Shown here: piece by piece, positions 1-43,152 of the stretch
Position numbering within the stretch: the first letter of the stretch is position 1
Layout: each line of letters begins with the position of its first letter
Origin: Thermoplasmatota archaeon
GTDB lineage: Archaea; Thermoplasmatota; Thermoplasmata; Halarchaeoplasmatales; Halarchaeoplasmataceae
NCBI GenBank assembly: GCA_018334755.1
Contig: JAGXLI010000010.1
Span: forward strand, 1 to 43,152
Reading direction: 5' to 3'
Length of the DNA stretch: 43,152 bases
Made by a program: the position numbers and the translations under genes
The notes under the pieces: generated by a model
What the model was told of the DNA's origin: nothing
Seen by the model: the letters and a program-made list of their open reading frames with translations, nothing else
The model's database searches: none

Positions 1-73
1 CTCTAGAGAGAAAAACGTTTTTTTAACATTAGCTAGCAATCTTTTTATATCCAATCTAAAATGGCAACTTGGT

Positions 74-1315
74 GTGAAGATGCATCGCCTGATAGAAGAT
101 AACAACACCCGGTTTATGGACGAAAAACGTGTCCCCGATAAGGTACACATATGGGACGAAACACTGAGAGGTGGAGAACAGAGTCCGGGAGTCATATTCG
201 ATCTTAATGATAAGATGGAGCTAGCCGAGATGATGGAGATGGCTGGGATTTCCGTAATAGACGCGGGCTTTCCCATGATGTCCGAGAAAGAAAGAGGATC
301 CATCGAAGCGCTTGTCAATTCCGGTTTGGACACAGAAGTGGGAGCCACGGTCAGATGTAAGAAAGAGGATATAGACGCCGCGATAGAGCTCGGCGTAGAA
401 AACTTATACATATTTTCGACCACCAGTGAATTTCATCTACACTACAAGCAGGACATGACCGAGGAGGAATGCTTCGAAGAGGTGATGAAAGCTGTAAATT
501 ACGCTGATGAAAGAGGGGTGAACTTCGACTTCATAAGCGAAGATACCACCCGTTCCGATCTAGATTTTGTCATCGATTTATTGAACGAAGTCAGAGATAG
601 AGGCGCGGACCGTTTGATAATATGCGATACCGCCAGTTCGATAACTCCGGAGGCGATGTATTCGTTCACTTCTGAGATCATCGATGAAGTCGGGGGAGAA
701 GGTTGGGGTGTTCACTGCCACAACGATTTCGGTCTAGCCGTGGCGAATACCGTCGCGGCGGTCCAGGCGGGTGTGAACTATCCCACGGTCACCGTAAATT
801 CTCTGGGCGACAGCTCGGGCAACCCTGCTTTAGAGGAAGTAGTGATGATAATAGAAAAGTTGTTCGATACCGATACCGGGGTCGATACCACATATCTTTA
901 CGAACTTTCAAAGATGGTGGAGAGGAAATCCGGCCTTTACCTCTCTCCACAGAAACCTATCTCCGGATACAATTCGTACAGGCACGAGAGCGAAGTCCAT
1001 GTTTCCGGCGTTCTTTCTCATACCGAATCCTACGAGCCGATCACTCCTGAAGAGGTGGGTAGAGAGCGGGAGTTCGTCCTGGGCAAACACTCGGGTCCGA
1101 CCAACGTGAAAGAACTTTTAGATTCCAAAGATGTCTCCCTGACGGAAGAGCAGGTAGAGGAAGTCTTGAGAAGGATAGAAGATGAGAAGACCACCGATAG
1201 ACAGCGCCGGATAGACGATTTCCTCGAAAAGAAAGATGAGTACGATGAAGAGATGCTGGGATTCCCTGAAGACAGGTTCTGGGAACTGGTCTCCGAAGTA
1301 AAAGGTGAAGGATGA
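74..1315 (+). CDS. LeuA/homocitrate synthase-like DRE-TIM metallolyase (divergent); start could be ATG at 80
   Basis: DETLRGGEQSPGV, GVHCHNDFGLAVANT, SLGDSSGNPALEEVV motifs; 413 aa ORF. Confidence 0.85.
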   Translation: MKMHRLIEDNNTRFMDEKRVPDKVHIWDETLRGGEQSPGVIFDLNDKMELAEMMEMAGISVIDAGFPMMSEKERGSIEALVNSGLDTEVGATVRCKKEDIDAAIELGVENLYIFSTTSEFHLHYKQDMTEEECFEEVMKAVNYADERGVNFDFISEDTTRSDLDFVIDLLNEVRDRGADRLIICDTASSITPEAMYSFTSEIIDEVGGEGWGVHCHNDFGLAVANTVAAVQAGVNYPTVTVNSLGDSSGNPALEEVVMIIEKLFDTDTGVDTTYLYELSKMVERKSGLYLSPQKPISGYNSYRHESEVHVSGVLSHTESYEPITPEEVGREREFVLGKHSGPTNVKELLDSKDVSLTEEQVEEVLRRIEDEKTTDRQRRIDDFLEKKDEYDEEMLGFPEDRFWELVSEVKGEG

Positions 1316-2496
1316 AGACGGTCTCGGAACGTTTTCTTGGAGGAGAAGAAGGCGACTACGTGTTCAAAGAAGTGGACAGGGTGATGCTCCACGACGGCAA
1401 CGCCCCCTTGCTATTCGACGATATGGAAGGAGAAGATATCTGGGATCCGGAGAAAGTTACGAGCGTTATAGATCATTTCTGTCCTCCGAGTACGGTAGAG
1501 AGAGCAAATTTTGTTGAACGTTTGAGAGAGTTCGTCGAAGAGAAAGGTATAAAGGATCACGTCGAATCCGGAGGTATCTGTCACCAGGTGATGTGTGAAG
1601 GCAGAGTTTTACCCGGGGAATTGGTTGCCGGGATAGACAGTCATTCCACGACCTACGGCGCCCTAGGAGCCTTCGGCGTTGGATTCGGCTCCAGCGATAC
1701 GGTGGAGATACTGAAGGAGGGGAAGACATGGTTCAGGGTCCCGGAAACGATCCGGGTGGAGATCTCGGAAGGTGAAGATGGAAATGATATCGCCCTATCG
1801 ATGCTGGAGAAGATAAGGTATGAAGCGAACTACAAGACCATCGAGTTCGTCGATAAAGTTGGTTTGAACATGGATGACCGGTTGACCATCGCCAATATGG
1901 CGGCCGAAACCGGTGCTAAAGCTGCCTTTTTTCCACCGGACGAGATAACGAGGAGGTACCTTCAAAAATTCGATATCGAAAGTGATGTGGAGATCTCTTT
2001 ATCGGAAAAAGAACGCTGCGTGAAGGAAGTGAATATCTCGGTGGAAGAACCTCTCGTCGCGGCACCGTCCAAGCCGTACAACGTAAAAACCCTCTCCAAA
2101 GTTTCGGGCAAGAGTATCGACCAGGTGTTCATCGGGTCCTGTGCCAGCGGCAGGATGAGCGACCTGAGAGATGCGGCTGAAGTATTGGAGAGTGGAAAAG
2201 TACATCCGGACGTGAGGCTGCTCGTCACTCCCGCCTCTAAACGCGTACAGGAGAAAGCGCTGAAAGAGGGAGTGATCGAAAAGTTGGTCAAGGCCGGTGC
2301 GGTCATGTTGAATCCTAGCTGCGGGCCCTGTTCGGGTATAGACAAAGGTGTGCTAGCCGAAGGCGAGACCTGCATATCGACCCAGAACAGAAATTACCCG
2401 GGGAGGATGGGTAAAGGCGAAGTATATCTCGCAAATGCCGAGGTGTGTGCGCTTTCCGCTGTAGAGGGTGTGATACCAGAGGAGGTGGGAAGATGA
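1312..2496 (+). CDS. 3-isopropylmalate dehydratase/homoaconitase-like large subunit (LeuC-like)
   Basis: Aconitase-family motifs GSCASGR, NPSCGPCSG, TQNRNYPGRMG; ATGA overlap with upstream gene. Confidence 0.88.
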   Translation: MKTVSERFLGGEEGDYVFKEVDRVMLHDGNAPLLFDDMEGEDIWDPEKVTSVIDHFCPPSTVERANFVERLREFVEEKGIKDHVESGGICHQVMCEGRVLPGELVAGIDSHSTTYGALGAFGVGFGSSDTVEILKEGKTWFRVPETIRVEISEGEDGNDIALSMLEKIRYEANYKTIEFVDKVGLNMDDRLTIANMAAETGAKAAFFPPDEITRRYLQKFDIESDVEISLSEKERCVKEVNISVEEPLVAAPSKPYNVKTLSKVSGKSIDQVFIGSCASGRMSDLRDAAEVLESGKVHPDVRLLVTPASKRVQEKALKEGVIEKLVKAGAVMLNPSCGPCSGIDKGVLAEGETCISTQNRNYPGRMGKGEVYLANAEVCALSAVEGVIPEEVGR

Positions 2497-2963
2497 GATG
2501 TAGGGCTAGAGTCTTCGGGGACGATGTAACGCTAGATGAGATACATCCAAGCCGATATTTTTCGCTGGACCCGGAGAGAGTTGTTCAGGGACTCATGGCC
2601 GGTATCGAACCGAGATTTTTTAAGACCATAGAAGATGGCGATATCATCGTCGCGGGCAGGCACTTCGGGATGGGATCCGGTAGGGAAAGCGGTGCCTGGG
2701 CGATCCAGCTGGCCGGTATAAAGGTGGTCATAGCAGAAAGTTTCTCCCGGTACATGTTCAGGAACTGCGTGAACAGAGGTATCTGGCCTCTCAAGGTGGA
2801 AGGGATACTGGATAAAGTGAGCGAAAAAGACCCGTTGGATGTGTATCCGGAGAAGGGTTCAGTGGTATTAGAAGATGGGGAGGAACTTACTTTCGAGCCG
2901 TTCCCCTCACGTATGGTAAAGATAATAAAGTCCAATACCGGTGCGGAGGATGATGTACGATAG
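2493..2963 (+). CDS. 3-isopropylmalate dehydratase/homoaconitase-like small subunit (LeuD-like, divergent)
   Basis: HFGMGSGRESGAWAIQLAGIKVVIAESFSRYMFRNCVNRGI; ATG at 2493 overlaps the LeuC-like stop (ATGA). Confidence 0.85.
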   Translation: MRCRARVFGDDVTLDEIHPSRYFSLDPERVVQGLMAGIEPRFFKTIEDGDIIVAGRHFGMGSGRESGAWAIQLAGIKVVIAESFSRYMFRNCVNRGIWPLKVEGILDKVSEKDPLDVYPEKGSVVLEDGEELTFEPFPSRMVKIIKSNTGAEDDVR

Positions 2964-4119
2964 AGACGTGATCGTGGTCGGAGGCGGCCCTGCAGGCCTC
3001 TCAGCCGCTGTGAGAGCGAGAAGAGTGCGTACCTACAACCTGCATTCCTCCAGCGTCATGGTCATCTCTAACGCCCCTCCCGGCGGCCTTGCGGATTGGA
3101 CGAAGGTCAGGATGACCGGTGACGGCTGGAGTCACGAGAAAGGAGAGGTCATAGATAAGTTGATGAATGATATAGAAGATTATTCGATACCGGTGAAGGA
3201 AGAAAAAGTGTTGAAGGTGAAAGATCAGGGCGACACTTTTACCGTGGTCACTGATGAGGGAGAATACACCTCTCTAGCGGTGATAGTCGCTGCCGGGATG
3301 AAGATGACTTGGAACGAACGTGAATACTTCGGAGGGAAGTTGTTCGGCACCCTGAAGGGATACCGCTTCATGGAGGATCATTTTGAGAAGTTGTGTGAAG
3401 AAGAGGAAGGTAAAACTATCGTCTTCGTGGGTACGGAAAAGTTAGATAAGACTTTAGAACTTTTTAAAGAAATAAATCAGGAGAGGATGGAAGTCAAAAA
3501 AGTGATCGACCACGGTAAGAACATACGGGGATATGAAGAGAAAGACGATGAGATAATGGTTTTGACTGAAGATGAGGAGATTCATGGAGATCACGTCTTG
3601 ATCGACTTTGAATCTTACCAGTTGGACGCTATCACCTCGGACATTGTGGAGTGTGAAAAGGACGAGACCGGCTTCATAAAGACGGACAAACGCTCCAGGG
3701 TGAATGAAGGACTCTTCGCCGCTGGAGATGTTACTGGGCCGCCGTTCTCCATCGCTAAAGCGGTGGGAGAAGGGACGACCGCCGGACTGGAGAGTTATAG
3801 ATACGTATACAGGAAAAAATTCGGCGAAGAAGCCCCCGTCTTCGCGTTCTATCCGATTCACCAGGAAGGAGAGCCGACTTATTTTGAGATCCCTGAGTTG
3901 GAAGATCATCATCGTCCAAAACTGCTCGACGACTATGAAATCGAAGATGGGAGGATCATCTTCAGAGATTGCGAGTTGGAAAAGAAGGAGGAAAATATAA
4001 GGTTGCTTCAACTCTGTGACGGAGAACACAGATTAGGGGAGATAAGAGATAAATTGGGGAACGTCGACGCTGTCATAAAAGAACTGATACATGGAAAAGC
4101 CCTTACTCTAGAGGTGTAG
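2950..4119 (+). CDS. Thioredoxin-reductase-like FAD-dependent oxidoreductase with C-terminal PqqD-like domain
   Basis: VIVVGGGPAGLSAAVRA FAD-binding motif, GLFAAGDVTG motif, C-terminal ENIRLLQLCDGEHRLGEIRDKL resembling PqqD; no CxxC redox pair seen. Confidence 0.75.
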   Translation: MMYDRDVIVVGGGPAGLSAAVRARRVRTYNLHSSSVMVISNAPPGGLADWTKVRMTGDGWSHEKGEVIDKLMNDIEDYSIPVKEEKVLKVKDQGDTFTVVTDEGEYTSLAVIVAAGMKMTWNEREYFGGKLFGTLKGYRFMEDHFEKLCEEEEGKTIVFVGTEKLDKTLELFKEINQERMEVKKVIDHGKNIRGYEEKDDEIMVLTEDEEIHGDHVLIDFESYQLDAITSDIVECEKDETGFIKTDKRSRVNEGLFAAGDVTGPPFSIAKAVGEGTTAGLESYRYVYRKKFGEEAPVFAFYPIHQEGEPTYFEIPELEDHHRPKLLDDYEIEDGRIIFRDCELEKKEENIRLLQLCDGEHRLGEIRDKLGNVDAVIKELIHGKALTLEV

Positions 4120-4123
4120 GACC

Positions 4124-5206
4124 GTGTTCAAACTTTTTTTGGATAAAAAAGTGAGAGCTCTTCCCTGGCGCTTCAAGCTGTTCATATTCAAGCACTACTT
4201 TAGCCTGGGGAGATCAGATAATGTTCAGGAGATCGACGGTAAGAAGGTATTATCTATCTACCTCCCTCTCTTTCCTTCAGAAGCTTTTGATACGTTTTTA
4301 GATGCGCAGGTAAAAGCCTCACAGGGTGAGCCGGTGCCGGAGATAGTCAACATATCATTGACCAGCGGATGCGAGAACGACTGCTGGCACTGCAATACGC
4401 CGGGAGAACGAGAGGATTTAGATACGGAGGTGATCTTGGAAGCTATAAAGGATCTGAAGGAATTAGGAACGTTCCAGTTCCTTTTCACCGGCGGTAACCC
4501 CCTCCTGAGAGACGATCTCGAAGAACTGATAAAGGCGACCGGTGATTCTTCCGTCGCTCTCGTTTCGACTCCGGGACCCGTAGATAAGGAAAGAGCGAAG
4601 AGTCTGAAAGAAGCCGGATGCCAGGGCGTCCTTGTAGCTTTGGAACATCACGAAGAGGAAAAGAATGACGAGATAATGGGATGTGAAGGAGCGTACGGGC
4701 GAAGTCTGAGAAGTATCGAAAATGTCAGAGATGCGGGTATGTTGACCGGTTCGTGGATAGTGGTCACTTCGGAAAAGATATCTGAATTGGACCGCTATCT
4801 AAAATTCGTCAAAGAGAAAGGCGTGACCGATGTAGCTATCTTCGAGCCGATCTTGAGCGATGATGAGAAGATGTTGGAGAAAGAGGAAAGAGAATATCTG
4901 AAAGAGATCCAAATGATCGCGAGGAAGAAAAAAGCGTATCCAAGGATCATCTCCGGTCCTTTCATGGACAGCGAAGATTTCATGGGCTGCACCGCTGGCT
5001 ACAACAGGATGTATATCTCTGAGGAAGGAGAGGTCTTTCCCTGCGATATGCTTCGGGAGGGATGGGGCAATATCTACGAGGACGATATTCAAGAAATTTG
5101 GAAGGAGATGCACGGCGAGTACTCAAGACCTCTATGCGGATGTCTCGCTTTGAACAACCCGGAAGATAGGCTGCCAGAGTATTACAGAAAGTTGATACGA
5201 AGGTGA
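4124..5206 (+). CDS. Radical SAM protein with SPASM-like C-terminal cysteines
   Basis: TSGCENDCWHCNTPGE (CxxxCxxC), FTGGNPLL, C-terminal CTAGYNRMYISEEGEVFPCD...CGC. Confidence 0.88.
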   Translation: MFKLFLDKKVRALPWRFKLFIFKHYFSLGRSDNVQEIDGKKVLSIYLPLFPSEAFDTFLDAQVKASQGEPVPEIVNISLTSGCENDCWHCNTPGEREDLDTEVILEAIKDLKELGTFQFLFTGGNPLLRDDLEELIKATGDSSVALVSTPGPVDKERAKSLKEAGCQGVLVALEHHEEEKNDEIMGCEGAYGRSLRSIENVRDAGMLTGSWIVVTSEKISELDRYLKFVKEKGVTDVAIFEPILSDDEKMLEKEEREYLKEIQMIARKKKAYPRIISGPFMDSEDFMGCTAGYNRMYISEEGEVFPCDMLREGWGNIYEDDIQEIWKEMHGEYSRPLCGCLALNNPEDRLPEYYRKLIRR

Positions 5207-5209
5207 AGG

Positions 5210-6106
5210 TTAGAGTATAGCTAAAAGCAGTAGAAGGACCATCGGATATCTGGTCGATGTGAAGTAGAGAGGTAATCTTTTCCCCTTCTTTTGCGCTTTT
5301 TCATGAACCTCATCTGAAAGAAGGATCGAAGTTATGTCCGCGGATGTAAAGATCATGGCTAGGAGCGCGACGAGGAATACAAGAGTTGTATAGAAGTCTT
5401 TCACCTGTGGGAGCAGAGTTATAAGGACGACAGCACTTCCGATAGAAGCGGTTGATGAAGCAGATCCTACCGTTCTCTTCAGACCTAATTTATGCGCTGC
5501 CGTGGTGATCTCACATCTTCTATCTACTTCGTAATCTTCGGCGACGTTGACGAGGTTGATCCCGAAGTTGAGCAGAGCGTATCCGGCTACAAAGAGGAGA
5601 AACATCATAGTAGGGTTTGGATCTATGATAAGATGGCCGGCAAAGATAGGCAGCACGTAAACCCCCAGGTTGACCGGTATCGGACCTAAAATTCCTCTAT
5701 TTTTTAAGCGGATGGGAGGTGCTGAATAGAGGTAGCCGAAAGCCCATCCTAGAGAGGCGAGCAGAGCGACTCCGATATATCCGTTCAGAAAAAAGTAGAG
5801 TATCAGGACGAAAACGATCACGCTCTCAAAGACCATCACGTTTTTGACAGTCGAGATACCTAAGGAGTCGATAGATCTGGCAAGATCCTTCTTTTTTAGT
5901 GTGTCGACATCCCTATCGTGGTAGCAGTTTATGTTGCACGCGAAGGTTATCGAAAAGAAAAACAGGATGCCGAAGAGCAGAATATCGATATCGATCAGAG
6001 AGGAGAAATTTTCCGCTGCAAATAGAGGACCTAGTAATATCGTGGCCAAGGAAACCAGTTGTATCCTCCATCTGCTTATCTCCAGAAAAGCTCTGATTCG
6101 TCCCAC
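5210..6106 (-). CDS. UbiA-family prenyltransferase
   Basis: Multi-TM protein with Asp-rich motifs NINCYHDRDVD and NLVNVAEDYEVD. Confidence 0.85.
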   Translation of the reverse strand: MGRIRAFLEISRWRIQLVSLATILLGPLFAAENFSSLIDIDILLFGILFFFSITFACNINCYHDRDVDTLKKKDLARSIDSLGISTVKNVMVFESVIVFVLILYFFLNGYIGVALLASLGWAFGYLYSAPPIRLKNRGILGPIPVNLGVYVLPIFAGHLIIDPNPTMMFLLFVAGYALLNFGINLVNVAEDYEVDRRCEITTAAHKLGLKRTVGSASSTASIGSAVVLITLLPQVKDFYTTLVFLVALLAMIFTSADITSILLSDEVHEKAQKKGKRLPLYFTSTRYPMVLLLLLAIL

Positions 6107-6195
6107 GGAGGAAGAAAAGAGATAACGTTCTATTAAATTTTAGGTCGGATACGAGAGACTTTTTCTGTTCGGGGATATTTAAAAATCGATATAGA

Positions 6196-6209
6196 AGCCA
6201 CCGGCGGGA
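6196..6209. repeat. 14-bp copy of the tRNA-Thr 3' end (agccaccggcggga), candidate att-like direct repeat
   Basis: Exact match to 7173-7186, same orientation. Confidence 0.5.
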
Positions 6210-6327
6210 GTTCCTTTTGCCCTCGTTAAGCCTGCATCGGTACCACAGATCAAGGATCCCAGTAAAGGCTAGATATCCTTCTGATTTCATCTAAGGATAG
6301 TTTTCATCCTGTTTATTGAATGCCGAC

Positions 6328-6492
6328 TTACAACAATTCTACTGAAAGATCCTCACATAATTCTTCTAACAGATGTTCAATGTCGTCGTTTTCGTACTCT
6401 TTGTATTTACCACTGCTGGAAGCTTGCAGTTTCGCGGTATAGGTATCTCCATTGTCATTTATCTCCACGAAACAGATCGTTTCATCTTTCAT
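6328..6492 (-). CDS. Small hypothetical acidic protein (54 aa)
   Basis: Manual translation MKDETICFVEINDNGDTYTAKLQASSSGKYKEYENDDIEHLLEELCEDLSVELL*. Confidence 0.5.
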   Translation of the reverse strand: MKDETICFVEINDNGDTYTAKLQASSSGKYKEYENDDIEHLLEELCEDLSVELL

Positions 6493-6689
6493 ATCATCGC
6501 CCCTTTAAAGCACATATAACTCTAGATGTAAGGTCACCTCTAAATCCCGAGAAAAATTATCCCACCTATTAAAAATGGGTTTATAGGATATAGTAAAGAG
6601 ATTAAGAGTTAGGCCTATAAACCATTGAATCGGATATTATACTTTTACCATTAGCCCTAAAGCCCAGAACATCCTATTGGTTCCCTCCT

Positions 6690-6857
6690 TTATCTTACCC
6701 AGTCCCTATCGACCTCTTCCTCTAAGTCCTCGTCATAATGGTCTAGAAGTTTGTTCAATACTTTATCGAAAGACTCCTCACTCTTTCTTATTTTATCGAG
6801 TCTATCCCATGTCGCCTTTTTTATCTCGATAGTCTTCGCTTCTTCTTTTTCACTCAT
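6690..6857 (-). CDS. Antitoxin-like small protein (55 aa; archaeal DUF7557/VapB-like)
   Basis: Manual translation MSEKEEAKTIEIKKATWDRLDKIRKSEESFDKVLNKLLDHYDEDLEEEVDRDWVR*; ribbon-helix-helix-type N-terminus. Confidence 0.55.
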   Translation of the reverse strand: MSEKEEAKTIEIKKATWDRLDKIRKSEESFDKVLNKLLDHYDEDLEEEVDRDWVR

Positions 6858-7173
6858 TTTATCGCCTCTGAAGATTTATTCCTCAACGATCTCCCAAGTC
6901 CTTCAGGACTCTGTAGCTTTTCCCTCATTCTATCACCTATACTCAACAGTACTCATTGCTTAATAATTTTGGTCTGTAATAAGGCTGTCAAGAATCTAGT
7001 GATATGGTAGATTTGGAAAAAATTGATCCCCTCAATTCAGATAATCATTTCGAAAGATCAAAAATCACTAAAGAATTGACAGAAACCACTACACCTAACT
7101 TAGTTATACTCGCTTGATATTCTTCTCCCGATTTTTTGGGATTCTACCTTTATTTACGTGTAAATATAGCAGA

Positions 7174-7246
7174 GCCACCGGCGGGATTTGAACCCGCGGT
7201 CTATGGTTTACGAAACCATCGCTTTAGCCAGCTAAGCTACGGTGGC
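7174..7246 (-). tRNA. tRNA-Thr (anticodon CGU)
   Basis: Reverse complement folds as cloverleaf: acceptor GCCACCG/CGGTGGC, anticodon arm ATGGT-TTCGTAA-ACCAT, T arm GCGGG-TTCAAAT-CCCGC; no encoded CCA. Confidence 0.95.
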
Positions 7247-7393
7247 GTCTTAGAGATCTTCTTATCGAACTTATCAAAGGTCCAGAGAAAAAGAACATTA
7301 TTAAAAGTTTGTGAAAGTGCCCGATAGGTAATCTTTAAATCATTTGAGATGTAATGGCTTATCGAGAATAGAGCCTATAATTGGGTGTTCTCC

Positions 7394-7876
7394 ATGAACT
7401 GCGAGCTTTGTGGTAAGGAAATATCTCAGGGTACAACCGTGAGTATAGAGAATTCAGAGATCACAGTGTGTGAAGAGTGTAAGAGCTACGGAAAAGAAGT
7501 TTTCTCATCGGATACCGAAGACGTCTCCGACAACGAGATCCTCCAGAGGATTAAAAATAAAAAAAGATCTAGCTCGTCTAGCGACATATACAGGGGGGAT
7601 CAAAAAGAGCTTGCTTTAGACTATTCCGAGAGGATAGAGGAAGCTAGGATGAAGAAGGACCTCACGCAGGAAGAACTCGCCAAGAAGATCAGTGAAAAGA
7701 AATCTGTCATCGCAAAATTAGAGCGAGAAGAGATGAGGCCTAGTGATGATCTGAGGGATAAACTGGAGAACAGTTTGGACATAGAGCTGATGGAAAAGAT
7801 AGAAAAGACCTCGACCAAGAAATCCGAAGAATCCGAGGGTCTGACCATCGGTGATCTTATAGAAGAGGAATCGTGA
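7394..7876 (+). CDS. Multiprotein bridging factor-like HTH protein (MBF1)
   Basis: N-terminal zinc ribbon CELCGKE...CEECK and HTH KKDLTQEELAKKISEKKSVIAKLEREE. Confidence 0.85.
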   Translation: MNCELCGKEISQGTTVSIENSEITVCEECKSYGKEVFSSDTEDVSDNEILQRIKNKKRSSSSSDIYRGDQKELALDYSERIEEARMKKDLTQEELAKKISEKKSVIAKLEREEMRPSDDLRDKLENSLDIELMEKIEKTSTKKSEESEGLTIGDLIEEES

Positions 7877-7892
7877 CAGATTTGGAAAAAGT

Positions 7893-8810
7893 TCATTCAC
7901 TCAGCTTTTTAGCCATCTTCTCCAGCTTTTCCATATTTATCTGATAGTATTCCTCTTTGTTTTTCTTGACGAAATCTTTGGTTTTGAGGCTCTTGAGGTT
8001 ATTCTTTGCCACGTTCACATCCATGTTAAGAGAATGAGCTATGTCACTGACCGCCATCTCCTCCGTTTCAAATAAGAGCTCAAATATTTTCTTGACGAGA
8101 ACGGGGAATTCCATCCAAGCTAGAACTCTGTCAAATTTCATATAATCTATGGGTTCTTTATCCGTTCTATCCATCCTTATAACGTCCTTGAGAGGATGCG
8201 GTTTTAACTTGTCATTTATGGGATCGATCAGGATAGGATATCTTTTGGTCTGGGTATATAGACAGAGGCGGATGGTGAACGGCAAGACACCCTCTCTGAT
8301 ATCTGACCATAAATCACCTAATTTTTTAAGGTGAGGTTCATATTGCCGCGGTACCTCCTCAGCCCGATGATACTCGGATTTTGTATTGATGGATATCGGA
8401 ACGAAGAAGTCAGTGATGAAACCTCTAACCATGACTTTTTCCATCTTGGACTTCTCCGCGTTTGCCCACTTGTTCAGAGAGGTAGGATCATAATCGAATG
8501 TTTCGCAGACGCCTTTTCCCCCCTTAAGTTTCAGTTCCTTCACCGGTTTCGAAAAATTCCATTCTCCGTCGGTATTGGGTTTCAAAAAGTTGATCTTAAG
8601 CTTTTCTAAATTCTCTATCTCATAAAAAACTTCTAAAAGCTTATCGAACCTCTTACCATTGACAAAGTATTCTAGGTCCGCAAGGTAGTCTACGTCGGCG
8701 TTCCTCCATTTAAATAATTTCTTTTTTAAATTATCCTTCGCGTACTCATCGACCTCAGAGTCTGGAGCGAGTTCTAAGAACTTTTCTACCTTTTCAAGTT
8801 CTTCTACCAT
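7893..8810 (-). CDS. Hypothetical protein with C-terminal winged-helix-like domain
   Basis: 305 aa; C-terminal FELLFETEEMAVSDIAHSLNMDVNVAKNNLKSLKTKDFVKK resembles wHTH; N-terminal part unrecognised. Confidence 0.6.
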   Translation of the reverse strand: MVEELEKVEKFLELAPDSEVDEYAKDNLKKKLFKWRNADVDYLADLEYFVNGKRFDKLLEVFYEIENLEKLKINFLKPNTDGEWNFSKPVKELKLKGGKGVCETFDYDPTSLNKWANAEKSKMEKVMVRGFITDFFVPISINTKSEYHRAEEVPRQYEPHLKKLGDLWSDIREGVLPFTIRLCLYTQTKRYPILIDPINDKLKPHPLKDVIRMDRTDKEPIDYMKFDRVLAWMEFPVLVKKIFELLFETEEMAVSDIAHSLNMDVNVAKNNLKSLKTKDFVKKNKEEYYQINMEKLEKMAKKLSE

Positions 8811-8976
8811 CGAGCTTTATATATTGACCAATATCTAAAATATTTTTCTGTTCGAGCAACCTTGTTTATGAGACCGTTAAGCTGATTTTTCATGGATTTT
8901 GTTTGAAAAATCCCAAAATCTTTAAGTAAAGCTTAAGGACATATATAACACCATGAGGATAGAAGGCTAACTTCTG

Positions 8977-11900
8977 GTGAAGAGAATGAATGTTACCAAA
9001 AAGGGGAGATATTTAGATCCGGCCGATGTTGTTCCGGTCATTCCTTTGATACTTATAGCATTTTTTCTGATCCTCTCCGTGTGGGCCCCGTTCATAGCCA
9101 ATGGAGGGATCGCTGAGACAAAATCATTCTTTTCAAGGGAAGACGATTTTTCTCAAGCCGAACCGAACGAGGATCTCAAAACGACGACGGAATGGGAGCA
9201 GTGGACTAAAACTGATTTTGAGAAGGGAGATACCCATAATCTAGACCTAGAATCCACGCCCGGTGAAGTCAGACTTGAGACGGATACGTTCCAGATAGGG
9301 GCCGCCGAGTCTCCGGAGAAGGACAGCAGAGGAGGATATTATTACTGGGGAAGCGGCGGCACTTACCTTGGATGTCGAGATGATTTCCGAGCCGATAGAG
9401 GCGGAAGGATAAGGACATTCAGGGCTGCAGCCGGCGATCCCGCCTCCGCGTTCAAGCTTAAGGTGCTTAGACCAGAAAATCCGGAAAGTGTAAGCCCGGG
9501 GCAGGATGCGGAATTTTCTGCGGCTCAGACCGAGTACTTTGATCCAAATACTGAAGCGGTGACCACGTGGGATAATCTAGATATCCCGATAGAAAAGGAT
9601 GACCGGATGGGTATCTATCCGCTAGGGGACCTCGCCGCAGTCGCTTTGACCGGTCAAAATGGTTACTGGAAATATGATGGAGAGATAACTAGTACATCTC
9701 AATTCATGACCCACGACTCCGAAGATTCTCCCATCACCACCATTGAAGCTATAGTCGAGACCAACAGGGACAGCGGTATCTTGAATTCGAGTGTCCACGA
9801 CTGTGGAGAACATATGTACAACTGGAGCACCATAAGTTGGGATGCAAATGTTCCTTCTGGCTCTTCTCTGACTATCGAAACTCGGAGTTCTCCTGACGGG
9901 AGCAGTTGGAGCACGTGGGAAGAGGCGACGAACGGGGATGTGGTCCCGAGTCCCGTCAATAGGTACATACAATATAAAGCCAGTTTTACATCACAGACCG
10001 GTAAGGAAACCCCAGTGCTGAACAGTATCAAGGTAAAGTACGAGGTGGACAAGGATCCGCCCCAGATAAACCACCAGTCTATCGATGAATGGCAGAAGGA
10101 CGGTCCTTACACGATCAGCGCCGAGGTCAAAGACGGGGGAAGCGGATTGGCTGAAAATCCGACCGTATATTACAGTACAGATCAGGGATATACCTGGGAT
10201 ACTCGTCCCCTCAATCACACTCAGGCCGATATGTATGAAGGGTATATACCGGACTTTTCTCATGATACGGACGTGATGTATTACATAGAAGCGGAGAATA
10301 CCGCGGGGATCACAGAAACTTCGCCGGATGAAGGTCATTATCATCAGTTCAGCGTTGATAAGGACCCTCCTACGACAGAGCCAGTGCTCTCCGGCGAAGA
10401 AGGCGAGAACGGATGGTTCCAGGGGCAAGTAGAGATAGAATTACAGGCATCGGATACTCATTCCGGCGTGGACACGACATCCTATCAACTCGACGGTGGA
10501 GATTGGAATACATATTCTGGTCCGTTCACTTTGGAGGAAGCGGGTGAGCACGAATTGAGGTATTCTTCGACCGATAACGTGGGTAATTCTGAATTAGCGG
10601 GATCTACCCAGATAAATATCGATGATGCCTCTCCCGATCTGACCTTAGATAGACCCGATCCATCTGGAGATAACGGTTGGTATCTGGATGGGATACAAGT
10701 GGAGATCACGGCGGAAGATCAGGTTTCCGGCGTTGATTCAGTGGAATATAGGATCAACGAAACTTCCTGGGAGACTTATTCAAGTCCCGTCGGTTTAGAT
10801 GAATCGGGCGTCTATAGTCTAGAGTATCGTTCTTTCGACACGGCGGGGAACGAGAACACGAGCTCTGTCGAGATCAAGATCGATAGGGAAGATCCTACTG
10901 TATCGACCACAATATCGGGGACTGAAGGAGAAAATGGATGGTACCTGAGTGAAACTGAAGTTGAACTCATCGGTACCGATAACGTTTCCGGTATCTCTCA
11001 TAACGAGTATAGGGAAAATGAAAGCAGCGGATGGAAAGAGTATGACGGGCCTATCGTATTGGAAGATGGCCGCCATTCGATAGAGTATAAAAGCGTGAAC
11101 GAAGCCGGAAGGGAAAGCGAGATCGAAGAGAAGGAGGTAAAAGTGGATACTGGTCTCCCCACCATCGAGTACGACGTAGAGCCTCCTGAGGGGGAAGGTT
11201 GGTCTACCACACCACCTACGGTAGATATGAGCACGGTGGATGAAGTTTCAGGTCTCAGCCGAATACGTTATAGGATAAAGCAGGATGGAGACTGGGTAAG
11301 AGAAGAAAAGCTCGATGATCTAGACAATATCTCTGATAGAGATGTGAACTTTGACTTGGATCTCTCGGGCAACCTGCAGGTGGAGTTGTTTGCCGAGGAC
11401 GTCGCGGGTAATAACTTTACTACGAACTTCGAGTATCCCGTCGATCTTGAAAAACCGACGATACCGGATGCGCCCTCTGTGTCGGATACGGTCTGGAGGA
11501 ACGATATGACGATAGCTACGCAGATCGATGAAGATCACAGCGGGGTCGATAAAGTCACGCTGCATTATTCCACTGGAGACAGTTGGAAGAAGAAGGAGAT
11601 GGCAAGAGATGGAGGGGAATACAAAGCGACCATCCCTGGTGAGGACGTCGGATTCGGCGACGTTGAATATTATATCTCAGTACAAGACACGGCCGGAAAC
11701 TCTTTTGAAAGCGAAAGACGGACGGGTGAAGTCGGCATAAATTGGATATATCTCATCCCGATCCCTATAGCTGTCGTCTTGATAGGTCTCTTGGTCTATT
11801 GGAGAAGGAAGCGAGAAGAACAGGAACAATTGATACCGATGAAAGAATCTAAAATATCGAAGATAAAGAAAGGGAAAGAAGATAAGTTGGAGGAGATAAA

Positions 11901-12819
11901 GGACGAGGGGGACAAATCTACTGCGGCCCCGGTCGGGTTATCCTCCGAAGATAGTGGAGAACGATGTGATATATGTGGAAGCGCTATCGACTCCCAGAAC
12001 CTTCTAACCTGTTCGTGCGATAACCACTATCACGACGACTGCCTGAGGATGGAGGGTAACTGCATGAGCTGCGGAAAAGATTATGCTACGGTCAGCTTGT
12101 TCTCAGAGGAGGCTGAAGAGGAAAGCTCCTCCGAGGGAACTGAAGACGAAACCGGCCTATCAGAAACTGGGATCGAAGAACCCCAAGATGTAGAAGAAAG
12201 TACTGAAACAAAGAAAGGGCCTGAAGGAGTCGAAGTATGGGCGGATGAAAGAGGCGCAGAGTCGACAGAGGAAGTTCAGAAGAAAGTCAAAAAGGCGAGG
12301 AAAGTAGATGAAACCGAGGACCGATCAGAGGAGCAGTCAGAAGAAGATGTCTCTTTAGAGGAGGAGGTAGAAGAGATGATGGAAGATGAGGAGCCAAAAG
12401 AAGAGACACCTCCAGAGGATAGTCTAACAGAGGAAGAAACCCCACCTCCCTCGCCGGAAGAGACCTCTACAGAGGAAGAAATGGATGAAGAAGCTCCCGT
12501 AGAAGAAAGTACGCCGGAAGAGACTCCCACAGAGGAAGAAACCCCACCTCCCTCGCCGGAAGAGACCTCTACAGAGGAAGAAATGGATGAAGAACCTCCC
12601 ACAGAAGAAAGTACGTCGGAAGAGACTCCTACAGAGGAAGAAACCCCGCCCCCCTCTCCGGAAGAATCGACGGAGAGTGAAGAGGAGACTCCTGATGAAG
12701 AAAAAGAAGATGTAGAAGGGGATGCTATAGAATGTCCGCTCTGCGGGAACGAAAATGAAGCCGGGTCTGAAAAATGCTGGGCTTGCAGGGCGGACCTAAC
12801 AGAAGATGAAGAAGGATAG
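8977..12819 (+). CDS. Large membrane-anchored surface protein: Ig/OmpL47-like repeats, TM helix, intracellular C4HC3 RING/PHD-like cluster, low-complexity acidic tail, zinc ribbon
   Basis: N-terminal hydrophobic VVPVIPLILIAFFLILSVWAPF; repeats with DNVGN/DTAGN signatures; TM WIYLIPIPIAVVLIGLLVYWRRKR; CDICG...CSCDNHYHDDCL...CMSCG; CPLCGNENEAGSEKCWAC. Confidence 0.8.
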   Translation: MKRMNVTKKGRYLDPADVVPVIPLILIAFFLILSVWAPFIANGGIAETKSFFSREDDFSQAEPNEDLKTTTEWEQWTKTDFEKGDTHNLDLESTPGEVRLETDTFQIGAAESPEKDSRGGYYYWGSGGTYLGCRDDFRADRGGRIRTFRAAAGDPASAFKLKVLRPENPESVSPGQDAEFSAAQTEYFDPNTEAVTTWDNLDIPIEKDDRMGIYPLGDLAAVALTGQNGYWKYDGEITSTSQFMTHDSEDSPITTIEAIVETNRDSGILNSSVHDCGEHMYNWSTISWDANVPSGSSLTIETRSSPDGSSWSTWEEATNGDVVPSPVNRYIQYKASFTSQTGKETPVLNSIKVKYEVDKDPPQINHQSIDEWQKDGPYTISAEVKDGGSGLAENPTVYYSTDQGYTWDTRPLNHTQADMYEGYIPDFSHDTDVMYYIEAENTAGITETSPDEGHYHQFSVDKDPPTTEPVLSGEEGENGWFQGQVEIELQASDTHSGVDTTSYQLDGGDWNTYSGPFTLEEAGEHELRYSSTDNVGNSELAGSTQINIDDASPDLTLDRPDPSGDNGWYLDGIQVEITAEDQVSGVDSVEYRINETSWETYSSPVGLDESGVYSLEYRSFDTAGNENTSSVEIKIDREDPTVSTTISGTEGENGWYLSETEVELIGTDNVSGISHNEYRENESSGWKEYDGPIVLEDGRHSIEYKSVNEAGRESEIEEKEVKVDTGLPTIEYDVEPPEGEGWSTTPPTVDMSTVDEVSGLSRIRYRIKQDGDWVREEKLDDLDNISDRDVNFDLDLSGNLQVELFAEDVAGNNFTTNFEYPVDLEKPTIPDAPSVSDTVWRNDMTIATQIDEDHSGVDKVTLHYSTGDSWKKKEMARDGGEYKATIPGEDVGFGDVEYYISVQDTAGNSFESERRTGEVGINWIYLIPIPIAVVLIGLLVYWRRKREEQEQLIPMKESKISKIKKGKEDKLEEIKDEGDKSTAAPVGLSSEDSGERCDICGSAIDSQNLLTCSCDNHYHDDCLRMEGNCMSCGKDYATVSLFSEEAEEESSSEGTEDETGLSETGIEEPQDVEESTETKKGPEGVEVWADERGAESTEEVQKKVKKARKVDETEDRSEEQSEEDVSLEEEVEEMMEDEEPKEETPPEDSLTEEETPPPSPEETSTEEEMDEEAPVEESTPEETPTEEETPPPSPEETSTEEEMDEEPPTEESTSEETPTEEETPPPSPEESTESEEETPDEEKEDVEGDAIECPLCGNENEAGSEKCWACRADLTEDEEG
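10357..11449 (+). repeat. Tandem beta-sandwich (Ig/OmpL47-like) protein repeats, about four copies of roughly 90 aa
   Basis: Recurrent D..PPT...ENGWY...VE...D.VSGV...YR...W..Y..P..L...G.H.L.Y.S.D.AGN pattern. Confidence 0.7.
12427..12666 (+). repeat. In-frame 102-bp tandem repeat (34 aa, TEEETPPPSPEETSTEEEMDEE-PVEESTPEETP), about 2.4 copies
   Basis: Copies start at 12427, 12529 and 12631, nearly identical at nucleotide level. Confidence 0.9.
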
Positions 12820-12830
12820 GATGAAGAGAT

Positions 12831-13337
12831 ATGAAAGATCTAAGACGTTCTGAAGAAGCGGTGATGGACTATCCCTTTCGCCTTCTTATCATCTCTATCG
12901 TATTAGCTATAGCTATACCTTCTATGCTCTCAGCGCTCTCCTATTATCGTACCCAAAGTGCCGAGGAACAGCTTTCTCAGGAGGTCGATCAGATCGCCTC
13001 AGCGGTAGAGAGCGTTTATATCCAGGGGATAAATGCGAGCACCGTGGTAGATCTGGACCTGCCCGAGGAGACCGAGTATGTGGAGATAGGCGCCCCCCTT
13101 TCGGACTCGATCGATTGCAGGGCCATCTATCACAAGATACAGGATCAATCTGAAAGTTCTATCCTGGTCAAACACGGTAGAGAAGGTATACCTATGACCT
13201 CCCAGGATAATATCACTGTGACTCTCACGAGTTCCACTAAAAGGATATCGGTCGTGAAAAGACCTGTGAACTTCGATATCGACGACGACGGAACCCATGT
13301 AAACGATTACTATGTAGAGATAAAAAAGCTGAGGTGA
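12831..13337 (+). CDS. Pilin-like/secreted small protein with N-terminal hydrophobic helix
   Basis: SEEAVMDYPFRLLIISIVLAIAIPSMLSALSYY; co-directional 11 bp after the large surface-protein gene. Confidence 0.6.
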   Translation: MKDLRRSEEAVMDYPFRLLIISIVLAIAIPSMLSALSYYRTQSAEEQLSQEVDQIASAVESVYIQGINASTVVDLDLPEETEYVEIGAPLSDSIDCRAIYHKIQDQSESSILVKHGREGIPMTSQDNITVTLTSSTKRISVVKRPVNFDIDDDGTHVNDYYVEIKKLR

Positions 13338-13341
13338 CGAG

Positions 13342-13848
13342 ATGTTAGACTGGGCTCTATCTAAGATCATAATCTCCATATTCACCGTGGGTCTCATCAT
13401 CTTCTCTATCTTCATTTTCTCAAGTAAAAGAGCCGCTATCGAAGAGGATAAATTGAGGAATATATCTAACCGGATCTCTTCAAAGGTGAATGAACTTTCA
13501 AATACCTATTCCAATTCAAGCGTATACTTTACATTCAGCGAGAACGTATCTGCCGTGACGCTTCCGGGAGATATCGATGGCGAAAATTATGAGATCAGGT
13601 TCTCCGATTCTTGGCTGACGTTAGAAACGGAAAGGAAAGTAGCCTCTTCCGATTTCACCGAAGAGATCCACCTGTGGGATCCCTCCAATGTAAACTATAC
13701 TACGAACGAGAGCGAGTTGGAGAGATCTGATGATCAAAACACATCTCTCAAGATCGTTTCTGGAGAAGAAAGGTTCAAGGTAGTGCGTTGTGAATTGATA
13801 GTCAGCGGTGAGATCCAGTATCACACGTTCCTCTACAAGTGGAACTGA
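13342..13848 (+). CDS. Pilin-like/secreted small protein with N-terminal hydrophobic helix
   Basis: ALSKIIISIFTVGLIIFSIFIFSS N-terminus; 4-bp gap to upstream gene. Confidence 0.6.
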   Translation: MLDWALSKIIISIFTVGLIIFSIFIFSSKRAAIEEDKLRNISNRISSKVNELSNTYSNSSVYFTFSENVSAVTLPGDIDGENYEIRFSDSWLTLETERKVASSDFTEEIHLWDPSNVNYTTNESELERSDDQNTSLKIVSGEERFKVVRCELIVSGEIQYHTFLYKWN

Positions 13849-13869
13849 CTTGCATCAAAGAGGATAAGA

Positions 13870-16800
13870 TCAATTTTCAGGTTCACAGTATACCTTTCCG
13901 AAGCGGATATACTTATTTTTGTCCGCTCTACCGACTTCCCCGATGAAATAGTCTCCTTTCCTACCGACCCCGATAGAGGGTTCCGATGAGGCCCACCACG
14001 CTAAATTTCCTTTGGTGTAATTTCCTTCAGCGCCTAGGACCTCGAACGAGCGATTGTTCAGCCCGTCTTTATCTATCCGGGCGAAGATGGATGGGGCGGG
14101 ATTTGAAGCACCTAACTCTCTACCGATATCGCGGATCCTGTTGATGAGCATACGAGAAAAACTTTTGATCCCTCTTTTCTCGGTTTGATTGGTCCAGTAG
14201 ATGTAAGTTCGATTCATATTCCCGTCGATATCAAGGTAGAAGCCGACGTTCTCGAGGTCTTTTAGAACATCTGAATCATCGTTCATCTCTCTCAACAATC
14301 TTTTACTAAAGCGGATGAAACCTTCGTAAGTATCGTTCCTTTCCTCCACCGAACTTTCGATCCATCTATGTACTTTATCGGGTAATTCACCTTCGGTGGT
14401 TCTCAGTCCTACATCTATAGAATAGTTACCTCCAAGATTTGGAAGTGAGATGTTGGAGAAGATGCTGGATTTTATGGATCTCAAACCAGCTTCGTCTAAT
14501 GAGATAGTCTTTTGAGGATACCGCAGATCGAAACTGTAATTATCGAGGGTAGTGTTCTGATCAGCGTGGATGACGACCCTTTCGTCTTTGGACGGATCCA
14601 CTTCGATACTCAGATCGATGCTTCCATGTCTCTTGACCTCGTAAACATAATCATCTTGACCCAGGTCGAAAGATATCCTGGTGTTGTTGCTTTGGAATTC
14701 AGTTTTTAAAGGACTGTTCTCCACGTTATAGTCAAGATCGAAACCCATATACGGATATTCTAACCTATCCATGTTCCTATCCGCGAGCATCCGTCTATGG
14801 TCGTCTATGAACTCAAAATATGAGGTATCATTATAGGTCTCATAGGATACCTCATCGATCGTCTTCATAAACTCGCTCAGGTTTTCAGCCGAATGGAGAG
14901 GTTTAGAAACGGTAGAATGAGCGCATCCTCTGAGATGAGTCCTTACAGAATCGGTAGTGACACTCGACCTAGCCAGAACGTCTGTCATGGCCCGCGATAG
15001 ATTCATCATCGGTCTGGAGATGTAGATCGCATCTTCTTTCAGAGGTCTATCGGATTGGATATCTTCTTCATCTATCAGGTTGAAGTACCTTCGGGTCATC
15101 CGGTAATCAACGTCGTTTTCAAGCCAGTCCGATTCCAGAGGTTGGGCGGTATGAAGCGGCAGCGTGAAATTCTGCTTCAGATCGAGCGTGCCGTTGTACC
15201 ACGTAGATCTGTGAACGCCGACGGGTATGTTCCTCCTGTCGGTGGTTGTATTCACCTCTAAAGTACCTTCGATCGAGACGTTCAGGGCGGTCTGGTAAGG
15301 ACTCCACGACATGTTCGTCCTTTCTTCTAGATCTCCCGAATACCTTCCCTGGACGTCGACGAAGTGCTGACCCTTTTCAGGGTAATCTATATCGATAGAA
15401 AGGTTATCGCCTTCGGTAAGATAATCGGAAAATTCCACGGTGAAAGTTTCATTCAGAAGCCTCTGGCGTTTCCTGTCATAGGAGCGGTTCATCCGCCAAT
15501 TGTACCTTGGTTGAGTCATGTTCGTGGCTAAAAATCTCCGTTCTTGGTTCACGTGAGTATTCCTTTTGACGCTTCGAAGGGTCCTGTTAAATTTCTGCTG
15601 CAGCCAGCCGTTCTTCTGAGAGAGATTCAGAAGCATGTTCTCTCTTTCGTTCTGTTCGCCTATCGTGCGGACAGCTACATTCTCTCCGACGAAATCGTAG
15701 AAATTCCCCTGGGTCTGGTGGTCTCCTTCGTAGTTACCCTCGTCTGTGGTTTTATCCATATCATCCATAAGTTTCTGAGAGATCTGGCCTTGGGAAAGAA
15801 GGCCCTGTTCTCCTACGACCCGGTCCGTACCATCTTCGATATCGTTCCACAGTCTATTCCAGATGGCCTGGTCCGTCCAGGTCGATTTCGCGTCGTTCGG
15901 GATCACGGTGTTCCTGTATCTCAGGCATTCCTCACAGGACCAGCACGGTTCTCCGACCGTCGTTTCCCAAGCCTCGTCTTTGAAAGATCTCCGTCTAGGT
16001 ATTGCGATATCTCGGACACGCTCGTTGACGTCCTTCATCGCGTCCTGTCTGAAAGCGAAACTCCCTTCCGAGGAGTCTCCCTCGCTGTGCTGTTCTTCCT
16101 CGGGCGGGTCCGTAGAGAGTGATCCCGGATTCCTGCCCATGTCTTTTACACCGCCGTCGTAGAGGTTGACCACGGCCTCATACCAGAGATCCACCGTTTC
16201 CTTCGTCAGATGATACATGAAGTCGTCATCATGCTCCTTTTTGTATGCTCCTTCGCTCCACCATTCATCCCGCTTATCGAAACCGCTGGCTTTATCTTTG
16301 AATTCTTTTAGGGCCTTGTGGATAGAACCCTCTTCTTCTATCATATGGCCTGTTCCGTTCACCAGCACCGATCTATTATCTTCCGGGTCTATCTCGAAAT
16401 CGGATTTTTTCGTACCTATGGAATCGGCGATATCGCTGCTTATCGTGTCCATGAATCCTTTGTTGGTTTCCTCTTCTATGTCTTTCGAGCGCTGCCTTAC
16501 GCTGCGGTTGATCGTTTGAAGGATGTACTTCAACGTATCAAAATAAGGCGTTCCCTGGTCCTCGTCGTGTTTCGCTATCAACGATTCTTCGACAAGATAA
16601 TATTCGATGGTCCGGTCTCCCACGTTACTGAAGTCAGAATTGAAAGTTAGCTCATAAGGTTCGGGGTCCAGATTATCATTTTCAGGGTCTCCAAGGATGA
16701 GATCTATCGTGTCGGGGACCTCAGATGAACGCATCTCCCATTCTCCCGAGGTGAAGTCATAGGGACCGCGGCTGAAGACCCAGTAGTGACCGCCGACCGG

Positions 16801-18087
16801 TCTTGGCGCTTCGGGATTCTGAACACACGTCCATTCGTAGGGCGACATAGATCCTTCCATCTTCTGGATGGTCGAACTCGAATCCTGAGGATCGAGGGTT
16901 TCAGGTATACCCAGCCATTCCCGATAAGTTTTCAGCCAGGTCCTCACCTGCTCCTCCGCCCAATCTTCACCTTTATCTTCCAGTTCCTGCCAGTTCACTA
17001 CGGGCTCTGAAAGAGTCGGGTCTACGATCTTGTCGCCCCAGAATAACTCGTAAAGATCGAGGACAAAATCTTCTCCGAAGGGATAGATGGCCTGAGACAG
17101 GACTTTTCCCGCGTCGACCTCCTGTTTCTTTATGTTCCGGTGCATCAGGAATAGATCTGCTGCATCGACGGTCCCGTTATCCGCATACCTTTGAAGTTCC
17201 GAGTCGATACCCATCTTTTTGGCTATATCTTCGTCATAATCTCCGTACAACCTCGCGGCTTCCAAGAGCAAAGCGAGATTGACGGCTCTCTCCACGTCTT
17301 CTTCACTCAACAGACTCGTGATATTCCCTTCGTTCTCCCCGTAACCTCCGCTGGCGTTGCCGAACAAAGTTCTCATCTGAGTTATTGAAGAAAGCTGGTA
17401 GCGGATGAGTTTACCGACCTCTCCGAAAGAGCTTTTAGATTCGGATCTGAATTCCCTAAAGCGTGATCTTAAATAGAAAACGGGTGAATACACGTTTTTC
17501 TCGAAATCTTTATGATAAGTGACGTTCTGACCTGAACCTTCGCTGTACACCGACATCTCTATGTTTCCTACAACCCTCCCGTAGAGAGGAGCCTTTCCTT
17601 CCTGGAACTCGCTGATATTGGTTTCAGCCTCCTTTTTCGGTTCCGCTTGGAACGGTTCGATGAACTCCTGTCCGGTGGAGAAAGACTCGTCGGTTTCAAG
17701 CGTAGTCCTCGATTCAGAGACTATTTTGACGGACCAGTTATCGATGTAAACGAGACAGTTTTCAGTATTCAGGGGATACGTTTCGTTTAAGTAGCCTTTC
17801 AGATCTTTTTCTAACTCGGCCTGAAGCGTGAACATCTCCGGGTCTCTATTCTTGGTCAGATTATGTATCCGCTGAAGTGAAAGATGATAAGCACGGGTCG
17901 CTATGTCGTCAAGCGTCTCCCCTGCGGCCGCCGAGGTCTCCTCGGTCGGGGTATAGATAGAGATGTCTCTCTCGGATTCCTCGATATCTCCTACCAGAGC
18001 AAAAGTGATGCCTGAGAGGACCAACAGAACGACTCCCACGAGAGCAAAGGGGACTTTTCCTTGATCATCTAGGTCTTTTCGGATCAA
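13870..18087 (-). CDS. Giant exoprotein (1405 aa) with N-terminal anchor, resembling haloarchaeal pilus-cluster DUF7286-type proteins
   Basis: N-terminus GKVPFALVGVVLLVLSGITFALVGD; Asn/Thr-rich extracellular-type sequence with many N-x-S/T sequons. Confidence 0.6.
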   Translation of the reverse strand: MIRKDLDDQGKVPFALVGVVLLVLSGITFALVGDIEESERDISIYTPTEETSAAAGETLDDIATRAYHLSLQRIHNLTKNRDPEMFTLQAELEKDLKGYLNETYPLNTENCLVYIDNWSVKIVSESRTTLETDESFSTGQEFIEPFQAEPKKEAETNISEFQEGKAPLYGRVVGNIEMSVYSEGSGQNVTYHKDFEKNVYSPVFYLRSRFREFRSESKSSFGEVGKLIRYQLSSITQMRTLFGNASGGYGENEGNITSLLSEEDVERAVNLALLLEAARLYGDYDEDIAKKMGIDSELQRYADNGTVDAADLFLMHRNIKKQEVDAGKVLSQAIYPFGEDFVLDLYELFWGDKIVDPTLSEPVVNWQELEDKGEDWAEEQVRTWLKTYREWLGIPETLDPQDSSSTIQKMEGSMSPYEWTCVQNPEAPRPVGGHYWVFSRGPYDFTSGEWEMRSSEVPDTIDLILGDPENDNLDPEPYELTFNSDFSNVGDRTIEYYLVEESLIAKHDEDQGTPYFDTLKYILQTINRSVRQRSKDIEEETNKGFMDTISSDIADSIGTKKSDFEIDPEDNRSVLVNGTGHMIEEEGSIHKALKEFKDKASGFDKRDEWWSEGAYKKEHDDDFMYHLTKETVDLWYEAVVNLYDGGVKDMGRNPGSLSTDPPEEEQHSEGDSSEGSFAFRQDAMKDVNERVRDIAIPRRRSFKDEAWETTVGEPCWSCEECLRYRNTVIPNDAKSTWTDQAIWNRLWNDIEDGTDRVVGEQGLLSQGQISQKLMDDMDKTTDEGNYEGDHQTQGNFYDFVGENVAVRTIGEQNERENMLLNLSQKNGWLQQKFNRTLRSVKRNTHVNQERRFLATNMTQPRYNWRMNRSYDRKRQRLLNETFTVEFSDYLTEGDNLSIDIDYPEKGQHFVDVQGRYSGDLEERTNMSWSPYQTALNVSIEGTLEVNTTTDRRNIPVGVHRSTWYNGTLDLKQNFTLPLHTAQPLESDWLENDVDYRMTRRYFNLIDEEDIQSDRPLKEDAIYISRPMMNLSRAMTDVLARSSVTTDSVRTHLRGCAHSTVSKPLHSAENLSEFMKTIDEVSYETYNDTSYFEFIDDHRRMLADRNMDRLEYPYMGFDLDYNVENSPLKTEFQSNNTRISFDLGQDDYVYEVKRHGSIDLSIEVDPSKDERVVIHADQNTTLDNYSFDLRYPQKTISLDEAGLRSIKSSIFSNISLPNLGGNYSIDVGLRTTEGELPDKVHRWIESSVEERNDTYEGFIRFSKRLLREMNDDSDVLKDLENVGFYLDIDGNMNRTYIYWTNQTEKRGIKSFSRMLINRIRDIGRELGASNPAPSIFARIDKDGLNNRSFEVLGAEGNYTKGNLAWWASSEPSIGVGRKGDYFIGEVGRADKNKYIRFGKVYCEPEN

Positions 18088-18154
18088 ATCCTACTGCCTC
18101 TCTTCATATAAATTAAGCTCTTGGAGATTATTTATAGATTATGCTAATTAAGGA

Positions 18155-18685
18155 TCAGATCGTCCAGACCTTGAGATTTGCAGTATAAGTTTCGTTCTTC
18201 TCCGGTGTGTGAAGGTCCTGGGTGACGGAGATCACTTCGTCTCCTTCTATCCCGTGATTACTGAAGCTCAGATATGCATCACCGGAGGACCAGGCGGTGA
18301 AATTATAGTAATACTGCGGATATGTCAAATTCTGCAGGGTCTCGTTGAGAGGTCTCTCTATCCCCTTCTCTAAACTCTCATTTTCGACGGGTGTTTGTCC
18401 TCGAAGATATAGGTCTTCAACGACAAGTTCCGTTACCGTTTTATCGTCCAGGTGGATAGTCTCGTTATCATGTTCGTAAGATGTGTGATTGAGCGTCGAA
18501 TGTAGATAGGTCTCCAGAGTCGTTTCACCGTAGAGTCGTTTCATCTCCTCGCTCTCGGGTGAGCTTTGGGGTGTGGAAGCGAAGGCGAGTATCAAAGATG
18601 CGATCATCGCTATCGCGAAGAAGATCAGGGCATCTAGTAAGCTGGACTGACCGGAGTCTGAATATTTTATCCTCTTCATTCCCAC
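18155..18685 (-). CDS. Pilin-like protein (haloarchaeal DUF728x-like)
   Basis: DSGQSSLLDALIFFAIAMIASLILAFAS N-terminus followed by secreted-type sequence. Confidence 0.55.
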   Translation of the reverse strand: MGMKRIKYSDSGQSSLLDALIFFAIAMIASLILAFASTPQSSPESEEMKRLYGETTLETYLHSTLNHTSYEHDNETIHLDDKTVTELVVEDLYLRGQTPVENESLEKGIERPLNETLQNLTYPQYYYNFTAWSSGDAYLSFSNHGIEGDEVISVTQDLHTPEKNETYTANLKVWTI

Positions 18686-19191
18686 ACCTCCACTCTGAGT
18701 CTTGCGGGATGTATCTCATCGGAATCTACCACTATATTTACCGATAGTAATATCACTTTTCTACCCTTTTCATAACTCTCTTCAGTGAAGTTGGAGTCGG
18801 GTTCTTTCCTCCAAGTTTTATTGTATCTTACGGAGTAATTGCTTACGTCTGTCAGCGTTACCTTGTAATAAAAATCAGGATTGTTGAAAGAACGGGTCAG
18901 GTTCTCAGAATTGAGCCCCTCGACTTTGCTGGCATCGAATTGGCCTATCCTGTCCTTATACAGGAGTCGTTCGGAAGCTCTGACCCCCTCAGCGAATTCT
19001 ATAGCCTCTCTTTCGAATTCTGAATGTGTTGAACTCTCATCGTGCCTTTCTATGGCGGAGTACATGCTGGCCAAAAATATGAGAGTACCCACTACGACGA
19101 TCAACAGGGCAGGGACGTCCTCGTAAAAACCTATAACGCCTTCGTCGTCGATCTCTCTTCTCATCTCCGACGCAACTGATATAGAAATCAT
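18676..19191 (-). CDS. Pilin-like protein (haloarchaeal DUF728x-like)
   Basis: DVPALLIVVVGTLIFLASMYSAIE N-terminal TM; overlaps the next gene by 10 bp. Confidence 0.55.
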   Translation of the reverse strand: MISISVASEMRREIDDEGVIGFYEDVPALLIVVVGTLIFLASMYSAIERHDESSTHSEFEREAIEFAEGVRASERLLYKDRIGQFDASKVEGLNSENLTRSFNNPDFYYKVTLTDVSNYSVRYNKTWRKEPDSNFTEESYEKGRKVILLSVNIVVDSDEIHPARLRVEVWE

Positions 19192-19272
19192 ATTTAATAA
19201 AAGTATTTCTTTTCAACCTAGGTCTTAGAGAGGATCAAAGAGATGGGAGGAGATCCCATCCTCTTGAAGGTC

Positions 19273-21993
19273 CTAGGCCCTATCTTTTCCAGCGTAAACT
19301 TGGGTTTCTAGGTTTCCCTGATCCCTTCTAGTTCCGCCCACCGATATCTCATTCTCCAGTATTTCAAAGTAGCTTTCCAGGTTCTCGGATGTCAGATCTA
19401 GATTGGCGTATACGATGACATCTCCGGGGTAACTTTCTCTCATAGCGGATGACACGGCTTCCCACATATCCTCTATGTTAATCGGATCTTTACCGATAGA
19501 ATGGCTTCCCTTCTGAAGTAGGGACAAAATTTCTCCGGATTCTCTCCCGCGCCTGAGATCGTCTTTTTCGGTAAATATCAGTTTATCGAAACCCTCGGCG
19601 GCTGTCTTTCCGTTCTCTACGAGACTTTCATCGCTCCTGTCTCCGAGGCCGGTATAGACCAGAGTCTTGCGGTTCTCTCCTGCCAGGTTTTCCGCAAAGT
19701 CACTTAAATTTTTCAGTCCGTCGGAATTATGGGCGTAATCTATCACTACATTTCTTCCCTCAACATCGAACACGTTCAATCTACCCGGCGTCGTCTCCTC
19801 GTTCGTCTGGAAATCCATCAAAGCGGTTTTGAACCTATCAACTTTCAGGCCGCTCGCATACGCGGCGCTCATCGCCGCTAGGGTGTTCTCTACAAGCATC
19901 TTTACTCCTCCTCTCAGATATGGTAGGTCCTTCACATTTGCTATCTCTTTCCTCTTTTCATCCATTAGATAGGCCACCAACTCGTTCCCTTCGAGGACGA
20001 AGGCCTCGCCGCCCTGGTCGATATGCTCTTCGATCAGCTGATTCTTTTCCACTCCGAAAAGGATCGGCGTGCCTCTCGCTTTTTCTATCAATCTTTCGGC
20101 GTAGTCGTCGTTCCCGTTTATGACACAGGAACCTTCTTCGTCGGTGACTTCCATGAGGAGAGATTTGATCCAGAATATATCATCTCGGTCTTCGACTCCA
20201 TCTAGACCTATATGATCCTCGCGGATATTCAGGACTACGCCGACGTCCGCTTTATCGAAACCTAGACCTCTTTTGACCATGCCGCCTCTCGCCGTTTCTA
20301 GAACGGCATAATCCACCTGAGGATCTTGAAGGACCACGTTGGCGCTCCACGGACCGGTCGTGTCTCCGTCCGCGACCTTCAAGTCGTTCGACCAGATGCC
20401 TCCGGTGACTGCAAGACCGGTGTGATGTCCTTGGTTTCTTCCCAGACACTCGACCATCCTGGAGGTCGTGGTTTTACCATTGGTACCTGTTATAGCTACC
20501 AGAGGTATCCTTCCCTCTCCCGAGGGATAGAGATGGTCTATGATCTTCTCACCGACGGGCTGAGGTTCTCCCGCCGAGGGTGAGATGTGCATCCTCAACC
20601 CGGGGCTGGAATTCACCTCTATGATCCCCCAATTTATCTCTTCTACGGGCCGAGAGATATCCTCGGCGATTATATCTACACCCATCAGGTCCAGCCCGAT
20701 GATCCTGCTGGTCCTCTCCAGGATCCGCTTCAGTCCTTCATCGATATCTTCGGTATGATCTATCGCGGTCCCTCCGGTGCTTATATTGGCGGTCCGCCTC
20801 AACCACACGTTTTCTCCGTTCTTCGGAACGTGGTCAAGGGTCAAACCCTGCTGCTCCAGATTTATCTTCACTTCCTCGTCGATAGAAAGTTTCGTTAGTA
20901 CGGATTCGTGGTCTTCTCCTCTTTTTGGATCCTTGTTGGCGAGTTCCACCAGTTCCTTGATCGTAGAGGAGCCGTCACCGACCACGTGGGCCGGTATCCT
21001 TTTGGCCACCGCTACGACCTCGTGGTTCACGATAAGGGCCCTGTAATCCTCTCCCTTCAGATATTTTTCTACGAGGATGTACGAGGCATGTTCTTTTGCA
21101 ACGGAAAAAGCCTCTGTGAGTTCGTCCGGATTTTTTAGATTTACAAGTACGCCGTTTCCATGATTTCCGCTGACGGGTTTTATGACCACCGGATAGCCTA
21201 TATGCTCGGCTATATCCAGGGCCTCTTTCATCGACGTAGCCACTTCTCCCCTCGGGACGGGAAGACCAAGATCGGATAGAAGATCTTTACAGGTGTCCTT
21301 TTCCTGCCCGATCTCAGAGCCTATCAGGGAAGTTTCCGAGGTCTCCGGTCCCCAGATCAACTTCCTGTTCTTGCCCCAGCCCAGCGAGAAAAGGCTGTAT
21401 TCCTCGTCTATCCTCTTGTAAGGTATGTCTTTTTTCTCTGCGGCCTTCAGTATCGCGGAAGTACTGGGTCCTATCTTCTCTTTCAGGAACACCTCCCTGA
21501 TCTCCTCTAGACCGTCCTCGAAAAAGTTTTTCAAGTCCATCTCGCCCGCCAATAATCTATTCACTAGTTCTATAGAAAGCTCTAGAGCCGAGGAAGCAAC
21601 AGACGCATATTCATAACCCATAACTATCTTGTATACACTTCCTTCCTCTCTCCTGCTCTTTCCGAAGGATAGGTCGGCTCCCACGGTGTTCTGGATAGAT
21701 ATAGCTATATGCTCTATGATATGGGCCGGATAAGTCCCCTCTTCTAACCTCTCTACGAAGCCCCCCTTGTAACCTTTGGAGCAGGAATGTTCTTTCAACT
21801 CCGGTAAGAGTTCCACGACTTTTTCAGCAAAATCTTTATCGGAGGGTGTCTCCACCAAGTCTCCTAGATCCACGTAAGCTTCCATGACGGGGAAGAGAGC
21901 GTGGACGTTCGGTCCCTCCAGAAATCTCTTCCTGTTCAATTCTATCTTCTGTTCGATTTCTTCTCCGATGTTTTTTCTATCATATATTTTCAT
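19273..21993 (-). CDS. cphA: Cyanophycin synthetase-like protein (ATP-grasp + Mur ligase)
   Basis: EHSCSKGYKGGFVERL, VIKPVSGNHGNGV ATP-grasp, VNSSPGLRMHISPSAGEPQPV, GTNGKTTTSRMVE P-loop, LETARGGMVKRGLGFDKADVGVVLNIREDHIG; likely start MKIYDRKN at 21993 (ORF open to 22074). Confidence 0.88.
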   Translation of the reverse strand: MKIYDRKNIGEEIEQKIELNRKRFLEGPNVHALFPVMEAYVDLGDLVETPSDKDFAEKVVELLPELKEHSCSKGYKGGFVERLEEGTYPAHIIEHIAISIQNTVGADLSFGKSRREEGSVYKIVMGYEYASVASSALELSIELVNRLLAGEMDLKNFFEDGLEEIREVFLKEKIGPSTSAILKAAEKKDIPYKRIDEEYSLFSLGWGKNRKLIWGPETSETSLIGSEIGQEKDTCKDLLSDLGLPVPRGEVATSMKEALDIAEHIGYPVVIKPVSGNHGNGVLVNLKNPDELTEAFSVAKEHASYILVEKYLKGEDYRALIVNHEVVAVAKRIPAHVVGDGSSTIKELVELANKDPKRGEDHESVLTKLSIDEEVKINLEQQGLTLDHVPKNGENVWLRRTANISTGGTAIDHTEDIDEGLKRILERTSRIIGLDLMGVDIIAEDISRPVEEINWGIIEVNSSPGLRMHISPSAGEPQPVGEKIIDHLYPSGEGRIPLVAITGTNGKTTTSRMVECLGRNQGHHTGLAVTGGIWSNDLKVADGDTTGPWSANVVLQDPQVDYAVLETARGGMVKRGLGFDKADVGVVLNIREDHIGLDGVEDRDDIFWIKSLLMEVTDEEGSCVINGNDDYAERLIEKARGTPILFGVEKNQLIEEHIDQGGEAFVLEGNELVAYLMDEKRKEIANVKDLPYLRGGVKMLVENTLAAMSAAYASGLKVDRFKTALMDFQTNEETTPGRLNVFDVEGRNVVIDYAHNSDGLKNLSDFAENLAGENRKTLVYTGLGDRSDESLVENGKTAAEGFDKLIFTEKDDLRRGRESGEILSLLQKGSHSIGKDPINIEDMWEAVSSAMRESYPGDVIVYANLDLTSENLESYFEILENEISVGGTRRDQGNLETQVYAGKDRA

Positions 21994-22249
21994 ACTATCA
22001 ACTCCGTTAATTTTTTGAGCCTGAGAAAGATCGGGGATCTTGAAATCACTCACAGCGTCAAACCTCAAATTCAATAACTGATGCAGTATAGATCACCAAT
22101 AGATCTCATGATTCTCCCTAACTCACTCTATGGCTAAGGAAAATGCTCCATATATAGAAACGGATCTGAAGTATATAAACCTATCTATTTTTTCTTCTGA
22201 ATATTGGAGGGCAATCTTTATAATAAATCTCATCACTTTTCAAAGCGTG

Positions 22250-23224
22250 ATGACTAGTCTATTCATAGGTAGATTTCAGCCGTTCCACAAAGGCCATCTA
22301 AAAGCGATAGAGCAGATACTCGAGGACAGGGATTCACTCATGATCGGGGTCGGCAGCGCCCAGAGAAAAAGGAAGGAGAACGATCCATTATCCGGCGGCG
22401 AGAGGATCACGATGATAAAGAGGGTCCTTGAGAGCCGGGATCTTAAAAACATAGAGGTCTATCCCGTTCCGGATATAGAGTGCCATCCTGCCTGGCCTTA
22501 TTACGTTGAAGCGATACTGCCCCGGTTCGACAGGGTCTATGGAAATTCGGAAGTCGTGCTGAACCTGTTCGAAAAGATAGGTCACGAAACCAGAAAACTG
22601 GAGCAGATAAATAGAGATGAATATTCCGGCACCGAGATCAGGAAGAGGATACGGGAGGGAAGGAAATGGAAAGGATTGGTGCCCGAAGAAGTTGCTGATT
22701 ATCTAGAGGAGATAGACATGAAAGAGAGATCGAAACCCATAATCGAGGTAAAGTCTGAAACTGAAAAGGATATAGCACATCTCCTTACCAAGAACGACAA
22801 GACGATCGCGACGGCGGAGTCCTGTACCGGCGGACTCGTCTCTAACAGGCTTACCAACGTCCCAGGATCTTCAGATTATTTTATCGCCGGTCTGGTAACT
22901 TACAGCAATAGAGCGAAGACGGAACTGTTGAACGTGGACGAAAAGATGATCGACAAGAAAGGGGCGGTGAGTTCAGAAGTCGCAGAGCAGATGGCAGAAG
23001 GCGTTAGAAAAGACCGCAATACGGATATAGGTTTATCGACCACGGGTATAGCGGGCCCCGGCGGCGGGAGCGAGGAAAAACCCGTCGGGACGGTCTATAT
23101 AGGCATATCACGAGAAGAAAAAACAGAAAATATATTATTCCAATTCAGCGGGGAGCGGGAAAAGGTAAAGGAGCAGGCCTCGGAAAAAGCCCTAAAGAGT
23201 CTCATAGATCGTCTAGAAGACTAA
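22250..23224 (+). CDS. NMN adenylyltransferase fused to CinA C-terminal (PncC, NMN amidohydrolase) domain
   Basis: FIGRFQPFHKGHL, YSGTEIRKRI (NMNAT); TIATAESCTGGLVSNRLTNVPGSSDYFIAGLVTYSN, TTGIAGPGGGSEEKPVGTVYI (CinA/PncC); single uninterrupted frame; ORF track starts at 22130 but MTSLFIGRF at 22250 is more likely. Confidence 0.88.
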   Translation: MTSLFIGRFQPFHKGHLKAIEQILEDRDSLMIGVGSAQRKRKENDPLSGGERITMIKRVLESRDLKNIEVYPVPDIECHPAWPYYVEAILPRFDRVYGNSEVVLNLFEKIGHETRKLEQINRDEYSGTEIRKRIREGRKWKGLVPEEVADYLEEIDMKERSKPIIEVKSETEKDIAHLLTKNDKTIATAESCTGGLVSNRLTNVPGSSDYFIAGLVTYSNRAKTELLNVDEKMIDKKGAVSSEVAEQMAEGVRKDRNTDIGLSTTGIAGPGGGSEEKPVGTVYIGISREEKTENILFQFSGEREKVKEQASEKALKSLIDRLED

Positions 23225-23586
23225 GTGCTCTCCTTGATAGTTTCCACTGATTTATTTATCTCCTCGAAGAGAGTACCCAGCTTTCGGGAAGCATCGACCA
23301 CTACTGAGAGCAGCAGATCCTCACCCGCGCTAGTTATGATCACCTTTCCCTCTTCCGAGTCCACTATTATCCTCCTCACGCTTCCTCGACCCAGTTCAGA
23401 ATTGGCGCTGTTCGAGGCTCCGATGATGGTGGCACACATTATGCCAAAAGTGTCTTCGTGGACGTTTCTCGGTAGGTCCGATTCGATTATTCCACCTTCC
23501 TTGTCTACTACTGCCGAACCGTAGACTCCTTTTCTTTTCAGGTTTTCAAGTATATCTCTAAATTCATCTGCCATATTATCACTCAC
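23221..23586 (-). CDS. Roadblock/LC7 domain protein
   Basis: ILENLKRKGVYGSAVVDKEGGIIESDLP...RRIIVDSEEGKVIITSAGEDLLLSVVVDASRKLGTL. Confidence 0.82.
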   Translation of the reverse strand: MSDNMADEFRDILENLKRKGVYGSAVVDKEGGIIESDLPRNVHEDTFGIMCATIIGASNSANSELGRGSVRRIIVDSEEGKVIITSAGEDLLLSVVVDASRKLGTLFEEINKSVETIKEST

Positions 23587-23990
23587 AGTTCTCTTTCTTT
23601 TATCTCAAATTCGCAGTGCTTGTTACCCAAGCTTTCACATTTGACTTCTTCCACTTCTATGATCTTCGGAGTGGAGTTTTCGTGAATGCTACATATGATA
23701 CCTCTCAAGATGTGGCACGAAGGGTCATCGAATGATGGGTCAGCTTCTATGCTTCCCTTCGCGATAGCTAAATTTTCTTCCAACACCATCTCCTGGGTCC
23801 ACCCTCTCCCTTCGATAAGGTTAGCTCCCTTCTCAAGATGATCGTCTTCATCTGATATCTTGTCAGCTATCTCCTCCCCTATACCCTTACCCCACAGATA
23901 GAATAGTACCTCCCATGCCTCTGCCATCAGATTTTGATAGGTGGTGGCAGTCCTCTTGATACCTTCCTCAGATAACTTGACAAATCTCAT
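23583..23990 (-). CDS. V4R-domain protein
   Basis: IICSIHENSTPKIIEVEEVKCESLGNKHCEFEI typical of V4R C-terminal cysteine region; overlaps roadblock gene by 4 bp. Confidence 0.7.
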   Translation of the reverse strand: MRFVKLSEEGIKRTATTYQNLMAEAWEVLFYLWGKGIGEEIADKISDEDDHLEKGANLIEGRGWTQEMVLEENLAIAKGSIEADPSFDDPSCHILRGIICSIHENSTPKIIEVEEVKCESLGNKHCEFEIKEREL

Positions 23991-24066
23991 CTTTTTCTCC
24001 TAATATAAAACCCTCTATTTAATTTTGAGGTAAGCATGCTAGTAAAATTCTCGGAGAGTTCGTCGA

Positions 24067-24672
24067 TCACCTGCACTCGGGACAGAGGAGTTCACCGTTC
24101 TCTTCTACTAGGCCGTCGGAATATACCCCGCAGCTCTCACAGTATCCCGAGATCTCCCTTTTCCCGGGTTCCTTGTACTTTTCGATCTCCCCTGATCTTT
24201 GGATCCTATTGTATTCCCTCGTGATATCTATGAGCGTGGGTGCTATCTCTAGTATGTCGTTCTCGGTGACTATACCGATCATATCGTCCTTTTCATCTCT
24301 CACCGGCAGTCTTCTAATCCCTAAGTTTGCCATCAATTCAGCGGCTTCCTTGATCGATCTTTTTCCTTCGATGGTCTCGACCGGGGTCGACATCACTTCC
24401 TCCACGTCGACTTCTTCCGGGTCAAGGTGTTTAGACGTCACCTCTTTCACGATGTCCATCTCCGTGATAACTCCCGTAAGATCTTTTTCTCTGTCCACGA
24501 CGACGAGGCTGCCTATATCTGCTTCCTTCATGAGCTGTGCCGCGCCTTTAACGCTCTCATCTATACCGATCACTATCGGATTGCGGGACATCACGTCCTG
24601 AACCGGTAGTTGGGAACTCTTCGATCCGTTCTGAGTTATCATACCTTCCGCCTTCCTAAATAGGTATCTCAT
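24067..24672 (-). CDS. Tandem CBS-domain protein with C-terminal zinc ribbon
   Basis: VQDVMSRNPIVIGIDESVKGAAQLMKEADIGSLVVVD, VMSTPVETIEGKRSIKEAAELMANLGIRRLPVRD; CESCGVYSD...LLCPECR. Confidence 0.9.
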   Translation of the reverse strand: MRYLFRKAEGMITQNGSKSSQLPVQDVMSRNPIVIGIDESVKGAAQLMKEADIGSLVVVDREKDLTGVITEMDIVKEVTSKHLDPEEVDVEEVMSTPVETIEGKRSIKEAAELMANLGIRRLPVRDEKDDMIGIVTENDILEIAPTLIDITREYNRIQRSGEIEKYKEPGKREISGYCESCGVYSDGLVEENGELLCPECR

Positions 24673-24751
24673 TTCACCTATATTAAATGTTTTGAGGATA
24701 GAAGAAGGTCCGCGTCCAAAATATTTATAGTCCCTTCAGGATTCTCCCACT

Positions 24752-26281
24752 GTGATGATGAAGTTCGATCTTGAAGCGACGTTGATCTTCAGCGACTCCG
24801 TCGAGGAAGCAGTGAAAGATATTGAAGAAGCGATAAGAGAGTCGAACGAGACCCTTCTGAAGAAAGGGGTACCCGAATCCGTAGAGGACGGCGGAGCTGA
24901 TGTACGCGGTTTTTCCGTAGAGAAAGATACGTTGACTCTCAACATCGATTCAGATAGGTATGTGAGAGCCCATGACGCCCTCTTAAGGCTGAAGAAGAGG
25001 TTGAACAAGGAGCTGGGTCCTGAACACCACGTGGGCGTTAGAGAGTTATCGATAGACGGGTACGCCATCGAACTCGACCTGGATAGAGCCCCGAAGGATC
25101 CAGAAAAAATCACTTTGCCTTATGTCGAGGAAGTCAGCTTTGACGAAAAGAGATGTGTTTTGAAGATATCTGAACTGGGTGAGAAGGAGTTAAAAGAAAA
25201 TTACGTCGACAGGATCATAGAGAGGTTGAAAGAAAAGGTGGATGCCCAGTATTATGAAGGAAAGGAGGAGATGTGGGAGCTGCTGTGGGGATCCGATGAA
25301 AAAGAGATGGCCTGGGAAAAAGATCCGACGGAGGAGATGCTGGAAAGAGATTGGATCAAGAGAGGCCCTACCAAGGGAAAATGGTTCTACCGGCCGGAGA
25401 TGGCCAAGGTCCTCAAGACTATAGAAAAGATCGCGGTCAAAGAAGTCTTAAAACCTCTAGGGTTCCAAGAGATCGTAGAGTCCATGATGGTACCTTTCGA
25501 CGTCTGGATAGAAACGGGCCACATGGAGGGTATACCGAACGAGGCCTATTACGTGACCGAACCCAAGACCAGGAATCCGGGCGAGTGGGAGGAGATCATA
25601 GACGAGATAAAGATAGCTCGGGATGTCCCCGATGAAAAGCTCGAAGATATGATCGAGACTCCCAAAGCCGGAATATGTTACGCCCAATGTCCGACGATCT
25701 ACTGGTCTTTCCGGAATGAGACCATATCTGACGACAGTCTGCCAGTTTTAGTATACGAAAGGACCGTTCCCAGCGCCAGGTACGAGTCCGGGGGTAGACA
25801 CGGCCTCGAACGGGTGGACGAATTCCACAGGATAGAGCCGGTCTACATAGGGACAAAAGAACAGCTTCTCGAGCTGAAGGAAAAATTGATAGAAAGGTAC
25901 AAGCATGTGTTCGAAGAAGTGCTTGACATAGAGTGGAGGATGGCGAAAGTCGAACCCTTCTATCTACAGCAGTCAGGCGGATCAGAAAAGGAAGAGGAGC
26001 TCGATCTCGGCACCGTCGATTTCGAGGCCTATCTTCCTTATAGAGGAACGAGAGAAGAGAGCGAATGGCTCGAATTTGGAAATTTGAGTGTTTTCAGGAA
26101 GTATACTGAAAGCTTCAACATCAAATCTCAATCTGATACATTACTCTCCGGCTGCACCGGTATAGGCCTGGAGAGATGGGCGATGGCGTTCCTCGGTCAA
26201 AAAGGCCTGGATCGAGAGAACTGGCCCGAGAAGTTCGATGATTACTTCGGAGATATGCCGGACGGATTTGAACTTCTGTGA
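24752..26281 (+). CDS. serS: Seryl-tRNA synthetase, archaeal/methanogen (type 2) form
   Basis: MKFDLEATLIFSDSVEEAVKDIEEAI, AGICYAQCPTIYWSF, ARYESGGRHGLERVDEFHRIEPVYIGTKEQ, GCTGIGLERW; start may be at 24758. Confidence 0.88.
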   Translation: MMMKFDLEATLIFSDSVEEAVKDIEEAIRESNETLLKKGVPESVEDGGADVRGFSVEKDTLTLNIDSDRYVRAHDALLRLKKRLNKELGPEHHVGVRELSIDGYAIELDLDRAPKDPEKITLPYVEEVSFDEKRCVLKISELGEKELKENYVDRIIERLKEKVDAQYYEGKEEMWELLWGSDEKEMAWEKDPTEEMLERDWIKRGPTKGKWFYRPEMAKVLKTIEKIAVKEVLKPLGFQEIVESMMVPFDVWIETGHMEGIPNEAYYVTEPKTRNPGEWEEIIDEIKIARDVPDEKLEDMIETPKAGICYAQCPTIYWSFRNETISDDSLPVLVYERTVPSARYESGGRHGLERVDEFHRIEPVYIGTKEQLLELKEKLIERYKHVFEEVLDIEWRMAKVEPFYLQQSGGSEKEEELDLGTVDFEAYLPYRGTREESEWLEFGNLSVFRKYTESFNIKSQSDTLLSGCTGIGLERWAMAFLGQKGLDRENWPEKFDDYFGDMPDGFELL

Positions 26282-26361
26282 TCTCAAGAAGAAACGTCCG
26301 CGGGAGCAAAAAACTTATAACACAAATCTATCTAGCACAAAAGGCCTAAAGGATCATTAAT

Positions 26362-26550
26362 ATGACCAGAGAATATACTCGCTTCGAGAAAGCAAGGATA
26401 ATCGGTGCTCGCGCCTTACAGATATCCATGGGAGCACCAACTCTGTTGGCCTCCGAGTCGGGAAAACACTCCAACCCGATAGATCTGGCCATCGAGGAGT
26501 TCGAAAAAAGTATTATACCTATCACCGTCATAAGAGAGGAAGAACAATGA
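26362..26550 (+). CDS. rpoK: DNA-directed RNA polymerase subunit K (Rpo6)
   Basis: [20 protein letters not shown]...[22 protein letters not shown]. Confidence 0.95.
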
Positions 26551-27170
26551 CTGATGATGCCGAAACTGAAGATGAGGAAGAAATATTGGTCCCGGAAGAC
26601 ACCTATCTAACGGCTGGTGTCCACATCGGAACTCAGCAGAAATCCAAAGATATGGAGCGTTTCATCCACAAAGTGAGGAACGACGGTCTTTTCGTACTGG
26701 ATATAGATCAGACGGATGGCAAGGTCAGGAGTTTAGCTAAATTACTTTCCAGATATCCCCCTGAAAGGGTTCTGTTGGTATCGGCCCGACAGTACGGGAA
26801 AAGGCCGATAGAGAAATTTTCTGACATCATGGGGACCGCGAGTATCGCCGGTCGATTCATACCCGGAACGCTGACGAATCCCTCGCTGGATCACTTCATA
26901 GAGCCGGAGGTCATCGTCGTCATAGATCCTTCGGCGGATCGCCAGGCGGTAAAAGAAGCCGTCAACGCCGGATTACCGATAGTCGGACTGGTGGATACCA
27001 ATAACAGCTTAAAAAACGTCGATATTGCCGTACCGAGCAACAACAAGGGACGAAAGGCGCTCGCCTTGGTCTTTTGGCTTCTAGCTAGAGAGATGAAATT
27101 GTTCCAGGGAGAGATAGATAATAGAGACGAATTCGATTACGAGGTAGATGATTTCGAACAGACCCTGTGA
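26547..27170 (+). CDS. rpsB: 30S ribosomal protein uS2
   Basis: [44 protein letters not shown]; overlaps rpoK by 4 bp. Confidence 0.96.
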
Positions 27171-27177
27171 GTCTTTC

Positions 27178-29100
27178 TCAATAAAGCCTGATGGTCTCTA
27201 GATTTTTAGGGGCCCTGGTGCTTATCCCGTATTTCTTGTATATAGTGCTGGCCAGATTAGTCGCTTTGCTCTCTTCACCGTGGGAAGTCAGTACGCGATT
27301 CGGATTTGGATTCATCTTGCTTATGTAGTGCAGTAACTGGATCCTATCGCTGTGTCCCGAGAAACCCTCACAGGTAGACACGTTCAGTTTGACGGGGATG
27401 TCTATTTTCTCGCCTTTTTCGGTCAGGGTTATCTTGTCGTAGTCCCTCTGGATCTTACTACCTAAGGTTCCCTGGGCCTGATATCCTACGAAGATCAGGG
27501 TCGCCTCGGGATCATCTCCCCAAGCTTTGAAGTACTCTAACACGGGTCCGCCGTTCATCATGCCCGCCGTGGCGAGGACTATAGCCGGTTCGTCCCTATC
27601 GCAGATCTTTTTTCTTTTGTCCATGCTCCCGACTTCCTCGAACATGTCCGATAGGAAGGGGTTCTCATCTTCATGGAAGATCTTGTTTTTCAAGACGTTG
27701 TTCAGATACTCCGGATAGGCGGTATGTATCGCCGTGGCCTCCCAGATCATGCCGTCCAGGTATACATCGGTTTCTGGAAGCTCTCCTTTCCGTATGGCTT
27801 CTTCGATAACCAGCATGACCTCTTGTGATCGTCCTACCGCGAAGACAGGGAGTATGACTTTACCGTTCCTGTTATTCAAGGCGCGGTCCAATATGTCCTT
27901 CAGCTGTTCGACGGCGTCGTTCCTGCTGGGCTGCAGGTCTTCATAGCCGCCGTAGGTCGATTCCATAACGACCGTTTCTACTCTGGGGAAGTTGTTATGG
28001 GCCTGGTTGAAAAGCCAGGTTTCGTCGTATTTTATGTCTCCAGTGAAAGCTACATTGTAATCGCCGTCGCCTATATGGATATGCGCGACTGATGACCCTA
28101 AGATGTGCCCGGCATTATGAAGCGTCAACCTCATATCGGGCGCGATGTCGGTGGTCTCTCCATATTCTAGAGGTATGGTCCGTTTCACCTGTTCTCTTAT
28201 GTGCTCGGATTTGTAAGGCGGGTCCCTAGCGTCGCTGACCGAGACCTTGATGTAATCCAACTGTAGGAGTGCAGCAAGATCTCTGGTCGGAGCGGTAGTA
28301 TATATAGGTCCTTCATATCCGTACTTGTAGAGAGCGGGTATGATACCGCTGTGATCCAGGTGAGCGTGCGTAAGGATTAAACAGTCGATGTCCTCGAGAG
28401 GCATCAGTTCCGGCGCGTTCAGATACGGGGTGCCTTCCCCGTTCTCGCTCCTGGCGGAGACATCGACGCCGCAGTCGATCAGGACTTTGCTGTCACGGGT
28501 CTGGAGTAGATGCGCTGAACGGCCGACCTCCCGGTATCCTCCTAGCGCCGTTACCCTACCGAAGGTTTCTCCGTTCCGCGTGTCCCTGTTTATCTTCCTG
28601 CCGACTTTATGGAGAAAGTCTTTCCTCTCCTTTCTGACCTTTTTCAAGTATCCGCGGATATCGTCTATGGTCTTTGACTTGATCGGGGGTGTCCTGATGA
28701 CATCAACGGCCCACTTGGTCTCCCGTTTTATCTCGTTCAAAAGTTTACCGTCCTTTCCTATAGCTATGCCTGGAGCTTTAGCTTCGATCGTTATCTGACC
28801 GATATCTTCTTTGAACTCCATGTCAGTGATCTCTGCCTCTTCCGGTACTATTTCCCTTATCTCCTCTTCAGCTTCTTCTGGATCTGCCAAAAGAGAAGGA
28901 TCTGGACGCACCAAGACCCTTCTCTTCAATTTCTCGGCCAACTTTTTCATCGTGTTCGAGTCTTTCGTGAATTCCCCTATATCTTTGGTGTATATCACTA
29001 TCACTGATCCTTCGAACTGTATATCCGTGATCCTCACGTTCCTAGAAACCACTTCTCTGACCGCTTCTTTCGCATCCTCTAAAATGTCTTCAACACTCAT
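27178..29100 (-). CDS. KH/beta-CASP ribonuclease (aCPSF1/FttA)
   Basis: N-terminal KH region, LTHAHLDHSG metallo-beta-lactamase motif, beta-CASP motifs, SGHSDRIQLLHYI. Confidence 0.93.
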   Translation of the reverse strand: MSVEDILEDAKEAVREVVSRNVRITDIQFEGSVIVIYTKDIGEFTKDSNTMKKLAEKLKRRVLVRPDPSLLADPEEAEEEIREIVPEEAEITDMEFKEDIGQITIEAKAPGIAIGKDGKLLNEIKRETKWAVDVIRTPPIKSKTIDDIRGYLKKVRKERKDFLHKVGRKINRDTRNGETFGRVTALGGYREVGRSAHLLQTRDSKVLIDCGVDVSARSENGEGTPYLNAPELMPLEDIDCLILTHAHLDHSGIIPALYKYGYEGPIYTTAPTRDLAALLQLDYIKVSVSDARDPPYKSEHIREQVKRTIPLEYGETTDIAPDMRLTLHNAGHILGSSVAHIHIGDGDYNVAFTGDIKYDETWLFNQAHNNFPRVETVVMESTYGGYEDLQPSRNDAVEQLKDILDRALNNRNGKVILPVFAVGRSQEVMLVIEEAIRKGELPETDVYLDGMIWEATAIHTAYPEYLNNVLKNKIFHEDENPFLSDMFEEVGSMDKRKKICDRDEPAIVLATAGMMNGGPVLEYFKAWGDDPEATLIFVGYQAQGTLGSKIQRDYDKITLTEKGEKIDIPVKLNVSTCEGFSGHSDRIQLLHYISKMNPNPNRVLTSHGEESKATNLASTIYKKYGISTRAPKNLETIRLY

Positions 29101-29233
29101 AGAATCACTTTCTTGTGTAGTTCGTGTAGTTTTTTTATGAACATAAATCTGGTATTGACAGAACTAAGGAAAAGAAGACCGATATCCACCCTGATCTTAT
29201 ATCGGTAGATGTACGAGATGGATGAAAGGGGTT

Positions 29234-29890
29234 TTAGAGAGCGGGTAAGTTCTTCTCTTCCCTCAGCTCTGATATCCTCTTCTCGACTTCATCGTCTTCT
29301 ATATTTTCAAATCCCTCATCCGTTATCTTCGCTAAGTTTATACCGTCGCCGGAGGCAGAATCCCGGCTGCTCGAAACCAGTAAGGATAAGACGGCGAGAT
29401 CCATAGCTTCTTCCATCTCCATCTCTTCCTCGTAATGGTCTTCGAGTATACCATAGACGAACTGTGAGCCTGAACCTTCAGCGACGTAATCGTCCGCGAT
29501 CGCTCCACCTAGAGCGTCGATGGAGTAAACCTTTCCACACCCGTCGGAATCGACGCCGCCGAGAACGAGTCCGACATAATAAGGCATCATCCTTCTTCCC
29601 ATCATGATGTTGGAGAGAAGGGTTGTAGCGGCTTCTACGGACATCGTTTTACTCCTCTTCAGTTCATAGAGTTCAACTTCGGAGCGTAGATATCTTGATA
29701 ACGCCTGACCGTCTCCGACCAGACCTGCGATGGTCAATCCGATATTGTCCGTGATCTCGAACAATTTTTTAGTATCCTTATGAGATATCATGTGCCCTTT
29801 AGTAGCTCTTTTTTCCGTTGCAAGTACGACGCCTTCTTGGCAGACTAGACCTAGGGTGGTCGTACCCTTTTTGTTGTTTTCTTCATCCAT
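29234..29890 (-). CDS. psmB: Proteasome beta subunit
   Basis: Propeptide cleavage-type KKG-TTTLGLVCQEGVVLATEKRATKGHMI; GSGSQFVYGILE. Confidence 0.95.
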   Translation of the reverse strand: MDEENNKKGTTTLGLVCQEGVVLATEKRATKGHMISHKDTKKLFEITDNIGLTIAGLVGDGQALSRYLRSEVELYELKRSKTMSVEAATTLLSNIMMGRRMMPYYVGLVLGGVDSDGCGKVYSIDALGGAIADDYVAEGSGSQFVYGILEDHYEEEMEMEEAMDLAVLSLLVSSSRDSASGDGINLAKITDEGFENIEDDEVEKRISELREEKNLPAL

Positions 29891-30032
29891 GATTTCACAC
29901 TCAACCCAAATATATCTGATCGGTCAAATCCCAAACTATCGATGGAATCAGACCATCCAAAATCCTTCTTCGCCAATTATTAAATTGGGACTCCTATTTA
30001 GATGTTTTCATCTTTCTATAACGACGGACGAT

Positions 30033-30521
30033 CTACCTGTAGATCGACGGTCCAGATTTGGTAGAGGAGACCTCTTGTTCCTCCATCTCCGCTCCACCTA
30101 ATGATTGGAAATGGATCGTAGCTCTCATACCGATATTGATCACGTTCTGTATAGTGTCAAACAAAAGGGTCTTCTTCAGATCGTCGTCATAAAGATGCTG
30201 CTTGACTATTACGGCCTCCGGAAGTTCCTGGTCATCTCTCTGTATGTTGTAGATGTTGGTGTCCTGTGCCAATATCATGACCAGTTTCTTTTCGAAGCCC
30301 GATCTCTGTTTATTGTTCAATTTCTTCAGAACCTTTTTATGCTCTTCGCTGACGTTGAGTTTATACACCACTTCCAGCCTCTTGTCGTTCTGTTCAGGGT
30401 TCCCTAAGAGGACTACCCTGTTCCCGTGTTTTAGATGTATCAACCAGTTCAGGCCGGACTGATCTTTCACTTCGAACTCTCTATTGTCATCTTCTAACCA
30501 TTCAGTTATCTCTTTCTTCAT
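30033..30521 (-). CDS. DUF2299-like archaeal protein
   Basis: 162 aa; pattern NVSEEHKKVLKKLNNKQRSGFEKKLVMILAQ and C-terminal region resemble DUF2299 from memory. Confidence 0.5.
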   Translation of the reverse strand: MKKEITEWLEDDNREFEVKDQSGLNWLIHLKHGNRVVLLGNPEQNDKRLEVVYKLNVSEEHKKVLKKLNNKQRSGFEKKLVMILAQDTNIYNIQRDDQELPEAVIVKQHLYDDDLKKTLLFDTIQNVINIGMRATIHFQSLGGAEMEEQEVSSTKSGPSIYR

Positions 30522-30560
30522 GAAAGTAGCTTAGAATCGCAGGGTTTAATAATCTTTGCC

Positions 30561-31121
30561 TCACGCCAAGATTAACTCTATACCACGAAGGACGAAGAGA
30601 GGTACTACAATCATCAGAAAATCGTCATCCACGACAAGCTTCGGATACTCAGCTATTATGGCAACTACTCCTCCCACTGAAGAGAGTACAGCGATATTGA
30701 GCAGAGAGAAGTCCGTCAGCAATGCCAGCAAGATCAGAGCCAGACCGATCCAGGTCATCAGCGGCACGTATGGATAAAGCTTTGGCTTTAACTCCTGTAT
30801 CTCACCGATCATCGGATCGACCAGTCCCATGCCGACCAGGCAGAGTACCGCCAGGTACATCGGGAAGAAAAGGAGTGTTATCGCCGCCGCCATCCCGGCC
30901 CATGCGTAGGCGGCTATCTGTCTCTTCTCGTAGTGCCTCATACCATAGACGTGGAATCCGAAATAGATTCTAAAAGCTTCGAATACGAGGACGAAAGTTA
31001 AAACGAGGAGGACCCAGAGCCGTTTCGAGTAGCCGAAAAAAGGATCGGGGATGAAATAGTAGACTAAAACTATCCAGGCCATCGAATGAAGTATCCTTCT
31101 CAACAGACGATGTCCTTCCAT
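30561..31121 (-). CDS. Polyprenol/dolichol kinase-like (phosphatidate cytidylyltransferase-like) membrane protein
   Basis: Multi-TM, LLRRILHSMAWIVL, YGMRHYEKRQIAAYAWAGMAAAITLL, GMGLVDPMIGEI. Confidence 0.6.
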   Translation of the reverse strand: MEGHRLLRRILHSMAWIVLVYYFIPDPFFGYSKRLWVLLVLTFVLVFEAFRIYFGFHVYGMRHYEKRQIAAYAWAGMAAAITLLFFPMYLAVLCLVGMGLVDPMIGEIQELKPKLYPYVPLMTWIGLALILLALLTDFSLLNIAVLSSVGGVVAIIAEYPKLVVDDDFLMIVVPLFVLRGIELILA

Positions 31122-31142
31122 GGTCTTCTATTTTATTACTTA

Positions 31143-32576
31143 TTATAGAAATCTTCCCCTTTTATTACAGGAACCGGGCTCGTTATCCTCCGTTTTATTC
31201 AGAAATTTTCCCCTAGATGCTAATTTCTCAAGTGTTGCAACGGCGGACCTCGTAGAACTGAAAGTCAGGATGCCTTCCTTATTAAATTCATTCTTCCATT
31301 CCTCCACTTTGGTATCGGCCAGTAAAACTATCGCCGTGGGTTTTTCGATCTTCTTACAGGTCTCTATGATCCTGCCCGGAAGGGTCTCGTCTACCTCAGG
31401 GGACTTCGAGAGATACAAAAGGATACCGTCCAGTTTTTCTTCTCTCCCAAGTATCTTCAAGACCTCTTCGTAGTTCTTCACCGAGACCGCCGGGGTCAGA
31501 TCTATCGGGTTCTCCAGTGATGACAAAGGAGGTGCGACCTCTTCCAGCTCAGCTTTGACCGATGGGGACAAGGAGGCCATCTCCAGATCCTTCTTTTTAC
31601 CGATCCTGTCAGAGGCGATGACGCCCGTACCGCCAGCACTGCTCACCACGGCTATTCTTCCTTCCTCCATCGGGCTCAACCGGCTAAAGGAAGCGGCCGT
31701 ATCCACCAGATCCATCTCATCTTTTGCCAGGATCACTCCGGTCTGTTCGGCTATCCCCTGAATGACCCTCTCAGAAGAAGTAGACAATGAGCCCGTGTGA
31801 GAACGTGTAGCTTCTTTCCCCTCGGCAGTCAGTCCACCTTTGAGCAGAACTACAGGTTTCTCTCTGCTGACGCGTTCCGCTTCCTCGAAAAAGGCTCTGC
31901 CCCGGGAAAAACTCTCGAGGTAAAAGGCGATCACCTCCGTCTCTTCGTCCCGAGCGAAGTATCTCAACATGTCCAACTCATCCAGGTCAAGCTTGTTCCC
32001 TACGCCGACGAAGGCTGAAAGTCCCATATCTTTTTCATTCAGGTACTCGAAGAAAGGAACGGAGAGGAAGCCGCTCTGAGAGACGAAAGCTATGTCGCCC
32101 TTTTTCGGCCGTTGGAGAACATCCTCGGAAACGAACAGAGTATCTAAGTCTTCCGCGGGACGGTAAAGTCCGAGGGTATTGGGTCCTAGAACGCTCGTTC
32201 CAGTCTCTGATACCAGTCTCTTGAGCGCTCGAGCGTTCTTTTCTCCCTCTTCTCCCATCTCACTGAAGCCCGCAGATACTATCAGGAAGGACTTTACACC
32301 TTCATCGATACACCGCTCAACCGTTTTTAAGATATCACTAGACGGGATCGCGAGGATCGCCAGATCGACTCGTGTTGGAACGTCGTTTATGTCTTTAAAA
32401 AAATCCACGTCCTCCTCTTTGCTTTCTGGATTCACTGCAAAGACGTCCCTCTCAGTCCCCTCTTTCAGGTTGGTGAAGATAGTGTTACCTATACCCTGTC
32501 CTTCCAAAGATACCCCGAAAACGGCGATGGTTTCAGGGGCGAAAAGACCGTTCAATCTTTTCGACTCTTTATCCAC
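31143..32576 (-). CDS. ADP-forming acyl-CoA synthetase alpha subunit (paralog 1)
   Basis: CoA-binding N-terminus APETIAVFGVS, LGPNTLGLY, SQSGFLSVPF, catalytic-His motif RSHTGSLS. Confidence 0.88.
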   Translation of the reverse strand: MDKESKRLNGLFAPETIAVFGVSLEGQGIGNTIFTNLKEGTERDVFAVNPESKEEDVDFFKDINDVPTRVDLAILAIPSSDILKTVERCIDEGVKSFLIVSAGFSEMGEEGEKNARALKRLVSETGTSVLGPNTLGLYRPAEDLDTLFVSEDVLQRPKKGDIAFVSQSGFLSVPFFEYLNEKDMGLSAFVGVGNKLDLDELDMLRYFARDEETEVIAFYLESFSRGRAFFEEAERVSREKPVVLLKGGLTAEGKEATRSHTGSLSTSSERVIQGIAEQTGVILAKDEMDLVDTAASFSRLSPMEEGRIAVVSSAGGTGVIASDRIGKKKDLEMASLSPSVKAELEEVAPPLSSLENPIDLTPAVSVKNYEEVLKILGREEKLDGILLYLSKSPEVDETLPGRIIETCKKIEKPTAIVLLADTKVEEWKNEFNKEGILTFSSTRSAVATLEKLASRGKFLNKTEDNEPGSCNKRGRFL

Positions 32577-32643
32577 GATTCACACCGGTTCAACTAATGC
32601 AGAGTATCAAAATCAAGGACGATTATATAACTCTTTTTTCGAC

Positions 32644-33177
32644 TCAGACCGGGACGAAGTCATGGAGGTCCTTGAGATCTGGGTTCACTTTTCCCTCGCG
32701 TATGAGAGAGAAATTGACGTCCACCATGACCGGTTTCTCCAAAAGGTATTCGTCATAGGCTCTCCTGACATTATCAAAATACCTCCTGGCAGCGGCGTGA
32801 TCGGGTGCGGTGAACATCAATATCCAATCGTACTGTCCGTTGAGATATAGAACGTTCACCAGCTGGACTTCCTGTATTTCTTGAACCCCTTTTATCTGTC
32901 TGTCGATGATGAGTTCCGCTAGATCTTCACTCATCGGTTTCATCTTCAACAGGGCTATATACATCACGTGGTCTTTTTTGGTCTCATCGACCACGGCGGT
33001 GTAGCCCCATATCACTTTTTTTTCCTCCAGTTCTTTCTTTTTTCTCCATATCTTCTGGCGATAGGTGTCCAATTTCTCGGCTATCTTCTTCAGGCTCCGG
33101 GTGGGATCTTTCAGTAATTCTTTTATCAGTTTTTCTTTGAAACCTAATTTGTTACTTTTTTGGGTTTTTTCCGACAT
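32644..33177 (-). CDS. Lrp/AsnC-family transcriptional regulator
   Basis: LIKELLKDPTRSLKKIAEKLDTYRQKIWRKKKELEEKKVIWGYTAVVD HTH; C-terminal RAM-like domain; likely start MSEKTQ (ORF open to 33207). Confidence 0.75.
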   Translation of the reverse strand: MSEKTQKSNKLGFKEKLIKELLKDPTRSLKKIAEKLDTYRQKIWRKKKELEEKKVIWGYTAVVDETKKDHVMYIALLKMKPMSEDLAELIIDRQIKGVQEIQEVQLVNVLYLNGQYDWILMFTAPDHAAARRYFDNVRRAYDEYLLEKPVMVDVNFSLIREGKVNPDLKDLHDFVPV

Positions 33178-33217
33178 ATTACCACGATACGTTACATTTT
33201 CGCTCACGAGATATTAT

Positions 33218-33234
33218 ATATGTTTCAAACATAT
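33218..33234. promoter_or_regulatory. 17-bp palindrome ATATGTTT-C-AAACATAT in the divergent Lrp/acd intergenic region, candidate operator
   Basis: Perfect 8-bp inverted repeat around a single C. Confidence 0.6.
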
Positions 33235-33256
33235 GTATGTTACGGAGGTGTAAAAA

Positions 33257-33400
33257 ATGGAAATGGAAGTAGATGGTAAAGACCTCGACCACAGCAAAGT
33301 CATACTGTACCCGAAAGAACTCGACTCGAACACCAGGCACGAACTGATGGAGAAGATCAGAGAACTCGACGTTGACTTTGAATACGAAGAGTACAGCTGA
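33257..33400 (+). CDS. Microprotein (47 aa), unknown
   Basis: MEMEVDGKDLDHSKVILYPKELDSNTRHELMEKIRELDVDFEYEEYS*; preceded by GGAGGTG ribosome-binding-like sequence. Confidence 0.6.
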   Translation: MEMEVDGKDLDHSKVILYPKELDSNTRHELMEKIRELDVDFEYEEYS

Positions 33401-33410
33401 GAGTATAGCT

Positions 33411-34889
33411 ATGGAATGCGAAACTCTCTCTCTGGATAGGATCGAGGTCTCGATAGACCAGGAAAAAGTAGAAGATACAGAGGAAAAGAAAGTCAAGTCA
33501 GACAGAAGATTAGGAGAAACATTTTTCAAACCAGGTTCTATCGCGGTCATCGGGGCCTCACCCTCGGAGGATAAGCTTTCGAACGTCCTCCTAGAGAACA
33601 TAAAAGAGGCGAAGAGCTCAGATGAAATTTTTCCAGTCAACCCGAACTACGACGAGATCGAAGGGATGAGATGCTTTGACAGCATCAAGGATGTAAGAAA
33701 GAAGATCGATCTGGCAGTCGTCTCCGTACCATCAGATCTTGTCCCAGACATAGTTGAAGGATGTGTACAGGCCGATGTTGGAAACGTCGTGGTGATCTCA
33801 TCCGGTTTTTCCGAGACCGGCACCGAGAAGGGAGAAGAACTCGAAAGGAAGTTAGTTGAGGCTGTTGAAGACAGTTCGACGAGGCTTCTTGGACCTAACA
33901 CGCTGGGATACTATCTACCTTCTGAGGATCTTGACCTGACATTTCTAGGAAAAGACGCCTTCGAAAGACCTAGTGAAGGGGGCATCGGCCTCATCTCTCA
34001 GAGCGGATCCCTCGGGGTCGACTTTTTAAACGAACTCTCGTCGACCGGATCAGGCGTCTCCCTCTTCTTGAGCTTGGGTAACAAGGCCGATATCAATGAG
34101 TGTGACGTGATCGATTATCTATGGAGAGACGATAAAACGGAGTGTATCGCGATGTATCTGGAGGGTATATCTGAAGGAGAGAGATTTTTCGACCTGTGCA
34201 GTTCCGTCACCGAAGAGAAACCGATGATCATGCTAAAAGGGGGTAAAAGTGAGAGCGGTGAAAAGGCCGCTAGTCTCCATACCGGCAAGATGGGAGGAGC
34301 GTACAAGATAACAAGGGACATAATGGATCAATTGAACATCATCGAGGCCGACGACGAGGTCGAGTTGTTAGATTTCGCTCAAGGATTCAACGATTCGATA
34401 CTGCCTAAAGGAAAACGAGTCCTCGTGATCACGAACGGAGGGGGCAACGGTATAATAGCCGTGGATAGGATGGAGAACGAGTGGAAGGAAGTCTTAGATC
34501 TCGTCTCGCTCTCCAGTGAATTTAAGACAAAGATAACGGACGTGGTCCCAGATTTCATCTCGCCCGGCAACCCTATCGATCTAAGTGCGGAGGCCTCAAA
34601 TGAAGATTACCTTCAAGTATTAGATCTGGTGGGAAAACACGATATCAGTGACCTGGTGGTTTTAGGGATCACGGTGAGTTCGACCATAGACGGGTCTATA
34701 GCGGACGATGTAAAGGAACTTTCCGAGAAACATTCCCTCCCGATCATAACCTACTTGAAAGGATTCAACGACGGCAAGAAAATAAAGGACGAGTTCGATA
34801 AAAACGGATTACCGGCATACCCGTCTGTGAGAAGAGCGACCAACGTGGCCGGTGCCATCATGAGATGGAACGAGGGGTGTAAAAGATGA
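33411..34889 (+). CDS. ADP-forming acyl-CoA synthetase alpha subunit (paralog 2)
   Basis: KPGSIAVIGASPSEDKLSN, LLGPNTLGYY, SQSGSLGVDF, SLHTGKMGGA; ORF track starts at 33372 but the ATG at 33411 clears the microprotein. Confidence 0.88.
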   Translation: MECETLSLDRIEVSIDQEKVEDTEEKKVKSDRRLGETFFKPGSIAVIGASPSEDKLSNVLLENIKEAKSSDEIFPVNPNYDEIEGMRCFDSIKDVRKKIDLAVVSVPSDLVPDIVEGCVQADVGNVVVISSGFSETGTEKGEELERKLVEAVEDSSTRLLGPNTLGYYLPSEDLDLTFLGKDAFERPSEGGIGLISQSGSLGVDFLNELSSTGSGVSLFLSLGNKADINECDVIDYLWRDDKTECIAMYLEGISEGERFFDLCSSVTEEKPMIMLKGGKSESGEKAASLHTGKMGGAYKITRDIMDQLNIIEADDEVELLDFAQGFNDSILPKGKRVLVITNGGGNGIIAVDRMENEWKEVLDLVSLSSEFKTKITDVVPDFISPGNPIDLSAEASNEDYLQVLDLVGKHDISDLVVLGITVSSTIDGSIADDVKELSEKHSLPIITYLKGFNDGKKIKDEFDKNGLPAYPSVRRATNVAGAIMRWNEGCKR

Positions 34890-35530
34890 AATTGAGCGAA
34901 GACGATTCGAAGAGATTGTTATCCGAATTCGGTTTCGAGAGGCCGGAACATGCGGTACTGAGAGGCGGCGAATTAGAGAAGATAGATATCCGGGACAAGG
35001 TGGAAGGTCTGAGTTACCCCTTGGTCGCAAAAGTAAACGCTCCAGAAGTCGGTCACAAGACCGATGTAAAAGGGATACAATTGAGCATCAACTCGTACGA
35101 TGAGCTGATCGCGACCCTCGAAGAGTTCGGATCACGTTTTCCCGGCGACGATATATTGATCGAAGAGCATATCCCACATGAATTTGAATTCATCTTGGGC
35201 TCGAAAGTGGACGAGACCTTCGGTCAGGTCATAATGTTCGGAGGAGGTGGAGTATTGACAGAAGTGTACGAGGACGTTGTTTTCAGAAAACCGCCGGTAG
35301 ATGAACGGGAGGGGAAAAGGATGATCGAAAAAACCAAGATAGGCGAGGTCCTCCGAGATTACCGTTCTATCGATCTGGATCCAGATACCATATTGAGATC
35401 TATAACCGCTCTTTCAGATCTGGTCACGGAAGTCAAGGATGTCGTGGAGTTGGACGTGAACCCGTTGGTCTGTGTGGGAAACAGACCTATAGCACTCGAT
35501 GCGAAGATAGCCCTGGATGGGGCGGGATAG
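34886..35530 (+). CDS. ADP-forming acyl-CoA synthetase beta subunit (ATP-grasp)
   Basis: YPLVAKVNAPEVGHKTDVKGIQLSI, GQVIMFGGGGVLTEVYEDVVFRKPP, ELDVNPLVC; ATGA overlap with alpha. Confidence 0.9.
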   Translation: MKLSEDDSKRLLSEFGFERPEHAVLRGGELEKIDIRDKVEGLSYPLVAKVNAPEVGHKTDVKGIQLSINSYDELIATLEEFGSRFPGDDILIEEHIPHEFEFILGSKVDETFGQVIMFGGGGVLTEVYEDVVFRKPPVDEREGKRMIEKTKIGEVLRDYRSIDLDPDTILRSITALSDLVTEVKDVVELDVNPLVCVGNRPIALDAKIALDGAG

Positions 35531-35568
35531 CTTCAAGAAAAAAAGAGAAAAACGGGGGGTTTTTGGTT

Positions 35569-36876
35569 CTAGTCTTCTTCCCTAAGATCGACGACTTTCT
35601 TCGCCTTTCCGACCGTTCTGGGAAGTTCGCCAGGTTCGAGGAGTTCTACGTCCGACTTTATGTTCAAGATGGCCTGTAGATTCTCGTGTGCCCGCTCTAA
35701 TAGGTCTTCCTCGTCATACTCGTCCGATCCGTAGTACTCTTTATCGACTTCTACCCTGATAGAAAGTTTATCGAGTACGTCTCTATCGACGATTATCTGG
35801 AAATATTCACCTATACCCTCGGTCTCCAGCAGTGCGGCTTCGACCTGGCTGGGGAACACGTTGACTCCTCCTACGATCAGCATGTCGTCGCTCCTTCCTG
35901 TTACACGCATGATCCGGGGATGGGACCTTCCACATTCACACTCCCCGTATTCAACTGTAGCGATATCTTTGGTCCTGTACCTGAGGAGGGGCATCGCTTC
36001 TCTTGACAGCATCGTAAATACTAGTTCGCCTTTTTCTCCTTCAGGTAAGACTTCACCGGTCTCGGGATCGATAGTCTCTACCAAGAATTCGTCGCTCCAG
36101 ATATGTAAACCGTTCTGTTCTGGACATTCTATAGCGACACCCGGGCCGTAAAGCTCGCTCATGCCGTAAACATCATGAGCCCTGAGCCCCATAGATTCCT
36201 CTATACTTTCCCTGGCCTCTTCACTCCAGGGCTCGGCTCCGAACATACCCACGTCCAGATTGAAATCTTCTAAGGGATCGTAACCGTGTTTTTTAGCGGC
36301 TTCAGAGAGATATAAGGCATATGAAGGTGTGGAAGCTAGAACGCTGGTCTGGAAATCGTTGAGCATAGTTATCTGTTTCTTAGTGTTTCCAGTGCTGGTT
36401 GGAAGCACGGAAGCGCCGAGTGTTTCTGCACCTTGATGAAAACCCAGACCGCCGGTGAATAGACCGTAACCGTAGGCATTTTGAACTATATCTCCAGGAT
36501 CAGCTCCCGCCGCAGAATAACATCTAGCCATCAGGTCACTCCATGTCTCCATGTCGTTCCTCGTGTACCCGACCACGGTCGGTGTACCAGTTGTTCCGCT
36601 GGAGGCGTGGAAACGCACCACATCTTCTCTAGGCACGGCCAATATCCCATAGGGATAATGTTCTCTAAGGTCGTCTTTTACCGTGAAGGGGATCTTGTGG
36701 ACATCTTTTAAACTATTGATATCATCCGGTGTGATATTCTCCTCTTTGAACTTTTTCTTGTACATCGGTACGTTGTTATAAGCGTAACGTACCATCTTCA
36801 TCATCTTTTCTTCCTGCTTTTCCTTGATCTCGTCTCGATCCATCATCTGGGCTTTTTTATTGTACATAAATATCAC
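35569..36876 (-). CDS. Phenylacetate-CoA ligase-like adenylate-forming enzyme
   Basis: RFHASSGTTGTPTVVGYTRND, DVYGMSELYGPGVAIEC, TGRSDDMLIVGGVNVFPSQVE. Confidence 0.9.
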   Translation of the reverse strand: MIFMYNKKAQMMDRDEIKEKQEEKMMKMVRYAYNNVPMYKKKFKEENITPDDINSLKDVHKIPFTVKDDLREHYPYGILAVPREDVVRFHASSGTTGTPTVVGYTRNDMETWSDLMARCYSAAGADPGDIVQNAYGYGLFTGGLGFHQGAETLGASVLPTSTGNTKKQITMLNDFQTSVLASTPSYALYLSEAAKKHGYDPLEDFNLDVGMFGAEPWSEEARESIEESMGLRAHDVYGMSELYGPGVAIECPEQNGLHIWSDEFLVETIDPETGEVLPEGEKGELVFTMLSREAMPLLRYRTKDIATVEYGECECGRSHPRIMRVTGRSDDMLIVGGVNVFPSQVEAALLETEGIGEYFQIIVDRDVLDKLSIRVEVDKEYYGSDEYDEEDLLERAHENLQAILNIKSDVELLEPGELPRTVGKAKKVVDLREED

Positions 36877-36977
36877 AATTCATCTTGGTTTTATACCTGA
36901 CTTTCTAAAAGAAATAGATATTATAAGGTTTTCGGACCAGCGCTTTTCGTGTTGAAGTACCCAAAGATCGACGTCGA

Positions 36978-38048
36978 CTACAGTACCGTCGATAACACGG
37001 GTATCAATATAAGCACTAACGGGACCGATACCACGGTGGTCCAGGTGACTGAAAGCGCGGTTCCTTTACGATTCAACCCATACGGCACGAGGAACATGTT
37101 GGTGCTGGTAATCGGAAGTATCGAGTTTATGACTATCACCGCAAACCACGAATTAGGGATCACTTCGAAGAACATGAGAGGGGTCAATACAAGAGCTATT
37201 ATGATGGGTGTGTAAACCATAGTGATCAGGAACGCGTTGCGGCCCACGGCCCAGTCGAAATCTCTCTTTTCTCCTTCCTTCTTTGGAAGGATCATCTTCT
37301 TCATCTCGTCCAACTTTAGATCCTTGGGATGGATACCCGATCCCACATAATAGAGGGCGGCTGGTATAGTCAAAGCCGTGATGAAGTAAAGAACGGTACC
37401 ACCGTCACCTAGAGATCCGGTATCGACACCGGCGAAGTGATGGATCAGTATGGCTCCTATTATGAATGAGATCAGATACCACGGGTACAACCTGAGGTAC
37501 CAAGGCAATAGTGAATCCTCCTCTTTTATGTCACTCTTTCTTTCATGCTTATGCATAACCGAGAGGATATACGGTATGACCGCGAAGAGTCCCACGCCGA
37601 CAAGCGCGATATATATCCCGGCCGGTACCGCCCATTCTTTTATGGCTAGAAGCGCACCTCCCACGAAGGCCGCGCTCCTGCCCTGGTTCGTCAAAATCGT
37701 TTTTAAAAATGTTCTCCTCTTCATCCCGTCGAGGCTTAACTTTTTCGCCTCCATCTTGGCGAGGGAGTACGCCAAGAGGTACATGAAGGCGAGAACACCG
37801 AAAGTTATGCCGGTGAAGATGAGTTCTTCTCTTCCGAAAGAGATATTTAGAAATATTCTAAACATCAGCAGAGGGATAAAACCGAATAACAATACGAGAC
37901 CGAATTTTTTCATCACTCCATCTACATATTCCTGCCCAAATGGTTTAGCTAGTAGATATGAAACGACCAAACCGACGACGATCCATGGAAGAGTGTACAG
38001 CCCACTTATATACGGTAAAATGCTCTCTATGATGCTAATGAAATTCAT
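36978..38048 (-). CDS. AEC (auxin efflux carrier)-like permease
   Basis: About 10 TM segments; NQGRSAAFVGGALLA and INSILPITSTNMFLVPYGLNRKGTALSVTWTTVVSVPL resemble AEC conserved regions. Confidence 0.6.
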   Translation of the reverse strand: MNFISIIESILPYISGLYTLPWIVVGLVVSYLLAKPFGQEYVDGVMKKFGLVLLFGFIPLLMFRIFLNISFGREELIFTGITFGVLAFMYLLAYSLAKMEAKKLSLDGMKRRTFLKTILTNQGRSAAFVGGALLAIKEWAVPAGIYIALVGVGLFAVIPYILSVMHKHERKSDIKEEDSLLPWYLRLYPWYLISFIIGAILIHHFAGVDTGSLGDGGTVLYFITALTIPAALYYVGSGIHPKDLKLDEMKKMILPKKEGEKRDFDWAVGRNAFLITMVYTPIIIALVLTPLMFFEVIPNSWFAVIVINSILPITSTNMFLVPYGLNRKGTALSVTWTTVVSVPLVLILIPVLSTVL

Positions 38049-38153
38049 GCTCCGGTAAAAAGAGATAACATATTTAAAAAGTTCGCTGAAGGGATTCAGG
38101 ACAACGGAAACTATCTGATCTACTTAGACAGGTCACGATTTGTCTCAGGCGCT

Positions 38154-40172
38154 TCAGACGATCCCGGATAAAAAGGCCTCGGCGAGCAGAGCCGCGACGG
38201 TATAAAGTAGTATAGAGACCGGTAGGACCTTTGCGATCGCCATCTTCCGTGCGGCCCAGTCTTCTCCGCTTTTTATGCCGACCGTGAAGTACACCGTTAC
38301 AAGGACCAGCATTATGAGGTAGATGCCGACGATCAGTGAAAATATGAAACCTCCTATGGGGACCTCCTGGCCTACAAAACCTCCGGCCAGATCGGAGAGC
38401 GGCCCTCCGAGATCCAGATCCGCAAAATATCCCGCCAGGATAACGTACAGGACGGAAGTTATGCCCATGACCAGAGGGGCGATGAACTGGGCGGTCACTG
38501 TCATCATGCCCGTGATCTCCTGTAACCTGCTTTTCATCTCCTCCTCTATATCCATGAGCTGGTTGAGATAACCGGATATCCTTACCAGGGTGTCTCCCGC
38601 AGTCTTCGGATCTTTCTGTATGGCTCTCGTGATGGTTGTGGTCGTAGCTCTGATCATCTGGGAGGGATGCTTCTCCAGAACGCCGCCCCTTCCGAACAGA
38701 ACGTCGGACAGAGATTTTCTCGTGACGTGGAGCGAGTAAGAAATTTTACGGAAAAGGACGTTCACGCTTGAAGAATGTATGTTTTCAGCCACTTTTTCGA
38801 ACGCCCTCTCGGGCGGGTCGCCCCTGCTTATGTAGCCTCCAAGGTGGAAAAGCGAGTTGGGAAAGTCCCTCTCCATCTCTATGATGTTGTTCCTTCTTTT
38901 GTAAGGCAGGTAAGAGGTGAAGAAGCAGTAAACGGTGATCGCTATGGTGAGGCCCCAGAGCGGAACTAGAGATATCAGATAGGAGTGATCCGGTCTGAGG
39001 TAGAAACCGACGGCGATCATACCTACCGCTATGCTCAGTGAGATAGACCAGATCATGTACGTTTCTTTTTTTGTAAGGTAGCTGGGTAAAGATAAAGAGA
39101 CACGGATCGCGGGCCTGTACCCCAAGATATGTATCGCGTAGGTAAGAAATCCGACGGGTATGATCACGTCCAGGAAGATTATTATCAACTCGGCGGTGGT
39201 CTCACCGACCGCCAGGACGGGTAAAAGAGCGGCTATCAGCAGCGGCAGGATACTGCCCAACGAGAAAAGTGTCATCGCGGGTATGGTCAAGGCCTCGGCG
39301 AAGCTCCTCATCCTGTTCTCGGCGCCTCTCACAGCTATGTCGTTCGCCTTCTCGAGTGAACGGTTGACTTCCTCTTGCGTTTCCTTGTTAGCCGCGTTGC
39401 GCAGCGTGTAAAGACTCCTCTTAAATTCTTCACTCCACTTACCCCATTCGTCGGCGAAGGCGAGAAGGGAGTCCTCTATCTTGCTGTATTTCCTCATCTC
39501 TACGTTCCAGATTATCTTCCTGAGTTCCGATGAAAGCGGTTCCTCCACACTCTCCGCCGCGTATTCAACAGCTCTCCCCAAGTTCGGGGTCAGGGACATG
39601 GCCATGACCATATAATTTATGGCTTCCGGCATCCGGCCGACGGTCTTCGCCCTTCTTCTCTTTGCCAGATAATAGGGGAAGTTAATCACTATGGCTATCG
39701 CTATAAGAGGTAAGATGAAAACGGGGAACAAAGTCAGCAATTTGAAGAGCATAGGTATATCGACGAAGAACAGCGTTAATAGGAACGCGCTGAAGGAGAT
39801 AAGGAGCACGATCAGTCCTACGAGGTAAGCAAAATAACGGACTTCGAAAGGTTCAGCGTCGATCTGTGCAAATTTTATGGATGTCTTGAATTCGTCCTCT
39901 TCAAGGGCTTTCTTCTCCTTTTCATGGTCTCTCAACGCCAGCTCGTAACGCTGTTTACTCCGCTTGAATTTAGGGTTATCTGAAGAATATTTTTTTCTTA
40001 TCTCGTCGAACTTCTCTTTCTCTTCCTCCAGTTCTTTATCCAGATCCCTATCTTCTTTCTTTCTTTTCTCTTCCCTCTCACTCCTCTTTTCGGAGAGATC
40101 AAGCTGGAAGAAACTGCTTGCAAATTTACATCCTTTGGTGAAAATATCCTGTTCTTCGGGATCATCCGGCAT
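38154..40172 (-). CDS. Type II/IV secretion F-domain membrane protein (TadC/PilC-like, two F domains)
   Basis: Duplicated module (MPEAINYMVMAMSLTPNLGRAVEYAAE and FPNSLFHLGGYISRGDPPERAFEKVAE) plus TM segments. Confidence 0.85.
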   Translation of the reverse strand: MPDDPEEQDIFTKGCKFASSFFQLDLSEKRSEREEKRKKEDRDLDKELEEEKEKFDEIRKKYSSDNPKFKRSKQRYELALRDHEKEKKALEEDEFKTSIKFAQIDAEPFEVRYFAYLVGLIVLLISFSAFLLTLFFVDIPMLFKLLTLFPVFILPLIAIAIVINFPYYLAKRRRAKTVGRMPEAINYMVMAMSLTPNLGRAVEYAAESVEEPLSSELRKIIWNVEMRKYSKIEDSLLAFADEWGKWSEEFKRSLYTLRNAANKETQEEVNRSLEKANDIAVRGAENRMRSFAEALTIPAMTLFSLGSILPLLIAALLPVLAVGETTAELIIIFLDVIIPVGFLTYAIHILGYRPAIRVSLSLPSYLTKKETYMIWSISLSIAVGMIAVGFYLRPDHSYLISLVPLWGLTIAITVYCFFTSYLPYKRRNNIIEMERDFPNSLFHLGGYISRGDPPERAFEKVAENIHSSSVNVLFRKISYSLHVTRKSLSDVLFGRGGVLEKHPSQMIRATTTTITRAIQKDPKTAGDTLVRISGYLNQLMDIEEEMKSRLQEITGMMTVTAQFIAPLVMGITSVLYVILAGYFADLDLGGPLSDLAGGFVGQEVPIGGFIFSLIVGIYLIMLVLVTVYFTVGIKSGEDWAARKMAIAKVLPVSILLYTVAALLAEAFLSGIV

Positions 40173-40173
40173 G

Positions 40174-42009
40174 TTAGAAACTCTCCCTGAACCACTCCTT
40201 CCAGTCTTTGACCAGCTCTTGATAATCGACTTCGTTATGCTCTTCAGTCTGTCTTTCTAACAGATGCCAGAACCTGTTATTGTACTCCGGCACGTGGTCC
40301 GCTTCGAGCAGTTCTAACCTTCCATCTCTCTTGGCGCGCTCGACCACCGTCGATTTTATCTTGGCCCTTGCCATGATATTTTCTTCTGCCTCCTCTATGC
40401 TCATATCCCAATCATCAGCGATATCAGAGATGAGCTCTGAATTCGCTCCGAAGACGTCCGTCCTCTTCAATGTGTCCTCTTCCGACGAATAAGACATGAG
40501 GTCATGGAACAGTTCCTCCGTTTCATCCTCTAAGCCGAGCTGCACGTCAGTACTAGAAGGTATCGCGTCCTTGTTCACCTCGGATATCTTCGTGGTTTTT
40601 CTGACCAGGCGGTGTAACCCTTTCGGTCGCCTGTAGTTCATCATGACGACCCCGTCGGTCGCTGCGAAGGATTTTGGCGGGATGTCTAGGTCGAAGACCA
40701 CCCTTTCGTAGACCGCCTTCGGCGAATCCGCATGTATGGTGCCCATCACGGCGCTTCCGGCCGTGCCGGCCCTCATGGCCTCGTAGAGCGTCTGTGCCTC
40801 TTTTCCTCTGACCTCTCCCATGACGATCGCCGATTCTCCAAGGCGCAGCGAGACGCGCAGCGATTCTTCGGCGCCCATCTCGCCCAGGCCGCCGACACCG
40901 CTGGAGCGTATATGCATGGACTGGGCCTTGTATCCCTCTTCTTTCAATGCCGAACAGGGAAGTTCTAAAGTGTCCTCTATGGTGACTATACGCTGGCTGG
41001 GCGGAAATTCGAACATCAGCGCGCCGATCAGTGAAGTCTTACCGGCGCTCCTCGGACCCGCGACCATCATGGTCGCGTTACCATCCACGAGAAATGAGAG
41101 TAAGCCGGCGGACAGTGAAGATAAGCTCCTCTGATATATCAATCTCAGAAGCGTCCAGGGTTTGGGTGAATGACGCCTGAAAGTTATGGAAACGCCTTCC
41201 GGTGATAGGGGCCTACCGATCACGGTGGCTCTCGTCTTGTGCTCCTCCAAACTGCATTCCAGGACCGGTCTGGCCTCGGAGAACGCCCTGCCGCTCTCGT
41301 ACTGCAGTCGTGATATGATAGAATCGGCGCTCTCTTTCGTCAGGCCGATGTTCGTGACGCACTTGCTCGGGATGGAATCTTCAAGATCCGTGGAAGAGAT
41401 TATCGAGTAGACACGGCTCTCCTCCACGGGCGCGTCGATATAAACGTCGGTTATCATCGGGTCTCTCAGTAGAGTTTCCACTATCCCGAGTCCTACGGTA
41501 TATCTGGAAAGTATGTTAGAGAGCATACGGACCCTTGCGAACTGCTCCGTTCTCGTATTACCTAAATTGACGCCTTCTATATTCGCGTATTTGTATATCA
41601 AACGGCTGCCCTGTTTCCTCGCGTATTCCCTCACGAACGCGGGTCGATGGGATTCCTCCTTACCCGGGTAGTGATCCAGTATCTCATCCCTGGCGAGGGT
41701 GATTATCTTCTTCTGCTCCGGCGGTAAGGTGTACTCGAACGGCGTGACGTGATAGAGGGTCTCGGTCTCTCCCGGTAAACGGTAAAGTGTAACTTTAGAT
41801 TCCTCTACCGTGTACTGCCTGACCTTTTCCGCACCGGGAGGCGGTTCGAGGACTATCCAGGATGACGAAAATTTTGGTTTGACTCTATTATAGGCCTCGA
41901 ATATCTGTTTGAAATTTTCCTTCAGATCGTGTTCGGTCTCGGTCTCCTCTATGGAGGTATCCTGCAGAGAGGTTCCAGTTTCCATATATCTACATCTCCT
42001 TTTATCCAT
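40174..42009 (-). CDS. Type II/IV secretion/pilus assembly ATPase
   Basis: Walker A MVAGPRSAGKTSLIGAL, IVTIEDTLELP, GESAIVMGEVRGKEAQTLYEAMRAG, GTIHADSP. Confidence 0.93.
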   Translation of the reverse strand: MDKRRCRYMETGTSLQDTSIEETETEHDLKENFKQIFEAYNRVKPKFSSSWIVLEPPPGAEKVRQYTVEESKVTLYRLPGETETLYHVTPFEYTLPPEQKKIITLARDEILDHYPGKEESHRPAFVREYARKQGSRLIYKYANIEGVNLGNTRTEQFARVRMLSNILSRYTVGLGIVETLLRDPMITDVYIDAPVEESRVYSIISSTDLEDSIPSKCVTNIGLTKESADSIISRLQYESGRAFSEARPVLECSLEEHKTRATVIGRPLSPEGVSITFRRHSPKPWTLLRLIYQRSLSSLSAGLLSFLVDGNATMMVAGPRSAGKTSLIGALMFEFPPSQRIVTIEDTLELPCSALKEEGYKAQSMHIRSSGVGGLGEMGAEESLRVSLRLGESAIVMGEVRGKEAQTLYEAMRAGTAGSAVMGTIHADSPKAVYERVVFDLDIPPKSFAATDGVVMMNYRRPKGLHRLVRKTTKISEVNKDAIPSSTDVQLGLEDETEELFHDLMSYSSEEDTLKRTDVFGANSELISDIADDWDMSIEEAEENIMARAKIKSTVVERAKRDGRLELLEADHVPEYNNRFWHLLERQTEEHNEVDYQELVKDWKEWFRESF

Positions 42010-42697
42010 TCATCTCCGAGATCTGCTCCTTCCCGATCTCCCTCACGGTCATCTTGTAAAGTTCATCATACTCCTTCTTGAGATAATCGAGGTCCTGGAG
42101 CGTCGAGAACGTACATTCTTCACATTCGGTATGGCTGTAGGAGACCCTGTCTATCTCTCGAATCATTCTGTTGAACTCCCTATCGAATTCCTGTATACCT
42201 TCAGAAAATTTACGCCGCAGTTTTGGGAACACCATCGAGGGGTTGAACTGGCAGTCGTGGCATTTCAACTTCCTCCTATCGCCGTCCTCCAGATAATCGA
42301 AATACTTTTCCACGGGATCCCTCATGGTGAAATCTTCTATGCTGTCCATGAAGTCCACCAGGATGTTCAAAAGGTCCATCGCCGGTCCGAAGTACTCCGT
42401 ATCCTCGTAATGTGATAAGATTACCGTGTCGACTCCCACTTCCTCGGACATTATGTCTATGACGCCCTGAAGGCACCGCTGGTTGTTCAAAGAGGGTGTG
42501 ATGTCACAGTCCGTACACTCCAGGGTCAACCGTTTCTTGGAGCCGCTTTGATCGATGTGATAGTCACATCTGAATCCTTCCTCCTCTTCCTCCCCACCCA
42601 AACCGATCATGTTTTTCATGCTTTTTTGGGCCATCTCTGCAGTAAGTATTATATTAGGTATTAATAAATCTTGTAGTTTTTTAGGAGGTTTCTCCAA
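42002..42697 (-). CDS. Cys-rich protein co-operonic with pilus ATPase
   Basis: Repeated C-x2-C pairs (LECTDCDITPSL, LKCHDCQFNPSM, TECEECTFSTL); overlaps ATPase start by 8 bp. Confidence 0.6.
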   Translation of the reverse strand: MEKPPKKLQDLLIPNIILTAEMAQKSMKNMIGLGGEEEEEGFRCDYHIDQSGSKKRLTLECTDCDITPSLNNQRCLQGVIDIMSEEVGVDTVILSHYEDTEYFGPAMDLLNILVDFMDSIEDFTMRDPVEKYFDYLEDGDRRKLKCHDCQFNPSMVFPKLRRKFSEGIQEFDREFNRMIREIDRVSYSHTECEECTFSTLQDLDYLKKEYDELYKMTVREIGKEQISEMNG

Positions 42698-42729
42698 CTT
42701 TTAAATAGACCTACTTAGGTTAAGAAGAT

Positions 42730-43152
42730 ATGGACCCTTTCGCACATATCACGATACCTCTCCTTATCCTACTGGCTTTGAGGATACAGACCAGGAAAGT
42801 CCTACTGATGCTGCCTTTCGCGGTGATCATGGACGTCGATTTTTTGTTTGCCGGTTCGCACCGGATGTTCCTCCACAACATGTTTCTGGCGATCTTGATC
42901 CCTCTGATAATACTCGTACTGATACACAGATATAGACCCGAATATAGAGATTACGGTTATATCGCCTTCTTCTTCCTGATAAGCCATTTTATTTTGGACC
43001 TGGGCAAGGGCATGACGATCTTTTATCCTCTGAGTACCGACTTTTATTACTTCGAGTGGCAGCTCTTCTTCAGCTTCATAGGCCCTATACCGGTCCCGAA
43101 CCCTCAGTTAGATTACGGCGTCATCGTGGCGGAAGACACGGCCATAGTCGGA
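42730..43152 (+). CDS. Membrane-bound metal-dependent hydrolase-like protein (YdjM-like), 3' truncated by window
   Basis: MDPFAHITIPLLILLALRIQTRKVLLMLPFAVIMDVDFLF...HRMFLHNMFLA...SHFILDL; frame open to window end. Confidence 0.55.
   Translation, partial: MDPFAHITIPLLILLALRIQTRKVLLMLPFAVIMDVDFLFAGSHRMFLHNMFLAILIPLIILVLIHRYRPEYRDYGYIAFFFLISHFILDLGKGMTIFYPLSTDFYYFEWQLFFSFIGPIPVPNPQLDYGVIVAEDTAIVG

Follow-up and report, generated by a model that had tools for sequence, protein, structure and literature searches.

A predicted cyanophycin synthetase gene, cphA, was located on the minus strand of the window, the whole analysed stretch of 43,152 nucleotides from a Thermoplasmatota archaeon. Positions 19273-21993, where the sequence-only reading had placed a cyanophycin synthetase-like enzyme, proved to be exactly one open reading frame running from an ATG at 21993 to the stop at 19273; the plus-strand frame across the same positions contains many stops. 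An alternative TTG start lies upstream at 22074 and would extend the product to 933 aa. Sequence shared with the nearest relative sets in at the ATG. A pseudogene was ruled out by the lack of internal stops and by the strong conservation. The features of the locus are as follows.

8971..26278, no strand: block of about 17 kb whose gene order is kept in Thermoplasmata archaeon B1Sed10_20 (PUNG01000152.1), by synteny
19192..19272, no strand: gap of 81 bp downstream of cphA, by synteny the site of a convergent cyanophycinase in B1Sed10_20
19273..21993, minus strand: cphA, putative cyanophycin synthetase (CphA1-like, archaeal type I), 906 aa
21475..21993, minus strand: N domain (PF18921) with the Cx19HxxEH metallopeptidase-like primer site (C71, H91, E94, H95), boundary approximate
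20509..21474, minus strand: G domain (ATP-grasp, aspartate ligation), from residue mapping to Te/SuCphA1, boundaries approximate
19273..20508, minus strand: M domain (Mur-ligase-like, side-chain amino-acid ligation), from residue mapping and alignment
20464..20487, minus strand: P-loop GTNGKTTT of the M domain (residues 503-510), from translation and alignment

Directly past the cphA stop, an inverted repeat, GATGGGA ... TCCCATC (19241-19263), is possibly a terminator. On the other side, divergent from cphA, the plus-strand gene at 22130-23224 apparently encodes a NadM-like NMN adenylyltransferase fused to a CinA/PncC-type NMN amidohydrolase domain. It is followed on the minus strand (23221-23990) by a Roadblock/LC7 protein adjoining a short V4R protein, which resembles the C-terminal half of MsvR without the DNA-binding part. 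Farther away, positions 8977-18087 hold an Ig-like (Big_13) protein of 1280 aa and then DUF7266- and DUF7286-like proteins, the latter of 1405 aa; these genes are conserved in B1Sed10_20. A TadA-like secretion or pilus ATPase and a weakly ArlJ-like protein (38154-42009, minus strand) may belong to a pilus system.

By every sequence criterion tested, the window protein is a CphA1. It scored 994.9 bits against the NCBIfam equivalog TIGR02068 (cut-off 850), its Pfam domains are PF18921 (N, 110 bits), ATP-grasp/RimK and Mur ligase M and C, and in the PDB it matched Synechocystis CphA1 (SuCphA1, 7LG5) with an E value of 6e-192. The N, ATP-grasp and Mur-ligase architecture of CphA1, found by Pfam, NCBIfam and AF2/Foldseek alike, bears out the earlier claim of a full CphA architecture with GTNGKTTT. 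An AlphaFold2 model (pLDDT 85.1, pTM 0.78) superposed on TeCphA1 and SuCphA1 complexes with TM 0.83-0.85 (7WAE 0.85), and on CphA2 and MurE with far lower values. Based on residue roles taken from PMC9427784 and PMC9262961, 21 of the 21 catalytic or substrate-contact positions checked in the three active sites were identical. In the N domain, C71, H91, E94 and H95 correspond to C59, H79, E82 and H83 of SuCphA1, and H69 and R82 are likewise kept. In the G domain, E227, H278, R318, R332, N403, S405 and R467 correspond to E215, H267, R309, R323, N394, S396 and R458 of Te/SuCphA1. In the M domain, K507, T508, T530, E566, D593, H594, R738 and H755 are kept, the CphA1 reference residues being K499, T500, T522, E558, D585, H586, R731 and H748 (PMC9427784, PMC9262961). 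Two supporting positions are changed, SuCphA1 E87 to Ser and F692, which stacks on adenine, to Met. The sequence-only reading had named, as grounds for rejection, a phylogenetic position outside CphA together with lost active-site residues; this was tested and ruled out. The primer-generating site Cx19HxxEH occurs in 83% of CphA1 at nr70 (PMC9262961), and its presence predicts an enzyme that would make its own primers.

The comparison with CphA1 and CphA2 that had been proposed places the protein with CphA1, which it resembles in N-G-M architecture, tested catalytic residues, primer motif and fold; it differs from 7LG5 and 7WAE in its archaeal host, in sequence (38-40% identity), and in its changed M-lid recognition loop and adenine-stacking Phe. 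With CphA2 (7TA5, 8FXH) it has G-domain homology in common, but CphA2 is without the M-domain P-loop, the M-lid and the N-domain motif (PMC9427784, PMC9262961), all of which the window protein has, so that identity with CphA2 was ruled out.

No cyanophycinase or isoaspartyl dipeptidase is encoded in the window, as the sequence-only reading had stated, but this absence does not extend to the genome, where the suggested search uncovered partner genes. A second CphA is split by a contig break between contigs C105 and C66, whose ends overlap exactly over 127 nt; the joined sequence is one open frame of 892 codons with 49% identity to the window CphA. Contig C66 also carries a cyanophycinase, convergent with this second copy (TIGR02069, 208.5 bits, cut-off 126.6; PDB 7UQV, E 2.6e-48), in which the nucleophile motif GTSAG and DxHFxxRGRxxR are present. 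A full MsvR-type regulator comes after the cyanophycinase. On contig C78, an isoaspartyl-peptidase-family gene was found (PF01112, 201 bits). In alignment, residue 158 of its product falls on residue 1 of beta subunits of known structure; its score of 119 is below the cut-off of 567 for the NCBIfam beta-aspartyl-peptidase equivalog. This protein may split the dipeptides; members of its family also serve other functions, and four CphA-bearing genomes of another family are without such a gene.

In B1Sed10_20, the nearest named relative (73% identity) and a member of the same genus, a cyanophycinase gene (L051:6353-7180) lies tail-to-tail between the ortholog of the window cphA and the next gene. 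Cyanophycinase does not adjoin the window copy, and no relic of it was detected there by tblastn. The tail-to-tail cphA-cphB pair recurs in no fewer than six further genomes of the window's family; in family f52 and in other classes the pair is mostly co-directional, cphB-cphA. For the window protein, the partner cyanophycinase is convergent or elsewhere, in contrast to the cphB-cphA operon of known CphA1 systems. Among 400 genomes sampled from the class, CphA was present in 17, cyanophycinase in 17 and both in 15 (Fisher p 3e-23, kinship ignored). Nearly all of the cyanophycinases have the motif DxHFxxRGRxxR.

A tree of 38 rows, in which the bacteria are thinly sampled through PDB and plasmid records only, resolved two archaeal CphA clades. 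A scan of database genome contigs with the window protein as single query had given one locus only, so the bacterial rows were limited to those records. Type I, which includes the window protein, comprises 14 rows with support 100/100; type II, also of 14 rows at 100/100, is sister to two cyanobacterial enzymes at 98/95. A single archaeal origin was neither shown nor rejected by the AU test (p 0.10 for a set of 22 rows and 0.06 for the set of 38). Type II enzymes (Thermoplasmatota G029, G036, G095, G301 and others) have about 34-39% identity to the window CphA, keep the CphA1 residues and commonly adjoin cyanophycinase, co-directionally in most. Several family members carry one CphA of each type. 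Three type I copies next to cyanophycinase (in G297_C89, G366_C47 and G315_C3; loci L109:3408-6041, L114:2722-5397 and L111:2369-5008) are without the HxxEH primer motif of the N domain, and each of their genomes holds another CphA that keeps it. This arrangement fits the published finding that the N domain of one CphA can provide primers to another enzyme (PMC9262961). A search of phages for CphA gave ATP-grasp or Mur-ligase matches only, none of full length.

The choice of the side-chain amino acid is bound up with a loop of the M domain and with a missing gene. At the position of the MurE DNPR motif, the window protein reads TEKDDLRRGR and SuCphA1 KEDDDKRGR; type I is mostly TExxxxRGR with variants such as TENPRVMRGR, most type II enzymes have DxDPRxR, and bacteria have forms such as EDDDKRGR. 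We take this loop to be the amino-acid reader of CphA, as the presumed equivalent of the MurE recognition motif. Argininosuccinate synthase (argG, TIGR00032) was detected neither in the source genome nor in the 16 other CphA-bearing genomes of the class, type II carriers included, nor above cut-off in any of five CphA-bearing genomes of other classes. In the class sample argG occurs in 252 of 400 genomes, none of the 17 with CphA against 252 of the 383 others (Fisher p 2.5e-8); since the genomes are related, the count suggests more independent cases than there are, but the pattern is repeated across several families. Within the window's family, the two genomes with argG are both without a detected CphA. 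Since argG is found in none of the 17, the arginine in store probably comes from scavenging, or else a different amino acid forms the side chain. The former reading is favoured, because the chain-binding residues and the cyanophycinase motifs are conserved. The different recognition loop and the lack of argG count against a firm assignment of an Asp/Arg composition.

The explanation that accounts best for these observations, and one that we consider likely, is that cphA encodes a working CphA1-type synthetase whose polymer, with the partner enzymes, would be an intracellular store of scavenged amino acids; from the sequences we infer the catalysis, the formation and composition of the polymer and its physiological role. 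The ATP-grasp domain would phosphorylate the C-terminus of the polymer and add aspartate, and the Mur-ligase domain would then phosphorylate the side chain of the added aspartate and form an isopeptide bond to a basic amino acid, most likely arginine. The zinc-peptidase-like N domain would cut the first chains into primers, so that an outside primer would be unneeded. The second CphA would contribute to synthesis, the cyanophycinase convergent with it would release beta-Asp-Arg dipeptides, and the isoaspartyl-peptidase-family enzyme would split them. Because argininosuccinate synthase is missing, the store most likely consists of amino acids scavenged from peptides, and the nitrogen storage suggested in the sequence-only reading is better read in this way. 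The host presumably lives in a soda lake, which we assume from the isolate name of its relative and from the MAG series to which that relative belongs.

The first alternative to be weighed is that cphA came from a bacterium through assembly or binning. The source genome is indeed a fragmented MAG (2.11 Mb, 112 contigs, 93% complete, 2.96% contamination), and misassembly or contamination had been raised at the outset. However, cphA shares the window with archaeal informational genes (FttA, proteasome, archaeal PheS and S2), CphA is present in 12 of the 16 same-family genomes of the class sample, and in the tree the window protein has only archaeal sequences as its nearest neighbours. The synteny of the block 8971..26278 with another MAG, B1Sed10_20, shows that cphA belongs to the archaeal chromosome. 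Synteny and presence across the family rule contamination out; it is excluded in practice, with a negligible chance left to it. The sequence-only reading had also offered a repurposed peptide ligase, and such an enzyme would make no storage polymer and could, for instance, join peptides of the cell surface or of a cofactor. In other archaea, relatives of the Mur ligases help to make pseudomurein and cofactors, pMurC/D/E and others match the window CphA at low scores, and the window gene has no adjoining cyanophycinase. These family scores are far below the cut-offs, and the MurE and pMurE ligases, although they have the M-domain fold in common with the window protein, match it within that domain only. 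The full N-G-M architecture with three conserved active sites argues against a repurposed ligase, as do the co-occurrence and adjacency of cyanophycinase and CphA at genome level. Storage is favoured by the intact catalytic residues, the C66 cyanophycinase, the isoaspartyl-peptidase-family protein and the co-occurrence in 15 of 400 genomes, and a repurposed ligase appears very improbable.

A modified cyanophycin, or another isopeptide polymer whose side chain is not arginine, made by type I CphA and degraded by an adapted cyanophycinase, is unlikely as well but deserves somewhat more weight. It would accord with the distinct 100/100 type I clade, with the loop that differs among type I, type II and bacteria, and with the lack of argG in every CphA-bearing genome tested. 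On the other hand, the G-domain contacts to aspartate and primer are kept, including the equivalents of E215 and R309 at the C-terminal unit of the polymer, the DxHFxxRGRxxR motif is retained in almost all cyanophycinases, arginine could be imported, and the reading role of the loop in CphA is presumed from MurE. A wider proposal, that an uncultured Thermoplasmata family without canonical arginine synthesis banks scavenged amino acids via two old CphA lineages, of which type I may use a side chain other than arginine, is similarly held to be improbable. As for the working CphA1-type synthetase preferred here, an intact cphA, a second copy and breakdown enzymes are all found in the genome, and for this reason the whole archaeal family probably stores amino acids as a cyanophycin-type polymer.

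In the literature consulted, cyanophycin is presented as a bacterial polymer, and the main survey of its genes covered bacterial genomes only (PMC10206079). An archaeal cyanophycinase was reported in Culexarchaeia (PMC9723716), where the passages concerned deal with degradation and describe no synthetase; "cph" is mentioned in a figure legend of PMC7495880. No report of archaeal cyanophycin synthesis was found in the literature searched, which covers subscription journals thinly, and an earlier mention elsewhere is possible. The novelty lies in the domain of life, in an archaeal system that pairs CphA with cyanophycinase, and in the link with the missing argG. With a CphA that is family-wide, chromosomal and catalytically intact, and with a cyanophycinase paired to it, cyanophycin metabolism would reach into archaea as well. 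The missing argG raises the question whether cyanophycin here lets peptide-feeding archaea bank scavenged arginine or whether the polymer carries a different side chain; if a non-arginine side chain of type I were true, it would be a new biopolymer.
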